Shown: positions 1 to 64,000 of the stretch, piece by piece
Layout of the letters: every line of letters begins with the position of its first letter
How positions within the stretch are numbered: the first letter of the stretch is position 1
Origin: Alphaproteobacteria bacterium
GTDB lineage: Bacteria; Pseudomonadota; Alphaproteobacteria; Micropepsales; Micropepsaceae
Direction of reading: 5' to 3'
DNA: 64,000 bases
NCBI GenBank assembly: GCA_028292825.1
Contig: JAQGLO010000144.1
Coordinates: 1 to 64,000 of the forward strand
Position numbers and translations under genes: made by a program
Notes under the pieces: generated by a model
The model's input: only the letters and a program-made list of their open reading frames with translations
Told to the model about the DNA's origin: nothing
Databases searched by the model: none

Positions 1-71
1 CCCATCACCACCAGGGTAGGGACCAGAAGGCCATAGCCCTTGCCTGCCCTTTGCCCGCGGTCCGCCACCAT
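1..71 (-). CDS. N-terminal fragment of an unidentified, probably membrane, protein
   Basis: A possible gene starts at the ATG at 71 and runs leftward off the window. A purine-rich AAGGGGG ribosome site stands just upstream of the ATG. Only 23 residues are visible: a short basic stretch (ADRGQRAGK) followed by a hydrophobic run (LLVPTLVVMG), as at the start of a single-pass inner-membrane protein. The family cannot be named. A small division protein of the FtsB type is one possibility, but that is a guess. It lies outside the island, so it belongs to the host backbone. Confidence 0.4.
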   Translation of the reverse strand, partial: MVADRGQRAGKGYGLLVPTLVVM

Positions 72-143
72 GCCCCCTTTAACCTTCAACGATTGTTGGG
101 AAATCTCATACCTTGGTGCAACCGAAACCTCAGGGATTGCTGC

Positions 144-172
144 TTGAATCCATTGCCGGAAAAGGCCATAAC
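144..172 (+). promoter_or_regulatory. Candidate sigma-70 promoter of tRNA-Gly
   Basis: TTGAAT at 144-149 and CATAAC at 167-172 are 17 bp apart and each match the housekeeping -35 and -10 consensus at four of six bases. The predicted transcription start is about 8-10 bp before the mature tRNA end. The position fits, but the match is moderate. Confidence 0.35.
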
Positions 173-187
173 CCGCCGTCTTGGATT

Positions 188-262
188 GCGGGCGTAGCTC
201 AGGGGTAGAGCATAACCTTGCCAAGGTTAGGGTCGACGGTTCGAATCCGTTCGCCCGCTCCA
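188..262 (+). tRNA. tRNA-Gly (anticodon GCC)
   Basis: Cloverleaf read by eye. The acceptor strand GCGGGCG pairs with CGCCCGC at 252-258, followed by a T discriminator base and an encoded CCA. The D-arm is GCTC AGGGGTA GAGC. The anticodon loop TTGCCAA gives anticodon GCC, and the T-arm carries the canonical GGTTCGAATCC. It is the insertion site of the genomic island. Its 3' part from position 216 is repeated exactly at 19728-19775, so integration left this copy functional. Confidence 0.95.
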
Positions 263-263
263 A
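216..263 (+). repeat. attL core: 3' half of tRNA-Gly
   Basis: These 48 bp are identical to 19728-19775. They start in the anticodon stem (CCTTGCC) and end just after the CCA. The next base differs, then nine more bases (TTTCTCAAT) match. This is the usual crossover geometry for integrases that use the anticodon-to-T-arm half of a tRNA gene. Confidence 0.9.
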
Positions 264-823
264 GTTTCTCAATTAAATCAGATGGTTGTTGGCGACAGAA
301 ATGTCGTCCAATGCCTTCTGTTTTTTCGGGTAAGCCAGGGGTAAGCATGCGGCGGCATCTGCCCGATGCGCGCCCGGCTATTCGGCCCAGGTTTAGCTAC
401 TACGACACGAACGGTGCTGCGACGGCGAGGGTCGCGGGATGCAAGTTTTCTCCCAATCCCAATGGCGCCCTTAGTAAGCGAATATTGCCATGCCTGAGCT
501 TGCGCTGAATCAGATGTCCGCACCCAAAGTCTTCATCCACCCCGACCGGTGGGGGAATGGGATGTCTGTAATCTTGGCACGATTGTCTCAATCGATTTTA
601 GAATTACTGGTCTTACCCCGCGGGGGGGGTGGCTCTTTTTTGTAAAGGTCATGGCCAATTCAGGGCCTCACACACGATAGGTTTCAAATTTCAAGTGGCG
701 CTATCATATTCGAAAACTGTGATAGCACTCGGGCAGCTCAGGTGTGGCTTGAACACCAAGATCTGCTCTGGTGGAAGCGGCGGTATTAAATTTGTCCGGC
801 TACCCAATCGAAATCTGATGCCA
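264..823. other. Gene-poor left end of the island
   Basis: I find no convincing coding region on either strand in these 560 bases. Short open frames lack ribosome sites and recognisable protein character. The one structured signal is the GGTAAGC pair at 329-346, annotated separately. The stretch probably holds integrase-binding and flanking sequence left after recombination. Confidence 0.5.
329..346 (+). promoter_or_regulatory. Candidate integrase arm-type sites, left end
   Basis: Two direct copies of GGTAAGC at 329-335 and 340-346 have an 11-bp period, about one helical turn. They lie 66 bp inside the attL core. A second pair with the same sequence, orientation and 11-bp period lies at 19581-19598 near the other end. 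In the excised circle they would flank the core on both sides, as arm sites do. The function is inferred from symmetry only. Confidence 0.5.
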
Positions 824-1063
824 CTAATTTGCAAAATTAGCGAATAGATCCAATGTATGTTCGTCGCGTCTAGTCGACAGCCCTTCCCCAATATGAAGGC
901 AAGGGTGTTTGACCCGACCCAGACCCGCCACGCCTTCGAAATGAGCCCAACCACTATTGGGCATGCATACGCTGATAATCTGGGCTCCACAGTGAGGGCA
1001 TTCATGCCGGTAATGCTGCCGCCGATTGTCTTCCAGGCGCCGCAATGCCCAGCTTTCTCGCAC
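824..1063 (-). CDS. Small zinc-ribbon-like protein downstream of sbcC
   Basis: A 79-codon frame starts at GTG 1063, preceded at 10 nt by a strong GGGGGAG site, 66 bases downstream of the sbcC stop on the same strand. The peptide has a CPHC pair, a later C and a KHPCLH element, with a Trp/Phe-rich stretch (GWAHFEG) between them. That spacing could bind one zinc ion. It is compositionally protein-like and too orderly for a random frame. An overlapping ATG two bases upstream opens another frame with no such motifs. I do not recognise a named family. The position suggests co-transcription with sbcD and sbcC. Confidence 0.5.
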   Translation of the reverse strand: MRESWALRRLEDNRRQHYRHECPHCGAQIISVCMPNSGWAHFEGVAGLGRVKHPCLHIGEGLSTRRDEHTLDLFANFAN

Positions 1064-1129
1064 ATTGATTGATCTCCCCCTCGCAAGGTGCCGTGGGTGG
1101 GCGCGCCGCCTAATCCAGCGAAGTAGCAT

Positions 1130-4100
1130 TCAGACCATCCCCCGTGCTTCGACACTGCTGCCAGAAAGATGCTTTCTGACATAAAACCCGTTGGGTATCG
1201 CTTCTTGCACCAGCGGAACGTGCGAGATAAGCCCGACCGCCCTATTCTGGCTGACCAGGGCATTCAGGACTTCCAGAACCTTGTCGAGAGTCCCCGAGCC
1301 GCTTTCGGCATCCAGGCTGCCGAACCCTTCGTCGATGAAGATGGTATCGAGCCTGACCTTGCCGTTCGCACATTCGACAACATCGGCCAGCCCAAGCGCA
1401 AGCGCGAGCGCCGCGATGAAGGTTTCGCCGCCGGAAAGCGTGGTCGTCGGCCGGGCCTTGCCGGTATGGAAGTCGAACACTTCTATCCCGAGGCCACGAC
1501 GTCCACGGCCGCCGCCTTCCAAGTCGCGTTGCATCCGGTAGCGGCTAGTGGTCATGGGACCGAGCCGCAGATTGGCGGCTTCCAACACCTGATCAAACAT
1601 CGCGCCAATGGCGAAGGTCTCAAGATCGAGCCTTTGTGAATTGCTGCCATTGACCATGCCAGCCAGTTCGCGAAGTGGCCCGCAGGCACCTTCCGCGTCA
1701 TCGAGCCTGCGCAGAGTATCCGCGAGGCTGTCGCGGAGCTTCACAAGGTGATCCAGGCGATGCCACGCGGCCGAGCGCAGATCCGTGGCTTCACTCAACT
1801 TTGTCGCGGCATCGGTCCTCCTCGCCGTAACGGCTGGTAGATCGGGGCGAGTCTGCTGCTGGAGGGCCTCGGTGGCGCTGTCTACCGCCTCCCTGGCATT
1901 TTCCAGTTTTCGGCGGTGTTCTTCCACTTTCGCGCGGTCCTGGTCAATGGTCGCGATGAAGGGCTTCAGCGTGAGAAAGTCCTGATCAGATAGTCCGGCC
2001 TGCGCCAGCCGCGCCGCAAGGATTTCGATCGTCTTGCGATGGTGACCCTGCGCGATCGATAGATTATTCTCAGCTGTCTCCCGATCCTTCCGGGCGGTTA
2101 GGGCGGCTTCACGAGTGGTAGCCGCCGCTACTTCGGCTTTCTCCTTCGCGGCCTGCCGCGCGACGAGGGACTGCGCGGCCGTTTCGCGGGCAGCCGCAAG
2201 GGCGTTACCATCACGCAACGCTTCTGGCACGGCGGCGAGCATTTCCTCCAACCGCGCCATTTCCGAGGCGGTGGCCTTTTGCCGCTCCGAAAGATGTTTT
2301 TGTAGCGCCTCCCGCTCCTTCTCAAGACCTTCGGTCTGTTGATGCAACCGTTCAATCTCGGCTTCCGCTTCGGCGATATCGGTGGCCGTTCCTAGACCGA
2401 GGAGCGCCCGGCGTTCCGTTTCGGCGTCGGCTTTAAGCTCCAAGCTGGTCTTGACTGGCGACATGAGACCAGAAATTTTCTCCCCGCGTTCTCGCAGGAT
2501 ACCCTCAGCGCCAGCAACTTTCTGTTCCGCTGCGCGCGAGGCCACATCCGCCTTCTCCCACGTTGCTTTTGCCTCGCGGAACGCCGCCTCACGACCAGCA
2601 TGCTCGATCGCGCCAGTCGCGGGAGTGGGATGTTCGAGTGCCCCGCAGACAGGGCAGGGCTCTCCCGCCTCGAGCTTGGAAGCAAGATGCAATGCCTGCG
2701 CGGCGGAAAGACTCTGTTCAGCGTCCTCGTAGGCCACGCGAGCCTTTACCGCATCGTGATTCGCCGCCTCATGCCTCGATCTCAGCGCTGTGACATCGGC
2801 TATCGCCGCTTGCACGTCCTTTTGCGCCTTTTCATAGGACTCGCTCGCGGCAATCGCTGGATTGATCGTGGCAAGGCGGACTGCGATCTCTTGCCGGCGT
2901 GTTTCCTTTTGATGGGCTAGTTTCAGCCCATCCGATTTTTCGCGGTGCTTAGCCTGCGACCCGGCCAGTTTAAGTCGGGTATCGGCAATTTTTACAGTTG
3001 CCGCGTGTTCCAGCGCCTGAGCTTCGTTCAGCGCTTCCGTGACGCCGGAGGACTTCTCGAGCGTCGATTGATGGCGGTCGAACTCTTCGACCTGCTGGCG
3101 AAGCGCATCTATTTCCCCCATCCTGTCCGCTTCGCATTTCAGCGCATCGGCCGCTGCCTGTTCCTTCGCGCCGGCGCCGTTGGCCGCTTTCTGAGCCTGA
3201 TCGAGCTTTTCGCCAGCTTCGCCGACCGCACGTTTGGCGTCGGTGACGTTGCCCTCGACATCGATCAGGGACCGCGCACATTCCGCTCTCGCAACGCGCT
3301 CAGCAAGCGTGTCCATCTCGCTTTTACCAACCAGCAAGGCGGCGAGTGTCCCGCGAGTGCTTTCGGCCACTTTGAACCGCGCCTCAATCGTCTCGCTCTT
3401 CTGCAACTCTTCTTGTGCAGCGTCGAACGCGACCCGGGCAGCCCGCTCGATTTCCTGCATTGCGGTATGATGCGACTCGGCACTGGTGATCCCACCGGCC
3501 AGCGCGTCGGTACTTTCAAAGCCCTCCACGGTCAGACGCCCCACGCAAACCGCGCGCTCGTCACGAACATCCCGTTCAGCGGCTTCGGCGTCCGCCTTCA
3601 GCCTGGCCATCAGACTGCCGTAAAGCGAGACATCGAACAGCTCACGCAGTATGTCTAGCCGCTCCTTCGTTTTGGCGGAAAGAAAGGTCTCGAACCTACC
3701 CTGGGGCAACAGCACGATCTGCCGGAATTGTTCCGGTCCATAACCAAGAATGTTCGCGACAGCCATGTCGACATCGCGAACCTTTTTCTCGGCTAGGATC
3801 TTGCCGCGATGACCTTCCCTAATGTCATCTAGAGCGAGGCCGGTGGAGTCGAACAGAAATGCTTCATGAGCGCTACGCGTCTCGCCGCCGCCGCGCTGTT
3901 TGGGCCGCATTTGTTCCGGTCGCCGGACGATGGCGAAGCGCTGACCGCCGATGTCGAACACAAATTCGACTTCGGTTTGGGTGCCGGGATCGGCATGGTC
4001 GGAGCGTAAGGATGGCGCCTCCTGGTCGGTTTTAGCGGGTTCACCGAACAACGCGAAAGTTATCGCGCAGAAAATCGTGGACTTTCCTGAGCCCGTCTGA

Positions 4101-4204
4101 CCGTAAATTCCGAACAGCCCCGCATCGACGGCCTCGCGGAAATCGATGACCTCGCGCTCCGGGTAGGGTCCAAAGGCTTGTATTGTGAGCCTGACGGGCT
4201 TCAT
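1130..4204 (-). CDS. sbcC: SbcC-like exonuclease ATPase subunit
   Basis: A 1024-residue SMC/Rad50-type ATPase. It partners SbcD to form a complex that opens and degrades hairpin and protein-blocked DNA ends. Seen in the sequence: an N-terminal Walker A (GQTGSGKST, about residue 36), a Q-loop region, long Ala/Glu/Lys-rich coiled coils, a central zinc hook (CPVCG, about residue 520), and C-terminally the ABC signature LSGGE and Walker B (IFIDEGFG). The length is normal for the family. Its ATG overlaps the sbcD stop by 4 bp, so the pair is translationally coupled. SbcCD is usually a backbone gene pair. Here it lies inside an integrated island, divergent from a restriction-type operon, so a role in defence or in processing foreign DNA is inferred. 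Confidence 0.93.
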   Translation of the reverse strand: MKPVRLTIQAFGPYPEREVIDFREAVDAGLFGIYGQTGSGKSTIFCAITFALFGEPAKTDQEAPSLRSDHADPGTQTEVEFVFDIGGQRFAIVRRPEQMRPKQRGGGETRSAHEAFLFDSTGLALDDIREGHRGKILAEKKVRDVDMAVANILGYGPEQFRQIVLLPQGRFETFLSAKTKERLDILRELFDVSLYGSLMARLKADAEAAERDVRDERAVCVGRLTVEGFESTDALAGGITSAESHHTAMQEIERAARVAFDAAQEELQKSETIEARFKVAESTRGTLAALLVGKSEMDTLAERVARAECARSLIDVEGNVTDAKRAVGEAGEKLDQAQKAANGAGAKEQAAADALKCEADRMGEIDALRQQVEEFDRHQSTLEKSSGVTEALNEAQALEHAATVKIADTRLKLAGSQAKHREKSDGLKLAHQKETRRQEIAVRLATINPAIAASESYEKAQKDVQAAIADVTALRSRHEAANHDAVKARVAYEDAEQSLSAAQALHLASKLEAGEPCPVCGALEHPTPATGAIEHAGREAAFREAKATWEKADVASRAAEQKVAGAEGILRERGEKISGLMSPVKTSLELKADAETERRALLGLGTATDIAEAEAEIERLHQQTEGLEKEREALQKHLSERQKATASEMARLEEMLAAVPEALRDGNALAAARETAAQSLVARQAAKEKAEVAAATTREAALTARKDRETAENNLSIAQGHHRKTIEILAARLAQAGLSDQDFLTLKPFIATIDQDRAKVEEHRRKLENAREAVDSATEALQQQTRPDLPAVTARRTDAATKLSEATDLRSAAWHRLDHLVKLRDSLADTLRRLDDAEGACGPLRELAGMVNGSNSQRLDLETFAIGAMFDQVLEAANLRLGPMTTSRYRMQRDLEGGGRGRRGLGIEVFDFHTGKARPTTTLSGGETFIAALALALGLADVVECANGKVRLDTIFIDEGFGSLDAESGSGTLDKVLEVLNALVSQNRAVGLISHVPLVQEAIPNGFYVRKHLSGSSVEARGMV

Positions 4205-5343
4205 GCCGCATCCCCCTCTTGCTGCATGTCGCCTAGCGCCGAGGCGATGACCCTCGCTTCCGGCTCGCTCATTCGTTGATCCCGCACAAGATCCAGGAAA
4301 TCGTTGATTACATCGGCGGGATCGGCCGCCGCGATGGTTCTTGCTTCCAAGGGCTTGCTTTCGCGGGCCTGCTCATCGCGTGCATAGGTCAGGTCGCAAG
4401 CGCTGGGGAACACGACGCGCAAACGCTTCATAGCGTCGATCACGAGCGTGTCGTCGGTGAGTACGACTTTTATGAAATCTTCCGACGGCGGTGCGAGTAG
4501 AAGTTCGGCATGCCTTCCCCGCAGGACGCGAACGCGGCGCATGGGTTGGAAAGCAATCGTTTCGACCGTCACACGCCCCTCGCCATCGATATCGACCAGG
4601 TTCATGGATTTTGCGGCGTCTGCCTCGTCGAATCCGAAGGCGAGCGGCGATCCCGAATAGCGGATGTGCGAGGCGCCCGCGGACTGTGGCCGGTGCAGGT
4701 GCCCTAGCGCTACATATTGCGCTCCAGCATAAGTCTCAGGCCGGACGGTTTCGATGCCGCCGACCCGAACCAGCGATCGCTCGCTTTCGCTGCCGGCCGC
4801 GCCCACCACAAACGCATGTGAGACGACTACCCAGCGCGCGCCGTCGGGAACATGGCGTCGCGCGGCGGCAAGCTGTGCTGCAAGCACATGCTCTGGGGTC
4901 TGCATCGTCTCGTCTGAGAAACACTCGCGGGCTGCATATTCGTAGGCGAACGGTAGGCCCGAAAAGGCGACAACGCCATGCGCATCGGAAAGAAGAAGGG
5001 GCTTCTCGTCGGCGCTGATCACGCCTCGGATAAGCGCCCGCCGGGTATCGGTCATGATGGACATCGACTCGATCCGATCGCCGGAATCGTGATTGCCAGC
5101 GATCATGATCACTGCAGTTTTTGTGTCCGAGGCGATCCGAGACAGGAAGGTGTTGAACTGCCGGACTGCCGTTGCCGGCGGCGTGGCACGGTCGAAAATG
5201 TCGCCGGCGATCACAAGAGCGTCGACGGCGTGGTCGATTACCGCGCGCCCGATCTGGTCAAGAACCGCATCATGGTCCTGATCCAGCGCTATCCCATTGA
5301 ATTGTCGACCTAAATGAAGGTCTGAGGTGTGAAGAATCTTCAT
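4201..5343 (-). CDS. sbcD: SbcD-like metallophosphoesterase nuclease subunit
   Basis: A 380-residue Mre11/SbcD-type nuclease. The phosphoesterase motifs appear in order near the N-terminus: SDLHLGR (about residue 7), AGDIFD, AGNHDS, then SHAFV and GHLHRPQ, which supply the metal-binding Asp, His and Asn. A C-terminal capping domain follows. It is the first gene of a leftward sbcD-sbcC unit. Only 76 bp separate its start from the divergent WYL-domain gene, so the two units probably share a control region. Family function (Mn-dependent nuclease with SbcC) is established; its role in this island is inferred. Confidence 0.93.
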   Translation of the reverse strand: MKILHTSDLHLGRQFNGIALDQDHDAVLDQIGRAVIDHAVDALVIAGDIFDRATPPATAVRQFNTFLSRIASDTKTAVIMIAGNHDSGDRIESMSIMTDTRRALIRGVISADEKPLLLSDAHGVVAFSGLPFAYEYAARECFSDETMQTPEHVLAAQLAAARRHVPDGARWVVVSHAFVVGAAGSESERSLVRVGGIETVRPETYAGAQYVALGHLHRPQSAGASHIRYSGSPLAFGFDEADAAKSMNLVDIDGEGRVTVETIAFQPMRRVRVLRGRHAELLLAPPSEDFIKVVLTDDTLVIDAMKRLRVVFPSACDLTYARDEQARESKPLEARTIAAADPADVINDFLDLVRDQRMSEPEARVIASALGDMQQEGDAA

Positions 5344-5419
5344 TCGGCACCATACGTATATTTTTTAATCGAGTAATTTCTAGATGGACGAAGCGGGGCG
5401 AGTCAAGTAGGGGTGCGTA
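5344..5419. promoter_or_regulatory. Divergent control region between sbcD and the WYL gene
   Basis: This 76-bp AT-rich gap holds the start regions of both divergent units. It contains the palindrome TACGTA and a T-run near the sbcD side and a TAGGGG-type ribosome site before the WYL gene. WYL regulators in defence islands commonly bind upstream of their own gene, so an operator is likely here. I cannot define an unambiguous long palindrome by eye. Confidence 0.4.
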
Positions 5420-6226
5420 ATGAATTTCGACGAGCTTAAACATGCCCAGCGCGAGCGCCTGATTTTTCTTGATCGCTGCTTGACCTGGCGGGGAATGGCG
5501 AACCGGCGAGATCTGATCGACCGCTTTGAAATTTCAATGGCGCAGGCAGCGCTGGATTTCCGTGTTTATATCGATCTCGCGCATGTCCCACCTATTTATG
5601 ACCGGGTACGTAAGACCTATATCGCCGGGCGCGGGCATCAGCCCTTGGCGCCGTCCAGCCTCACAGAGGCTTTCGATGTGCTGATCGGCGAAGGGGAAAG
5701 CGCGCAGTCTTCCGCGTTGCCACGGCCGGAACGCACGGCTAATCCCGCCGTTATTGCGCGGCTGCATCAGGTAATTCGCTCGGGCAGAAATCTTCATGTT
5801 CGTTACACCTCCATGACGGCCGGCGCCGATGAAGGACAGTGGATCGCGCCTGTCCGCTTCACATCCGATGGCGAAAGCGTCCATCTTCGGGCCTTCAGCT
5901 TCAAGCATGGAGAATATCGGAACTATCTCCCGATCCGGATTGAACCCGATAGCTCTTTTGCGGAAAGGTCGCTGCCCGAACCGCTGCCGCCTGACGATGA
6001 TTGGTATACGCGCGCGATCATTTGGTTACGCCCAAAACCTGAGCTCTCGGAACAGCAGGCTAGGGTGGTCCGGCGAGAATTCGGATTCGAGGGTGAATAT
6101 CTGTGCGTGGAGACCAGGAAGGCTTTAGAGTTCTTTATCGATCGGAGATGGGGCCTCAATGAAAGAGGCGCGCGGCTGGAGCGGGTAAGGACCGTTTATC
6201 AACCGTCGTCATCAGCCGTCTCTTAG
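5420..6226 (+). CDS. WYL-domain transcriptional regulator
   Basis: A 268-residue protein. An N-terminal winged-helix-like region (about residues 1-75, with a ...RRDLIDRFEISMAQAALDFR... type helix pair) precedes a WYL domain (about 105-190), seen as LHVRYTSM, WIAPVRF and VHLRAFSFKHGEYRNYLPIRI-type segments, then a C-terminal WCX-like part. This layout matches the BrxR/CapW-type repressors that control many phage-defence operons by sensing a nucleic-acid ligand. It is the first rightward gene, facing sbcD across 76 bp, and is followed 164 bp later by the SNF2-PLD-Mod-Res operon. Control of both units is inferred from position. Confidence 0.8.
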   Translation: MNFDELKHAQRERLIFLDRCLTWRGMANRRDLIDRFEISMAQAALDFRVYIDLAHVPPIYDRVRKTYIAGRGHQPLAPSSLTEAFDVLIGEGESAQSSALPRPERTANPAVIARLHQVIRSGRNLHVRYTSMTAGADEGQWIAPVRFTSDGESVHLRAFSFKHGEYRNYLPIRIEPDSSFAERSLPEPLPPDDDWYTRAIIWLRPKPELSEQQARVVRREFGFEGEYLCVETRKALEFFIDRRWGLNERGARLERVRTVYQPSSSAVS

Positions 6227-6389
6227 TCCGAAAGCTGGACCGGTTCGACTATTGTGTGCAACCTTAGGGTGGGGACGAACCATCCGGGCAAAGATCGCCA
6301 ACGCCGACTTTGTGCTCTGTCTTGTCTTCATGCGCAGCAGGAGGATGCGATAGCGGCCTTTATCGGTTTGAGGCTTTAGGGGGCGGAGT
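6227..6389 (+). promoter_or_regulatory. Leader region of the SNF2-PLD-Mod-Res operon
   Basis: This 163-bp gap precedes the SNF2 gene and has no coding potential that I can see. It contains an inverted repeat GGTTCG (6242-6247) and CGAACC (6276-6281), centres 34 bp apart, a possible operator for the adjacent WYL regulator. AGGGGG at the right end serves as ribosome site for the TTG start at 6390. Confidence 0.35.
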
Positions 6390-9239
6390 TTGACTACGGC
6401 CTATCACGCCAAGCTGTTCGCGCATGAACTCATGCGGCGCCACTCAGCCAGTGACTCTGAAAAGCTGGCGAGCACTCTTCTTGACGCCCAGGTTGATCTC
6501 AATCCCCATCAGGTTGAAGCGGCGCTTTTTGCATTCAAGTCACCGCTATCAAAGGGGGCGATCCTCGCTGACGAAGTCGGCCTAGGAAAAACGATCGAAG
6601 CCGGTCTCCTCCTCGCTCAGAAATGGACCGAGGGTAAGCGGCGTATACTAATCATTTGCCCTGCCAGCTTGCGGAAACAGTGGTCGCAGGAAATGGCCGA
6701 CAAGTTCTTTTTGCCCAGCGTCATTATAGAAAGCGTAAGTTTCAACAAGCTCCGTAAAGCCGGGATGCGCCGGCCATTCGAGCAGGACGGGCTTGTAATC
6801 TGTTCATATCAATTTGCTGCGCGCCAGGCGGACGAATTGATGGTCACGAAATGGGACCTCGTTGTCATCGACGAAGCCCATCGTCTTCGCAACGTTTACC
6901 GGAGCGACAACAAGACAGGTCGCGCGTTGAAAACCGCGCTAGCTAATGCGCCGAAGATTTTGCTCACTGCAACTCCTCTCCAAAATTCCCTAATGGAGTT
7001 ATACGGACTGGTCAGCATCATCGACGACTACACCTTTGGAGATGCGAAGAGCTTTCGGACGCAGTACGCGCGCCTTACTGGTGATACCTTGTTTGACGAA
7101 CTCAAGGCGCGCCTTTCGCCAATCTGTCACCGCACTCTGCGTCGCCAGGTGCTTGAATATATCCGCTACACGAACCGGATTCCTATCACCCAAGAATTTA
7201 TGCCGTCCGAGCCCGAGCAGGCCCTATATGATTTAGTCTCCGAATATCTGCGCCGCCCAAGTCTTCAGGCACTGCCCTCGGGTCAGCGCACGCTAATGAC
7301 GCTAATCATGCGCAAGCTGTTAGCGTCTTCCACATTTGCCATTGCGGGAGCGTTGGACTCACTCGCGCGCAAACTTGAGCGCCAACTCAAGGACGACAAG
7401 GCCGCCCGTGAGGTTCTGCACGAGGAATTAGCCGAAGATTACGAGCAGCTAACGGAAATCGCCGAGGAATGGTTGGATGATGAAGACGTGCCAGAACCTC
7501 TCACCGAGGCAGACATTATTGCAATCAATGCTGAGATCGCCGATCTAAGAGCGTTTCGCGATCACGCTGTGGCTATAGCAGAGAATTCCAAAGGTCTTTC
7601 TCTATTGAGTGCGTTGAAAGCGGGTTTCGAAAAAGCCGCTGATCTAGGTGGCCCTCAGAAGGCAATCATTTTCACAGAGTCACGGCGTACCCAGGACTAT
7701 CTAGTTCGGCTGCTTTCGGAGCGTGGCTTCGGCGAACAGATCGTACTCTTCAACGGTAGCAATAGTGACCCACAATCGAAGTCCATCTACCGGGACTGGG
7801 TTCAAGAGAACAAGGGGACAGATCGCGTGACAGGGTCGCGCTCTGCTGATATGCGGGCTGCGTTGGTCGATCACTTTAAGACTAAGGCGTCGATCATGAT
7901 TGCAACCGAGGCCGCTGCCGAAGGGATCAATCTCCAGTTCTGCTCAATGGTCGTGAACTACGATCTACCGTGGAATCCTCAACGCATCGAACAACGGATC
8001 GGTCGATGCCACCGGTACGGTCAAAAGCACGACGTCGTCGTGGTCAATTTCATCAATCGAAGCAACGCGGCCGATCAACGCGTCTACGAACTTCTCTCTG
8101 AGAAATTCCAGCTCTTCTCCGGTGTCTTTGGGGCTAGCGATGAAGTGCTTGGTGCGATCGAGTCCGGAGTCGAATTTGAGAAGCGAATTGTCTCTATATA
8201 TCAAAACTGCCGAACGGAAAGTGAGATAGAAACTGAATTTCGCGCTCTGCGCGAGGAAATGGACGCTACGATCACGACGACGATGGAAGACACGCGTCGA
8301 AAACTCCTCGAAAATTTTGATGCTGAGGTTCATGACCGCCTTAAGATGAATCTTGACCGCAGCCGCGAATACATCAATCGTTATGAGCGACTCCTTTGGC
8401 GTGTCACGCAATACGAACTTGCGGACCAGGCCAAATTTGACGAGGATTATCTTCACTTCAACTTGACCAAGCGCCCGGACGGTGTTGACGTACCAGACGG
8501 ACCATATTTTCTTACCAAAGTCGGGCTCGTCGGCCACAGATATCGACTGGGCCATCCGCTTGCGCAGCATGTTATGGGACTGGCAGCAGAGCGTGCGCTA
8601 CCTATAGCGCACATCACATTCGATTATTCATCTTGGCAACAGCGTGCCGTCAGCCTTGAGCCTCTCGTCGGGTCGACTGGCACTATGGTTGTTCAAAAGC
8701 TGTCGGTCTCGGGCATCGACTCCCACGACCACGTCTTAGTGGTCGCACGAACTCGGGATGGCCAGCCGATCGATCCCCAAGCGGCGCATCGCCTGTTCGA
8801 TCTGCCGGCGAAGGTCACCGCGGTCGACACAACAGGAAGCACATCTGATTTGCGGCTCGATCTTGAAAAGCGGTCGGCCGAAATCCTTGAGGCTCTCGCG
8901 GCGCGCCAGTCCTCATGGTTCGACGACGAGATGGCCAAGCTCGATCTTTGGGCGGAAGATAAGCGAACCGGCTTAAAGTTCAGCCTCAAAGAGCTCGACG
9001 ACAATCTGAAAGCACTGAAGAGGGAGATTCGCCAAATAGGCAACCTACCCGACAAGTTGGTGCTTCAGCGCAGGGCAAGGGAAATGGAAGGAAAGAGAGA
9101 CGCTGCCTGGCGCGATTACGATGAGGCGGCAAAAGCGGTCGAACTGGAGAAAGATAATTTAATTGATCGGGTTGAAGAACAGCTCGCTCAAAATGTTGGA
9201 ACGGAAGATCTTTTCACTATCACATTTCAAATCAAATAG
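6390..9239 (+). CDS. SNF2/HepA-type helicase of the defence operon
   Basis: A 949-residue superfamily 2 translocase. Seen: Walker A DEVGLGKT (about residue 62), DEAH box VVIDEAH (about 158), motif III TATPLQ, and in the second RecA lobe EAAAEGINLQ and motif VI QRIGRCHRYGQ (about 535). A long Glu/Arg-rich, probably coiled-coil C-terminal third (about 620-949) follows. The architecture resembles the HepA-like SNF2 proteins of the DISARM (DrmD) and Dpd (DpdE) systems. The start is a TTG with AGGGGG six bases upstream; the next in-frame Met is 14 codons in. The stop lies 9 bp before the PLD gene, so they form an operon. DNA translocation or target sensing is inferred. Confidence 0.88.
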   Translation: MTTAYHAKLFAHELMRRHSASDSEKLASTLLDAQVDLNPHQVEAALFAFKSPLSKGAILADEVGLGKTIEAGLLLAQKWTEGKRRILIICPASLRKQWSQEMADKFFLPSVIIESVSFNKLRKAGMRRPFEQDGLVICSYQFAARQADELMVTKWDLVVIDEAHRLRNVYRSDNKTGRALKTALANAPKILLTATPLQNSLMELYGLVSIIDDYTFGDAKSFRTQYARLTGDTLFDELKARLSPICHRTLRRQVLEYIRYTNRIPITQEFMPSEPEQALYDLVSEYLRRPSLQALPSGQRTLMTLIMRKLLASSTFAIAGALDSLARKLERQLKDDKAAREVLHEELAEDYEQLTEIAEEWLDDEDVPEPLTEADIIAINAEIADLRAFRDHAVAIAENSKGLSLLSALKAGFEKAADLGGPQKAIIFTESRRTQDYLVRLLSERGFGEQIVLFNGSNSDPQSKSIYRDWVQENKGTDRVTGSRSADMRAALVDHFKTKASIMIATEAAAEGINLQFCSMVVNYDLPWNPQRIEQRIGRCHRYGQKHDVVVVNFINRSNAADQRVYELLSEKFQLFSGVFGASDEVLGAIESGVEFEKRIVSIYQNCRTESEIETEFRALREEMDATITTTMEDTRRKLLENFDAEVHDRLKMNLDRSREYINRYERLLWRVTQYELADQAKFDEDYLHFNLTKRPDGVDVPDGPYFLTKVGLVGHRYRLGHPLAQHVMGLAAERALPIAHITFDYSSWQQRAVSLEPLVGSTGTMVVQKLSVSGIDSHDHVLVVARTRDGQPIDPQAAHRLFDLPAKVTAVDTTGSTSDLRLDLEKRSAEILEALAARQSSWFDDEMAKLDLWAEDKRTGLKFSLKELDDNLKALKREIRQIGNLPDKLVLQRRAREMEGKRDAAWRDYDEAAKAVELEKDNLIDRVEEQLAQNVGTEDLFTITFQIK

Positions 9240-9248
9240 GAGGCTAAA

Positions 9249-10289
9249 ATGCCTACAGAGATACTTTGGAGTGGGCGTGGCGGAGAGAATTTTTTAGATG
9301 TCCTGAGAACGCAAATTAGTACGACAAAGCCAACCGCCCTTGGATTGGCAGTGGCGTATGCTTCAGTTTATGGCGTCAGGGAACTACATGGGGTTCTTCG
9401 TAGGAATTCCGTAAGTGAATGTCGCGTGGTCACTGACATTAGGGATTGTGTCACGCATCCAAACGCACTGCGTCTTGCACTTGATTCAGGGTGGGATGTG
9501 AGGGTCGTCAATAGTTCTGCAACGTTCCACTCGAAGCTATACGTAGGATGCAAATCTTTTGGCCGAGGGAACGAACCACGGGACCACAAATTCTCCATCG
9601 TTGGCTCGCCGAATCTTAGCAAAGCCGCGTTTCAACGGAACGCTGAGTGCTTCTTTGTTTCGGATGAAGCGTCACAGCCTGCGTCTACCGGAGCCACCTG
9701 GGCGGCTCTTTGGCAGCTCGGTACCCGCGCAACTCCGGCGGGGATAAAGCGCTATGAAAAGCTGTTCCAATCGCGGAATCGCTGGCGGCCCGTACAAGAT
9801 CTCGTCACGCTTGGCGTCGCTGAGGACCCGGTGTCCGGAGTTGGAGGGCTAGCCTCCCCTTTGGGTGAACCGGCCCTATCGCCATTAAGCGCGACGGCTG
9901 CCTGGGCCGGCTTGGAGTCCTTCACAGGTGATTACAAGCTTCAACCAGAATTCCCGAGCCGGGCCGCGAATGTCCTGCGAAATATATTGAGTTCTAGAGC
10001 TGCTGCTCGCAAAGTAGATATGTTGTGCGAAGACGGCATCACCAGAGAATTCACCTTCCCGTTTTATAAGGCGAACGGTATGTTTCGCCTAAACGTCCCG
10101 AACGATGTTCCTTCTGCTCAATGGGCGAGAGCTAATAAGGCAGGAATCGCGCTTGTTGAAGTCCGGGGCGTGAATGATATCCGGTTCACCATTGTGCGTC
10201 CGGGTAGGGACTTGAACGAAGTGGTGAAGCGATCCCGAGCATTGGGCACGTTAGGATCGACATCTACTCGGCTGTATGGCTGGTATTAA
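9249..10289 (+). CDS. Phospholipase D-family nuclease-like protein
   Basis: A 346-residue protein with one HKD-type catalytic element: HSKLY at about residue 94 and, 24 residues on, GSPNLSKAAF. This is the HxK...GSxN pattern of PLD-superfamily nucleases such as DrmC-like proteins. Only one motif is visible, so a dimer would be needed for a complete active site, as known for bacterial PLD nucleases. The C-terminal half (about 200-346) has no recognised domain. An excellent AGGAGG site precedes the ATG. It is tightly packed between the SNF2 helicase (9 bp) and Mod (23 bp), which implies a shared function. DNA cleavage is inferred. Confidence 0.82.
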   Translation: MPTEILWSGRGGENFLDVLRTQISTTKPTALGLAVAYASVYGVRELHGVLRRNSVSECRVVTDIRDCVTHPNALRLALDSGWDVRVVNSSATFHSKLYVGCKSFGRGNEPRDHKFSIVGSPNLSKAAFQRNAECFFVSDEASQPASTGATWAALWQLGTRATPAGIKRYEKLFQSRNRWRPVQDLVTLGVAEDPVSGVGGLASPLGEPALSPLSATAAWAGLESFTGDYKLQPEFPSRAANVLRNILSSRAAARKVDMLCEDGITREFTFPFYKANGMFRLNVPNDVPSAQWARANKAGIALVEVRGVNDIRFTIVRPGRDLNEVVKRSRALGTLGSTSTRLYGWY

Positions 10290-10312
10290 TGCTCTTGGAG
10301 AAGTGACCCGAA

Positions 10313-12190
10313 ATGTCATCCCGTCCCACACAAGAGCCAACCTTGGACATTTCGCGCGAGAAAAGCGACGAATTGAAGTCGTTTCTTCGCACAGCTTTTC
10401 CGGAGGCGGTAGCGGAAGAAAAGATCGACTACGATCAATTGAGACGTGTTTTGGGCGACACAGTCGAGCCGGATCGCGAGCGCTTCGGATTAAATTGGCC
10501 CGGTCGAGCCGATTGCATGAAGGTCATTCAGGCGCCAAGCAGGGGCGCTCTCAAGCCTCAGCTTGAGAAGTCTGTGAATTGGGACGATACCGCGAACCTA
10601 GTGATAGACGGCGACAATCTTGAAGTCCTCAAGCTACTTCAAAAAGCATATTTTGGCCGAGTGAAGCTCATATACATCGACCCTCCGTATAATACTGGCG
10701 GAGAGTTCATCTACCCGGACAAGTACGCCGAGAATCTGGAAACGTACTTGCAATATACAGGGCAGAGTGACGCTGGCGGCCGCAAATTTTCTACAAACAG
10801 CGATACGTCGGGGCGCTATCACTCAAGATGGCTCAATATGATGTATCCGCGCTTATATCTCGCGAAGAACCTCCTCGCCGATGATGGATCAATCTTTGTA
10901 AGCATTGACGCTCATGAAGTTCATCACTTGAGATGTGTACTGGATCAGATATTTGGCGAGGAAAACTACAGAACGACAATATCCTGGCAGAAGAGATATA
11001 CCCGCAGCAATAATACGGTCGACTTCACCGAAGTGGTGGAATACATCCTGGTTTATTCGCGCTCACCTTCCTTCTCTGTGAACTTACTTCCGCGCACCGA
11101 AGACGCTGATGCGCGATACACAAACCCTGATAATGACGAACGCGGAGTATGGAAGGGGGCGTCTTTCTTGAATCCAGCGACGCCGCAAGAGAGGCCCAAC
11201 CTCGCTTACCCGATAAAGAATCCTAATACCGGGCAGGTTACGCTGCCTACTCGCAGTGCGTGGCGAAGGTCAAAAGAAGCTTTCGAGCAGCTTGGCGCAG
11301 AGGGAAAACTGTATTGGGGACCAGATGGCACAGCCGCAGTGCCCTCTATCAAGATGTTTCTCTCAGAGGCTCGGGGGCTCACCCCCACTAATTTCTGGGA
11401 ACATGAGTATGCCGGCCATACTGATGAAGGAACACGTGACCTTGACAAGCTTCTACCGGGGCGCGTGTTTAACAACCCAAAGCCAGTCAAACTAATCCAA
11501 CGCATCATAGAGCATGTTTGCGACTCTGATTCATTGATCCTGGATTTCTTTGCGGGTTCGGGTGTAACCGCAGAAGCCGTAATAAGGTCAAATGTAGAAT
11601 CTCAGAGCCGTCGAAAGTTTATCCTGGTTCAATTACCGGAGCCTTGTGAAGACAAGGCGCAAGCCAGCAAACGCGGATTTGAAACGATCACTGACATCAC
11701 GCGCGCTCGCGTTCGCGCGGTCATTGACGAATTGGCCGGCCGTACCGACACGGCCAGCATTGACCTGGGGTATCGCGGGTTTCGTTTAGATCGTTCCAAC
11801 TTTAAGGAATGGGGTGGCGTCGACGCCAGCTTGGACGATATCGATCAGCGGTTAGATTTACATGCCGATCACCTTGATCCACTAAGTACAGAAGAAGACA
11901 TCCTGTTTGAATTGCTTCTAAAAGATGGCTTCCCGCCTTCAGCACAAGTCGAAGTGCTAACGCTTGCGAGCAAGAGGGTTTTCGCGGTCGCCAACCGGAC
12001 CCTCCTGGTCTGCTTGGACAGGGCGCTCACCCAGAGCGTTCTTGATGCAATGGCGGATTTAGAACCTTCGCGCGTCACGTGTCTTGATGCCGGTTTCCAA
12101 GGAAATGATCAACTCAAGGCCAACGCGGTGCAAACGTTCCGAGCGCGCGCCCGCAGCCGCGAGACTGCCATCGAATTTCGTACCGTTTGA
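10313..12190 (+). CDS. Type III-like DNA adenine methyltransferase (Mod)
   Basis: A 625-residue beta-class N6-adenine methyltransferase. Motif IV DPPYNTGG (residue 123 on) comes before the SAM-binding motif DFFAGSGVTAEAV (about 411), as in type III Mod subunits. The segment between (about 200-380) would hold target recognition. Residues 480-625 form a C-terminal part typical of Mod proteins that contact Res. The Res gene follows after 10 bp. It probably methylates one strand of an asymmetric site to mark self DNA and supplies specificity to Res. The motifs are complete, so activity is expected. The coupling to an upstream SNF2 and PLD gene is not part of classical type III systems. Confidence 0.9.
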   Translation: MSSRPTQEPTLDISREKSDELKSFLRTAFPEAVAEEKIDYDQLRRVLGDTVEPDRERFGLNWPGRADCMKVIQAPSRGALKPQLEKSVNWDDTANLVIDGDNLEVLKLLQKAYFGRVKLIYIDPPYNTGGEFIYPDKYAENLETYLQYTGQSDAGGRKFSTNSDTSGRYHSRWLNMMYPRLYLAKNLLADDGSIFVSIDAHEVHHLRCVLDQIFGEENYRTTISWQKRYTRSNNTVDFTEVVEYILVYSRSPSFSVNLLPRTEDADARYTNPDNDERGVWKGASFLNPATPQERPNLAYPIKNPNTGQVTLPTRSAWRRSKEAFEQLGAEGKLYWGPDGTAAVPSIKMFLSEARGLTPTNFWEHEYAGHTDEGTRDLDKLLPGRVFNNPKPVKLIQRIIEHVCDSDSLILDFFAGSGVTAEAVIRSNVESQSRRKFILVQLPEPCEDKAQASKRGFETITDITRARVRAVIDELAGRTDTASIDLGYRGFRLDRSNFKEWGGVDASLDDIDQRLDLHADHLDPLSTEEDILFELLLKDGFPPSAQVEVLTLASKRVFAVANRTLLVCLDRALTQSVLDAMADLEPSRVTCLDAGFQGNDQLKANAVQTFRARARSRETAIEFRTV

Positions 12191-12200
12191 GGCTTGGGCG

Positions 12201-15152
12201 ATGATGAAGCTCAAGTTTGACCCGTCGCTAGCTTACCAACTCGATGCCGTTAGCGCGGTTGCCGACGCGTTCAAAGGGCAGCCCGTTGGGCAAACGACGT
12301 TTGAAATCAGCGCGACGCTTCCAAGCGGCGTGGCGATTACAGAGTACGGCGTCGGCAATCGTCTCATTCTAAATGACGCGCAGTTCTTGGGCAACATCCG
12401 TGCAATCCAAGAGCGCAATGGAATAGAGCGCACTGAAATCCTTCAAGGGCGCGAGTTCTCTGTTGAGATGGAGACTGGAACGGGAAAGACATACGTTTAC
12501 CTGCGATCAATCTTTGAACTAAATAAGCGCTACGGTTTCAAGAAATTTATCATCGTCGTACCGAGTATCGCGATCCGCGAGGGCGTCATAAAAAGTCTCG
12601 AGATCATGCGAGAGCATTTTCAAGCCTTATATGACAACACTCCGTTCGTTCCTTTTGTCTACGACTCGAAACGACTCGGTGACGTTCGGCAGTTCGCTGG
12701 CGGTAACGCTGTCCAGATAATGATTATCAATATCCAAGCCTTTCTCAAGGATGTTGGCGAAGCGGAAACTCCCATCGATAGTTTGGATGAAGAGGCGTTG
12801 AAGCGCCTCAATGTGATCTATCGCGATAGCGACAAAATGGGCGGTCGGCCGATCGAATTCATCCGCTCAACGTGCCCCATCGTAATCATCGACGAGCCAC
12901 AAAGCGTAGATACCACCCCGAAATCGCGCCGGGCGATCATGCAACTTAATCCGGCGGCGACGCTTCGCTACTCTGCCACCCACCGTAACCCCTATAACCT
13001 GCTCTATAGGTTGGGACCGATCGAGGCCTATGACAGGCGCCTCGTCAAGCGAATCGAGGTGGCTTCAATCCGTGCGGATTCTGACTTTTCTGGCGCCTAT
13101 GTAAAACTTCTCAAAACCGACAACAAGAACGGCATTAAGGCGCAGCTTGAGTTCCACCGAATTTCCAATGGCAATCCCAAGCCAGTCAAGGTGTGGGTCA
13201 AGCAAACAGACGACCTATTTCGCCTATCGAACGAACACTTCCCTTACCACCAGGGGTTTGTGGTCCAACACATCGATGCGACGCCGGGAAATGAAACCAT
13301 CGAATTCAACCAGGGAGGATTTCTCGAGCTGGGGCAAGCCATTGGCGGTGTCGAGGCCGACGTGATGAAGGCGATGGTTCGCAAGACCGTCGAGCAGCAT
13401 CTTAAGAAGGAACGAGCCCTCCGAAATCAGGGAATTAAAGTTCTTTCGCTCTTCTTCCTCGACAAAGTCGCGAGCTATAGGACCTATAATGGTGACGGGA
13501 CAACTGCGCTCGGGCCGGTCGGTAAGTGGCTGGAAGAAGCCTTAACTGAGTTCCTTGCCAAGCCGATTTATCAGGGCCTAGTGAACTTCCCGATGGATCA
13601 GCTCCACAACGGCTATTTCTCGCAGGACAAAAAAGGGCAGGCCAAGGATACTCGTGGCAACACAACAGACGATGAAGACACCTACGCGCTCATTATGCGT
13701 GACAAGGAGCGTTTACTCGATCCGAAGGAGCCCCTGCGATTCATTTTCAGCCACACTGCTCTTCGTGAGGGCTGGGACAATCCCAATGTATTCCAGATTT
13801 GCACACTGCGCGAGGTCGGCACTGAGCTCGAGCGCCGGCAACAGATTGGTCGTGGACTTCGACTTCCAGTTAATGAAAATGGAGAGCGGGTTCACGACGA
13901 GCAGCTCAATCGGCTGACTGTTATCGCTAGCGAGTCTTACAAGGACTTCGCCGCGGCCCTGCAGAACGAGTATGAACGGGACTTCGACATCAAGTTTGGC
14001 CGTATCGAACGCCAGGCGTTCGCGATGCTGGTTCGGAAGACTGAAAGCAGTGACGAATTTGCCATTGGTCAAGATGCTTCAGTAAATATCTGGAGCGCCC
14101 TTTTGGCCATGGGCTATATCAACTCGGTCGGTGATATCCAGCCAAAGTTCGAACCCGATAATTTGCTCTTCCGACTTCAACTCCCGGAGGAGTTTGAAGA
14201 TCTTCGCGCCCCTATTTTCGACGAAATGCGCCGCTACGTGTTCGCTGATCGGATCGGTAACGCCGACGCGAAGCGAGAAGTGAGATTTAATAAGCAGGTT
14301 CATTTGCGCGAGGATTTCCGCGAACTGTGGGGACGCATCAGCCAGAAGACCCGATATCGTGTCGCGTTTGAGACCGCAGACCTGATCGACCGCGCCGTCA
14401 ACCGGCTGAAGGCAATGGAGCGTATCAGCCCGCTGACCATGACGGCGACACGCGTAGACGTGGACTTTACGCTAGCGGGCATCCAGGCGGATCGCCTTCT
14501 TGAGAATGACACCCAACTTCTGCAGGGACCGACAGTCCTCCCTGACATCATAGCTTACCTCCAAAAGGAAACAGAGCTAACACGGCACACGCTTGTCGAG
14601 ATCCTGAAGGCGTCAAACCGTATTGTCGAATTTCGAGGCAATCCGCAGCAATTCATGGCAGTCGCCGCGCGGGAGATTGGCTACGCAATGCATGACCTAA
14701 TGCTTGAAGGAATACAGTACGAAAAGATCGCCGGCGAGTTCTGGGAAATGAAGCGTATCGAGGACGATGCAGAAAAGGGCATCAGCCGCTATCTCAAGAA
14801 CCTCTATGAGGTCAAAGACCGGTCCAAGGCGCTTTTCGATGCCATCGAATTCGAGTCGGAGGTCGAAAGGCAGTTCGCGCAAGATCTAGACTCTAACGAG
14901 AACGTAAAGCTGTTCGTAAAGCTTCCGAGTTGGTTCAAGATCGAAACGCCCATCGGCTCGTACAACCCTGATTGGGCCTTCGTCACTGAGCGCGACGAGC
15001 GGCTCTATTTCGTTCGCGAGACGAAAGGTACGCTCGACAGCCAGGACAGGCGGACCAAGGAGAATCAGAAAATCCTGTGCGGTCGCCGACACTTCGAAGT
15101 GCTAGGCACTAATTTCGACGTAGTGACGAACATTGCCCAAGTAAAATTCTAG
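12201..15152 (+). CDS. Type III-like restriction subunit (Res), helicase-nuclease
   Basis: About 983 residues from the ATG at 12201, which has GAGG upstream and sits 10 bp after mod. An upstream in-frame start would overlap mod by about 100 bp and adds a non-conserved tail, so it was not used. Seen: Walker A METGTGKT (about residue 90), DEPQ-type Walker B (about 230), REGWDNPNVF and QIGRGLRLP (about 546). A C-terminal PD-(D/E)XK nuclease site follows, with PDW (about 922) and ETKG (about 938). These are the hallmarks of type III Res, which translocates or diffuses on DNA and cuts with Mod. All catalytic elements look intact. Confidence 0.92.
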   Translation: MMKLKFDPSLAYQLDAVSAVADAFKGQPVGQTTFEISATLPSGVAITEYGVGNRLILNDAQFLGNIRAIQERNGIERTEILQGREFSVEMETGTGKTYVYLRSIFELNKRYGFKKFIIVVPSIAIREGVIKSLEIMREHFQALYDNTPFVPFVYDSKRLGDVRQFAGGNAVQIMIINIQAFLKDVGEAETPIDSLDEEALKRLNVIYRDSDKMGGRPIEFIRSTCPIVIIDEPQSVDTTPKSRRAIMQLNPAATLRYSATHRNPYNLLYRLGPIEAYDRRLVKRIEVASIRADSDFSGAYVKLLKTDNKNGIKAQLEFHRISNGNPKPVKVWVKQTDDLFRLSNEHFPYHQGFVVQHIDATPGNETIEFNQGGFLELGQAIGGVEADVMKAMVRKTVEQHLKKERALRNQGIKVLSLFFLDKVASYRTYNGDGTTALGPVGKWLEEALTEFLAKPIYQGLVNFPMDQLHNGYFSQDKKGQAKDTRGNTTDDEDTYALIMRDKERLLDPKEPLRFIFSHTALREGWDNPNVFQICTLREVGTELERRQQIGRGLRLPVNENGERVHDEQLNRLTVIASESYKDFAAALQNEYERDFDIKFGRIERQAFAMLVRKTESSDEFAIGQDASVNIWSALLAMGYINSVGDIQPKFEPDNLLFRLQLPEEFEDLRAPIFDEMRRYVFADRIGNADAKREVRFNKQVHLREDFRELWGRISQKTRYRVAFETADLIDRAVNRLKAMERISPLTMTATRVDVDFTLAGIQADRLLENDTQLLQGPTVLPDIIAYLQKETELTRHTLVEILKASNRIVEFRGNPQQFMAVAAREIGYAMHDLMLEGIQYEKIAGEFWEMKRIEDDAEKGISRYLKNLYEVKDRSKALFDAIEFESEVERQFAQDLDSNENVKLFVKLPSWFKIETPIGSYNPDWAFVTERDERLYFVRETKGTLDSQDRRTKENQKILCGRRHFEVLGTNFDVVTNIAQVKF

Positions 15153-15245
15153 GCGTGCAACATTCGTCTATAGGCCCTTTGATTTGATACCCGTATTGAT
15201 AGAGTGTTCTGCGTTGAACCGTTTCCACTGATGTGAGGGCTTCTT

Positions 15246-16676
15246 TTGGCGCGGCGATCAAATTTGAAGGATCTTGCTCCGATACTGGATGCAGCTACGC
15301 GTTGGATCGCGGAGTGCGTTATTGAGGATGGCTCAGTCTTTTCACCTCAAACCGTTTGGACATCGCAGATTATTGGCGAAGCGCGGAGCGCCTTTGTTCT
15401 CAATCCAGATTTTGGGGAAAACGACTTTATTACGAAACTCCAAGGCCAAATCGCGGGTACCTCTGTAGCAGCGCAACAGCTTATGGCAGAGATGCTGTGG
15501 GCATTGCTGCTTTTTCCTTCTGGAAGCCGCCCCATTACGAAGCGTGCGCAGCTGACTAGAATTCTCAGTGGCGAGAATATCGCCCTCCCAATTAACTCCC
15601 AAAACCTTTCAGATGCCGCGCTTTCTGGCATTGGATCAGGGGGGCCGGCGTTCAACACTTATCGGCCAAGTGAACTTGAGTACCTGTTGGACTTGATACT
15701 CGACTTGAAGAGCCGATCAAAGGAAGCCCGGCGTGAGGTGTTCGATTCGTATGACAAATTTATTGAATGGATTGGGGCCGTGCCACGCAAGGGGGACCGG
15801 CAATACAGGCATATGCTTCGATATTTTGCCTTTCCTGATCTTGTCGAGCGTATTTCCACTAATACGGATCGTAGGCTTATCTTGGAAGGGTTTGGCCAAG
15901 ATTCAATTAAAGCGACAAAGTCGTGGAGCGATGCTCAATTAGATCAAGCGCTTCTAAAACTGCGGCAGAAGCTGCAAGACCAATACCCAAACATCGTTCT
16001 GGACTTTTACGAGCCACCCCTTAGGCAATTTTGGGCCGCCGACCGGAAATCCGTCCTTATACCATCGGGTTCCGTGCCAATCGTTGTTCCTACAAGCGAG
16101 GATGATGTCGAAGAAGTGTCGCCCACTGGTGCTGCTGACGGTGAGCCCAGACAGTCCCATCAGATTCAAGCAGCAATAGCGGAAATCGGGGCATTGATGG
16201 GCCTGAAGGTTTGGTTGCCCCCCGGTGACAGGGCCAAAGTAGCGGGGCTCATGGACGATGCATGCCAAAAAGCTTTGTTAGACAAGCTGCCAATCAATAC
16301 TGACTCAAATACGCTCGGTACCGTTTCACAAATTGACGTTCTTTGGCTCAACCGCACCTCGATCGTGCGGGCTTTCGAGGTTGAGCATACAACGGCGGTT
16401 TATTCGGGTCTCTTGAGGATGGCCGATTTACTGGCGCTTCAACCTAATATGAGCATCGCCTTACACATTGTTGCGCCGGAAGAACGGAAGGATAAGGTGT
16501 TCCGCGAAATGTTAAGGCCAGTGTTCACCTACTTGGAAGCCGGGCCTCTTTGTAAGACGTGCACCTTTATCTCGTATGATAGCATTCAAGAGATCCGAAA
16601 ATTAAAGACGCTTGCGCACACTCAAGCATCGATCATTGAAGATTACGAAGAACGTGCTGAAAGTGGATTGCAGTGA
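15246..16676 (+). CDS. Predicted PD-(D/E)XK-like nuclease, unknown family
   Basis: A 476-residue protein with a TTG start preceded by GAGGG. The N-terminal two thirds match no domain I know. The C-terminal third has a restriction-nuclease-like core: an IDVLW strand (Asp about 364), a hairpin, then FEVEHT (Glu about 378 and 380) followed by an Arg/Asp-bearing helix (SGLLRMADL). The catalytic Lys of PD-(D/E)XK is replaced by Glu or lost, giving ExE, a variant found in some active nucleases and in binding-only proteins. It lies 93 bp after Res on the same strand and is probably the last gene of the defence operon. Nuclease function is an inference from the short motif only. Confidence 0.5.
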   Translation: MARRSNLKDLAPILDAATRWIAECVIEDGSVFSPQTVWTSQIIGEARSAFVLNPDFGENDFITKLQGQIAGTSVAAQQLMAEMLWALLLFPSGSRPITKRAQLTRILSGENIALPINSQNLSDAALSGIGSGGPAFNTYRPSELEYLLDLILDLKSRSKEARREVFDSYDKFIEWIGAVPRKGDRQYRHMLRYFAFPDLVERISTNTDRRLILEGFGQDSIKATKSWSDAQLDQALLKLRQKLQDQYPNIVLDFYEPPLRQFWAADRKSVLIPSGSVPIVVPTSEDDVEEVSPTGAADGEPRQSHQIQAAIAEIGALMGLKVWLPPGDRAKVAGLMDDACQKALLDKLPINTDSNTLGTVSQIDVLWLNRTSIVRAFEVEHTTAVYSGLLRMADLLALQPNMSIALHIVAPEERKDKVFREMLRPVFTYLEAGPLCKTCTFISYDSIQEIRKLKTLAHTQASIIEDYEERAESGLQ

Positions 16677-16745
16677 GCAAGTCGCACCACATGAGCATCG
16701 TGTCCCTAGGGACGCCGATGCTCATATGATAGCGGGTTATGCGCA

Positions 16746-17306
16746 TCAATTGTGTCTAATTAGCTTAGGCAACATACGCGAAATTGGATCCGGAACCGAG
16801 TCCGCGCGGCAAACATCGCAGCGTGCCCGCATGTCCCGGATACGACCCCCAACAACAACTTGGTAATCGGCGCGAAAATCTCCAGTTCCGTCTCCGCGAT
16901 TTGTCATCATTGTTCGCAAGTTTCCGATCTTCCCTCGTAGTGTCCTGCGATCAAGGCCGGGGCATGCGACACCGTGATAGGTGGAAGCAAGTTCCCCCAA
17001 CCATGGAATGATGGCGGGCATTCCGCGGATAATAGTGGCCCCAGGGAGCTCGGGACTAAGATCTGGATCGGAATCTGCCACTGGATCATTGAGGCCGTTC
17101 TCGTAATCGTAAAGCCGCGCCCTTACTCGCCATTCGCGTGCTCGACCGTCGGCCCGCCGTTCTTCGCCAAAAAGTTCGCCCATTACGGCATTCAGCAAAG
17201 TCTCGGGTGTGGTGTTGGCGAGCGCAGCCTGTGAAGTGATTTGTTCCCGGAAATGTTGTCCGAGTGCTGTGACGGCAGCTTCATATGCGTCATTGGGATT
17301 TGGCAT
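16746..17306 (-). CDS. Hypothetical island protein
   Basis: 186 residues from the ATG at 17306, chosen because GGAG stands 8 bases upstream. A longer in-frame ATG start at 17369 would add 21 residues that look less protein-like. No family is recognised. The C-terminal part has CxVC-like cysteines (ARCDVCRAD) and an Arg-rich stretch. There is no signal peptide or membrane segment. It is transcribed leftward, convergent with the predicted nuclease gene 69 bp away. Its role is unknown. Confidence 0.55.
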   Translation of the reverse strand: MPNPNDAYEAAVTALGQHFREQITSQAALANTTPETLLNAVMGELFGEERRADGRAREWRVRARLYDYENGLNDPVADSDPDLSPELPGATIIRGMPAIIPWLGELASTYHGVACPGLDRRTLRGKIGNLRTMMTNRGDGTGDFRADYQVVVGGRIRDMRARCDVCRADSVPDPISRMLPKLIRHN

Positions 17307-17540
17307 TTGTCTTACTCCAATTTGTTTCCGCCAAAGAATTGGTCGGCGGTTGTGGTAGGAACCACTCATGTTCAGCTTCTTTCTCTCTTTAATATCTATA
17401 TTTATATATTGATGTTGTTCACCTCCTTAGAATACGCGCGCGTGGAAAAGACCGACAATCGCGCACAGCATGTCAGCCCCGTCGGCACGGCCGCCGGTCT
17501 CGGGTCGAGTTCGAAGAGTTTACGTAGGACGCCTCCAGCA

Positions 17541-17750
17541 CTATCCACTGCTGTACTCAGATGTGCTCTGCCGCTTGCGCGAGGAAAGAAATTCGTCAAG
17601 GTCAGTGCGATCATATCGTACTGACCTACCGGCCTTAATATAGCGTGGCCCTCCGCCGAACACCCGGAGCTTGGAAAGTGTCGACGAGGAAATGCCTGTA
17701 TATGCGGCCGCCTCTGGCGTGCGCATTCGAGCTGGAATTGGGGGGTACAT
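17541..17750 (-). CDS. AlpA/excisionase-like small DNA-binding protein
   Basis: About 69 residues from ATG 17750, which has GAGG four bases upstream. A start 15 codons earlier is possible. The sequence has the MerR-like helix-turn-helix signature of AlpA/excisionase proteins: TPEAAAYTGISSSTLSKLR, then GGGPRYIKAGRSVRYDRTDLDEFL. This is the 'DNA-binding domain, excisionase family' pattern, with the RYxxxDLDxFL ending. Such proteins sit beside tyrosine integrases on islands and either bend DNA for excision or activate int expression. Here it lies two genes from the integrase on the same strand. Confidence 0.75.
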   Translation of the reverse strand: MYPPIPARMRTPEAAAYTGISSSTLSKLRVFGGGPRYIKAGRSVRYDRTDLDEFLSSRKRQSTSEYSSG

Positions 17751-17818
17751 AGGACCTCGCTTCAATGTTCGCGAAGTCCACAAAACACATAGCAATAAAA
17801 CGCGCCACGCGGATTAAA

Positions 17819-18301
17819 TCACACCGCCGACCAAAATTTCGCACGCTTTCTTATTTGCTCTGCCAACTTTTTGGAATCGAGGTGGATTCCATCTTTCTCG
17901 GCGAGGCTCCGCGCGGTCTCTGCAATTAATGCTCTGCCTCGAGAGGGTCTGTTTTTCCCTCCGCCTTTGAACAACTCGAGCGCCCAATCACGGCGCCCTA
18001 CTCGAAACGCCAATGCAATCAACTTGGCATACGCTCTGTCGGTGTAAGGCATTTCGGGCTCCTTGGTTGTACCGGGAAGCCTACCTTTTCGGACATTTAC
18101 AGGCTGTTCGTCTTTGAGTTCGTCGAGCGCTGCGACCCAGCCTGCCGCAGCTTCGGGAATTTCGAAACACCAGCTTTTGTCGCTGCGAAATAGGTTTGCC
18201 AATCGGCGAATGTCGCGCTGACGGTTCCAGGGTGTTTTCCCCTTTAAACGCCGGCGGAGTTCTTGTCTTGCGCGATTGTTATAATCTGTGATGTCGCTCA
18301 C
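17819..18301 (-). CDS. Hypothetical protein coupled to the integrase
   Basis: A 160-residue basic protein. Its ATG overlaps the integrase stop by 4 bp (ATGA type), so it is translationally coupled to int. The N-terminal third is Arg/Lys-rich (RQELRRRLKGK), suggesting nucleic-acid contact, and the rest is predicted helical. No known domain is recognised. The context suggests a role in island maintenance or recombination control. Confidence 0.65.
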   Translation of the reverse strand: MSDITDYNNRARQELRRRLKGKTPWNRQRDIRRLANLFRSDKSWCFEIPEAAAGWVAALDELKDEQPVNVRKGRLPGTTKEPEMPYTDRAYAKLIALAFRVGRRDWALELFKGGGKNRPSRGRALIAETARSLAEKDGIHLDSKKLAEQIRKRAKFWSAV

Positions 18302-19569
18302 GGAATGGTGGCCTTAGGCAAGATTTGCAAGACCGTCGCACTGGTGTGATCCGTTCCAAGGAGAGAGGACGCCATCGCTCCGGCTACGCTGTCAGCGGCG
18401 GCAAGCAATGCGCTGTCGGGCGCGGTAGCATAGCGCGCGGTGACGCCTTTTACCCGATGTCCCAGCATGCCTGCTATAACCAGCTCGCTATAGCCCATGG
18501 CTGTGGCTGCGCTCGCGAACCAGTGCCGAAGGCCATGGATGCTTACTCCATTAATGCCGGCGCGGCGGGCGATCCGTTCCCAGACTCGGGGTAAGCCAAT
18601 GAAATGGCCAGTTTTTGACGCGCCGGGAAATACGAAATCTCGAGGTTTCCAGTCAGGAGGCCGAAAGCTGAGGAGTAATTCGATAGCCGCCCGGCCAAGC
18701 GGCCGAATTTGGGCGCCAGACTTGGTGTCCTTGAAGCGCAAGCAGCGGTTTTGGGTGTCGACTGTTTCCCACGTCAGTCCAAGAATTTCCATGCGGCGGC
18801 AGCCAGACAGTAGCAGGAGCCTAATAGCCCGCAGACCAATAGCGTTTTCAGCATCCTCTTCAGCTTGACGTATCGCTAAACCCAGCTTTGCGATGGTCTC
18901 AAATTCAAAACCTGGCCTGCGTTCTCCGTCCTTGGGGCGCGCGACGCCGCGGGCGGGATTTTTCGCAAGTACCCCATCTCTCACGGCGCGCTCTAGAATG
19001 GTGCCGAGCATCCCAAGTGTTCGAGATGCCGCCCCTGCTCCGCCCGTTGTTTGTCCCCCGCGTGCCCTTTTGGCCGCCTGAGGCACCTTTGTGGCGGTCT
19101 TTCCTGCCATCACGTCCCTAAGGAATTTCTCGAGATCCGCATGGGTGAGGCTGGCCACCGGCCGAGTGCCAAGGAGAGGCTTTACGTGACGTTCGATCCG
19201 GCTCTTATCCATTGTCAGGGTGCTAGGCTTGATACGGCCCTGGCCGGCTTCTAGGTAGTCGTCGCAGAGCTGGGCCACCGTCTGAGCGTTCCTGGCCTCT
19301 CCACGGTCACTAGCTGGGTCTATGCCCTCGCTAATCGCCACGAACAGCTTGATTGCCTTCTTGCGTGCCTGGTCTGGCGTAAGCTTGGAGGCTGGACCAA
19401 GCGTATAGCGGCGGCTGCGATTATGGGTGTTCCTATACTGAATCAGCCACGACTTAGCCCCAGAGGGCTTCACGCGAAGGCCAAAGCCCGCCAAGTCCTC
19501 GTCAAACACGACCTTATCGGCCGGATCCGGCTTTATGGCGTCAGTATAGCGTTTTGTTAGTTTGACCAT
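18298..19569 (-). CDS. Tyrosine integrase of the island
   Basis: 423 residues from ATG 19569, which has GAGG six bases upstream; an upstream in-frame start adds 14 unlikely residues. Layout: N-terminal DUF4102-type arm-binding domain (about 1-85, with LKVKPSG-like GLRVKPSGAKSW and YTLGP segments), SAM-like core-binding domain (about 95-190), then the catalytic domain. The catalytic elements are SGCRRMEILGL (first Arg), HGLRHWFAS (HxxR), LGHR (second His) and TARYA (nucleophilic Tyr). This is the P4-type subfamily that targets tRNA 3' ends, which agrees with the flanking tRNA-Gly repeats. The candidate arm sites at 19581-19598 overlap its own leader, so the integrase may repress itself. Confidence 0.95.
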   Translation of the reverse strand: MVKLTKRYTDAIKPDPADKVVFDEDLAGFGLRVKPSGAKSWLIQYRNTHNRSRRYTLGPASKLTPDQARKKAIKLFVAISEGIDPASDRGEARNAQTVAQLCDDYLEAGQGRIKPSTLTMDKSRIERHVKPLLGTRPVASLTHADLEKFLRDVMAGKTATKVPQAAKRARGGQTTGGAGAASRTLGMLGTILERAVRDGVLAKNPARGVARPKDGERRPGFEFETIAKLGLAIRQAEEDAENAIGLRAIRLLLLSGCRRMEILGLTWETVDTQNRCLRFKDTKSGAQIRPLGRAAIELLLSFRPPDWKPRDFVFPGASKTGHFIGLPRVWERIARRAGINGVSIHGLRHWFASAATAMGYSELVIAGMLGHRVKGVTARYATAPDSALLAAADSVAGAMASSLLGTDHTSATVLQILPKATIP

Positions 19570-19580
19570 GGAGCACCTCG

Positions 19581-19598
19581 GGTAAGCACCAGGTAAGC
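19581..19598 (+). promoter_or_regulatory. Candidate integrase arm-type sites, right end
   Basis: Two direct GGTAAGC copies at 19581-19587 and 19592-19598 have an 11-bp period, matching the pair at 329-346 in sequence, strand and spacing. They lie immediately upstream of the integrase ribosome site and 130 bp from the attR core. This is consistent with both recombination and autoregulation, but neither is shown. Confidence 0.5.
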
Positions 19599-19727
19599 AC
19601 GAAGCAGGCATTCAACGGCGTCCGGCGGAATGATAAGGCAAGGAAGCGATAGGTTAACTATATGAAATACATTGATAAATGAATGTCGCGGAATTCCCAG
19701 GAAAGAGCAAGTTAAAGCTGCTCCTAT

Positions 19728-19775
19728 CCTTGCCAAGGTTAGGGTCGACGGTTCGAATCCGTTCGCCCGCTCCAA
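19728..19775 (+). repeat. attR core: duplicated 3' half of tRNA-Gly
   Basis: A 48-bp exact copy of 216-263. It lacks the acceptor 5' strand and D-arm, so it is not a working tRNA. It marks the right junction between the island and host DNA. Confidence 0.9.
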
Positions 19776-19901
19776 TTTTCTCAATAATTTCAAAGGCTAA
19801 GCAGCGCGGTTTTTCCGCTTGCGGACGCTTGTGGGATTTCCAGGATAGCAGCGTGCGGGTGCAGCGTTCTCTAATCTTGCGGAACAGTCATTGCCCGGCC
19901 G

Positions 19902-21434
19902 TCACTTCGGCCGCCTGTCTGCCATCCACCGATAAAGCGCGCCGGAATTACGCGCGGGGCCACCAAAATCCGAAAGCTGCGCACCGAAATTGGCGCCGGC
20001 CAGCCATGCATCGGTACCCAGGGCGGCTATGGCCGTGATGCGGCGTTCGGGGGATGTGACCTGGGCGGTCTTTCCAGTCGCGATCTCGATGCGCAGGAGG
20101 TGCGTACGGTTCGCAATCCACACATGACTGCCGGTTGCCGCGATGGCTTCTGCATGACCGTCAAAGTCTAGCCTTCGCATAACCACACCATCGCTGTTGT
20201 ACAGCGCGATGTGATGACCTTCGCTCAGGCATAGCAGCCCACCCGCGTTTGTCATCGAAGTCGCGCGTCCAGTGGGTTTGAACAGTGCTTTGCCTGACAA
20301 CGCGTCATGCACGCCGCCATGGTGGGTGAGGGCGTAACCCTGTCGGTCCGGCGCAAATGAAAGCGCGGTTACGTCTTCGGGAAATTCCGTCCATCGCGCG
20401 GCCTGGCCATGCGAAAGGATTTGGACATTTCCTCCGCTGGCAATCATGACCTGTCCATCTGGGCCAAGTGCTGCTGCCTGAAACGGGCCATTCAGTTCCA
20501 CGGTCTCCAGCAGAGTGCCGCTGGTGGTGAATATGCGCAGCGCCTGGGCACCGGCATCGACAACCCGGATGGTCTCGTTGTCGATTGCCATGGCCAGCGG
20601 ATGGAACAGCCCGCCGCTGCGCAGGCACGCGATCTCCCCGGCCTCCTGTCCGTCTTCCGGTGCGACCGGCATGCGTTCGCGCGCCGCCGCGGCAATCGCG
20701 CCAAGCGCGGCCACAATGTCCACGACACGTGCCTGCGTCATCCGGTGGATGGGGCCTGACAGGCTGATGGCCGCGGTCACCGCACCATTGCGGTCGAATA
20801 TCGGCACCGCGACGCAGCGCGTGCCCGTGACGATCTCTTCTTCGTCCAGTGCGTGCCCCCTGGCCCGTATCACCTGCAAATCGCCCAGCAGCTGCTCGCG
20901 GCCGGCGATGGTGTTGGGTGTGAAGCGCTCGAAATCGATCCGCGCGATGTGGCGTTGCGCCTGCCGTTCCGACATGCCGCTCAGCAGCGCCTTGCCGATG
21001 GCGGAGGCGTGATAGGGCCTCTTGGCGCCGGCGGGCCCGCCCGGCACGCCTTCCAGGCCCAGGTGGTAGCGGCCGACGATGCGGGCGGCCCCCGGCTCGG
21101 CCACCGCCAGCGAAACGGTTTCGCCGCTGCGGGTGGAGAGGCTGATCATCTGGTCCTCGATCTGGGTGACCAGGTGATGGCTGCGGCGCAGGGTTGCCGC
21201 CAGCTGGGTGAAGCGCATGCCCAGCTCATAGGACTGGTCGCGCCGGTCGATGGCCAGGAATCCCCGGCGCACCAGGGCGGCCAGGATGCGGTTCACCGTC
21301 GGCTTTGGATATCCGCTGATCTGGGCGATGGCGCCGGCGGTCAGGCGCTGGCCTGATGATTCAACCAGGTCGATCATGTCGAGCGCCTTATCCAGCAACT
21401 GGGTGCCGGTGGCGGCCTTGGGCTCATCCGTCAT
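19902..21434 (-). CDS. IclR-family regulator fused to a C-terminal beta-propeller
   Basis: A 510-residue protein, about twice the usual IclR length. Residues 10-75 are the IclR winged helix (LLDKALDMIDLVESSG, then a GYPKPTVNRILAALVRRGFL helix-turn-helix). Residues 85-255 are the IclR effector domain (HASAIGKALLSGM, then EEIVTGTRCVAVPIFDRNG). Residues 265-505 repeat a blade-like pattern (AMAIDNETIRVVDAG, ALGPDGQVMIASG, LSFAPDRQGYALT), as in SMP-30/NHL-type propellers. It is the last gene of the leftward RraA-SnoaL-IclR unit and starts 26 bp after the SnoaL stop. The propeller may bind a sugar lactone or related ligand. The regulator probably controls the adjacent sugar-acid genes. Confidence 0.82.
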   Translation of the reverse strand: MTDEPKAATGTQLLDKALDMIDLVESSGQRLTAGAIAQISGYPKPTVNRILAALVRRGFLAIDRRDQSYELGMRFTQLAATLRRSHHLVTQIEDQMISLSTRSGETVSLAVAEPGAARIVGRYHLGLEGVPGGPAGAKRPYHASAIGKALLSGMSERQAQRHIARIDFERFTPNTIAGREQLLGDLQVIRARGHALDEEEIVTGTRCVAVPIFDRNGAVTAAISLSGPIHRMTQARVVDIVAALGAIAAAARERMPVAPEDGQEAGEIACLRSGGLFHPLAMAIDNETIRVVDAGAQALRIFTTSGTLLETVELNGPFQAAALGPDGQVMIASGGNVQILSHGQAARWTEFPEDVTALSFAPDRQGYALTHHGGVHDALSGKALFKPTGRATSMTNAGGLLCLSEGHHIALYNSDGVVMRRLDFDGHAEAIAATGSHVWIANRTHLLRIEIATGKTAQVTSPERRITAIAALGTDAWLAGANFGAQLSDFGGPARNSGALYRWMADRRPK

Positions 21435-21460
21435 GCTGGCTTTATATCAGAAACCCGGCG

Positions 21461-21910
21461 TCAGTCGCCTGGAGGCGTGATGGCATAGCCGCGTCCCGCA
21501 TAGTCGAAGTCGGCCAGCTCGTTGATTCGGACCGACCGGTCGGCCGGCGACGCATAATAGGCGCGAATCTCCGCAATCAGGCCGTCCCGGAACACATACC
21601 ATTCGTCGCCGCGCAGCGCGGTGTCCTGGCCCGTCTTCCAGTGCGTCCATTCGATCACGGCTTCGTCGCTGTCGGCCGAACACAGGATTTTCTCGATGGT
21701 CCAGCGCGACCCCAGTGTCTGCACGCACCACACCCATTTGCGGGCGATGGTGTCGGCGCCGCGCCAGGGTACATCCGGCAGGCCGGGCGGGAAATAATGC
21801 ACCGCGTCGGGCGTGAAGCAGGACACGAGCGCCTGGTGGTCGCCCGCATTGCAGGCGGCGAAGTAGCGCCGGATCAAGGCGGCGCGCTGCTCCGGTGACA
21901 GATCAGACAT
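21461..21910 (-). CDS. SnoaL/NTF2-like protein
   Basis: A 149-residue single-domain protein of the SnoaL-like (NTF2 fold) group. It has an N-terminal helix (RAALIRRYFAACNAGD), then HYFPPGLPDVPWRG and EWTHWKTG strands, ending with an Asp/Tyr-rich tail. Members include small isomerases, cyclases and ketosteroid-isomerase-like enzymes, so the exact reaction cannot be stated. Its start overlaps the RraA-like stop by 8 bp and the IclR gene follows after 26 bp, so the three genes form one leftward operon. A helper enzyme for a catabolic intermediate is inferred. Confidence 0.78.
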   Translation of the reverse strand: MSDLSPEQRAALIRRYFAACNAGDHQALVSCFTPDAVHYFPPGLPDVPWRGADTIARKWVWCVQTLGSRWTIEKILCSADSDEAVIEWTHWKTGQDTALRGDEWYVFRDGLIAEIRAYYASPADRSVRINELADFDYAGRGYAITPPGD

Positions 21911-22679
21911 TCAGCCCGCGCAGCCGCAACGCGTCTTCGGGCTTGGCGCCGGCCCTGGTCCAGGCCTCGAAATCGGCGCGCGTCTGGGCATTGGGCGGGT
22001 AGGTGCCATAGAGCCGGTCGCCCGCCAGGATGCGCAGGTTCAGGTAATTCTCGATCCGGTCCTGTTCGGCGGCGTCGCGCGCAACCTCCTCGGCCATGTA
22101 GCGGGGGATCACTGTGACGCCATTGCCGTCGCCCACCAGGATGTCGCCCGGATAGACCGCAACATCGGCGCAGGACACCGGCACCTGCAGGTCCGCGACA
22201 CGGTGATAGGAAAGACGCGAGGTGCCGGTGGTCTGGCGGGCATAGGCGGGAAAAGGCATCTGCGCGATATCCACGCCGTCGCGCAGGGCGCCGTCGGTGA
22301 CGATGGCGGCGCAACCTTTCACCATCATATGGGCCGCCAGGATGGCGCCGCAGGTGCCGGCGCGGACCTCGTTGCGGGCGTCGATCACCAGCACCTGGCC
22401 GGGCTTGATCTGGTCCACGCCTTCCCATTGCAGGTTCTCGGGATTGGGGTGCGGGGTCAGCGTGCCATAGGTGTCGATATCCTCGCGCGCCGGGATCAGG
22501 CGCATGGTGAAGGCCTCGCCGGCGAAGCGCGCCGCGGACGGGTTCATCGGCTGCAATCCCACCAGGAAGCATTGGCGCAGTCCGCGCTTGAACAATTGGG
22601 TCGTCAAAGAGCCGCTGGAGACGTCTTTAAGGGTTTCGAGCACGCTGCTGGGCAGCGGTTCGGAGTGCGCGGTTTGCAA
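21903..22679 (-). CDS. RraA-family (HMG/CHA aldolase-like) protein
   Basis: 258 residues. It has the RraA/class II pyruvate aldolase fold signature: an N-terminal TTQLFKRGLR-type segment, IDARNEVRAGTCGAILA, then GALRDGVDI with the Arg-Asp pair that binds substrate and metal in HMG/CHA aldolases, and YPGDILVGDGNGVTVIP. The family includes RNase E inhibitors, but those are shorter. The operon context points to retro-aldol cleavage of an oxo-acid, giving pyruvate or a similar product. It is the first gene of the leftward operon and faces a UxuA-like gene across 106 bp. A paralogue lies at 34447-35235. Confidence 0.82.
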   Translation of the reverse strand: MQTAHSEPLPSSVLETLKDVSSGSLTTQLFKRGLRQCFLVGLQPMNPSAARFAGEAFTMRLIPAREDIDTYGTLTPHPNPENLQWEGVDQIKPGQVLVIDARNEVRAGTCGAILAAHMMVKGCAAIVTDGALRDGVDIAQMPFPAYARQTTGTSRLSYHRVADLQVPVSCADVAVYPGDILVGDGNGVTVIPRYMAEEVARDAAEQDRIENYLNLRILAGDRLYGTYPPNAQTRADFEAWTRAGAKPEDALRLRGLNV

Positions 22680-22710
22680 GATGGGCCCCTTCGAAGTCTA
22701 TTTCTTTGAA

Positions 22711-22762
22711 ATCACATTATGAGCCATATTGACAGTCGGCAAACAGAAAATCATATTGTGAT
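22711..22762. promoter_or_regulatory. Inverted-repeat operator candidate and promoter in the divergent gap
   Basis: ATCACATTATGA at 22711-22722 and TCATATTGTGAT at 22751-22762 are inverted copies with one mismatch in 12 bp and centres 40 bp apart, close to four helical turns. Between and over them lies TTGACA (22729-22734) with CATATT 17 bp on (22752-22757), a good sigma-70 promoter for the rightward gene; TATAAT also occurs at 22767. Binding at both arms would cover the promoter. The IclR or LysR proteins encoded on either side are candidate binders. Confidence 0.5.
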
Positions 22763-22785
22763 AAAATATAATAGGGGGTGTTGAG

Positions 22786-23955
22786 ATGCTGGATCGCCGC
22801 CGTTTTCTGGAAGGCTCGAGCGCGGGGCTGGGCGTTGGTGCGCTGTCCGCGCCCAACACAGCCCTGGCAGCGACCAGGCCGCACGGCGCACGCAAGCCGG
22901 CGCTGATGAAGCTCGGCACCCAGGAGCCGACCAGCGAAGAAAACTTCCAGCGCTTCCAGCGCTATGGCGTGAAGAATGTCTGTGGCTGGTACAAGATCGC
23001 CGATCCCGCCCGCCATTATCCCACCGTCGATGAGTTGAAGGCGGTCACGGCGCTGGGCGAGAAATACGGCATCAGCATCGACATGACCGATTGCGATATC
23101 GGACGCGGTGACAAGTCCGCTCTGATGCTGGGCAAAAGCCCGGAGCGCGACCGCGAAATCGAGGATTTCCAGAAGACGATCCGCAACTGCGCCGCCGCCG
23201 GCATTCCTGCGATCAAATATTATCTGTCCATCCTGCCCATCCTGCGGCTTGCCGAAGTGCCCGGGCGCGGCGACACCATGTACAATCGCTGGAATTATGC
23301 GGACGCCGTCGCCGGCAATGGCGATGCGCTGGTCCTGGGGCCCAAGGATGCCGGCGCCGGCACCCCCAGCCTGACGCGCGCCGGTCATGTGGATGCCGAC
23401 ACGTTCTGGGAGCGCATCACCTATGTGCTGGACCGCATCGTGCCGGTCGCCAATGAATACAAGATACGCCTGGCGCAGCATCCGCACGATCCCGGCCTGC
23501 CGCCGCAGGGCTTTCGGGGTGTGCCCAATGTGCTGGGGACGGTCGAAGGCCTGAAGCGCTTCGTCTCCATCCAGGAAAGCCCCTATCACGGGCTGAATTT
23601 CTGCCAGGGCACCGTCTGCGAAATGCTGGACGATCCCAGGACGCAGGTCTTTGACGTGATCCGCTGGTTCGGCACGCGCAAGAAAATCTTCAACGTCCAT
23701 TTCCGCAACATCAAGGGGCATCGCGGCGATTTCGTCGCCGAGGGTTTTCCCGATGACGGCGACATCGATCTGGGCGCCACGGTCGAGACCTATCGTGAGG
23801 TGGGCTATGACGGGATGCTGATGCCCGATCATATCCCGCGCATGGTGCCGATGGGGCGCAGCGTTGCCCAACTCCACGCCGCAGAGGATGAATCGTTCGT
23901 TTTTGCCTATGGCTATATCCGCGGATTGATCCAGATGGCGGGCCGCGGCGCTTGA
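22786..23955 (+). CDS. Tat-exported UxuA-like TIM-barrel dehydratase, paralogue 1
   Basis: 389 residues. The twin-arginine signal DRRRFLEG is followed by a hydrophobic Ala/Gly stretch and an ALAA cleavage region (about residue 29). The mature part is of the mannonate dehydratase (UxuA) and xylose-isomerase-like TIM-barrel group. Seen: YPTVDELKAV, AQHPHDPGLPP (metal/substrate loop), SPYHGLNFCQGT, KKIFNVHFRNI, GYDGMLMPDH. UxuA removes water from D-mannonate to give 2-keto-3-deoxygluconate in the cytoplasm; export of a member is unusual. It shares these motifs with the proteins at 26825 and 28191. It probably forms a transcription unit with the LysR gene 13 bp downstream. The true substrate is unknown; a sugar acid is likely. 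Confidence 0.83.
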   Translation: MLDRRRFLEGSSAGLGVGALSAPNTALAATRPHGARKPALMKLGTQEPTSEENFQRFQRYGVKNVCGWYKIADPARHYPTVDELKAVTALGEKYGISIDMTDCDIGRGDKSALMLGKSPERDREIEDFQKTIRNCAAAGIPAIKYYLSILPILRLAEVPGRGDTMYNRWNYADAVAGNGDALVLGPKDAGAGTPSLTRAGHVDADTFWERITYVLDRIVPVANEYKIRLAQHPHDPGLPPQGFRGVPNVLGTVEGLKRFVSIQESPYHGLNFCQGTVCEMLDDPRTQVFDVIRWFGTRKKIFNVHFRNIKGHRGDFVAEGFPDDGDIDLGATVETYREVGYDGMLMPDHIPRMVPMGRSVAQLHAAEDESFVFAYGYIRGLIQMAGRGA

Positions 23956-23968
23956 AGGGCATGGCGCA

Positions 23969-24934
23969 ATGTTCGACCTGAAACAGGTGCGGTGTTTCGT
24001 GGCGGTGGCCGGGGAAATGAATTTCGCCCGCGCCGCCAAGGAAATGAACATGACGCAGTCGCCGCTGCGCCGGCAGATCCGCCTGCTCGAAGAGGATCTC
24101 GGCGTGCATCTGCTCGACCGTGGCGCCGGGCATGTGCGGCTGACACGGCCAGGGCGCACTTTCCTCAGCGATGCGCGCCAGATCCTGCAGGCTACCACCG
24201 CCGGAACCGCGATTACGCGGCAGGTGGCCTCCGGCGAGCGCGGCACCATCACATTGGGCTTCACCACCACGGCCGGCTATGTGCTGATGCCGCAGATGGT
24301 GGCGTCCTGCCGCGCACATTTGCCCGATGTCACGCTGCTGTTGCGCGAGATGTCGTCGGCGCAGCAGATCGAAGAGGTGATCGCGGGCCGGATGGATTTC
24401 GGCCTGGTATGGACGGGATCGGCGCCGGTCCTGTCCGGCATGCCCATGGCGTCCGAACCGCTTGTCGCGGCCCTGCCGGCGAATGACCCGCGCCTGCGCA
24501 AGGCCTCGCTTTCGCCGTCCGACTTCGACGGCCGCGCTTTCATCATGTACGACAGCGATGACGCGGCGCATCTGAACCGCATGGTGTCGGAGGTGCTGGA
24601 AGGCTTTTCCCCGCACATGGTCCATCATGCCGCCAATGCCCATGCCATCCTCAGCATGGTGGGCAGCGGCCTGGGGGCCGCCATGGTGCCGCTGTCGGCC
24701 GCCGGCCTGCATCTGAGCGGCGTCAGCTTCCGGCCGCTGAATTGCGACCGGTGCACCGATGTCGCGACCTCCGGCATATGGCGGGACGACAATTCCAATC
24801 CGGCGCTGGCGCGCTTCGTGGACATCATCGCAAAGCTGGAGCCTTCAGCCGCGCCGTCCGTAAAGCAGCGTCAGGTTGATCCGGCGATTGCCATAGCCCG
24901 GCGCAAAATGGATGTCGTCGGTCTCGTGGAATAG
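23969..24934 (+). CDS. LysR-family regulator 1
   Basis: A 321-residue LysR-type regulator. The N-terminal winged helix (residues 1-60) has FVAVAGEMNFARAAKEMNMTQSPLRRQ-type sequence, written here only as its key FARAAKEMNMTQSPLRRQIR helix. Residues 90-290 form the periplasmic-binding-like effector domain (GTITLGFTTTAGY, VGSGLGAAMVP). It starts 13 bp after a UxuA-like gene, so it is probably co-transcribed. Its last 30 codons run 90 bp into the 3' end of the convergent TPR/oxygenase gene, which makes its tail (SVKQRQVDPAI...) partly a reading of the other gene's antisense strand. It is a likely regulator of this sugar-acid cluster, with an acidic sugar derivative as coinducer (inferred). Confidence 0.88.
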   Translation: MFDLKQVRCFVAVAGEMNFARAAKEMNMTQSPLRRQIRLLEEDLGVHLLDRGAGHVRLTRPGRTFLSDARQILQATTAGTAITRQVASGERGTITLGFTTTAGYVLMPQMVASCRAHLPDVTLLLREMSSAQQIEEVIAGRMDFGLVWTGSAPVLSGMPMASEPLVAALPANDPRLRKASLSPSDFDGRAFIMYDSDDAAHLNRMVSEVLEGFSPHMVHHAANAHAILSMVGSGLGAAMVPLSAAGLHLSGVSFRPLNCDRCTDVATSGIWRDDNSNPALARFVDIIAKLEPSAAPSVKQRQVDPAIAIARRKMDVVGLVE

Positions 24935-26662
24935 GTCGGAATCGAAGATCACGGCACGATTGGCGCGATAGGGCACGGTCAGGGATCTGGCGCCCTGGCT
25001 TTGCAGGAAGCGGCGGCCGGCCTCGGCATCGACATTGTATTTGGCGAAGTCCCAGTCCAGCGGGGCGGGCTGGTCCCAGATGACCAAGCCACCATGCGCG
25101 GGATCCAGATTGGCGGCGTCCGGCGTGATCCAGAAATTGACATTCACGGCGGCGAAATCGGCATGCAGGGGTATGCCGGTAATGCGCTCCCCATATTTGA
25201 AGGCCCATAGCTGCAGCAGCGGATGGCCCGCGAAAATGCCGGGATAGCGGGCCGGCAGCTCGGCCGCGATCTGCGCCAGCAGGGGGCAGGCAATGCCATG
25301 CTCGGGAAAGGCGCCCAGATAGCCGCCGTCATACACTTCGCGCCAGATCGTGGAGTCGGCGCAGAAATGGCGCAACGCGGTCAGAGCATCCGGCGTCAGG
25401 AAATCGTCGATCACCACAACCGGATGATCGCCGCGCCATTGCGCCGCGATGCCGGGATGATGGTGGATCGCCGGTCCCGGCATGGCGCCGCCGCCGGCCA
25501 GGTGCAGCGGGCCCAGCGGATCGGGCGCGCCATGTCGGCGCTGTTCTTCATCGTGCCTGCGCTTGTGTTTCGCCACGGATTCACTCTGTGCGCCGCACAC
25601 CTGCACGGCATGGCGGGTCAGCAACGCAAAGCCTTCCGCAATCTCTCCCAGCTCCATCAGGACATAGCCCAGATTGTAGCCCGGCTCGGCAAAGTCGGGC
25701 GCCGCTGCGATGGCGGCGCGATAGGATGCGGCAGCCTCCTGCAGGCGCCCGTCATCGCGCAGCAGGTTGGCCAGATGGTTGTGCGCCTGCGCCAGGCGCG
25801 GATCGCAGGCGATGGCGGCGCGATAAGCATCGGCGGCCGCCGCGAGCCTGCCCAGGGCGCGCAGCGCATTGCCGCGATTGCTGTGGGCGGCGGCGAGGCC
25901 GGGATCGGCTTTCAGCGCCTGGTCATAGGCGCTGAGCGCATCTTCATGCTGGTCGCTGTTGAAAAGCAGGACGCCCAGATTCAGGTGCGCGGCGGCAAAG
26001 GCGGGGAAAGCCGCGATGGCGCTGCGATAGCAGGCCTGCGCCTGCCCGCTGTCGCCGGCGGCTTCCTGCGCCATGGCAAGATTGTACCACGCGTCGGCAT
26101 AGCCGGGCGCAAGCATGACGGCCTGGCGATAGGCAGGCCGGGGGTCCTGGCCCGCGGCGGCGAGGGCGTTGCCCAGATTATAATGTGCCACCGCGAAATC
26201 CGGGCGCTGCGCGATGGCCTGATGCAGGTGCGTGATGGCTTGCGCAACAGCGCCGCTTTCCTGCAGGGCGGTGGCGAGATTGATTTCTGCCTCGGCAAAA
26301 TCCGGCTGGATCGCCAGGGCGCGCCGATACAGTGCGATCGCCTGGTCCAGCTGATGGGCCTGGTGATGGTGGCTCGCCTGGGCGTGAAGATCGGTTGCTT
26401 CCAGCCGTCGCCGCAATGTGAGCGTTACCGCCTGTGTTGCGGGGCCGGCCAGTCCCCGCTGCGAAGCAGCGTCCATCAAGGCGAGCGCGGTCCCGACCTG
26501 GCCGTGCGCCATCAAGGCTTTGGCGTAATCGACCCAGGCGCCTTCACGGTCCGGGTTGCGTTCAAGAGCCGCCTTCCGGGATGCCAGTCCGTCGTGCGAT
26601 CCACCGGCAGCTTTCTGTATCGTGCGCTGCGGCGCAGCAATGCCGGGCATCTTCGTCTTCAT
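24845..26662 (-). CDS. TPR protein with C-terminal 2OG-Fe(II) oxygenase domain
   Basis: About 605 residues from ATG 26662. A TTG at 26698 would add 12; neither start has a clear ribosome site. Residues about 70-365 are nine to ten tetratricopeptide repeats (AHYNLGNALAAAG, AAHSNRGNALRALG, AHNHLANLLRDDG). After a linker, residues about 405-605 look like a 2-oxoglutarate/Fe(II) dioxygenase: LHADF gives the HxD pair, followed by VIFDSDLFHET for the distal His and NRRINLTLL with the 2OG-binding Arg. The oxygenase may hydroxylate a protein or small molecule bound through the TPRs. No signal peptide is seen. Its start is divergent from UxuA-like paralogue 2, across the conserved 30-bp motif. Its link to sugar metabolism is uncertain. 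Confidence 0.82.
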   Translation of the reverse strand: MKTKMPGIAAPQRTIQKAAGGSHDGLASRKAALERNPDREGAWVDYAKALMAHGQVGTALALMDAASQRGLAGPATQAVTLTLRRRLEATDLHAQASHHHQAHQLDQAIALYRRALAIQPDFAEAEINLATALQESGAVAQAITHLHQAIAQRPDFAVAHYNLGNALAAAGQDPRPAYRQAVMLAPGYADAWYNLAMAQEAAGDSGQAQACYRSAIAAFPAFAAAHLNLGVLLFNSDQHEDALSAYDQALKADPGLAAAHSNRGNALRALGRLAAAADAYRAAIACDPRLAQAHNHLANLLRDDGRLQEAAASYRAAIAAAPDFAEPGYNLGYVLMELGEIAEGFALLTRHAVQVCGAQSESVAKHKRRHDEEQRRHGAPDPLGPLHLAGGGAMPGPAIHHHPGIAAQWRGDHPVVVIDDFLTPDALTALRHFCADSTIWREVYDGGYLGAFPEHGIACPLLAQIAAELPARYPGIFAGHPLLQLWAFKYGERITGIPLHADFAAVNVNFWITPDAANLDPAHGGLVIWDQPAPLDWDFAKYNVDAEAGRRFLQSQGARSLTVPYRANRAVIFDSDLFHETDDIHFAPGYGNRRINLTLLYGRRG

Positions 26663-26716
26663 ATGCCAAGCATGCGCTGTCCCACTCGTCGCGTGCAAGC
26701 GACCTGCTCAAATCCT

Positions 26717-26746
26717 GCATCGATCAATAGGACCTTTGGTTTAGAC
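26717..26746 (+). promoter_or_regulatory. Conserved 30-bp cluster motif, site 1
   Basis: It begins GCATCGATCAATAGGACC and ends GGTTTAGAC. Nineteen of 30 positions are identical in the sites at 28071-28100 and 34292-34321. It lies 78 bp before the start of UxuA-like paralogue 2. The TTAGAC end could serve as a -35 element, with the GCATC...ATAG part as operator. Confidence 0.65.
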
Positions 26747-26824
26747 GGCGCCGCCAAACCGCTCTATCGTTCGACAAAGCGCCGGATAATGGAGCGCCAT
26801 AAAACAAGAATTCCGAGGGAAGCC

Positions 26825-27979
26825 ATGGATCGTCGCAAGTTCGTATCGATTTCCGGATTGGGAGCCGCCGCCGCGGCCGCAGGCTCGGTCTCTCCCGGGT
26901 CTGTCGCCGTCGCGGCTTCGGCGAAATCACCGTCCGCCTGCGCCAGCGCCAAGCTGCCGCCGCTGAAGGCGCGGATGGGCCACCAGTTCGGGACCCTGAC
27001 CGACAAAAGCGCCGGCTGGATCGGGCGTTTTGGCGTCGATGCCATCTGCACCAATCCGAAGACCCTGGATCCGAACCGGCTTTATCCCACTGTCGACGAA
27101 ATGAAGGCGATGCTGGACATTGCCGGCAAGTACAAGATCAAGGTCGAGATCGTCGACAGCGTGCTTCTGACCTCATCGCTGGTCGACCGTGAAAAGCATC
27201 CGGCCATCATGCTGGCCCAGTCGCCGGAACGCGACCGCGACATCGAGGCGTTTCAGAATCACATTCGCACCTGCGCCGCCACCGGCATCCGTACCCTCAA
27301 ATACAACATGTCCCTTCTGGGCGTGGTGCGGTCCGAGGAAGTGCCGGGCCGTGGCGACACGGTCTACAACAAGTGGAATTACCAGGAGGCGGCCGCCAAG
27401 AATCCCCCTCTGACGCGCGCTGGCGTGGTCAATGCTGATGCCTTCTGGGAACGCATTGACTATTTTCTCACCCATGTCGTGCCGGTGGCCAACGAGTACA
27501 AGGTGCGCATCGCCTGCCACCCGCAGGATCCCGGCATGCCGCCGCAGGGTTATCGCGGCATCGATCGGGTGCTCGGCACCATCGACGGGCTGAAGAAGTT
27601 CGTCACCATGCATGAAAGCCCCTATCACGGGCTGAACTTCTGCCAGGGCACCGTCAGCGAAGACCTGCGCAACCCGAATGCCGAGATCGGCGACGTCATC
27701 CGCTGGTTCGGCAGCCGCAAGAAGATCTTCAATGTCCATTTCCGCAACATTCGCGGCCACCGCGATGATTTCGTGGCCGAGATGTTCCCGGACGAGGGCG
27801 ATGTCGATTTCGTCAAGGCGCTGAAGGTCTATCGCGAAGTGGGCTATGAGGATCTGCTGATGCCCGATCATTCGCCGCGCGTTCCCGGCGAAGACAATGA
27901 ACAGTCGCAGCGGGAAAATTTCCCCTTCGAGTTCGGCTATATCCGCGGCCTTATCGACGCCGAAAAACACATCGTTTAA
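26825..27979 (+). CDS. Tat-exported UxuA-like TIM-barrel dehydratase, paralogue 2
   Basis: 384 residues from ATG 26825, with GAGGGA just upstream. The frame is open far upstream, but that part is only the antisense of the TPR gene. The twin-arginine signal DRRKFVS is followed by an Ala-rich hydrophobic segment. The mature part matches paralogue 1 nearly motif for motif: YPTVDEMKAM, ACHPQDPGMPPQGY, SPYHGLNFCQGTVSE, KKIFNVHFRNIRGH, MFPDEGDVDF. The CHPQDP loop is closest to the CHPDDP loop of classical UxuA. It is preceded by the conserved 30-bp motif and followed 211 bp later by paralogue 3. Dehydration or isomerisation of a sugar acid in the periplasm is inferred. Confidence 0.85.
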   Translation: MDRRKFVSISGLGAAAAAAGSVSPGSVAVAASAKSPSACASAKLPPLKARMGHQFGTLTDKSAGWIGRFGVDAICTNPKTLDPNRLYPTVDEMKAMLDIAGKYKIKVEIVDSVLLTSSLVDREKHPAIMLAQSPERDRDIEAFQNHIRTCAATGIRTLKYNMSLLGVVRSEEVPGRGDTVYNKWNYQEAAAKNPPLTRAGVVNADAFWERIDYFLTHVVPVANEYKVRIACHPQDPGMPPQGYRGIDRVLGTIDGLKKFVTMHESPYHGLNFCQGTVSEDLRNPNAEIGDVIRWFGSRKKIFNVHFRNIRGHRDDFVAEMFPDEGDVDFVKALKVYREVGYEDLLMPDHSPRVPGEDNEQSQRENFPFEFGYIRGLIDAEKHIV

Positions 27980-28070
27980 TTCGCGAAACGCCACGCATGG
28001 AGAACGGAGAAGTCTTCTTCTCCGATCCCTTGCGTGTGCGCTCTCGCCCGCGCGCATTCATCAGATTATC

Positions 28071-28100
28071 GCATCAATCGATAGAGCATTCGGTTTTGAC
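28071..28100 (+). promoter_or_regulatory. Conserved 30-bp cluster motif, site 2
   Basis: It begins GCATCAATCGATAGAGCATT and ends GGTTTTGAC, 90 bp before UxuA-like paralogue 3. In this copy the preceding bases create TATCG-N7-CGATA, a perfect dyad that also fits the ATC-N9-GAT form of LysR sites. TTGACT at its end is a plausible -35. Confidence 0.65.
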
Positions 28101-28190
28101 TTATCGGACTCGTTATCTCACGGTCGTTGAAAAGGCGCGGAGCGGCAAACCGCCCGCCGACACGCAGATGTCGCATGAACAGGGGACGGC

Positions 28191-29426
28191 ATGACGGAAT
28201 TCGATCGCCGCAAACTCGTCGGCATGTCCGGCCTGGTGGCCGGCGCCGCCGCGATGGGCGCAATGCCGGTCGAGGCCGCGCAGGCAAAGGCATCGGCTGG
28301 AACGCGCAAGCCCATGCTGGTGAAGCTGGGATGCCAGAGCGGACCGGCCACCGACGAACATTTTGCTTTCCTGGCGCGCTATGGAATCAAGAATATCGTC
28401 GCCAGCGCGGTTCAGTCCGATCGCAAGCGGCCTTACCCCACCGTCGAAGAACTGAAGGCGCTGCGCACCAATGCCGCGACGCACGGACTGAGCGTCGACA
28501 TGACCAATTGCAGCTTCATGACGGCGGCGCCCATTTCGCAAATCATGCTGGGCCTGCCAGGGCGTGACGTGGAGATCGAGAATTTCAAGGTGCTGCTGAA
28601 GAACTGCGCCGAGGCGGGCATTCCCGCGCTGAAATACAATCTTCCCATCATGCCGATCCTGCGCAGTTCGGTGGTGGCGGGGCGCGGCGACAGCTACAAT
28701 CACCGCTGGCGCCTCAGCGAGATGCAGGGCAGCCCGATGATGACGGCTTGGGACGAGGAAGGTTCGGATTCCGAGTTTCCGGGCTTCCCCAACCATCTGG
28801 ACGGCGCCCAGCCGGCGGCGTCCATCATTCACGGCGCGTCGGACCGCTCGGTCTACCGGGTCTCGGACTGGGAACGCATTGTCGGCAAGCCGACCGCCGA
28901 AGAACTGTGGGCGCGCATCGACTATTTCCTGGAGCGCGTGGTGCCGGTGGCCACGCAATACAAGGTCCGCATGGCGCTGCATCCCGAAGATTGCGGCGTG
29001 CCGCCGGAAGGCTATCACGGCGTGCCGCAGGTTCTGGGCACCATCGAAGGCCTCAAGCGCTTCGTCACCACCCAGGACAGCCCCTATCACGGCCTGGCAT
29101 TCTGCCAGGGCACGATCTCCGAAGACCTGACTGATCCCAGGACACAGGTCTATGAGGTGATCCGCTGGTTTGGCAGCCGCAAGAAAATCTTCCTGGTGCA
29201 TTTCCGCAATGTGCGCGGTCATCGCGACGATGTCCTGGTCGAGATTTTCCCGGACGAGGGCGATGTCGACATGGTCAAGGCGCTGCGCGCCTATCGCGAC
29301 GTCGGTTATGACGGAATGCTGGTGGCCGACCACATTCCCATGGGGCCGCCCAGTTCGGGGCCCGCCAACTGGTCTTTCTGTTACGGGTACATCCGCGGGC
29401 TGCTGCAGTCCGCGGCGGAAGTCTGA
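28191..29426 (+). CDS. Tat-exported UxuA-like TIM-barrel dehydratase, paralogue 3
   Basis: 411 residues with the twin-arginine signal DRRKLVGMSG. It is the most divergent of the three paralogues. The metal/substrate loop reads ALHPEDCGVPPEGY, and a segment of about 40 residues (roughly 185-225, Ser/Pro/Asp-rich, ...SDSEFPGFPNHLDG) is inserted where the others have only a short loop. The core motifs SPYHGLAFCQGT, KKIFLVHFRNVRGH and GYDGMLVADH remain. The insertion probably reshapes the active-site entrance, so a different substrate is likely. It is followed 30 bp later by a TonB-dependent receptor gene with its own ribosome site, so the two are likely co-transcribed and may import what the enzymes convert. 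Confidence 0.84.
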   Translation: MTEFDRRKLVGMSGLVAGAAAMGAMPVEAAQAKASAGTRKPMLVKLGCQSGPATDEHFAFLARYGIKNIVASAVQSDRKRPYPTVEELKALRTNAATHGLSVDMTNCSFMTAAPISQIMLGLPGRDVEIENFKVLLKNCAEAGIPALKYNLPIMPILRSSVVAGRGDSYNHRWRLSEMQGSPMMTAWDEEGSDSEFPGFPNHLDGAQPAASIIHGASDRSVYRVSDWERIVGKPTAEELWARIDYFLERVVPVATQYKVRMALHPEDCGVPPEGYHGVPQVLGTIEGLKRFVTTQDSPYHGLAFCQGTISEDLTDPRTQVYEVIRWFGSRKKIFLVHFRNVRGHRDDVLVEIFPDEGDVDMVKALRAYRDVGYDGMLVADHIPMGPPSSGPANWSFCYGYIRGLLQSAAEV

Positions 29427-29456
29427 CAACAAGAATATCGTTCAAGGGGAAACATC

Positions 29457-32240
29457 ATGACTCGCAATCTTCTGGTCACGACATCGGTGCTGGCGCTGGG
29501 ACTGAGCTGGGGCACGGCGGCCTTCGCGCAACAGGACCAGGCCGTTGAATCGGTGACCGTGACGGGCTCGCGCATCGTGCGCGAAGGCTATCAGGCGCCC
29601 ACCCCGATGCAGGCGATGCCCGCCGCGTCGCTGGAACAGGCCAATCCGTCCAACCTGGGCGACTCGCTGCGCCAGATTCCGGTGCTGTCGGCCTCGGTCG
29701 GCGCGCGCGGCTCGACGGGCTCGGGCGGTTCGGGCGGCACCTTCCTGAACCTGCGCAACCTGGGCCAGGGCAACACGCTGGTGCTGCTGGACGGCAACCG
29801 CTTCGTGCCCACCACCCCGAACTCGACCATCGACATCAACATGCTGCCGCAGAACCTGGTGTCGCGCGTCGACATCGTGACCGGCGGCGCCTCGGCAGCC
29901 TATGGCTCCGATGCGGTGACCGGCGTGGTCAACTTCGTGCTGGACCGTGAATATGTCGGCTTCAAGGGCAACCTGCGCGGCGGCGTGGACAATATGGGCA
30001 CCGCCCAGGAAGCCGGCCTCGACCTGGCCTTCGGCACCAGCTTCGGCAATGGCCGCGGCCATTTCCTCTCCAGCCTGGAGCTGTACAAAAGCCAAGGCGT
30101 CTATTCGCTGCTGGGCACCAAGCTGGGCCAGCGCAGCTGCCAGAACATCACCCTGCCGGCCGGCAGCGCGACGACCCAGGGCTTTTATTGCGACGTGCGC
30201 TCCTCCCAGGCCAACTTTACCGGCCTGATCGGGGCGGGCCCATTGAAAGGCACCACCTTCGACGTCAACGGCGCGCCGATCCCGTTCAACTACGGCACGC
30301 TCGTCACCTCAACCACCATGGTGGGCGGCGACGGCATCAAGCTGTCCTTCCTGCCGGGCGAAATTCCCGCCAAGCGCGGCGTCTTCTACAACCGCGCCAG
30401 CTGGGACTTTTCGGACAGCCTCAGCGCCTATGCCGAAGTCAGCTATGGCATCGCCAATTACGACTACCAGATCGGGTCCTATGACCAGAATCTGGGCACC
30501 ACCGCGCTGACCATCCAGAAGGACAATGCCTATCTGCCGCAGTCGCTGAAGGATCGCATGACGGCGGCCGGCGTCACCAACTTCGCGCTGAACAAGTACT
30601 TCGCCAACCTGCCGCGTTCCTGGATCCAGAACCACAACAACACCCTGCGTCTGGTCGCCGGCTTTGAAGGCAAGATGTTCAAGGACTGGACCTACGACGC
30701 GCATTTCGAGCATGGCCAGACCAACTCCAGCGTCTATGCACTGCAGGACGAGGATCTGGGCCATATGGCCCTGGCGTCGGATGCCATCGTCAATCCCGCG
30801 ACCGGGCAGATCGTCTGCCGCTCGACCATCGCCAATCCGACCAATGGCTGCGTGCCCTATAACGTCTTCGGCAGCAACGGCATCTCGCCGCCGGCCACCG
30901 GAGAAGGCTTCAACGGCGCCACCGACGGCCAGCTCAAATACCTGACCGGCACGGACTGGAAGAAGACAAAGATCCTCCAGGACAATGCCGCCGTTAACAT
31001 TCACGGCAATCCGTTCGACAACTGGGCTGGTCCAGTCTCCGTCGCCACTGGCATGGAATATCGCAAGGAGTCGATGAACCAGATTTCCGACCCCTATGGC
31101 TTCACGGTCAGCACCATCACCAATGCGCCGGGCCAGTATCGCGTGGGCAATTATGGTCCGCAGGTCGGCTCCTATGATGTGGTCGAGGGCTATGTCGAAA
31201 CCGTGGTGCCGTTGCTGCGCAATCTGCCCTTCGCCCAGAGCGTCGACTTCAATGGCGCCGTGCGCGAAACCGGCTACAGCACGTCCGGCAACACCTTTAC
31301 CTACAAGGGCGGCGTGACTTGGGACGTCAATGACGATGTCCGCTTCCGCGCCACCCGGTCGCGCGACGTGCGTGCCCCGAACCTGACCGAACTGTTTGCC
31401 GGTGTCAGCTTCGGCCATGGCCCGATCGTCGACTATCTGACACCCGGCAATCCGGTGAATGCCCAGGCCTTCAACTTCACCCAGGGCAATGCGGCCCTGA
31501 AGGCGGAAGTGGGCAATACCACGACGGCGGGCATCGTGCTGCAACCGTCCTGGCTCGCGGGCTTCCAGACTTCGGTCGACTGGTTCAACATCGACATCAG
31601 CAACAACATCTCGTCGATCAGCAGCCAGCAGATCGTGCTGAACTGTTCGCAGGGATCCACCGCACAGTGCGCCTACATCACGCGCGACGCGGCCGGCAAC
31701 CTGACGGGCGTCTATGCGGTGCCGCAGAACCTGCTCAACCAGTCCTATGCCGGCGTCGACCTGGAAAGCAGCTACAACTTCGATCTGCAGGACGTCACCG
31801 AGCTGGATGGCAACATCACGCTGCACGGCATCCTGAACTACGTCTACAAGTACATTCAGGCGACCCAGGGTGTGCCGACGGCCAACGCGGCCGGCACCCA
31901 GGGCAACCCGATGTGGCGTGGTACCTTCCAGGTGTCGTACAATAATGGGCCGTTTACCTGGTTCACCCAGGCCCGCTGGTCCGGCCAAGGCGTCTTCTCC
32001 AAGCAGATTCCGGTCACGACCCTGCCGCGGATCCATATCGGTGCACAGACTCTGATCGACATGAATGTGGAATATTCCGTCCCGGTCGGCCATGGCGCGG
32101 TCGTACCGTTCCTCAACGTCACGGACATCTTCAACGACACCCCGCCGCCCGACCCGAATCCGAACACGGCGGCTTATGGCTCCAATCAGTATGACCCGCT
32201 GGGACGCACGTTCCATGCCGGCATTCGCTTCAAGTTCTGA
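29457..32240 (+). CDS. TonB-dependent receptor of the sugar-acid cluster
   Basis: A 927-residue outer-membrane receptor. The signal peptide (1-24, ends AAFAQ) is followed by a TonB-box-like stretch (ESVTVTGSRI), the plug domain (about 45-160, with LRNLGQGNTLVLLDGNR and DIVTGGASAAYGSDAVTGVVNF), then a 22-strand-type barrel ending in RFHAGIRFKF with a C-terminal aromatic. There is no N-terminal STN domain, so it transports but does not signal through FecR. A GGGG ribosome site precedes the ATG. It sits between UxuA-like paralogue 3 and a secreted propeller gene 14 bp downstream, which implies uptake of the cluster's carbohydrate substrate. Confidence 0.92.
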   Translation: MTRNLLVTTSVLALGLSWGTAAFAQQDQAVESVTVTGSRIVREGYQAPTPMQAMPAASLEQANPSNLGDSLRQIPVLSASVGARGSTGSGGSGGTFLNLRNLGQGNTLVLLDGNRFVPTTPNSTIDINMLPQNLVSRVDIVTGGASAAYGSDAVTGVVNFVLDREYVGFKGNLRGGVDNMGTAQEAGLDLAFGTSFGNGRGHFLSSLELYKSQGVYSLLGTKLGQRSCQNITLPAGSATTQGFYCDVRSSQANFTGLIGAGPLKGTTFDVNGAPIPFNYGTLVTSTTMVGGDGIKLSFLPGEIPAKRGVFYNRASWDFSDSLSAYAEVSYGIANYDYQIGSYDQNLGTTALTIQKDNAYLPQSLKDRMTAAGVTNFALNKYFANLPRSWIQNHNNTLRLVAGFEGKMFKDWTYDAHFEHGQTNSSVYALQDEDLGHMALASDAIVNPATGQIVCRSTIANPTNGCVPYNVFGSNGISPPATGEGFNGATDGQLKYLTGTDWKKTKILQDNAAVNIHGNPFDNWAGPVSVATGMEYRKESMNQISDPYGFTVSTITNAPGQYRVGNYGPQVGSYDVVEGYVETVVPLLRNLPFAQSVDFNGAVRETGYSTSGNTFTYKGGVTWDVNDDVRFRATRSRDVRAPNLTELFAGVSFGHGPIVDYLTPGNPVNAQAFNFTQGNAALKAEVGNTTTAGIVLQPSWLAGFQTSVDWFNIDISNNISSISSQQIVLNCSQGSTAQCAYITRDAAGNLTGVYAVPQNLLNQSYAGVDLESSYNFDLQDVTELDGNITLHGILNYVYKYIQATQGVPTANAAGTQGNPMWRGTFQVSYNNGPFTWFTQARWSGQGVFSKQIPVTTLPRIHIGAQTLIDMNVEYSVPVGHGAVVPFLNVTDIFNDTPPPDPNPNTAAYGSNQYDPLGRTFHAGIRFKF

Positions 32241-32254
32241 TCAGGAGAGACCGC

Positions 32255-33235
32255 ATGGAAAAATTGATAGGAAAGCGGGCATTTCTTGCGGCGGGACTGG
32301 GCCTCGGCGCCAGCGCCGCGATGGCGCAGATCGAGCAGCCGCTGCCGGGCCGCAAGCCGGGCACCGATATGCTCAATCGCAGCCTGGCAAGCCCGCCGCC
32401 GAAGAAGAAGATTCCCAACCGGATGGCCAAGACCACCAAGATGTGGCTAACGCCATCGGGCTATCCCAACTGCATCGCCACCGATCCGGATGGCAAGGGA
32501 TTCTGGGTGGCCGAGCAGCGTCATGACGGGCGCCCGGAAGCGGTCTGGCTGCTGGACTTCAATGGCAAGGTACTCAAGACCCTTCATCAGGGAACGCGCG
32601 ATTGCACCGGCATGACGGTCGGCGGCGGCTATATCTGGAGCGCCTGCGAAGGCGCGGCCCAGATCAACCATCCCAATCCGCCGATCGATGGCGTGTTCCA
32701 GGTGGACATCAATACCGGCAAGGAGGTCAGCCGCCGGCAGATTCCGTTCGGCCCGCCCGAGGATGGCGGATCCAGCCATGGTATGGCGTTCGATCATACC
32801 ACGGGCAAGCTGTGGATCGCCGCCGACCGCATGGGCTGTCTCATGCGCATCGATCCGAAAAGCTGGCAGGTGGAATACATGTTCCGGGAAACGCGCATTC
32901 CCGAATTCACCACTCGCCTCCATGGCATCGAGTATGACGATGGTTTCCTGTGGCAGGTGGGCGGCATCCAGAAGGAAGGCAGCCTTGGTTATGAAGGCTA
33001 CACACCGGGGCTGGTCAAATACGACACCCGGAGCGGTGAGGTGGTGGAAACCGTAACCTTCCTGCCGGGCCAGGGGGATATCCACGACGTCGCCGTCCAC
33101 AAGGGGCAACTTTACGGCGTCGATGCCGGCGAGCATCCCAGCTGGTCCATCGACAAGCCGGAATGGCAGCACGCGGGATATCCGCCCATGAACAGCCCTT
33201 CCGGCGGGACCGTTTTCAAGATTGATCTGGTCTGA
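32255..33235 (+). CDS. Exported beta-propeller (SMP-30/NHL-like) protein
   Basis: 326 residues with a Tat-like or Sec signal (GKRAFLAAGLGLGASAAMAQ, cleavage about residue 25). The mature part shows repeated blade patterns: NCIATDPDGKGFWVAEQ, TVGGGYIWSAC, GMAFDHTTGKLWIAADRMG, LHGIEYDDGFLWQVGG and IHDVAVHKGQLYGVDAG. This resembles SMP-30/gluconolactonase-type or NHL-type propellers. It may be a periplasmic lactonase or a sugar-binding protein; the catalytic Asp/Glu set cannot be assigned by eye. It follows the TonB receptor by 14 bp with an AGGAGA ribosome site, so it is in the same operon. Confidence 0.72.
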   Translation: MEKLIGKRAFLAAGLGLGASAAMAQIEQPLPGRKPGTDMLNRSLASPPPKKKIPNRMAKTTKMWLTPSGYPNCIATDPDGKGFWVAEQRHDGRPEAVWLLDFNGKVLKTLHQGTRDCTGMTVGGGYIWSACEGAAQINHPNPPIDGVFQVDINTGKEVSRRQIPFGPPEDGGSSHGMAFDHTTGKLWIAADRMGCLMRIDPKSWQVEYMFRETRIPEFTTRLHGIEYDDGFLWQVGGIQKEGSLGYEGYTPGLVKYDTRSGEVVETVTFLPGQGDIHDVAVHKGQLYGVDAGEHPSWSIDKPEWQHAGYPPMNSPSGGTVFKIDLV

Positions 33236-33244
33236 AGGAAGCGG

Positions 33245-33287
33245 GCCGGCGCGACCGCAGTTGCGCCGGCATCTCGCGCTTGCGAGA
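33245..33287 (+). terminator. Tandem hairpins after the propeller gene
   Basis: GCCGGCGC (33245-33252) pairs with GCGCCGGC (33263-33270), followed at once by TCTCGC-GCTT-GCGAGA (33272-33287). The two GC-rich hairpins lie between the stop at 33235 and the next gene at 33360. There is no U-run, so a Rho-dependent or structural end, or a processing site, is as likely as an intrinsic terminator. Confidence 0.4.
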
Positions 33288-33359
33288 GGCTTGGTGTTTG
33301 GACAGCCTGCGCCGCAGAAGCTATGATTTCCCAAGCTTGAATGCGGGGAAGCGTCGCGT

Positions 33360-34262
33360 ATGTTTCAGTTGGCGCAGTTGAGCTGCTTTATCGCAGCTGC
33401 GGAAGAAGGGCATTTTGGCCGCGCTGCGGAGCGCCTCAACATGGCGCAGCCGACTCTGAGCCGCCAGATCCAGACGCTGGAACAGGCTTTGAAGGTATCG
33501 CTGTTCGAGCGTGCCAATCGTGCCGTCAAGCTCACCGCCTCGGGCCGGATATTCCTGCCGGAAGCAAAACGCATTCTGGGTCTGGCGGAGAGTGCGGCCA
33601 ACCTGGCGCGGCGCGCCTGGCGGGGGGAATACGGCACCATCCGGCTGGGATTCACCGCGACGGCGGCCTATTCGTTGTTGCCGCCAATCCTTGGTCGTGC
33701 CGCCATCGACCTGCCCGAACTGCGCATCAGCCTGAAGGAGGGCACCACCACGGCGCAGAAAGCGGCTCTCCTGGCGGACGAGCTGGATGTGGCGATCCTT
33801 CGGCCCTCGGCCGGACGCGGTCTTTTTTCCGAACGCCTGGTGCATCAGGAACGCTATGTCGCCGCGGTGCATGTCGACGACCCCCGGGCCCGCAAGGACA
33901 CCCTCACGCCGCAGGATTTCCACCAGCAGCCTTTCATCATGTATTCCGCCGATGGCGCCGGATACAGTCACGGCCTGCTGACTGCCTTGTTCAACCGCGA
34001 GCATGTCGTTCCGATATTCTCGCACTATCTCGACCAGAACGCCTCCATCCTGGCTTTCGTGGCGGCGGGCATGGGCGCGGCGCTGCTGCCCCATTCCATG
34101 ACACTTTTGTCGTGCGAGAATGTCGTGTTCAAGGACGTCACGGTGGTGCCGCAGGAGCCGCTGGAGCTTTACATGGTGTGGCGACCGACCAACGCCAATC
34201 CGGCGATGCCGGCTTTCCTGGCCTTGTGCGAAAGCCTGTTTCAGACGCCGCTCGCCGCCTGA
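33360..34262 (+). CDS. LysR-family regulator 2
   Basis: A 300-residue LysR-type regulator. The helix-turn-helix lies in the first 60 residues (AAEEGHFGRAAERLNMAQPTLSR-like, key part FGRAAERLNMAQPTLSRQI). The effector domain is residues 90-295 (GTIRLGFTATAAYSLLP and VAAGMGAALLPHSM). It resembles LysR regulator 1 at 23969 in both halves. GGGGAAG lies upstream of the ATG. It lies between the TonB/propeller unit and the RraA2-enolase-MFS unit, all on the plus strand, and may act on the downstream promoter. The coinducer is unknown. Confidence 0.9.
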   Translation: MFQLAQLSCFIAAAEEGHFGRAAERLNMAQPTLSRQIQTLEQALKVSLFERANRAVKLTASGRIFLPEAKRILGLAESAANLARRAWRGEYGTIRLGFTATAAYSLLPPILGRAAIDLPELRISLKEGTTTAQKAALLADELDVAILRPSAGRGLFSERLVHQERYVAAVHVDDPRARKDTLTPQDFHQQPFIMYSADGAGYSHGLLTALFNREHVVPIFSHYLDQNASILAFVAAGMGAALLPHSMTLLSCENVVFKDVTVVPQEPLELYMVWRPTNANPAMPAFLALCESLFQTPLAA

Positions 34263-34291
34263 TCTTCGCCGCAAGCTTCCACTCAAAAAAC

Positions 34292-34321
34292 GCATCGGTC
34301 GATAGGATATTATGATTAGAC
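34292..34321 (+). promoter_or_regulatory. Conserved 30-bp cluster motif, site 3
   Basis: It begins GCATCGGTCGATAGGATATT and ends GATTAGAC, 125 bp before RraA-like gene 2. It shares 19 invariant positions with the other two sites. ATACAG lies 17 bp after TTAGAC, a weak -10 candidate. Confidence 0.65.
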
Positions 34322-34446
34322 CGATTGCCGCGCGCGCGATACAGATCACGCATCACGCTCTGGGAAAATGAGCGGCGGGGAGGATGCAATGCCAGGATCG
34401 ATTGTGACGCGCGGCATCTTCCCATCTGCGTTTTTCGGAGGCGGCC

Positions 34447-35235
34447 ATGGCCGCTGATCCCGCGACACGCAACTCAGCGTTGCTTGAACAGGCTGCCGTC
34501 GGCGACGTCGATGCACCCGGCGTCGTTTCGTCCGAGAGCCTTGCCAAGTTGCGCCACGTCAGCACGGCGACGCTCGCCACCGCCTTGTTCAAGCGCGGCC
34601 TGCGTCACCAGATGATCCAGGGAGTTGTGCCGCTCGGCGCCCTGAAGCAGAACATGGTGGGACCTGCCTTCACGCTGCGTTATATCCCCGCGCGCGAAGA
34701 CCTCAACACGATTGCGGTGTTCCAGGATCCCGAACATCCCCAACGCAAGGCCATCGAACAATGCCCGCCCGGCGCGGTGCTGGTGATCGACAGCCGGGGT
34801 GATGCCCGGGCGGCATCGGCGGGCGCCATCCTGGCCAGCCGGCTGATGGTGCGCGGTTGCGCCGGCATCGTTACCGATGGCGGCTTTCGCGACAGCGCGG
34901 AGATCGCGGCGCTGGACATGGCGGCCTTTCATTCCCGCCCCTCGGCGCCCACCAACCTGACCCTGCATCATGCGGTCGATATGAATATCGCGATCGGGTG
35001 CGGCGAGGCGCCGGTGTTTCCGGGGGACATTCTCGTCGGCGACAGCGATGGCGTGATCGTCGTCCCGGCGGAAATAGCCGACGAGATCGCCGAAGAAGCA
35101 ACGCGCATGACCGTCTATGAGGATTTCGTGACCGAGCTGGTCGTCCAGGGTGAATCGATCCTGGGGCTGTATCCCCTGACGGACTCCAAATACGAGCAAC
35201 GCTTCGAAGCCTGGCGCCGGGAGCGCAACCGATAG
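34447..35235 (+). CDS. RraA-family (HMG/CHA aldolase-like) protein 2
   Basis: 262 residues, a paralogue of the protein at 21903-22679. Shared elements are TATLATALFKRGLR, the PARED segment after FTLRYI, VIDSRGDARAASAGAILA, GGFRDSAEI with the family Arg-Asp pair, and FPGDILVGDSDGVIVVP. Its N-terminus is about 18 residues longer, with no signal peptide. It probably cleaves or decarboxylates a keto-acid produced by the dehydratases. It carries the 30-bp motif upstream. The enolase-family gene follows 78 bp later and the MFS gene overlaps that one, so a three-gene unit is likely. Confidence 0.82.
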   Translation: MAADPATRNSALLEQAAVGDVDAPGVVSSESLAKLRHVSTATLATALFKRGLRHQMIQGVVPLGALKQNMVGPAFTLRYIPAREDLNTIAVFQDPEHPQRKAIEQCPPGAVLVIDSRGDARAASAGAILASRLMVRGCAGIVTDGGFRDSAEIAALDMAAFHSRPSAPTNLTLHHAVDMNIAIGCGEAPVFPGDILVGDSDGVIVVPAEIADEIAEEATRMTVYEDFVTELVVQGESILGLYPLTDSKYEQRFEAWRRERNR

Positions 35236-35313
35236 GCGGCAGCGTCGCGTAACAGAAAAAAGCCGGCAGGTGGTTGTCGCCGAAGCCGTGCAGAGCAATA
35301 CAGGGAGGTTGGC

Positions 35314-36636
35314 ATGCTGAACAATGATCAAGGCGCGTCGCGTCGCGTTTTTCTTCGCAACAGTGCGCTGGGGCTGGCTGGCGGCGCCGCCGCCTTTGGC
35401 GGTGTGCAACAGGCACAGGCGGCCGAGGGCAACAATGCGGTGATCAAGGACGTCCATACCATGGTCGTCAAAGGCCCGCGCACATATGTCTATGTTCGTG
35501 TCGTGACCAGGGACGGCCGCTATGGCATCGGCGAAGCCTATGGTTCGCCGGGTGTCGCCGTCGCGGAGCAGATCCAGGCCATCAAGCCGTATCTGTTCGG
35601 CAAGAATCCGCTGGAGATCGACAAGCTTTTCACGCTGATGGGCGACGACAGCATCGGCTCGGGCCAGGGCCGTACCGATGGCTCGGCGCATGCCCTGATG
35701 CGGGCGGTCAGCGGCATCGAGATGGCCTTGTGGGACCTTGCCGGCAAGATTCTGGGCCAGCCGGTTTCAATCCTGCTGGGTGGACGCTTCCGCGAACGTA
35801 CCCGCGTCTATGACCATTCGCGGCCGCGCGACATGTCGGACAAGGGCTCCTGCCGGGAATGGGCCGCCAAGGTCAAGGCGCATCCCAGCGGTTTCACCGC
35901 GCACAAGATCGACTTCTCGCGCGCTTCCGCCGGCACAGGGACGGAGGCGCGCCCTGGCGCCTATTTCGATCCGGTGCGCGATCCCGCCAACCGCCAGCTG
36001 ACAACGCAAGAGTTCCGGCAGATCGCGCAAGGCCTGGAGAATTGCCGCGAGGCCATTGGCTGGGATCATGACATCATGGTGCATTGCCACTGGGACTATG
36101 ACCTCAACACGGCACAGGAACTGGCGCGCATCGTCGCTCCGATCAAGCCGCTATGGCTCGAGGACCCGATGCCGGTCCCCTACAACGACTCCTGGAAGCG
36201 CCTGACGGAACAGTCGCCGGTGACCATCCTGACCGGCGAGAATCTGTGGAAGGTGGAAGACTTCGCGCCTTTCCTGGTCAACCAGGCCACCCATGTCGTT
36301 AATCCTGACCTGCGCAACAGCGGCGGCTTCCTGGAAGGCAAGCGCATCGCCGACTTCGCCTCGGTCTTCAACGCCCCCATTTCCGTGCACGGCACCGGCA
36401 GCCAGCTCTACACCTACCAGGTGGCGCAGTGGGCGGCGTCGATCCGCGACTTCCTGATCCTGGAAACCGTCACCGGCGAGGGTGGCTGGATGGACCAGGT
36501 GCTGCAGCTGGACGGCCCCTATATCAAGGACGGCTTCGTCAAGGTCAGCAGCAAGCCGGGCAGCGGCACGGAACTCAATCGCGAAGTGGTTTCGGCGCAT
36601 CTGGCGCCCGGCGAAAAATGGTGGGGTGACGTGTGA
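35314..36636 (+). CDS. Tat-exported enolase-superfamily sugar-acid dehydratase-like protein
   Basis: 440 residues. The twin-arginine signal SRRVFLRNS and an AQAAEG cleavage region (about 37) precede a mandelate racemase/muconate lactonizing enzyme fold with an N-terminal cap (about 40-160) and a TIM barrel. The three metal-ligand positions are H257 (MVHCHW), E283 (WLEDP) and E309 (TGEN). Their 26-residue spacings match the family, but position 257 is normally Asp. VHGTGSQ near residue 360 supplies the usual catalytic His region. Relatives dehydrate galactonate, gluconate, mannonate and similar acids. The MFS gene overlaps its stop by 4 bp (GTGA), so substrate conversion and uptake appear coupled. 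Periplasmic activity is inferred from the signal. Confidence 0.85.
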   Translation: MLNNDQGASRRVFLRNSALGLAGGAAAFGGVQQAQAAEGNNAVIKDVHTMVVKGPRTYVYVRVVTRDGRYGIGEAYGSPGVAVAEQIQAIKPYLFGKNPLEIDKLFTLMGDDSIGSGQGRTDGSAHALMRAVSGIEMALWDLAGKILGQPVSILLGGRFRERTRVYDHSRPRDMSDKGSCREWAAKVKAHPSGFTAHKIDFSRASAGTGTEARPGAYFDPVRDPANRQLTTQEFRQIAQGLENCREAIGWDHDIMVHCHWDYDLNTAQELARIVAPIKPLWLEDPMPVPYNDSWKRLTEQSPVTILTGENLWKVEDFAPFLVNQATHVVNPDLRNSGGFLEGKRIADFASVFNAPISVHGTGSQLYTYQVAQWAASIRDFLILETVTGEGGWMDQVLQLDGPYIKDGFVKVSSKPGSGTELNREVVSAHLAPGEKWWGDV

Positions 36637-37889
36637 CGATGACGCAAGGCGCGGAAGCGGGGGGCGCGCGCACAAAGCTGGGCGCGTCCATATGGATCGG
36701 CGTCTGGCTGCTCGCGCTTGGCTGCGTCATCGCCTATGTCGACCGGGTCAACCTGTCATTTGCGGTGATCGACAAGGACTTCAAGCATTTCTTCCAGATC
36801 AGCAATACCGAACGCGGCCTGGTCAACTCCGCCTTCTTCTGGTCCTACGCCGCGCTTCAGATTCCGGCGGGTTGGGTGGTGGACCGCTATGGCGCGAAAT
36901 ATCCGCTGGCGATCTGCTTTGCGGTGTGGAGCGCCCTGACGGCCTTCACCGCTTTCACCACCGGCTTCGAGACGCTGTTCGCCGTGCGCCTGTTGCTGGG
37001 CGCGGGCGAAGCCCTGATGCATCCGGCCAGCATGCGCTGGATCCGCTATCACATTGGTGAGAAACGACGCGGTATTGCCATCGGCATCTACATGTCCGGG
37101 TCGAAGTTCGGGCCGGCGCTCGGCGCGACGCTGTCGGCGCTGCTGATCCAGTCCTATGGCTGGCGCGCCATGTTCCTGATCCTGGGCGTGGCGGGCATGG
37201 TCTGGCTGCTGCCATGGCTGTTCCTGGCCAGGAATGACGGCGGCACCGTCGCGCCGGTGGCGGGAACCTCCAGTGCGCCGGACGCACCGATGCGCAGCCT
37301 GCTGGCCAGCCCGATCCTGCTGGGCGTCATCATCGGGACTTTCTCCTATATGTATTTCGTGTATTTCTGCATGACCTGGATGCCGGCCTATCTGCAGGAA
37401 GCGCGGGGGCTGTCGCTGAGTGCCAGCGGTTTCTACACCACCTTCAGCTTTGCCGGCATGGCAGTGATGTCGATTGTCGGCGGCCTGGCGGCCGACTGGA
37501 TCATCGGACGCGGGCACGATGCCATTTTCGTGCGCAAGGCCTTCACGATCGCCGGTTTTCTCCTGGCCTCGACCGAAGTCTTCAGTCCGCTGCTGCAATC
37601 GCTGAACCTGGCGCTGATCGTGTCGATCTTCTCGCTCAGCGGACTGGGGCTGGCGACTGCCAATTACTGGGCGCTGACCCAGACGCTGATTCCCGGCAAC
37701 AAGACCGGGCGCATCGTCGGCATCCAGAATTGCGCTGCCAGCGTTGCCGGAATCCTGGCGCCCATCATCACGGGTTGGCTGGTGCAGCGTACCGGTGGCT
37801 ATGCCGCGGCCATGGAGATGGTGCTGTTCTTCCTGGCCTGCGGCGTGCTGAGCTACGCCTTCCTGGTCCGGGCGCCATCCAGGGCTTGA
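36633..37889 (+). CDS. MFS transporter, ACS (hexuronate/galactonate) type
   Basis: 418 residues with about 12 transmembrane segments. The N-terminal AYVDRVNLSFA motif and VDRYGAKYP loop are typical of the anion:cation symporter family (ExuT, DgoT, GudP relatives), which import hexuronates and aldonates with protons. VRLLLGAGEALMHPASMRWI is the conserved fourth helix region. A GTG start overlaps the enolase-family stop (GTGA); an ATG two codons on is also possible. As the cluster's only inner-membrane carrier, it probably takes the periplasmic product, or the acid itself, into the cytoplasm, where the two RraA-like enzymes have no export signals. Confidence 0.9.
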   Translation: MTMTQGAEAGGARTKLGASIWIGVWLLALGCVIAYVDRVNLSFAVIDKDFKHFFQISNTERGLVNSAFFWSYAALQIPAGWVVDRYGAKYPLAICFAVWSALTAFTAFTTGFETLFAVRLLLGAGEALMHPASMRWIRYHIGEKRRGIAIGIYMSGSKFGPALGATLSALLIQSYGWRAMFLILGVAGMVWLLPWLFLARNDGGTVAPVAGTSSAPDAPMRSLLASPILLGVIIGTFSYMYFVYFCMTWMPAYLQEARGLSLSASGFYTTFSFAGMAVMSIVGGLAADWIIGRGHDAIFVRKAFTIAGFLLASTEVFSPLLQSLNLALIVSIFSLSGLGLATANYWALTQTLIPGNKTGRIVGIQNCAASVAGILAPIITGWLVQRTGGYAAAMEMVLFFLACGVLSYAFLVRAPSRA

Positions 37890-38134
37890 ACTGAGGAGCT
37901 GCGCAAACCGATTGTGACTTGGGCCGCCGGAAAGAGGTCGAAATTGCTGCCCCCCGCTCAGACCTTTACCCTGTCGGAGCGGACTGGACCTTCGCGAGGC
38001 TAATGCCAGGCAGCATCGGCCCCGACATAGCTGGTTAGGGTGGCACCTAATTCAGACCGCAGCTTTACCTGGAGGAAGTCCCAGTCGGGCCAGGAATTGA
38101 CCACCGGCTTTTCTACTCCGGGGACCCGTTTGAC
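37890..38134. other. Spacer between convergent genes
   Basis: 245 bp separate the MFS stop from the end of the broken TonB receptor. A stop-free stretch of about 45 codons on the minus strand continues the receptor's frame past its TAG (peptide ...WPDWDFLQVKLRSELGA...). It could be the remnant of another gene. No start, partner or clear terminator is visible. Confidence 0.3.
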
Positions 38135-40335
38135 CTACCCGTCGATATCGGCGCGCAGCGCCAGGCCGATGGTGCGCGGCAGGGTCAGGGTCACAGGCAC
38201 GGGTGCGCCCGGAACGTAATGGTTGGTGAAGGTCGTGGCCGAGATCTCGCCGCGCGTGTCCAGCAGGTTGCGGGCAAAGATATCCAGGGTGAAGCCGCCG
38301 GGCAGGCGCGCCGAAAGCCCGCCATCGACCATGTTGTACGCCGCCAGGTCATAGAGCGGATTGATCGTGCTGCCGGCATAGCCGTTGGTGCGATCACCGG
38401 TATAGCGATCGGCGATCCGCGCTTCCAGGACGGTTGCGCCAAGCTGGACTTTCTGGCTGACGGCCAGCGCGAACTGGAGGCGCGGCGACAGCGGCAGCCG
38501 CGTGCCCGCCTGCGCCAGGCCAAGGCCTGGCACCGGCGTGGTCAGGGCGGCATCGGTAAAGGCCGCCATGCCGCGAATGGCCAGCCCCTCCGTCACATGG
38601 AATTGCGCGCTGCCTTCCACGCCGCGCACCCGCGCGTCACCCGCATTCTCGATCTGGTTGAAGCCGTTGTGATTGACGTTGAGCTGGATGGAAGTCCATT
38701 CGATGTCATAGACGGCGGCCTCGAGGCTGGCCCTGCCGTCCAGCCAGGACGACTTCACGCCGGCCTCGTAGTTCCACAACCTGTCGGGCTGGAATTGCGG
38801 AATGCCGGCATAGGTCGGAATGCTGAAGTTCGGTCCGCCCGGGCGATAGCCATTGGCGACGCGAATATAAGTCATCACATTTTCGCTGATGCGATAGCGC
38901 GGATTGATCAGGAAGGTGGCGACATCCCCCGTGACCCTGCCGCGAGATACTGTACCTGGGCGGGTGCGGCGGGATTGCTGAGCAGGCCATGGGAGATCTG
39001 CTGGTAATCCTGGCGGTTTTCGCTGTAGCGGACGCCCAGGGTCACATCCAGGTCAGCGGCGATATGCAGCGTGCCGTCGGCAAAAACGGCGCCTTCGCGG
39101 TAGCTGCTGGGAATGACCGAATGCAACGGTATCGCGCCAAACAGCAGGCCGGCGGGATCTGCGCCGTTCACGAAGTCGATGGTCTCGCCGGTCCGTTCAT
39201 CGGAATAGAAGCCGCCCGCCAGCCAGGTAACTGCGGCGCCATCGGGTGATGCCAGCCGCAGCTCCTGGGTGAATTTGCGGGTGCCGACATTGACCTTCAC
39301 GCCAAAGGGAAGGTTCGCGACCGCCGGGCCATAACCGGCGGACAGGATGGCGTCATAGGCGGTGCTTTCGTCCAGCAGCTTGCGGCCATGATCGTATTGA
39401 TAGCCGGTGATCGCGGCCAGGCTGGCCCAGGGCAGTTTCCAGTTCAGCGCGCCGGAATAGAGTGTCAGCGAGTCACGGCTGGGCTGGACGAGGGGAAAGG
39501 ACTGGTCGTAAGCCCCCTGTGTGGGCCGATGGGTGACAGGATCCCGGAAGGCGTAGGCAAAACCGTTGGCGGCGATGCCCTGGGTCAGTGCGGACAGGCG
39601 CAGGTCCATGTCCGGCGTCAATTGCGCCAGCACCGACACGCGTCCGCCCAGGGTGCGCGTGCCGCCCAGGCCAATGCGCCCATGGTCCGGATCGTTGACA
39701 TAGCCGGGATCGGACTGGTCGATGCCGGTGATGCGGATCGCCGCGCCCTGCCCCAGCGGCGCATTCGCCGCGGCATAGAGGCCGGTATTGCTGCCGCCAT
39801 GCTCGGTGCCGGAAATCGAGGATTTTCCGGAAAAGGACAGCTCGCCCAGCTGCGGCGCCATCGTCACATATTTGACCGCGCCGCCAAGGGCGTTGGCGCC
39901 ATACAGCGTGCCTTGCGGTCCGCTGAGAATCTCGATGCGGTTCAAGTCGAAGGTGTTGACGCTGTGTGCGCTGGCGCCCAGCCCGAACGGTGTGCTGACG
40001 CCGATGGGAACGTCATCGACATACATGGCCACCGCGCTGTTGAGCTGGGTGGTGCCGGTGGCGACGCCGCGCAGCACCAGCAGGTTGCTGCCTGGCGTCT
40101 CCGACAGGAAAGTCATGCCGGGTACGAAGCCGGCAAGGTCTGCGATGGTCGTCGCCCCCGTGCGCACCAGGTCCTCGGCGCCGAAGGCGGTGACAGGCGC
40201 GGGCACGTCACGCGCCAGTTCGGGTCGGCGCTGCGCCGTGACCACCACGCTTTCCCCGCTGTCCAGGGTCGCGGCGTCTGCGGCGCCTGCCAGCGCCAGG
40301 AAGAAGCAGACGGTGCGTCTTGCGGCCCGTGTCAC
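38135..40335 (-). pseudogene. TonB-dependent receptor interrupted by one frameshift
   Basis: Two adjacent frames make one receptor of about 730 residues. The first part runs from GTG 40335 (signal peptide RTVCFFLALAGAADA, then ESVVVTAQRRPE, plug with LNRIEILSGPQGTLYGANALGG). It goes out of frame at a run of five G (plus-strand C at 38926-38930) and ends at a stop at 38908. The second frame carries on the family sequence without loss (VATFLINPRYRISENVMTYIRVANGYRPGGPNF, here given by its key parts) to the barrel end. Adding one G restores the whole frame. This is either a recent inactivation, a phase-variable tract or a sequencing error. The GTG start is 4 bp after the tetR stop, so it was in an operon with it. 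Confidence 0.85.
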
Positions 40336-40339
40336 GCCG

Positions 40340-40945
40340 TCATCCGCCCGTCGCGCAACCGAACAGGATCGCTTCGGTGATGGCGCGATAGCGCTTGCCG
40401 AGCTGCGAAGGCGGGATGGGCGGACGTTCCTGGTTGACGCCGCGCGCGCCATCGGCGATCAGCTGCGCCGCATCCGGCGGCGAGACGCCGTCGCGCAGCT
40501 TGAGCGCGCCGCGGCGCTGCAGTTCATCGATCAGTTGCGCGATGCGCGCATTGGTTTCATGCGAGACTTCGATCATGATGTCGCTGCCGATGCGGAAGGC
40601 GGTTTCGTTGAGCTCGGCGCCATGCGGGGAGCGGGCCACGTTGCGGCGCGTTACACCGAAGCGTACATCGAGCCATTCGCTGATGACGTCGAGTGCATTG
40701 TGATGGGCGGCCATCGCCTTTTGCGCGGCCCAGTTGGCGCGCTCCTGCGCTTCCTGGTTGCCCATCACCATCGCGGCGCGAAACAGCGCCTCCTTGCTGG
40801 AAAAATGGTGATAGAAGTTGCGCCGCGTTACGCCGCAGGCCGTCGCCAGCGCGGTGGTCGTCAAGCTGCTGAAGCTCTTCTCCTGGAAAACATTGCGTGC
40901 GCGCTGCACGATCTTCAGTTGCGCGCCTTCCAGGGTCGGTTTCAT
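40340..40945 (-). CDS. TetR-family regulator
   Basis: 201 residues. The N-terminal helix-turn-helix is typical of TetR (ARNVFQEKSFSSLTTTALATA, then GVTRRNFYHHFSSKEALF, about residues 15-60). The C-terminal ligand domain resembles TetR_C of efflux or receptor regulators and has no named match. It is the first gene of a leftward unit with the TonB receptor, whose start follows 4 bp after its stop, so it most likely controls that receptor. The gap to the divergent exoprotein gene is about 180 bp and may carry its operator. The ligand is unknown. Confidence 0.88.
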   Translation of the reverse strand: MKPTLEGAQLKIVQRARNVFQEKSFSSLTTTALATACGVTRRNFYHHFSSKEALFRAAMVMGNQEAQERANWAAQKAMAAHHNALDVISEWLDVRFGVTRRNVARSPHGAELNETAFRIGSDIMIEVSHETNARIAQLIDELQRRGALKLRDGVSPPDAAQLIADGARGVNQERPPIPPSQLGKRYRAITEAILFGCATGG

Positions 40946-41126
40946 CGACAGTCTTTAACCCTTCAAAAGAATTCTCCGGTTTCTCCGAGCCCGGTGCAGG
41001 CATTTTAGATACACAAATCAGGCTATTTCAATAGCTTATGTAGCTGCCTTGCTCAGTTTGTCGTGAAGCGTGCGCGCGCCTAGTAAAGACCCGGCACCAG
41101 CAAAAACGGTGCACGGGGTCTGGGTC

Positions 41127-44100
41127 ATGGGTTACACGCGCACGCTTTCCGCGCTGGCGATGAGCACGGTGTCGTTGCTGGCACTGTCAGCGGCATCGCC
41201 GGCGGTCGCCGGCGGCATATTGCCCAGCGGTGGACAGGTCGTGGCCGGCCAGGCCGGGATCGCCGCCACGCCGGGCGGGGTGACGATCAATCAATCCAGC
41301 AGCCACGCGATCATCAACTGGCAGAATTTCTCGGTCGGCGCCGGCAACAATGTCCAGTTCAACAATGGCAGCGGCGCGACCCTGAACCGCGTAACCGGTT
41401 CAAGCATCTCGCAGATCAACGGTGTGCTCAGCGCCACCGGCTCGGTCTATCTGATCAATCCGCAGGGCGTGGTGGTCGGCGCCGGCGGCAAGGTGATCAC
41501 CGGCGGCAGCTTCATCGCCTCCACCCGGGACGTTGACAATAACAGTTTCATGAATGGCGACCCGCTGCACGCCAAGGGCAGTTCCAGCGGCGCGGTCATC
41601 AACCAGGGCACGATCCGCTCGGCCTATGGCGATACCATCCTGATCGGCCAGTCCGTCAGCAACAGCGGCAAGATCATCGCGAAAAAAGGCACGGCGGCGC
41701 TGGTCGCGGGCGATGACGTCACCTTGCGCCCGCTCAGCGGCGATGCGCGCATCTCGGTTTCGGCCGGCAAGGGCGATGTCACCAATACCGGCACCATTGC
41801 GGCCGCCCAGGCGGAACTGAACGCGGCGGGCGGCAATGTCTATGCCGTGGCAGGCAGCGGCGGCATTTCCGCCACCGGCACCAGGACCATTGATGGCCAT
41901 GTCTGGCTGACCGCGGGCGGCGATGCCGAGGTGTCGGGGACCGTGACGGCCACCAGCAAGTCCGGCGACGGCGGCAATGTCACCGTGCGGGCGCAAAACA
42001 TCGTGGCGTCGGGAAGCATCAACGCCTCGGCGACCAAGGCAGGGGCTGCGGGCGGCAATGTCAGCATCGTCGCCACAAGCACCACCACCGTCAAAGGCGC
42101 GATCCGCGCCACGGGCGGCGCTGGCGGCAAGGGCGGCTTTGTCGAAACCTCCGGCGCGCATCTGCATGTGGCGGACGGCGCCACCGTCGCCACCAATGCG
42201 GCAGGCGGCAGCACCGGCACCTGGCTGATCGATCCCAACGACTACACCATCGCAGCGTCGGGCGGCGACATTTCGGGCGCGACCCTGTCGTCGAACCTGG
42301 CCACCACCGACGTCACCATCGCCACGGCCACCCAGGGCACCGCCGGCGGCAATGGCGACATTTTCGTCAACGACACGGTGAGCTGGAGCTCGTCGCACAG
42401 CCTGACCCTTAACGCCGAACGCAACATCACCGTCAGCGCCGCCATGTCGTTGGCGGGCGGTTCGCTGGTGCTCAACGCTTCCGCTGGCGCGCTGGCCATC
42501 AACAATACGATTTCCATAACCGGCGCGGGCGCCGTCAATCTGTCGACATCCGTCGATACCGCCACCTATGGCGCCAACTATCCGCTGGCCCATCTCAGCT
42601 TCGGCACCGGCGGCTCGGTGGATTATGGGGCGACCAACCACAATGCGACGCTGTCGATCAACGGCGCGTCCTATACGCTTTTTTATACGCTGAGCGACTT
42701 CAACAACGGGGCGTTGAACGTCTATCAGACTGGCAATGCGGCGCTTGCCACCTCGCTGTCGGGCGGCAGCTACAACGCCTATATCAACATGCAGGCTGGC
42801 ACGTTTGAAGGCCTGGGGCACGTTCTTGACGGCGTGACGTTCAACCCGGGCGGCAACTCGGCGGGTCTGGTCTCCAACGGCTATGGCACGATCCGCGACA
42901 TCGGCATCACCAATGCCACGGTGAATGGCGGCTCGACGTCCGATGGCGGCCTCGCCGGCCAGTTCAGCGGCGCGATCGTCAACAGCTATTTCACCGGCAC
43001 GCTTTCGGAGCCTGGCGGCGCCTATGTGGGTGGGCTGGTCGGCTATCTGAACGGCAGCGGGTCTTACATCCTGAATTCCTGGACCAACGCCACCGTGACG
43101 GGCAGCAGCGGCGGCGGTGTCGGCGGCCTCGCCGGCAACGTGAACACCAGTTTTGGCGCAACGCCGGTAATCCAGAATTCCTACGCCCTGGGCTCGGTCA
43201 CGGGCGGCAGGGCGGTCGGCGGCGCCGTTGGCATTTTGAATGGCAGTCTCATAAACGTCCATGCCACCGGAAACGTCACCGACACCGGCACCAGCGCTTC
43301 CAGCGCCGCCTATGTTGGCGGCCTTGTCGGCGAGTTTGATGGCGGCGCGATCACCAACGCCTATGCCACCGGCAATGTCAGCGGCGGATACAATTCCGGC
43401 GGCCTGGTGGGCTATGCCCAGTCCGGCATCACCCAGGCCTATGCCACGGGCGATGTCGTGGGCGGCGGCGCAAGCGGCAGCGCGGTCGGCGGCCTGATCG
43501 GCGCCACCTATTACACCTTTGCCATCGACCAGGTTGCGTCCTATGGGTCAGTTTCTGGCGGTTATTATGCCGGCGGCCTGATCGGCTACAAACGCGGCGG
43601 CGTCGCGCTCAGCAATGCCTTCTCGGCAGGATCGGCCACCGGCACCTATGCCGTCGGCGGCCTGATCGGCGACGACGAATCCGGTGGCTATGGCGGCCAG
43701 GCCCTTTCCACCTCGCTCTCGACCGGCGCGGTCAGCGGCGGCACCTATCGCGGCGGCGCGGTCGGCTATGCCCAGGGTGAAGTCTTCACCGACGTCTATT
43801 TCACCTCCGATACGACAGGCACAACCGCGACCGCGGGCAACTATGCCGGATTCACCGGAATCACCGCCCTCTCCACGGCCACGGCGCAGAACGGTTCGCT
43901 GCCCGGCAGCTTCAGCTCTTCCTTCTGGGGCAGCCAGAGCGGCGCCTTGCCCTACCTGAAGACCTTCTTCCCCAGCGGCGTGCAGGTGCTGAGCGGCACC
44001 GCGGTAAACGCCAACAGCGCCTCCATCGCCGTGGCTGACAATGGCTATCGCCAGGGCAAGGGCAGCGTCGGCGCCAACGGCTATTTCTATGTCGCCATGC

Positions 44101-47100
44101 AGCCCGGTTCAGTTACCACCGGTGACACCATCGTCCTCTACAATTCGCTGGTGAATCCCGGCGGCATCGTCACCACCGCGCCCGCCACCCTGACGGGCCT
44201 CGGCTATACCGGCGGCATCCTGATCGCCGCGACCTCGGCAACCAGCGCCACCGCCGCCGACACCGGCATCAATGCCCAGGCCGCGACGGTACTGACGCAC
44301 GACGCCCAGGGTGCAGCGGTGCCCGCATCGGTCACCGACCATGGCTACATCGCCAGCGGCGCCAGCTTCGACCTGAACGAGTCCTTCACCGGCCCCGTCT
44401 ATGTCCAGACCACCACGGCCAGCGCGCCCCTGACGGTGTCGGGCACCATCACCGCCACCGGCGCGATCACGCTCAGCACCAGTGGCACGCTCACCATCAA
44501 CGCGCCCATCACCGCCAGCGGCAAAGTCGCCGCCGTCCTGACGGCAGGCATCGATGCCTATTCCCAGGCGGACCTGGTGTTCGGCACCGCCGGCAAACTG
44601 GATTTCGGCGCCACCAACCAAGCCAGTACCCTGTCGGTCAACGCCGCGAATTATTCGCTGCTCTACACCATGGCCAACCTAGTCAGCACGGCCGGCAGCG
44701 GCACCTTTGCACTGGCGAGCAGCATCACGTCGGGCAGTTATTCGAGCAGCGTGCTGGCGACGCTGAATTCGGGGGCGCTGCTTGAGGGCCTTGGCAACAC
44801 CATCACCGGCCTCACCATCACCAACACCGCCGTCCCCAGCAACAACGGCCTGGGCTTAATCGGCATCAACAACGGCACCATCCGTGATGTGCGCCTGGCC
44901 AGCCTGAACATCACCGGCGGCAATGCCGCCACCGTCTCGGCCAATATCGGAGGCCTGGTCGGCCTCAACAACAACCTGATCGTCAATGCCTCGGCTGCGG
45001 GCGCGGTCAAGGGCGACAATGGCAGCGTCATCGGCGGCCTTGTCGGCAACAACACCGGTGCGAACGGGCGCATCGTCAATTCGTCGTCCACGGCGACAAT
45101 CACCTTGCCGGGAACCAGCTCCTGGTTCTACAGCTTTGCCGGCGGCCTGGTTGGCCAGAACTATGTCAGCGCAAACATCACCGGGTCCTGGGCCAGCGGC
45201 AATGTCACCGGCGCCGCAAACACCACCGCCGGCGGCCTGGTCGGCAACAATTACAGCACCATCTCCAATTCCTATGCGACCGGCAATGTCAGTTCGGGCA
45301 GCTCCGCGGGCGGCTTGGCGGGCGGGTCGCAGACCGGGGCGGTGCAGAATGTTCATGCCACGGGCACCGTCACCGGCACGGGGAGCGCGACCAATATTGG
45401 CGGCCTGCTGGGCTCCAATAGCAGCGCGATCACGAATGCCTATGCCACCGGCAATGTCACGGGCGCGGCCAATGGCTACAGCCAGAACACGGGCGGACTG
45501 ATCGGCTACAACAGCGCCGCGCTCACGGGCGTCTACGCGACCGGCAATGTGGCGAACGGCGGCAATATCGGCGGCCTGGTCGGCTACAATACCGGCGGTG
45601 CCGCGGCCATTTCCAACGCCTATGCCACCGGCAATGTCACGGTGATCGGCGGCAGCACCTCCAACAACAGCGTGGGCGGCCTGGTCGGCTCCAATCTCAG
45701 CGGCGGCAGCGTCAGCCTCTCCTTTGCCACGGGCAACGTCTATGCCGATGCCGCCTATTCGGTCGGCGGGCTGGTCGGCCAGAATTCTGGAAACCTCACC
45801 AACACCTACGCCACGGGATCGGTCACCAATGCCGCCTCGACCAGCTCCTCCGCCGGCGGTCTGGCCGGCTACATGGCCAGCGGCACGATCACGACAAGCT
45901 ATGCAACGGGCCGCGTGTCCGGCCTCTATATGGGCGGCCTGACCGGGACCAGTGGCACTTCCATCGTCAATTCCTACTTTGACAGCCAGACAACAGGGCA
46001 GGCCAATCCCTATCCCTTCACAACCTCGACCACCGGCGCCCTGACCACCTCCGCGTTCCAGATCGGCTTCCTGCCTGCCTTCTTCGACAGCGGCGTCTGG
46101 TCCACCGGCAGCGGGCTTTATCCCTACATCACCAGTTTCTTCCCGGGCGGCGTGCAGGCGGTGTCCGGCAATGCCGGATCGGGCAGCCGCGCCGCGCTGT
46201 ATGTCGGCGGCACGGCGGTGGGCGGCACCAGTGTCGGCGCCAACGGCTATTACTATTTCGCGGTGCCCAATGGCGTCATTTCCAATTCGGGCAGCCTGTC
46301 GCTGATCACGCTGGACACCAGCGGCGCGCTTCTCACGACGCTCACCGGCCAGACCCATAGCCTGGATCTGGCCTCGGGCGGGCTGTACTACACGACCGCC
46401 GGCAGCAGCCTGTCGGCCACCTATGCCGCCGACCGCGCTACCTTGCTGGGCTATGCCAGCACGCCGGGCTTCGTCGCCGGACTGGAGACGCGGCTGACCG
46501 CCACCGGCAGCCAGTTCACCTTTGATGCCCCCCTGAACCTGCCGGCCGGTTTGAATTTCACGGGCCAGAACTACACGAATGTCTCCGTGACCAGCGCGAT
46601 CACCGCCGGCGCCGCATTGACCGTGACTTCCGGCTCTGTGGACGTCTCCGCCGCGATTACCGCCCCCACCGCCCTGCTGCGGGGCGTAAACAGCTTCACA
46701 CTCCACCCCTCCGCCAAGATCACCACCACCCAGACCGGCGACAGCCTGCAACTGGTGGCGAACGCCGTATTCATCGATGCTTCGGGCGCTTCCGACACGC
46801 TCTCCAGCGCCGGCCGCTGGCTGGTCTATTCGGCATCCCCCGACACCGACAATTTCGGCACCATCAACAGCGGCAACACGGCGGTATGGAACGCCCATTT
46901 TGGCGACACCATCAGCCAGAGCGGCAACCGCTATGTCTTCGCGGCCCAGCCCACCGCCACGGTTTCGATCGGCACGCCCGCCACCAAGACCTATGGCGAC
47001 AGCATCAGCTTCAACGGCAGCTACCTGGCGGCGACCGGGCTGAATGCCGGCGTCAGTGGTGTCTATCTGGCGGATACGGCGGCATCGATCTTCGCCACCC

Positions 47101-50100
47101 TGCCGACCTTCACCTCGGCAGGCAGCGCCGTCACCGCCAATGTCGGCAGCTATGACGTGACCCTGAGCGGCGGCACCGCCGCCAATGGCTATGCCATCAC
47201 GCTTTCCAATGTGACGCCCGGTACCCTGACGGTGAACCAGCGCGCCCTGACGGTGACGGGCGACGACTATACCCGCCGTTATGGCGATGCCAATGCCGCG
47301 ACCACCACCGCGACCGGCGACAATCTGGTCAATGGCGACACGATTTCGACGGTGGATATCACCAGCCCCACCGCCACCGCCGCCAGCGATGTCGGCACCT
47401 ATACCTATACCGCCGGCAACGCCGTCCTCTCTAGCGGCACGGCCGGCAACTACAATATCAGCTACGCCAACAGCGCGCTGACCGTCACCCGGCGCCAGCT
47501 CACGGTGATATCGGACGGGCAGGTCAGGTATTATGGCGACGCCAATGCGCCGCTGACCTTCACCACCCTGTCCCTGGGGGCCGGTGTGGCGATCCAGGGT
47601 TCCCTGACGATCAGCGCGGACGCGACCACCGGCGTGGGCCACTATCTGATCGGGCAGGGCACGGTCGATAGCGCGCACAATCCCAACTACAACCTCTCCT
47701 ATGCAGGCGCGAATGTGGACGTCATCGCCCGCCCGGTGACAGTGACGGCGGACGCCCAGACCCGCCATTATGGCGACGCCAACCCGGCGCTGACCTACAC
47801 CAGCAGCAGCCTGGGTGCGGGTGCGGCGCTTTCGGGTGCGCTGACCACAACGGCGTTGGTGACCGACAATGTCGGCAGCTATGGCATCGCCGCCGGCACG
47901 CTGACCACGGCGAACAATCCCAACTACACGGTCAGCTATGTCGGTGCGAACCTGGATGTGACGGCGCGCCCCATCACCCTGACCGGCGATCCTTTAAGTC
48001 GCCATTATGGCGACGCCAATGCCACAACCGCCACCGGCAGCGTCACGCTGGGCAGCCTGGTCAATGGCGATGCGATCTCGGCCATCGATGTGCTGTCGCC
48101 CACCGCGACCGCGACCAGCGATGTCGGCGCCTACAGCTACACCCCGGGCAATGCCGCCTTCTCGGCGGGCGTCTCCAGCAACTATGCCATCACCTATGCC
48201 GACGGCACGCTGCAGGTGACGGCCCGTCCGGTGACGGTGACGGCGGATACGCTGACCCGGCATTATGGCGATGCCAACCCGACGCTGAGCTTCACCAGTT
48301 CCAGCCTGGGCGCCGGCATTGCGCTGACGGGCGCCCTGGATACCGCCGCGACCGCGACCAGCGATGTGGGCAGCTACGGCATCACCGCCGGCACCCTGAC
48401 GACGGCGAACAATCCCAACTATGCCGTCACCTATGTCGCCGCCAATCTTGGCGTAACCGCGCGTCCGATCACGGTGACGGCCGACTCCCTCACCATGGTC
48501 TATGGCGATTCCCTGCCGGCGCTGACCTACACCAACAGCAGCCTGGGCGCCGGTGCGGCGCTGGCCGGCGGGCTGGATGTGCCGGCCGGTCCCACCACCG
48601 ATGTGGGCAGCTACGCCCTGACAATCGGTTCGCTGGCGACCGCCAATCCGAATTACGCTGTCAGCTTTGTCAGCGCCAATCTGGACATCACCGCCCGCCC
48701 GGTCACGGTGACGGCGGATGCCAAGACCCGCTATTACGGCGACGCCAATCCGGTCTTCACCTTCACCAACACCAGCCTGGGCGCCGGTACGGCGCTGCAG
48801 GGCGCGCTCACAACACTGGCGTCCGCGACCAGCGATGTCGGCAGCTATGGCATCACCGCCGGCACCCTGACCACGGCGAACAATTCCAACTATGTCGTCA
48901 CCTATCAGGGCGCGAACCTGGACGTGACCGCGCGCCCGATCACCCTGACCGGCGACCTGGTCAGCCGCCAGTATGGCGACGCCAATGCCACCGCCGCCAC
49001 AGGCAGCATCACGCTTGGCAGCCTGGCCAATGGGGACACGATTTCGAGCATCGACCTGCTGTCGCCCACCGCGTCGGCGACCAGCAATGTCGGCACGGCT
49101 TACAGCTATACCGCCGGCAATGCGGTCTTCTCCGCCGGCACGGCGAGCAACTACGCCATCACCTATGCTGACGGTGCGCTGCATGTGACGGCCCGCCCGG
49201 TGACGGTGACGGCGGACGCGCAGACCAAGGTCTATGGCGACGCCAATCCCACCCTGACCTTCACCAATTCCAGCCTTGGCGCGGGCAGCGCGCTGGCCGG
49301 TGCGCTGAACACCGTGGCGGACGGCACGACGGCGGTGGGCAGCTACGCCATCGGCGCCGGCACACTGACCACGGCGAACAATCCCAACTATGCCGTCACC
49401 TATATCGGCGCGAATCTCGGCATCACCGCCCGCCCCATCACCGTGACCGGCGATTTGGTGACCCGCGATTACGGCGACGCCAACCCCGCCACGTCCACCG
49501 GCACCATCACCATGGGCAACCTGGTCAATGGCGACACGCTGTCGGCCATCGACCTGGTGTCGGCGACCGCCTCGGCGACCAGCAATGTCGGCAACGGCTA
49601 TACCTATGGCGGGGGCAATGCCGCCTTCTCCGCGGGCGCGGCGGGCAACTATGCCATCACCTATGCCGATGGCGCGCTGCATGTGACGGCGCGCGCCGTC
49701 ACCGTCACCGCCGACGCCCAGACCCGCCATTATGGCGACACCAATCCGGCCTTCAGCTTCAGCAGTACCGGCCTGGGCGCGGGCGCGGCGCTGCAGGGCG
49801 CGCTCGCGACAAGCGCGTCCGCGACCAGCGATGTCGGCGGCTATGCTATCACCCAGGGCACGCTGACCACGGCGAACAATTCCAATTATGTCGTCAGCTA
49901 CAACGCCGCCAGCCTGGGCGTGACCGCGCGCCCGATCACCCTGACCGGCGATCTGATTTCGCGCCTCTATGGTGACACCAATCCGTCCACCGCCACCGGC
50001 AGCGTCGCACCGGGCGGCCTGGTCAATGGCGATACGATCTCGGCCGTGGACGTGCTGTCGGCCACCGCGAACGGCGCCAGCGCTGTCGCAAACGGCTACA

Positions 50101-52796
50101 GCTACACGATCGGCAACGCCGTGTTCTCGGCGGGCAATGCCGGCAACTATGCCATCAGCTATGCCGACGGCGCCCTGCATGTGACGGCGCGTCCGATCAC
50201 GCTGGCGGGCGACCTGGTCACGCGCATTTATGGCGATGCCAATCCCACCGGCGCCACCGGCACCATCACCGCCGGCAACCTGGTCAATGGCGATGCCATC
50301 TCGGGCATCGGCGTGGCGTCGTCCACCGCGACGGCCGCCAGCGATGTCGGCAACGGCTATACCTATGCCGCCAACAGCGCCGTCTTCTCGTCGGGTGCGG
50401 CCGGAAATTATGCCATCACCTATGTTGATGGCGCCCTGCATGTCACGACGCGCGCCGTGACGGTGACGGCGGACACGCTGGGCAAGGCTTACGGCGACGC
50501 CAATCCGGCGCTGACCTTCACCAGCAGCAGCCTGGGCGCAGGCGCCGCGCTGCAAGGCGCGCTGACGACCCTGGCGAATGCCGGCAGCGATGTCGGCAGC
50601 TATGCGATCGCCCAGGGCACGCTGACCACGGCGAACAATTCCAACTATGTCGTCAGCTATGCCGGCGCCAATCTGGGCATTACGCCCCGCGCCGTGACGG
50701 TGACGGCGGACGCCAAGTCGCGCCTTTACGGCGACGCCAACCCGGCGTTGACCTACACCAGCACCAGCCTGGGCGCGGGCACGGCGCTGACGGGCGCGCT
50801 CGCCACTCCGGCTGGCGGGACCAGCGGCGTGGGCGGCTATGGCATCGCCGCCGGCACCGTGACCACGGCGAACAATCCCAACTATTCCGTCACCTATGTC
50901 GGCGCCAACTTGGACGTCACCGCCCGGCCGCTGACCGTGACGGCGGATGCCATCAGTCGCCTGTATGGGGACGCCAATCCGGCCCTGACCCAGACCATCA
51001 GCGGCCTGGTCAATGGCGACACCCTTGCCGGCGCGCTGGCGACGGCGGCCGATGCGGCCAGCCATGTCGGCAGCTATGCCATCGGCCAGGGCACGCTGGC
51101 GGCGTCGGCCAATTACGCCATCGTCTTCAACGCCGGCACCTTGTCGGTGAATGCGCGGCCGGTCACCGTCACCGCCGACGCGGCCAGCCGCTTCTATGGC
51201 GACGCCAATCCGGCGCTGACCTTCACCAATTCCACCCTGGGCGCGGGCGCGGCGCTGACGGGGTCGCTCGCCACCGCCGCGTCGGCGGCCAGCAATGTCG
51301 GCAGCTATGCCATCACCGGAGCCAGCCTGCTCGGCGCCAACAGCGACTATGCCATCACCTACAATGGCGCCGCGCTGACGGTCGCCACACGACCCGTCAC
51401 CGTGACGGCCGACGCGGTATCGCGCCTCTATGGCGATGCCAACCCAGCCTTCACCTTCACCAGCTCCAGCCTGGGCGCGGGCGCCGCGCTGCAGGGCGCA
51501 CTCACCACCCTGGCCGGCGGCACCAGCGGCGTCGGCAGCTATGCCATCACCCAGGGCAGCCTGACCGCCGCCGCCAACCCGAACTATGCGATCACATTCA
51601 CCGGCGCCAACCTCGCCATCACGCCGCGCGGCCTGACGATCACGGCCGACGATCTGGGCCGCCTGTATGGCGCCGCCACCCCGGCGCTGACCCAGACCGT
51701 CAGCGGCCTGGTCAATGGCGACACCCTGACGGGCGCTGCCGCGACCAGCGCCGGCGCTGCTTCCAGCATCGGCCGCTATGCCATCACCCAGGGCAGCCTG
51801 GCGGCGTCCGCCAACTACACCGTCAGCTTTACCGGCGGCACCCTGACCATCACGCCCGCCCTTTTGACCGTCACCGCCACCAATGCCGGCAAGACCTATG
51901 GCGACAGCGCCAACCTGACCGGCTTTGCCGCCAGCGGGTTGTTGAACAGCGACAGCATCTCCAGCGTGGTGCTGACCAGCGCCGGCGCCGGCACGGGTGC
52001 GAATGTCGGGTCCTATGCCATCCAGGCCGCCAATGCGGCCGGCAGCGGGCTGGGCAATTACACCATCACTTATCAGCCGGGCACGCTGGGCGTGACGCCC
52101 CGCGCCTTGACGATCACCGCTGCCAATCTCAGCCGCCTCTATGGCGCGGCCAATCCGGCGCTGACCCAGACCAGCAGCGGCCTGGTCAATGGCGACACCG
52201 TGGCCGGCACGGCGGCGACCAGCGCCGGCATCGCGTCCAATGTCGGCAGCTATGCCATCACCCTGGGCAGCTTGACGGCCGGGGCCAACTATACGGTGAC
52301 CTTCGTGCCCGGCACGCTGAGCATCACGCCCGCGCCGCTCACCATCGCGGCGGACAATATCTCGGCCCAGACCGCGGCGCTGGCCAACCCCACCGCGACG
52401 CTGACGGGCCTGGTCGCCGGCGATACCAGTGCGGTTGTCACCGGGCTGACTTTCGCGCTGGTGCCGGTGGATGGCAGCGCCACCGCCTATACCGTGGTGC
52501 CGTCCAATGCCCAGGCGCGCAATTACAGCATCGCCTATGTCAACGGCCAGCTGACGGTGGTGCCGACCAATCCCACCACCGATTTCATCGCCCCGATTAT
52601 CGTGACGGGCGCCTTGCCGCCGATGATCAGTGTTGTCACAGGGACACCGCCTGCCAGCCATGTCACAATGCCTGACACCGGCGGGGGAGCCGGCACGGGG
52701 ACTGGCGATGGCGGCAATGGCGACGGCGGTGACGGCGACAAGAAGAAACAGGCCCGCGCTGCCACTGGTGGTCCTTTCCGGGCATCTCTGAGATGA
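41127..52796 (+). CDS. Giant two-partner secretion exoprotein (TpsA) with GLUG and MBG/YDG repeats
   Basis: About 3,889 residues from ATG 41127; a GTG at 41070 would add 19 and has no ribosome site. Signal peptide about 1-28 (SPAVAGG). Residues about 30-300 are the TPS secretion domain (haemagglutination-activity type: INQSSSHAIINWQNFSVG, SVYLINPQGVVVGAGG). Two glycine-rich GLUG blocks follow (about 580-890 and 1225-1620; GGLVGYN, AYATGNV), then about 22 MBG/YDG repeats of about 80 residues (TVTADAxTRxYGDANP). The tail is Gly/Asp-rich with a Lys/Arg end. TpsB overlaps by 4 bp (ATGA). It is expected to be exported through TpsB as a long beta-helical or fibrous adhesin. The repeat array is prone to recombination and copy-number change. 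Confidence 0.9.
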   Translation: MGYTRTLSALAMSTVSLLALSAASPAVAGGILPSGGQVVAGQAGIAATPGGVTINQSSSHAIINWQNFSVGAGNNVQFNNGSGATLNRVTGSSISQINGVLSATGSVYLINPQGVVVGAGGKVITGGSFIASTRDVDNNSFMNGDPLHAKGSSSGAVINQGTIRSAYGDTILIGQSVSNSGKIIAKKGTAALVAGDDVTLRPLSGDARISVSAGKGDVTNTGTIAAAQAELNAAGGNVYAVAGSGGISATGTRTIDGHVWLTAGGDAEVSGTVTATSKSGDGGNVTVRAQNIVASGSINASATKAGAAGGNVSIVATSTTTVKGAIRATGGAGGKGGFVETSGAHLHVADGATVATNAAGGSTGTWLIDPNDYTIAASGGDISGATLSSNLATTDVTIATATQGTAGGNGDIFVNDTVSWSSSHSLTLNAERNITVSAAMSLAGGSLVLNASAGALAINNTISITGAGAVNLSTSVDTATYGANYPLAHLSFGTGGSVDYGATNHNATLSINGASYTLFYTLSDFNNGALNVYQTGNAALATSLSGGSYNAYINMQAGTFEGLGHVLDGVTFNPGGNSAGLVSNGYGTIRDIGITNATVNGGSTSDGGLAGQFSGAIVNSYFTGTLSEPGGAYVGGLVGYLNGSGSYILNSWTNATVTGSSGGGVGGLAGNVNTSFGATPVIQNSYALGSVTGGRAVGGAVGILNGSLINVHATGNVTDTGTSASSAAYVGGLVGEFDGGAITNAYATGNVSGGYNSGGLVGYAQSGITQAYATGDVVGGGASGSAVGGLIGATYYTFAIDQVASYGSVSGGYYAGGLIGYKRGGVALSNAFSAGSATGTYAVGGLIGDDESGGYGGQALSTSLSTGAVSGGTYRGGAVGYAQGEVFTDVYFTSDTTGTTATAGNYAGFTGITALSTATAQNGSLPGSFSSSFWGSQSGALPYLKTFFPSGVQVLSGTAVNANSASIAVADNGYRQGKGSVGANGYFYVAMQPGSVTTGDTIVLYNSLVNPGGIVTTAPATLTGLGYTGGILIAATSATSATAADTGINAQAATVLTHDAQGAAVPASVTDHGYIASGASFDLNESFTGPVYVQTTTASAPLTVSGTITATGAITLSTSGTLTINAPITASGKVAAVLTAGIDAYSQADLVFGTAGKLDFGATNQASTLSVNAANYSLLYTMANLVSTAGSGTFALASSITSGSYSSSVLATLNSGALLEGLGNTITGLTITNTAVPSNNGLGLIGINNGTIRDVRLASLNITGGNAATVSANIGGLVGLNNNLIVNASAAGAVKGDNGSVIGGLVGNNTGANGRIVNSSSTATITLPGTSSWFYSFAGGLVGQNYVSANITGSWASGNVTGAANTTAGGLVGNNYSTISNSYATGNVSSGSSAGGLAGGSQTGAVQNVHATGTVTGTGSATNIGGLLGSNSSAITNAYATGNVTGAANGYSQNTGGLIGYNSAALTGVYATGNVANGGNIGGLVGYNTGGAAAISNAYATGNVTVIGGSTSNNSVGGLVGSNLSGGSVSLSFATGNVYADAAYSVGGLVGQNSGNLTNTYATGSVTNAASTSSSAGGLAGYMASGTITTSYATGRVSGLYMGGLTGTSGTSIVNSYFDSQTTGQANPYPFTTSTTGALTTSAFQIGFLPAFFDSGVWSTGSGLYPYITSFFPGGVQAVSGNAGSGSRAALYVGGTAVGGTSVGANGYYYFAVPNGVISNSGSLSLITLDTSGALLTTLTGQTHSLDLASGGLYYTTAGSSLSATYAADRATLLGYASTPGFVAGLETRLTATGSQFTFDAPLNLPAGLNFTGQNYTNVSVTSAITAGAALTVTSGSVDVSAAITAPTALLRGVNSFTLHPSAKITTTQTGDSLQLVANAVFIDASGASDTLSSAGRWLVYSASPDTDNFGTINSGNTAVWNAHFGDTISQSGNRYVFAAQPTATVSIGTPATKTYGDSISFNGSYLAATGLNAGVSGVYLADTAASIFATLPTFTSAGSAVTANVGSYDVTLSGGTAANGYAITLSNVTPGTLTVNQRALTVTGDDYTRRYGDANAATTTATGDNLVNGDTISTVDITSPTATAASDVGTYTYTAGNAVLSSGTAGNYNISYANSALTVTRRQLTVISDGQVRYYGDANAPLTFTTLSLGAGVAIQGSLTISADATTGVGHYLIGQGTVDSAHNPNYNLSYAGANVDVIARPVTVTADAQTRHYGDANPALTYTSSSLGAGAALSGALTTTALVTDNVGSYGIAAGTLTTANNPNYTVSYVGANLDVTARPITLTGDPLSRHYGDANATTATGSVTLGSLVNGDAISAIDVLSPTATATSDVGAYSYTPGNAAFSAGVSSNYAITYADGTLQVTARPVTVTADTLTRHYGDANPTLSFTSSSLGAGIALTGALDTAATATSDVGSYGITAGTLTTANNPNYAVTYVAANLGVTARPITVTADSLTMVYGDSLPALTYTNSSLGAGAALAGGLDVPAGPTTDVGSYALTIGSLATANPNYAVSFVSANLDITARPVTVTADAKTRYYGDANPVFTFTNTSLGAGTALQGALTTLASATSDVGSYGITAGTLTTANNSNYVVTYQGANLDVTARPITLTGDLVSRQYGDANATAATGSITLGSLANGDTISSIDLLSPTASATSNVGTAYSYTAGNAVFSAGTASNYAITYADGALHVTARPVTVTADAQTKVYGDANPTLTFTNSSLGAGSALAGALNTVADGTTAVGSYAIGAGTLTTANNPNYAVTYIGANLGITARPITVTGDLVTRDYGDANPATSTGTITMGNLVNGDTLSAIDLVSATASATSNVGNGYTYGGGNAAFSAGAAGNYAITYADGALHVTARAVTVTADAQTRHYGDTNPAFSFSSTGLGAGAALQGALATSASATSDVGGYAITQGTLTTANNSNYVVSYNAASLGVTARPITLTGDLISRLYGDTNPSTATGSVAPGGLVNGDTISAVDVLSATANGASAVANGYSYTIGNAVFSAGNAGNYAISYADGALHVTARPITLAGDLVTRIYGDANPTGATGTITAGNLVNGDAISGIGVASSTATAASDVGNGYTYAANSAVFSSGAAGNYAITYVDGALHVTTRAVTVTADTLGKAYGDANPALTFTSSSLGAGAALQGALTTLANAGSDVGSYAIAQGTLTTANNSNYVVSYAGANLGITPRAVTVTADAKSRLYGDANPALTYTSTSLGAGTALTGALATPAGGTSGVGGYGIAAGTVTTANNPNYSVTYVGANLDVTARPLTVTADAISRLYGDANPALTQTISGLVNGDTLAGALATAADAASHVGSYAIGQGTLAASANYAIVFNAGTLSVNARPVTVTADAASRFYGDANPALTFTNSTLGAGAALTGSLATAASAASNVGSYAITGASLLGANSDYAITYNGAALTVATRPVTVTADAVSRLYGDANPAFTFTSSSLGAGAALQGALTTLAGGTSGVGSYAITQGSLTAAANPNYAITFTGANLAITPRGLTITADDLGRLYGAATPALTQTVSGLVNGDTLTGAAATSAGAASSIGRYAITQGSLAASANYTVSFTGGTLTITPALLTVTATNAGKTYGDSANLTGFAASGLLNSDSISSVVLTSAGAGTGANVGSYAIQAANAAGSGLGNYTITYQPGTLGVTPRALTITAANLSRLYGAANPALTQTSSGLVNGDTVAGTAATSAGIASNVGSYAITLGSLTAGANYTVTFVPGTLSITPAPLTIAADNISAQTAALANPTATLTGLVAGDTSAVVTGLTFALVPVDGSATAYTVVPSNAQARNYSIAYVNGQLTVVPTNPTTDFIAPIIVTGALPPMISVVTGTPPASHVTMPDTGGGAGTGTGDGGNGDGGDGDKKKQARAATGGPFRASLR
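42870..43800 (+). repeat. GLUG repeat block 1 in the exoprotein gene
   Basis: Coding repeats of about 30 residues, each with a GGLVG-type and an AYATGNV-type half (for example GGLVGYAQSGITQAYATGD). The pattern is typical of GLUG motifs in surface proteins. At DNA level the units are imperfect. Confidence 0.7.
44800..45990 (+). repeat. GLUG repeat block 2 in the exoprotein gene
   Basis: A second run of GLUG units (GGLVGNNYSTISNSYATGNVSSG and variants), separated from block 1 by a beta-rich spacer. It has more regular units than block 1, about a dozen copies. Confidence 0.7.
47241..52340 (+). repeat. Tandem MBG/YDG repeat array in the exoprotein gene
   Basis: About 22 units of roughly 230-245 bp. 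Two unit types are mixed. Type A has RPVTVTADAxTRxYGDANPxLTF followed by SSLGAG and TLTTANNPNY. Type B has RPITLTGD...YGDAN followed by SLVNGDTIS and NYAITYADGALHVTA. Near-identical DNA recurs in many units, so misassembly and copy-number variation are both possible. Confidence 0.85.
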
Positions 52797-54571
52797 GCAG
52801 ATTTTTTTCCAATGCATCCTTCCTGGTGCTGTGCGGCCTGCTGACCGTCATTCCGGCGCAGGCCCAGGACTTCAAGGACATCGCGCCCAAGCAGCCGGTG
52901 CCCGAAAAACCCGCCGGCACCGTGACAACGCCGACACAAGCCCCCAAGGCGGCCGTACAGGATCCGGCCAGGCAGCTGCTGGCGGAATTGAAGGGCCTTC
53001 GACTGGTGGATGGCGCCGCGCGCATCGCACGCAGCGGTGTCAGCACGCCAGGCCTCACGATCGAAGCCTTGCCGATGCTGGACGATGCCGAGATCCGCGC
53101 CCGCCTGGCGGCTTTTGTCGGAAAGCCTTTGCTGGCCGGCGACCTGCCCAGGATTTCCCAGATTGTCGTGGCCTGGTACCGCGCCCACAACCGGCCGGTG
53201 GTGTCGGTGAGCTTCCCCGAACAGGACGTCAATGCCGGCGTGCTGCAGGGTGTGGTCACGGAATCCAAGGTCGGCAAGCTGCGCTTCGACGGCAACAACT
53301 GGTTTTCGACCGGGCTGCTGGACAGCGAAACCGGGACCCGGCCGGGCGACCCCATCGAACTGGACAGGCTGAAGCACGATCTCAACCGGCTGAACGCCAA
53401 CCCCTTCCGCACCGTCAATGCCGTGCTGGCGAAAGGTGAGGCCGACGGGACCACCGACATCAACCTGCATGTCGAGGATCGCCTGCCGCTGCGCGTCTAT
53501 GCCAGCATCGACAATAGCGGCCTGCCGGTGACGGGCCGCGACCGCTACAGCCTGGGCCTCAACTGGGGAAACCTGTTCGGGCTGGACCAGCAGGTCTCCT
53601 ACCAGTTCAGCACCAGTCCCGACCTGTGGCGCACACGCGCCCGGGGCGCAGGCCTGTCGAACGATCCGCGCTTCATGGCGCATTCGCTCACCTATATGGC
53701 GCCCCTGCCCTGGGGCGACACGCTCAGCGTTTTCGGCAGCTATGTGCAGCAGGTGCCCAACCTGGGCCCCGATTTCGGCCAGGTCGGTCACAACACCCAG
53801 ATCAGCGCCCGCTACGCCCATGACCTGCCGGACTGGGAATCGATGACGCAGCAGGTCCAGTTCGGCTTCGACTACAAGCGCTCCGACAACAACCTGGCCT
53901 TTGGCGGCGTGTCGGTGTTCGCCGCCACCACCAATGTCGAGCAGTTCCTGGCCATCTATAGCGGCACACGGCAGGACAGCTGGGGCCAGACCTCGCTGGT
54001 GAACAATTTCGTGTTCGGCCCGGGCGGTCTTTCCGACGGCAACAGCACCGCGGTCTTCCAGGCCTCCGGCGTGGCGGGCGCCAACGCATCCTATGTCTAT
54101 GACAATGTGCAGATCACGCGGGTCACGCCGCTGCCGCATGACCTGAGCTGGATCGTGCGCCTCAGCGGCCAGTTGGCCAGCACCGAACTGCTGCCCAGCG
54201 AGCAGTTGGGCGCGGGCGGCACCGACAGCGTGCGCGGCTACGACCCGCGCGTCATCAACGGCAGCCAAGGCGCCCTGGTCAGCACCGAGCTGCGCAGCCC
54301 CGCTTTCTCGCCGCTGCACGATTTCGTCACATCGGAAGTGACCGACAGCGCCCAGCTCCTGGCCTTCTACGACTATGGTTACGTTGCCTACAAAGGCCCG
54401 CAACAGAACCAGCCGGACAGCTCCGCCATCCAGAGCGTCGGCGTCGGGTTGCGCTATGGCATTGGACGCTATCTCGATGCCCGCTTCGATTATGGCTGGC
54501 AACTCCAGACAGCGCCCGGCGCGAGTTCGCGCGGCAATCTCGCCATGGTTTCGGTGACCATGGGGTACTGA
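52793..54571 (+). CDS. TpsB outer-membrane transporter (ShlB/FhaC family)
   Basis: 592 residues. Signal peptide 1-24 (IPAQAQ), a Pro/Lys-rich linker (to about 65), POTRA domain(s) (about 90-195: LTIEALPMLDDAEIRARLAAF, GDLPRISQIVVAWYRAHNRPVVSVSFPEQ, VGKLRFDGN), then a 16-strand-type barrel. The barrel ends in SVTMGY with an aromatic terminus and contains a VRGYDPRV element (VRGY motif in the conserved lid loop, about residue 480). The start overlaps the exoprotein stop (ATGA). The pair is a complete two-partner secretion system; TpsB recognises the TPS domain of the exoprotein and threads it out. Confidence 0.93.
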   Translation: MSRFFSNASFLVLCGLLTVIPAQAQDFKDIAPKQPVPEKPAGTVTTPTQAPKAAVQDPARQLLAELKGLRLVDGAARIARSGVSTPGLTIEALPMLDDAEIRARLAAFVGKPLLAGDLPRISQIVVAWYRAHNRPVVSVSFPEQDVNAGVLQGVVTESKVGKLRFDGNNWFSTGLLDSETGTRPGDPIELDRLKHDLNRLNANPFRTVNAVLAKGEADGTTDINLHVEDRLPLRVYASIDNSGLPVTGRDRYSLGLNWGNLFGLDQQVSYQFSTSPDLWRTRARGAGLSNDPRFMAHSLTYMAPLPWGDTLSVFGSYVQQVPNLGPDFGQVGHNTQISARYAHDLPDWESMTQQVQFGFDYKRSDNNLAFGGVSVFAATTNVEQFLAIYSGTRQDSWGQTSLVNNFVFGPGGLSDGNSTAVFQASGVAGANASYVYDNVQITRVTPLPHDLSWIVRLSGQLASTELLPSEQLGAGGTDSVRGYDPRVINGSQGALVSTELRSPAFSPLHDFVTSEVTDSAQLLAFYDYGYVAYKGPQQNQPDSSAIQSVGVGLRYGIGRYLDARFDYGWQLQTAPGASSRGNLAMVSVTMGY

Positions 54572-54624
54572 CGTCCGTCACAAGTCCGGTATATGTATCG
54601 TGTGGCGGACGAACGGGGCTGGCT

Positions 54625-55896
54625 GTGATCAAGACTGTCCCGATGGCGGCGGCGCCGGTTTCGCGCCATGTCCTGCTGGCCATGCTGACCCTGGTGGGGG
54701 TGGTGAATTATCTCGACCGGCAGATCCTGGGCCTGCTGCTGCCGCAGATAAAGGCCGAATTCCATCTCAGCGACACCGCGCTTGGCCTTCTGGCGGGTCC
54801 CGTTTTCGCGCTGGTCTATGCCCTGATGGGTATTCCGCTCGCCTTGCTGGCCGATCGCGGCAACCGCCGCACCATCATCGCGGCATCGCTGGCGCTGTTC
54901 AGCCTCACCACCCTGGCATGCGGCATGGCGACCAATTTTCTCCTTCTCATATGCGCGCGCTTCGGGACCGGTGCGGGCGAAGCCGGCGTCACGCCCGCCG
55001 TCAACGCGCTGGTGTCGGACCTGTACGCGCCGGGGCATCGCAGCGGGGCGCTGGCGGTCTATTCGGCGAGCGGCAATATCGGCATGCTGCTGGCCTTCTT
55101 CGGCGGCGGCCTGATCGCACAGCATTGGGGCTGGCGGGCGGCTTTCCTGGCGGCCGGCCTGCTGGGTTTCACCGTTGTGCTGGCGTTTCTTCTGATCGTG
55201 CGCGAGCCCGCGCGGCGTCATGCCGTGCCATCAAGTCCCAGCCTGCCGGCGACCCTGCGGCTCCTGTGGACGCGCCGGGCCTTTCGGTTCATCGCCGCCG
55301 GTACGGGGCTGGTTTCCATCAGCGGCTATTCCGCGCTGGCCTTTGTGCCGTCCTTCCTGGTGCGCTCCCACCACATGACGCCCGTCACGGTGGGACTCAC
55401 CCTGGCGCTGATGGTCGGTATCTTCGGCCTGGCGGGCACCATGCTGCCGGGCCTGTTGGCAGACCGCTTCGGCCGGGGCGACGTGCGCTGGGGCCTGTAT
55501 GCCGCCGTGCTGGCCATCGCCTGCGCCATGCCTTTTCACCCCGTATTCTATCTGGCCGGCGATCTTCGCATCACGCTGGCCGCGATGGTGGTTCCGAGTT
55601 TCTGCGCCAGCACCTTTCTCGGCCCCAGCTATGCCGCCGTGCAGGGGCTGGCGCCGCCCGGCATGCGGGCACAGGCCGCGGCGTTGCTGCTGCTGATCCT
55701 CACCCTGGTCGGGCTGGGGCTGGGACCGCAACTGGTCGGCATCGCCAGCGATCTTCTGCAGCCCCGGTTTGGCGTCGACGCCTTGCGCTATGCGCTGTTG
55801 ATCGCGGTGACGCCCAGCATCCTTGCTGCCTGGTGTTTCTGGCAGGCGACCCGCACCTTGCGCGAAGAGATCGCGATCACGGAGCGGCTGGCGTGA
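54625..55896 (+). CDS. MFS transporter (Spinster-like group)
   Basis: 423 residues, about 12 transmembrane segments. Seen: VVNYLDRQILGLLLP, ADRGNRRTIIA loop (the family DRxxRR element), GTGAGEAGVTPAV and IAQHWGWRAAFLAAGL. It resembles Spinster/RhmT-like MFS proteins common beside catabolic genes. A GTG start is used at 54625; an ATG follows 6 codons on. It lies 53 bp after tpsB on the same strand, but a functional link with secretion is doubtful; read-through from that operon is possible. The substrate is unknown. Confidence 0.87.
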   Translation: MIKTVPMAAAPVSRHVLLAMLTLVGVVNYLDRQILGLLLPQIKAEFHLSDTALGLLAGPVFALVYALMGIPLALLADRGNRRTIIAASLALFSLTTLACGMATNFLLLICARFGTGAGEAGVTPAVNALVSDLYAPGHRSGALAVYSASGNIGMLLAFFGGGLIAQHWGWRAAFLAAGLLGFTVVLAFLLIVREPARRHAVPSSPSLPATLRLLWTRRAFRFIAAGTGLVSISGYSALAFVPSFLVRSHHMTPVTVGLTLALMVGIFGLAGTMLPGLLADRFGRGDVRWGLYAAVLAIACAMPFHPVFYLAGDLRITLAAMVVPSFCASTFLGPSYAAVQGLAPPGMRAQAAALLLLILTLVGLGLGPQLVGIASDLLQPRFGVDALRYALLIAVTPSILAAWCFWQATRTLREEIAITERLA

Positions 55897-55988
55897 GCCG
55901 CCATCGCTGAAATACTGGGCAACTGCCCTCTCCATTACTGCTTATCGGGCACGAACCAGGCTGGGAGAGGAAACCCGAATGACAATCG

Positions 55989-57011
55989 CTAATTTGGCCG
56001 GGCGGCTTTGGAATCCTGGACGAGTAGCCACTTGTCTGCAAGCTCCTTGCCTTTAAAGCCGTACAGGTCGTTCAAAGACACCAGCACGGCGTGCACGTCG
56101 CCCGCACGAAACATTCCCGTGACGGTTCGCTTGCCCATTTCCGGATTGCTGACGACCAGGGGCTTCGGGAAATAACGGTTCACGCTTGCAAGCGCTTCAC
56201 TCAGCTCTGCATCGTCAAAATACAATTGTCCTTCACGCCAGGCGGAAGCGTGTGTGGCGGTCATAAAGCGACGAACAGCAGACCCGTTGGCCGGGAACTG
56301 AACCACCTCATTCTGCCGGAGCGGCATTGTTCTGGGACCGGCATTCGGAGCGGGAAAAGTGACGTTCACAAGGCCCTCAACGACGGCGACCTGCATGGCG
56401 CTCTCTTTGGGGAAATAATCGATGTTGAACTTCGTGCCTGTCACAACGACCCGCTTTTTTCCGGCGACCACGATAAACGGACGGGCAGGATTGTGCTTTA
56501 CGTCAAAAAAGCCTTCCCCCCCGCTCAGGTAAACAATGCGCTGCTTGTCATTGAACGCGATGCGGGCGGTGGAGGCCGCGCCCAATGTCAACGTGGAGCC
56601 GTCCGGCAGGGTATAACTGGCGATTTCACCGCGTGCGGTCGTCGCTCCCCCATCCGCGGCAATCCGGGAGGAAGAGAAAAATTGCCCGATCTGCGGCAGG
56701 CTGAGGAAAACAGCGACAATTACTGCTGCCGCAGCGGCGGCCGGCACGAGGTACCGCCTCAACGAACCGAAAACCAGCCAGTACTTCGAGCCTTCCGAAG
56801 CCTCGTCGCGTTCCAGCAGCGATCGCGCCGCCGGGCTGTTGCGCAGTTGCGCCGAAAAGCTCCATAGCTGCCGCGATCTCTCGAGATCTTTTTTGTTTTC
56901 AGGTTTCAGCGCAAGCCACGTTTCAAGATCGCGCCGATCCCGGTCCGAAAGCTCGCCAGAGCTGATACGAACCATCCATTCCGCCGCAGTCTTCGGTTTT
57001 GAACGGAACAT
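55989..57011 (-). CDS. FecR-family anti-sigma/sensor protein
   Basis: About 340 residues from ATG 57011. The N-terminal cytoplasmic part (about 1-80) has a Trp-rich sigma-binding region (AAEWMVRISSGELSDRDRRDLETWL). One transmembrane segment (about 88-108, YLVPAAAAAAVIVAVFLSL) follows, then the periplasmic FecR domain (YTLPDGSTLTLGAASTARIAF, VYLSGGEGFFDV, TGTKFNI) and a C-terminal STN-like segment. FecR relays ligand binding by an STN-bearing TonB receptor to a FecI-type sigma factor. That sigma gene should lie just upstream, but only its decayed remains are there (57017-57205). The STN receptor at 57433 is divergent from it. Confidence 0.9.
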   Translation of the reverse strand: MFRSKPKTAAEWMVRISSGELSDRDRRDLETWLALKPENKKDLERSRQLWSFSAQLRNSPAARSLLERDEASEGSKYWLVFGSLRRYLVPAAAAAAVIVAVFLSLPQIGQFFSSSRIAADGGATTARGEIASYTLPDGSTLTLGAASTARIAFNDKQRIVYLSGGEGFFDVKHNPARPFIVVAGKKRVVVTGTKFNIDYFPKESAMQVAVVEGLVNVTFPAPNAGPRTMPLRQNEVVQFPANGSAVRRFMTATHASAWREGQLYFDDAELSEALASVNRYFPKPLVVSNPEMGKRTVTGMFRAGDVHAVLVSLNDLYGFKGKELADKWLLVQDSKAARPN

Positions 57012-57016
57012 CTGCC

Positions 57017-57205
57017 CTATTCCCAAATATCTTTGAGAGCGTCGCCCAATTTCGATTGCGGATAGGTTAGAGCGCGTATCATCTCACGTTCGCCGTGCGT
57101 TTCCATATGCCCATTTCCTGGGCAATTTCTTTGAATGACGTGCGTCTGGCGTAAACAGAAAACCGTTCTAGTCGATGCCTGAAGATTTGGCAATTTGGCT
57201 CCCAA
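57017..57205 (-). pseudogene. Decayed FecI-type sigma factor, region 4 remnant
   Basis: Read leftward, fragments in two frames reassemble sigma region 4. One frame gives KLPNLQASTRTVFCLRQT, the next RTSFKEIAQEMGIWKRTA, and the first again EREMIRALTYPQSKLGD ending KDIWE at a TAG 6 bp before fecR. These match, piece by piece, the intact sigma at 62204 (VRPSTRKVFLLHH, MSFEDIAQHLGISTRT, VEREMARALAHLQTALGD). The last junction needs one base added in a GCGAACG stretch. The first needs about 5 bp. Region 2 is not recognisable upstream, so the gene is dead. The last 29 codons could still be translated (AGGAA site before the ATG at 57106), coupled to fecR. Confidence 0.72.
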
Positions 57206-57432
57206 GCCGAATTCATATCCCGGAAGGCAGGCGATGCTTGTCTCCTATACTACACAGAATGCCCTGATTTTCCGACAGCGGCTGGCTTCGGGATAAAGCT
57301 TGTCGGAAATTATCGGTTGCCGACGTAGTAACAAGTTGCTGGTGCGCGAAGGCAATCTTCAATGCATGGCTTGCCTGTGAAGGGGTGGCGCTGCCAGAGT
57401 TGGCGGGGCCTGACATGGGGGAGTTGCGTTAA
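57206..57432. other. Gap between the sigma remnant and the STN receptor
   Basis: About 230 bp with no convincing gene. It should hold the receptor's leader: GGGGGAG stands 9 bases before the TTG at 57433. The remainder may be eroded sequence from the sigma gene, but region 2 motifs (ExFxxxW-type) are not visible in any frame. Confidence 0.4.
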
Positions 57433-60400
57433 TTGGGCCGATCAGGTCTTGGTGCCGGAAGGCCGGGCGCGTTTGGGCGGCATTTTGCGCTCAAATCCCT
57501 GGCGCTGCTGATGGCGCTGCTGCTGCTGCCGACGGCGCTGTGCACGCCCGCTTCGTCACAAGCATTGGACCGCCGTTACGCATTCCATATCGGGCCTTCA
57601 GCGATGAAGGACGGCATAAAAGGCGTCGAAGCCGTCACAGGCATCTTCCTGATATATTCGCCGGGCCAGATTGAGGGGCTGCGCACGAACGGCGTCTCCG
57701 GCACCCTGACCATCGCGGAGGCGCTTCAGCTCCTGGTCGAAGATACGCCTCTTGTCGTCAGGACTGCGGGAAACGATACCTACACCGTGGCCCTGGCGCG
57801 ATTGCGCCCTTTTGAATCATCGGATCATTCCGCTGCCGATCGCCGCAACAAGGCGAATGGCGAGCAGGCTGATACGCTGCGCGCCAGGTCGCTGCCCCTG
57901 GAATCGGTTGTGGTGACGGGCACACAGATTGTTCGCGATGGCTATAAATCGCCCACCCCGGTAATCGTTCTGTCCGCCGACGAAATCGAGCGGGATGCGC
58001 CCACGGATGTGGCGAACTTCATCAACAAGATCCCTGGCTTCTCGAGCAGCCAGCTCGCGCGCAACAGTTCCACCGCCCTGAGCGATGGCAATGGCGGCGT
58101 AAGCAACCTGAATTTGCGATCCCTGGGCGCCCAGAGGACGCTGGTGTTGCTGGATGGAATGCGAATTGTGCCGTCATCCATCAGCGGTTTCAACAATCAG
58201 GGCGGCTCCGTCGACGTCAATCTGCTTCCTGACCAGCTGATTTCCCATATTGATATCGTTGCCGGCGGCGCCTCGGCCGCCTATGGCTCCGACGCGCTTT
58301 CGGGCGTTGTCAATCTTGTCCTGGACAAGACATTCACCGGCCTGAAAGGGGCGATCGAAGGCGGGGTCACCGGTTACGGCGACGACTATCAATACCTGGC
58401 CAAGCTGACCTGGGGCACGCCCTTCGATCACGACCGCGGTCACCTTCTGGTGAGCGGCTCTTTCAGCCACGTCAACGGCATCATGCATGGCAACAGCCGA
58501 TCATGGCTGCGGCAGGGCTATGATCAGACGCCCAATCCGAACTACACCGCCACCAACGGACAGCCCTTCTACGTCATCACAAAACAGGTGGGCAGCAGCC
58601 TGTTCACGCCGGGCGGCCTGATAGACAGCGGCCCGCTGCGGGGAACGGATTTCGGACCGGGCGGCACCACGCGCACCTTCAACTATGGCACGCTGTCGGG
58701 CGGCGCGAACATGATCGGCGGCGATTGGCAGGAAACCGTAGGCGCTCTCACCGACAGCTCGGAGTCGGATATCTCGTCGCTTGATGTTCGTGTTACGCGG
58801 CAGAACATATTCACCCGTGCCGGCTTTGACGTCACCAACCGGCTTCAGGTCTTCGCCCAGATTTTGTATTCCAGCACGGAGAGTTTCGGCTTTTGCTGTT
58901 CCTCATCGTCCTCAACCACCATTTATTCCGGAAACCCCTTCATCCCGGCGCCCGTACAGGCACAGATGACGGCGCTCGGCTTGCCGTCATTCCACCTGAA
59001 TGTCTGGAACGCCGCCCTGGGCGCGGCAGGCGCAGACGACACCCACAGGCTGGGGCTGTTCGTCCTGGGGGCCAAAGGCGCGCTTGATGCCATGGGGACG
59101 AACTGGTCCTGGGATGCCAGTGCAAGCCGGAGCATTTCCTGGGCCAGCGTGACCGCAATAAACGATCCGGTCAGCGCCACCTTTCAGCAGGCCGTTAACG
59201 TCGTTCGGAGCCCAGCGACCGGCGCCCCTGTTTGTGCCTCCACGCTTCTCAATCCCGCCGATGGCTGCATACCCTATAATCCCATGGGAACCGGCGTAAA
59301 CAACGCGGCCGCGCTGGCTTATGCGGTGGGGGGAACCGGGCATTTGAACCAGGCGCTCGGTCAGAACGACTTTACGGCCGCGCTTCGCGGGGAGCCGCTG
59401 ACGCTTCCGGCGGGCCCTGTAACCCTCGCAACCGGTTTTGAATACAGAACATTGGGCGTGTCCGGAAATTCCACGGCGGCAGATGCGGCCAACGGTTTTT
59501 TTGTCGGAAATTTCCACCCCACGACCGGTTCGTATGAGGTCGCGGAAGGGTTTGTCGAAACTGTCATTCCCCTGGCCCGGGACGCTTCCTGGGCCAGGAG
59601 TCTGGATGTTGATCTGGCTATCCGGGAAACCGGCTACAGCACTTCGGGGAATGTCACGACCTGGAAGATCGGTGTGAGCTATGGCACCCCCCTCGACGGC
59701 GTTCAGATCCGGGCTACGCAATCACGCGACATCCGCGCCCCGAATCTCGGCGAACTCTTTTCCGGCGGGCAGAGCGGCCAGGGCAATGTCATCGATCCCT
59801 TCCACAACAATACCACCACGCCGAATATTCTGACGATCAGGATCGGCAACAATGCCCTCAAGCCCGAAACCGCAAACACAACGGGCGCGGGCGTGACCTA
59901 TCAGCCGTCATGGTTTCCCGGTTTCAGCGCCTCGGTCAATTATCTGACAACCGACATCAAGGGGCAGATCGCTTCGCTTGCGGCGCAAGATGAAGTGAAT
60001 GCCTGTTACGGGGGCAGTGCGACTTACTGCGATCGCATTCAGCGGGACGGCAACGGCGCCATCCACATCATATATATCCAGCCGGCCAATACCGCCTATG
60101 GCAAGACGTCGGGTTTTGACATCGAAACCACCTACAGAAAGAGCCTTTCAGACCTGGTGGAATCCTGGGATGGCGAATTCTTTCTGCGGCTGTTGGCCAA
60201 CAACACGATGGTTTTGACCACGGTCGGCCCGACAGGGCTGGTCACGCCCGGGGCTGGCGTCAATGCCGCAAATGGCGCGCCGCATTGGACCGCAAATGTA
60301 TCTCTGGGCTATGAAACCGGCGATTATTCCGTCGTATGGACAGGCCGGGGGTTTACCGCCGGCGTCCGCAGCAGGCTGTTTACGCAGTGTTCGCAGGCAT

Positions 60401-60639
60401 GTCCTGCTTCGAATGGGCCCTATTATACAACCGACAACAATCACCTGCCGGGCAAGTTCTACATGGACCTTTCCCTTCGCTATCGTCTGGCAGTTCCCGG
60501 GCTTGATACGGCGGATGCTTTCCTGACCGTGGAAAATCTTGCCAATGACAATCCCGATTTTGCGCTGCTGAGCTTGTCACCGGGAATATATGACACGCTG
60601 GGCCGCGTTTTCCGGGCCGGGGTCCGGATCAAGATGTGA
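57433..60639 (+). CDS. TonB-dependent receptor with STN signalling domain
   Basis: 1068 residues from TTG 57433 (GGGGGAG nine bases upstream). The signal peptide (about 1-43) ends near TPASSQA. Residues about 45-120 are an STN domain (YAFHIGPSAMKDGIKGVEAVTG, LTIAEALQLLVEDTPLVV), the part that contacts FecR. Residues about 155-290 are the plug (LRSLGAQRTLVLLDGMR, GGASAAYGSDALSGVVNLV) and the rest is the barrel, ending GVRIKM. A FecA-type transducer is expected to signal through the FecR encoded just to the left; the sigma factor there is broken. Long Ser/Cys-containing barrel loops (about 470) are notable. The ligand is unknown. Confidence 0.9.
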   Translation: MGRSGLGAGRPGAFGRHFALKSLALLMALLLLPTALCTPASSQALDRRYAFHIGPSAMKDGIKGVEAVTGIFLIYSPGQIEGLRTNGVSGTLTIAEALQLLVEDTPLVVRTAGNDTYTVALARLRPFESSDHSAADRRNKANGEQADTLRARSLPLESVVVTGTQIVRDGYKSPTPVIVLSADEIERDAPTDVANFINKIPGFSSSQLARNSSTALSDGNGGVSNLNLRSLGAQRTLVLLDGMRIVPSSISGFNNQGGSVDVNLLPDQLISHIDIVAGGASAAYGSDALSGVVNLVLDKTFTGLKGAIEGGVTGYGDDYQYLAKLTWGTPFDHDRGHLLVSGSFSHVNGIMHGNSRSWLRQGYDQTPNPNYTATNGQPFYVITKQVGSSLFTPGGLIDSGPLRGTDFGPGGTTRTFNYGTLSGGANMIGGDWQETVGALTDSSESDISSLDVRVTRQNIFTRAGFDVTNRLQVFAQILYSSTESFGFCCSSSSSTTIYSGNPFIPAPVQAQMTALGLPSFHLNVWNAALGAAGADDTHRLGLFVLGAKGALDAMGTNWSWDASASRSISWASVTAINDPVSATFQQAVNVVRSPATGAPVCASTLLNPADGCIPYNPMGTGVNNAAALAYAVGGTGHLNQALGQNDFTAALRGEPLTLPAGPVTLATGFEYRTLGVSGNSTAADAANGFFVGNFHPTTGSYEVAEGFVETVIPLARDASWARSLDVDLAIRETGYSTSGNVTTWKIGVSYGTPLDGVQIRATQSRDIRAPNLGELFSGGQSGQGNVIDPFHNNTTTPNILTIRIGNNALKPETANTTGAGVTYQPSWFPGFSASVNYLTTDIKGQIASLAAQDEVNACYGGSATYCDRIQRDGNGAIHIIYIQPANTAYGKTSGFDIETTYRKSLSDLVESWDGEFFLRLLANNTMVLTTVGPTGLVTPGAGVNAANGAPHWTANVSLGYETGDYSVVWTGRGFTAGVRSRLFTQCSQACPASNGPYYTTDNNHLPGKFYMDLSLRYRLAVPGLDTADAFLTVENLANDNPDFALLSLSPGIYDTLGRVFRAGVRIKM

Positions 60640-60703
60640 GGCGTTGCCTGCATTGTACAAGCGCGTTCAAATCTTCGGTCCCGGCCCGGGTGAAATCCCG
60701 CCG

Positions 60704-61915
60704 CTACTTGTTTTTCCGCTCGGCGCCGATGTCGAACTCGGAGTCCCCGATGGTCGAAAACCACTGGCGAATTTGCTGCTGATCCCTGCTGAAAGTCAGA
60801 CCCAACTGGAGAAGCAGCCGCGCCTTTTGGGGAAGCAGGTCATTGCCGCCGATGATGCCCGGTATGCCGGCGTCATAGGTGCCTTCGCCGCCCGTGCGTG
60901 TGGCAGCGACGAACAGGACGCCCTTTTTGATGGCCTCTTCGCGCGCCTTGTTGAGCGGCCTGGAGATGTCGCCGGGGCCGAAGCCCGCGGTGACGATGCC
61001 CTTGAACCCGGCGGCGACCGGGGCATTGATGGCGCCGGCATCGCCTTCAACATGGCCATAGACGATTTCGACCGGCGCAAGTCTGTCAGGGGTCGTCTTG
61101 CTGAGGTCGAAAGGCGTCTTCCACGCCGCCGTGCCGCATTTGGTGACGCGGCCCGGCGCGCGGCGGGACAGAATGTGATCCTCATTCACGATCCCCAGGG
61201 GCCCATAAATGCGGTCCTTGAACGTGTCCATGCGATAGCCGTCCGTCTTGGAGACATCGCGCGCCGCAAAGAACTGGTCGTTCAACAGCACCACGGTGCC
61301 GAAACAGGTGGTTTTCCCACTCGCCGCAAGCCGGATCGAGCTGAACAGATTGGTGTAGGCGTCGTAGGTAAAGGTTCCATACTGGTGCATCGCGCCCGTG
61401 GCGACTACCGGCTTGTCCGACTGCACCGTCAGATCGAAGAAATAGGCATCTTCCTCCAGCACGCTGGTCCCGCCCGTCACCACCACGCCGTCGACGTCAT
61501 CTCTGGCAAGCTGGGCGTCAATCGCTCGCGACACTTTGTACAATGCCGCGTTGCCAACGCTGCCCGACGCGCCCAGAACGCCGCCGGTCTGTACGACCGA
61601 AATATTCGCCACCGAGGCCAGTTCCGGATACAGGTCTTTCAGGATCGTGGCGACGCCACCTTTGATGCCGCCGGAATAATGCAGATAGCTGATGCGGTCG
61701 CGGGCGGTGGCCTCAAGCGTTCCACCCGCATCGATAACGACAATGTTGGGCTTGTTCGGATCATGAGGCGGGCCGATATCCGTGACGGGAAGACTGGACG
61801 CCGAAGCGGCTTCGGCGGCTGCCGCAACGGCCGGCAAGGCGATGACCATGGCTGCCGTACCGGCGATGACGCAGCAACGCCATGCCGTCGCGCGTGTTTT
61901 GAAATCATGAAACAT
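60704..61915 (-). CDS. Exported, divergent type II L-asparaginase-like protein
   Basis: 403 residues from ATG 61915 (GGGGA upstream); an upstream in-frame start would put 18 residues before the signal peptide. A clear Sec signal (about 1-35, AAMVIALPAVAAAA) leads into an asparaginase fold. The first catalytic Thr is present (DAGGTLEATA, T66), as is the ARDVSKT segment with the catalytic Lys. The second motif, THGTDTLEE in the family, reads TGGTSVLEE here (147-155), so the Asp that activates the nucleophile is Ser151. Substrate-binding SQ residues are also absent near residue 117. It is probably periplasmic. Altered substrate range or loss of asparaginase activity is inferred. It lies between the STN receptor (convergent) and the sigma gene. 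Confidence 0.83.
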   Translation of the reverse strand: MFHDFKTRATAWRCCVIAGTAAMVIALPAVAAAAEAASASSLPVTDIGPPHDPNKPNIVVIDAGGTLEATARDRISYLHYSGGIKGGVATILKDLYPELASVANISVVQTGGVLGASGSVGNAALYKVSRAIDAQLARDDVDGVVVTGGTSVLEEDAYFFDLTVQSDKPVVATGAMHQYGTFTYDAYTNLFSSIRLAASGKTTCFGTVVLLNDQFFAARDVSKTDGYRMDTFKDRIYGPLGIVNEDHILSRRAPGRVTKCGTAAWKTPFDLSKTTPDRLAPVEIVYGHVEGDAGAINAPVAAGFKGIVTAGFGPGDISRPLNKAREEAIKKGVLFVAATRTGGEGTYDAGIPGIIGGNDLLPQKARLLLQLGLTFSRDQQQIRQWFSTIGDSEFDIGAERKNK

Positions 61916-62203
61916 TGACCGAAATCCCCACTTGATCGGTTCAAAGGCCGCCGCGTGGCCGATCGGCATATGCGGCGATTGAACGTCAGATTGCGAAACC
62001 AGAGCCTGCCGAAAGCAGCGGGCTGCAGATCGGGGCCATGTGGGTAACTACGTATGTGCAAGAGGCGCGGCGACACAGGGCGAGCAAAAACAGTCCTGCA
62101 AAAACGGGGATCTCACCGCGAGCCAATGAAAATACCCGGCGCGCATCTGCCACCAGCATCACGCCAACCCGCCGCCGTCTCTGGCACAATAACGGCAGCG
62201 CCG

Positions 62204-62737
62204 TCAGTCCAGGATTTCCTTGATCATATCACCCAGGGCGGTTTGCAAATGCGCCAGTGCCCTCGCCATCTCGCGTTCCACAGTACGGGTCGATATGCCA
62301 AGGTGCTGGGCGATATCCTCAAACGACATGTTCATGACGTGGTGCAGCAGGAAAACCTTCCTGGTCGAGGGCCTAACATTGGCCAGCTCGATTTCCACCA
62401 GACGCAGGCATTCGCGGGAGGATACAAGCCTGTCGGCATCATCTGTGCTGGACATGGAATCCATGTGATCCGACAGGGGTTCCTGCTGTGCTTCTCTTCT
62501 TGCCCGGCCGCGACGGCAGATATCCCGCGCCACGTTCATTGCCGTCGTGAAAAGGTAGCCCCGCGTATCTTCGCGTAACGTGCCACGAATTTCCTGGCGC
62601 CAGACATTGAAGAAGGTTTCCTGGATGCAGTCGTCTATATCGTTCCGGTTTCGCAACCGGGATACAAGAAAACGCCGGAGTTCGTTGCCGTGTCTCTCAT
62701 AGAGCGCATCGATGCGAGCAGCAGCTAGACCTTCCAT
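62204..62737 (-). CDS. ECF sigma factor (FecI-like)
   Basis: 177 residues from ATG 62737 (GGGGG about 10 bases upstream). An earlier in-frame start would add 39 residues without sigma character. Region 2 shows RRFLVSRLRNRNDIDDCIQETFFNVWRQ and region 4 shows STRKVFLLHHVMNMSFEDIAQHLGIS followed by TRTVEREMARAL, given here by key parts. No FecR is adjacent. It faces a TonB receptor gene (63140) across the shared promoter region. Its region 4 is clearly related to the decayed copy at 57017, so it may now serve the orphan FecR and STN receptor 5 kb away. Confidence 0.9.
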   Translation of the reverse strand: MEGLAAARIDALYERHGNELRRFLVSRLRNRNDIDDCIQETFFNVWRQEIRGTLREDTRGYLFTTAMNVARDICRRGRARREAQQEPLSDHMDSMSSTDDADRLVSSRECLRLVEIELANVRPSTRKVFLLHHVMNMSFEDIAQHLGISTRTVEREMARALAHLQTALGDMIKEILD

Positions 62738-62862
62738 CAACAATCGGCCCCCGTACACTGAAAAACGCCAGTGCGTCCGTATAAGGAGCAAGCGGCATCC
62801 CGATTTGCTAGTCAAGACGTGCCGGACGCCGTTCGACGGCTTTTGGGTCGGCATGAGACGAT

Positions 62863-62880
62863 TTTTCCAAGATCGGAAAA
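62863..62880. promoter_or_regulatory. Perfect inverted repeat in the sigma/TonB divergent gap
   Basis: TTTTCC-AAGATC-GGAAAA is a perfect 6-bp dyad with a 6-bp centre, 126 bp before the sigma ATG and 260 bp before the receptor ATG. It could be an operator, or its GGAAAA half a -35 element for an ECF sigma. The remaining gap to 63139 has no gene that I can see. Confidence 0.35.
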
Positions 62881-63139
62881 CTTAATCACGCCTTGCTGCT
62901 TTCGATTTGCGCAGGTCGATCAATTTTTGCACATCTGGCCCTGACGCGGGCGACAGGTGCGACGTTCTGGCGTCAAGTACACGCCGATCTGCATCAGGTT
63001 CTCTTTCCCTGTGTGTCGGCGATCCCATTTTCCTCGCGTAGTACCAGCATAGGCGGATCGCTTTTCCGTCTCACGCCAACGCTGCATCCGGGGTTTGAGG
63101 TGCAACGACGCTGTTCTGGGCAACAACAAAGGGGCTGGT

Positions 63140-64000
63140 ATGTCTGAGTTCTATCGTTCGGGCGGTTTTCGCCATCGCGTGCTGCGCGCATTTTCCAAGA
63201 GAACTGCCTTGAAGGCGATACTGCTGTCAGGGGCATCGTTGACCCTGGCCGCCAGCCTCACGGGTCCGGTATCTGCCCAGGTCACGGCCGAGGCCGCGTC
63301 GCCGGCGACGGAGGAAGTGGTCGTCACCGGAACGCAGGTTCTGCGCAATGGATATTCGGCACCCACGCCGTTGAGGGTGGTGGGCATTGACGACATCCAG
63401 GCGAGCGCGCCAACGAATTTGTCGGATTACCTGGTCAAGCTGCCGGCCCTGGCAGGCAGCACGGGTCCGCGCAGCTCGGGCAACAGCGTCAGCGACGGCA
63501 ATGGCGGTGTAGCCGGCCTTAATATTCGCAAATTGGGCAACAACCGCACCCTGGTTCTGTTCGACGGCATGCGCATCGGCCCGTCCTCCGAAAGCGGCGC
63601 CTCCACCGCCGGCGAGGTGGACGTCAATGAACTTCCGGATGCGCTGATCAAGCGTATCGATATCGTCACCGGCGGCGCCTCCGCGCAATATGGCTCGGAC
63701 GCGCTGGCCGGCGTGGTGAATTTCATTCTGGACAAGGACTTCACCGGCGTGAAGGGCACGCTGCAGGGCGGCCTGACCATCTATGGCGACGACCCGCAGG
63801 CGAATGCGAGTTTGACCGCGGGCTTCGGGTTCCTGGGTGGACGGGGGCACGTTCTGTTGAGCGGATCGGCATCCCATACCGATGGCATTATGCATGGCAG
63901 CGCCAGAAGCTGGGTGACCAACAATGCTTATGACCAGATCAATACCCCCGGCTATACCGCTACCAACGGCCTGCCTTTTTACACCATCGCGCAACATGTC
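63140..64000 (+). CDS. TonB-dependent receptor, N-terminal part (runs off window)
   Basis: Starts at ATG 63140 with AGGGG upstream and remains open to the window end (287 codons). The signal peptide (about 1-48, basic start RHRVLRAFSKR, ends PVSAQ) leads directly into a TonB-box region (EEVVVTGTQVLRNGY) and plug (LNIRKLGNNRTLVLFDGMR, RIDIVTGGASAQYGSDALAGVVNF). There is no STN domain, so it cannot signal like the receptor at 57433, to which its plug is otherwise similar. It is divergent from the FecI-like sigma gene and may be a target of that sigma factor. Confidence 0.9.
   Translation, partial: MSEFYRSGGFRHRVLRAFSKRTALKAILLSGASLTLAASLTGPVSAQVTAEAASPATEEVVVTGTQVLRNGYSAPTPLRVVGIDDIQASAPTNLSDYLVKLPALAGSTGPRSSGNSVSDGNGGVAGLNIRKLGNNRTLVLFDGMRIGPSSESGASTAGEVDVNELPDALIKRIDIVTGGASAQYGSDALAGVVNFILDKDFTGVKGTLQGGLTIYGDDPQANASLTAGFGFLGGRGHVLLSGSASHTDGIMHGSARSWVTNNAYDQINTPGYTATNGLPFYTIAQHV

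What the first reader, a model, noticed from the sequence alone, without database searches (positions are those of the whole stretch)
6390..16676. SNF2-PLD-Mod-Res operon: possible undescribed hybrid defence system
A SNF2 helicase, a single-motif PLD nuclease, a type III Mod and a type III Res are packed with gaps of 9, 23 and 10 bp, followed by a predicted PD-(D/E)XK-like protein and preceded by a WYL regulator. Classical type III systems have only Mod and Res. DISARM has SNF2 (DrmD) and PLD (DrmC), but with DrmA/DrmB and a different methylase. Dpd has SNF2 and PLD with a base-modification enzyme. None of DrmA, DrmB or DpdA is seen here. The set may act as two layers: Mod/Res restriction plus a SNF2-guided PLD nuclease.
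Basis: partly seen in the sequence, partly recalled or inferred. Interest (0 to 1): 0.85.

Follow-up and report, generated by a model that had tools for sequence, protein, structure and literature searches.

The report
Type III restriction operon with extras
A mobile genome island carries a type III DNA-cutting defence operon that also has a recurring DNA-motor gene of unknown role and an inserted second DNA-cutting enzyme; the core was already reported in 2021, but the exchangeable extra-weapon slot and partner swapping seen here make the motor's unknown job testable.

Summary
The four genes are real, intact and spaced as stated (gaps 9, 23 and 10 bp). The core is SNF2-Mod-Res. In 80 of 86 full-length relatives of this SNF2 with enough sequence, from many phyla, Mod and Res follow on the same strand; 0 of 14 distant SNF2s show this. 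It is therefore a recurrent system, not a chance neighbour set. It is also not wholly undescribed: Murray et al. 2021 reported type III systems (Eco86II, BspHIV) with an extra SF2 ATPase 5' of mod in more than 500 genomes. The NCTC86 ATPase is 45% identical to this SNF2 over full length. DISARM is disfavoured: no DUF1998 (DrmB-type) hit, and model cut-offs not reached. The PLD gene is not DrmC; its model matches BfiI and R.NgoAVII, a PLD nuclease plus a B3 DNA-reading domain. It sits in a variable slot (filled in 59 of 100 loci) that elsewhere holds AIPR, Schlafen-like, SMC/RloC-like, SIR2, Abi_2 or Fic proteins. PLD changes at least three times on the tree; the window's nearest SNF2 relatives have none there. 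The same SNF2 family pairs with three Res classes not linked by BLAST. Everything lies on a ~19.5 kb tRNA-Gly island. Verdict: new variant of a known kind.

The parts
6390..9239 (+). SNF2-family (RapA/DrmD-like) ATPase, 949 aa; conserved core of the system
   Evidence: alignment A1 with invariant helicase motifs; AF2 model pLDDT 79 with best fold match RapA; 45% identical to the E. coli NCTC86 SNF2
9249..10289 (+). PLD nuclease with predicted C-terminal B3-like DNA-binding domain (BfiI / R.NgoAVII-like); slot-1 cargo
   Evidence: HxK, GSxN and NxE conserved in homologues; Foldseek top hit BfiI 2c1l prob 1.00; VIA-align 2c1l Z 9.3 over 232 aa, 4rct R.NgoAVII Z 9.1, plant B3 domains Z about 5.9 on residues 222-319; model mean pLDDT only 59
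10313..12190 (+). type III Mod, beta-class amino-methyltransferase (DPPY, FAGSG)
   Evidence: PADLOC MTase_III 9e-184; PF01555; EcoP15I Mod 6e-60
12201..15152 (+). type III Res, SF2 ATPase plus PD-(D/E)XK endonuclease domain, EcoP15I-like
   Evidence: PADLOC REase_III 5e-296; PF19778, PF04851; EcoP15I Res 5.5e-68
5420..6226 (+). WYL-domain regulator upstream; several annotated relatives have a small HTH gene there instead; probable regulator
   Evidence: PF13280 3.9e-5; WYL also directly before SNF2 in L046 and L084; small HTH in relatives
15246..16676 (+). accessory ORF with a PD-(D/E)XK-like restriction-enzyme domain; not conserved in relatives
   Evidence: PADLOC REase_II 1.5e-15 on residues 302-432; a homologue in only one other locus, L185; no solved relative
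1130..5343 (-). SbcC-like (1130-4204) and SbcD-like (4201-5343) pair, divergent, same island; associated cargo
   Evidence: AAA_23, SbcD_C and Metallophos; homologues downstream of Res in L099/L158, L103, L104, L168
216..263 (+). attL: 3' end of tRNA-Gly (188-262); 48-bp exact repeat
19728..19775 (+). attR: second copy of the 48-bp repeat
18298..19611 (-). tyrosine integrase of the island
   Evidence: PF00589 5.5e-15, PF13356 6.5e-17
17541..17750 (-). 69-aa AlpA-like excisionase candidate
   Evidence: reading frame seen; assigned by eye only

Best explanation
A mobile type III restriction-modification operon of the kind that carries an extra RapA-like SNF2 ATPase before mod, with a BfiI/NgoAVII-type endonuclease (PLD plus B3) inserted as a second nuclease. 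Mod methylates one strand of a short asymmetric host site. Mod2Res recognises unmethylated invading DNA and Res cuts it, as in EcoP15I (from homology). SNF2 is proposed to act as a dsDNA translocase that works with the type III complex, stripping roadblocks or signalling that restriction is stalled, and thereby licenses whatever effector sits in the adjacent slot (inferred, not shown). Here that effector would read its own DNA site through B3 and cut as a PLD dimer, giving a second cut that does not depend on Res. Shown: the genes, motifs, conserved SNF2-Mod-Res linkage, slot variability, Res partner exchange and island. Inferred: the SNF2 role, PLD activation and PLD site. How the host is spared from PLD is unknown: either Mod methylation also covers its site, or it is inactive until triggered.
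For: SNF2-Mod-Res linkage 80/86 versus 0/14 in distant SNF2s, across many phyla, plasmids and viral contigs. Published functional type III systems with this ATPase family: PMC8259958, its NCTC86 locus and 45% SNF2 identity. Slot-1 occupants are mostly defence or abortive-infection families, with some unidentified. SNF2 tree: slot filled/empty changes at least 23 times, PLD at least 3, Res class at least 9. PLD-B3 fold. Intact motifs. Precedent that PLD-B3 R-proteins need an SF2 ATPase partner, CglI/NgoAVII (PMC4267653). Precedent for effectors embedded in R-M operons, PrrC (PMC3710099). Island with 48-bp att repeat and integrase.
Against: In Eco86II the extra ATPase was not needed for methylation, and no ATPase peptides were found in a preparation that still cut DNA in vitro (PMC8259958), so a direct restriction role for SNF2 is unsupported. 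41 of 100 loci have no slot-1 gene, so licensing a slot effector cannot be SNF2's only job. The B3 part of the PLD model is low confidence. No activity data exist for any of these genes.
Confidence: 0.6

Rival explanations
1. CglI/NgoAVII-like coupling: SNF2 and PLD-B3 form one ATP-dependent endonuclease (SNF2 taking the place of the DEAD-Z1 N-protein), alongside a separate Mod-Res enzyme, with Mod protecting the host from both.
For: R.NgoAVII 4rct and BfiI are the best full-length fold matches; R-proteins of CglI and NgoAVII are inactive on DNA without an SF2 ATPase; snf2 and pld are 9 bp apart; no Z1 N-protein found in the own genome, while the C. glutamicum control rings; three SNF2-PLD-Mod-Res loci scattered on the SNF2 tree.
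Against: Most SNF2 relatives lack PLD; a PLD homologue in L216 lies between Mod and Res with the SNF2 position off the contig; no Z1 domain is seen in SNF2; BfiI needs no ATPase, so PLD could act alone.
Confidence: 0.3
2. Independent cargo: PLD-B3 is a stand-alone restriction or modification-dependent nuclease that merely uses the operon's promoter, with no physical link to SNF2, Mod or Res.
For: PLD is rare and sporadic on the SNF2 tree; the slot holds unrelated families; SauUSI, a type IV PLD enzyme, is the top VIA match for the PLD domain.
Against: All four full homologues known here, the window's included, sit inside a Mod-Res operon; no dedicated protective methyltransferase for it is present.
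Confidence: 0.35
3. A degenerate or divergent DISARM locus.
For: PADLOC DrmD match 9e-211; PLD has a weak DrmC match, 8e-4.
Against: NCBIfam DrmD_b and DrmC cut-offs not reached; no DUF1998 (DrmB) hit in the own genome; relatives are linked to Mod-Res.
Confidence: 0.02

Closest known systems
Type III m4C R-M systems with an extra helicase-like ATPase (Eco86II, BspHIV; Murray et al. 2021, PMC8259958)
   Same: Same order ATPase-mod-res; the ATPase of E. coli NCTC86 is 45% identical over full length.
   Different: PLD-B3 inserted before mod; Mod only 24% identical and Res not alignable by BLAST to the NCTC86 ones; Mod/Res are EcoP15I-like; methylated base unknown.
EcoP15I / EcoPI type III R-M
   Same: Mod and Res homologues.
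   Different: The classical systems lack SNF2 and PLD.
NgoAVII / CglI and BfiI restriction enzymes
   Same: PLD plus B3-like endonuclease fold; an SF2-type ATPase gene next to it, as in CglI.
   Different: ATPase is SNF2/RapA type without a Z1 match; methyltransferase is type III Mod, not C5; an extra Res nuclease is present.
DISARM (DrmD, DrmC)
   Same: SNF2 is DrmD-related; a PLD gene is present.
   Different: No DrmB-type gene found; models below cut-off; PLD not DrmC.
BREX-related / Hma systems (PMC12839542)
   Same: RapA-type Swi2/Snf2 helicase plus an amino-methyltransferase.
   Different: No DUF499 ATPase in the operon; a type III Res is present.

Membership tests
Type III R-M | beta-class Mod with DPPY and FxGxG motifs | tested here: met
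Type III R-M | Res with SF2 ATPase and C-terminal PD-(D/E)XK nuclease, next to mod | tested here: met
Type III R-M | cleavage needs two inversely oriented unmethylated sites and ATP | not testable with these tools
   needs biochemistry
Type III with extra ATPase (Eco86II group) | homologous helicase-like ATPase 5' of mod | tested here: met
   that NCTC86's only type III system is Eco86II rests on PMC8259958
Type III with extra ATPase (Eco86II group) | m4C methylation | not testable with these tools
   motifs of the NCTC86 Mod and window Mod do not differ at DPPY/FAGSG
Type III with extra ATPase (Eco86II group) | Mod/Res of the same lineage as Eco86II | tested here: not met
   Mod 24%, Res no significant BLAST match; it shares the ATPase, not the Mod/Res lineage, so it is filed as a variant
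DISARM | DrmB (DUF1998/MZB) present | tested here: not met
   PF09369 absent in own genome, control rings in 8 of 14; genome 82% complete
DISARM | DrmA helicase present | tested here: inconclusive
   no ORF among the ten scanned around the operon is best matched by DrmA; rest of genome not scanned for it
DISARM | SNF2 and PLD reach DrmD / DrmC curated cut-offs | tested here: not met
   704.7 of 950 and 16 of 133 bits
NgoAVII/CglI | R-protein with PLD and B3 domains | tested here: inconclusive
   full-length fold matches to 4rct and 2c1l, but model pLDDT 59 and no sequence-level B3 match
NgoAVII/CglI | N-protein with DEAD and Z1 domains | tested here: not met
   PF10593 absent from own genome, present in C. 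glutamicum control
NgoAVII/CglI | C5 methyltransferase | tested here: not met
   the operon's methyltransferase is N6_N4_Mtase
Dpd | DpdA base-modification enzyme | not tested
   no dedicated search; SNF2 is below the DpdE cut-off, 213 of 500 bits
BREX-related / Hma | DUF499 ATPase in the operon | tested here: not met
   no such Pfam match among the ten ORFs scanned around the operon

The most novel reading that the evidence does not exclude
The SNF2 ATPase, whose function in type III systems is unknown, is the stable core of a modular platform: Mod-Res pairs of far-diverged lineages are swapped in as the self/non-self reader, and slot genes are swapped in as the weapon that the SNF2 motor releases. 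In this window the weapon is a PLD-B3 nuclease driven by SNF2 in a CglI-like way, making a type III plus CglI-like chimaera.
Probability: 0.25. Interest if true: 0.8.

Novelty: new variant of a known kind. Interest (0 to 1): 0.5.

Why it matters
The role of the extra ATPase in hundreds of type III systems has been open since 2021. The pattern found here (SNF2 constant, Res lineages swapped, slot between snf2 and mod filled by many unrelated defence-type genes) suggests a testable role: coupling restriction to a second-line effector. The PLD-B3 case gives a concrete biochemical test, since relatives of that enzyme are known to need an ATPase partner. It also warns that 'DrmD' labels do not mean DISARM.

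Tried and rejected
DISARM and Dpd: see membership tests. BREX-related/Hma and ARMADA: read; DUF499 or YprA components define them and were not seen here. Hypothesis that PLD is a constant SNF2 partner: rejected by the tree. Single-sequence searches for PLD relatives gave nothing in viral contigs and little in genomes; an alignment found two viral loci, one of them the already known L139 locus. PLD versus PDB by sequence alone: nothing useful. Empty-site test in congeners: inconclusive, since DNA downstream of tRNA-Gly did not match. Small HTH remnant upstream of SNF2 in the window: no tblastn hit. m6A versus m4C from motifs: not decidable. PADLOC/DefenseFinder as programs could not be run; PADLOC models were used. 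Literature search covers open-licence papers only, so a description elsewhere cannot be excluded.
Full report
Observation. The genes are present and intact at the stated places with gaps of 9, 23 and 10 bp. SNF2, Mod and Res are secure by profile and, for Mod and Res, by EcoP15I structures. The PLD gene is a weak family match by sequence.

Core. An alignment of 27 SNF2 relatives was used to fetch loci from genomes and viral contigs, adding plasmid and genome loci. Of 86 non-redundant full-length relatives with at least 8 kb downstream, 80 have Mod and Res following on the same strand, and 0 of 14 distant SNF2s do. One exception, L108, has Mod-Res in front of SNF2 instead. The fetched loci are the best hits of a pattern search, so the figure describes this SNF2 family, not all SNF2s.

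Already known part. Murray et al. 2021 (PMC8259958) describe type III systems Eco86II and BspHIV with an extra SF2 ATPase 5' of mod, seen in more than 500 genomes, function unknown, not needed for methylation and undetected in an active enzyme preparation. In E. coli NCTC86 an SNF2-Mod-Res operon is found; its SNF2 DNA is identical to that of the locus L210, whose protein is 45% identical to the window's over its length. The paper says that all but the Acinetobacter strain hold a single type III system, so this should be Eco86II; that step rests on the paper. The Mod of that locus is 24% identical and the Res does not align.

Modularity. Res proteins linked to this SNF2 family fall into three BLAST classes. 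On the SNF2 tree (FastTree, 118 rows) Res class changes at least 9 times. The gap between snf2 and mod is shorter than 150 bp in 41 of 100 loci and longer, nearly always holding genes, in 59. Occupants identified by Pfam on representatives include AIPR (12 loci), Schlafen AlbA_2, a 770-800-aa AAA_23/AAA_13 SMC- or RloC-like protein (7), AAA_21 with DUF4276, SIR2, Abi_2, Fic and GmrSD-HNH; RhuM and YhcG nucleases occur mainly between mod and res. Several occupants have no Pfam match and one is sigma-factor-like. Embedded effectors in R-M operons are an accepted idea (PrrC; PMC3710099); a slot of this breadth in this type III group was not found in the papers searched.

PLD. Homologues: L139/L215 (46%, SNF2-PLD-Mod-Res), L032 Roseomonas (25%, same order, unannotated), L216 (40%, Mod-PLD-Res, contig cut before any SNF2). 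The nearest SNF2 relatives of the window, L027 and L035, lack it. The model (pLDDT 59) matches BfiI over its length (Foldseek prob 1.00; VIA Z 9.3) and R.NgoAVII (Z 9.1), and its C-terminal part matches plant B3 domains (Z about 5.9). The full-length matches have a large rmsd, so the two domains are placed differently; the PLD and B3 matches taken separately are what count, and the B3 one is of middling strength. CglI and NgoAVII R-proteins need an SF2 N-protein to cut (PMC4267653). No Z1 N-protein is found in this genome, which is 82% complete.

Setting. The operon lies in a region of 51-56% GC against mostly 60-69% beyond the island, within an element bounded by a 48-bp exact repeat of the tRNA-Gly 3' end (216-263, 19728-19775) with a tyrosine integrase beside the far copy. 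SbcCD-like genes in the same island have homologues after Res in four other loci. WYL and ORF5 are not conserved.

Mechanism. Best reading: type III restriction by Mod-Res, plus a SNF2 motor of unknown direct role, plus a second, site-reading PLD-B3 nuclease as exchangeable cargo. Whether SNF2 drives PLD (0.3) or PLD acts alone (0.35) is open and directly testable. These confidences are judgement, not computed.

Noticed in passing
L230-L249 (20 loci of EcoP15I-like Res from the same phylum): 14 of 20 carry upstream of mod a different ~1080-aa SNF2-like protein whose N-terminal ~200 aa look by eye like a PLD domain without the HxK motif; in the two loci tested by Pfam a DUF4391 gene follows it. 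An inactive PLD-SNF2 fusion beside Mod-Res is a striking parallel to the window.
   Followed up: partly
window 1130-5343; L099, L103, L104, L168: SbcC/SbcD-like pair travels with SNF2-Mod-Res systems, divergent in the window and after Res in four other loci.
   Followed up: partly
window 216-19775: ~19.5 kb integrative element at tRNA-Gly with integrase and AlpA-like excisionase candidate.
   Followed up: partly
window 15246-16676 and L185:3806-5590: ORF5 homologue also lies near a distant SNF2 gene in L185.
   Followed up: no
L211:9811-10011 and other relatives upstream of SNF2: Small HTH gene overlapping the SNF2 start, annotated MAD1 (methylation-associated defense system) in E. coli; none detected in the window, which has a WYL gene instead.
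   Followed up: partly
L034:9400-10608: IS256 transposase between SNF2 and the Abi-Mod-Res genes in a Salmonella plasmid copy: a natural test of polarity.
   Followed up: no
L212 (E. coli NCTC9082): SNF2 - AAA ATPase - S8 peptidase - Mod - Res: ATPase/protease pair in the slot.
   Followed up: no
window 22786-29426: Three UxuA-like ORFs (22786-23955, within 25223-27979, 28191-29426) near a LysR gene (23969-24934), followed by a TonB receptor (29457-32240), outside the island.
   Followed up: no
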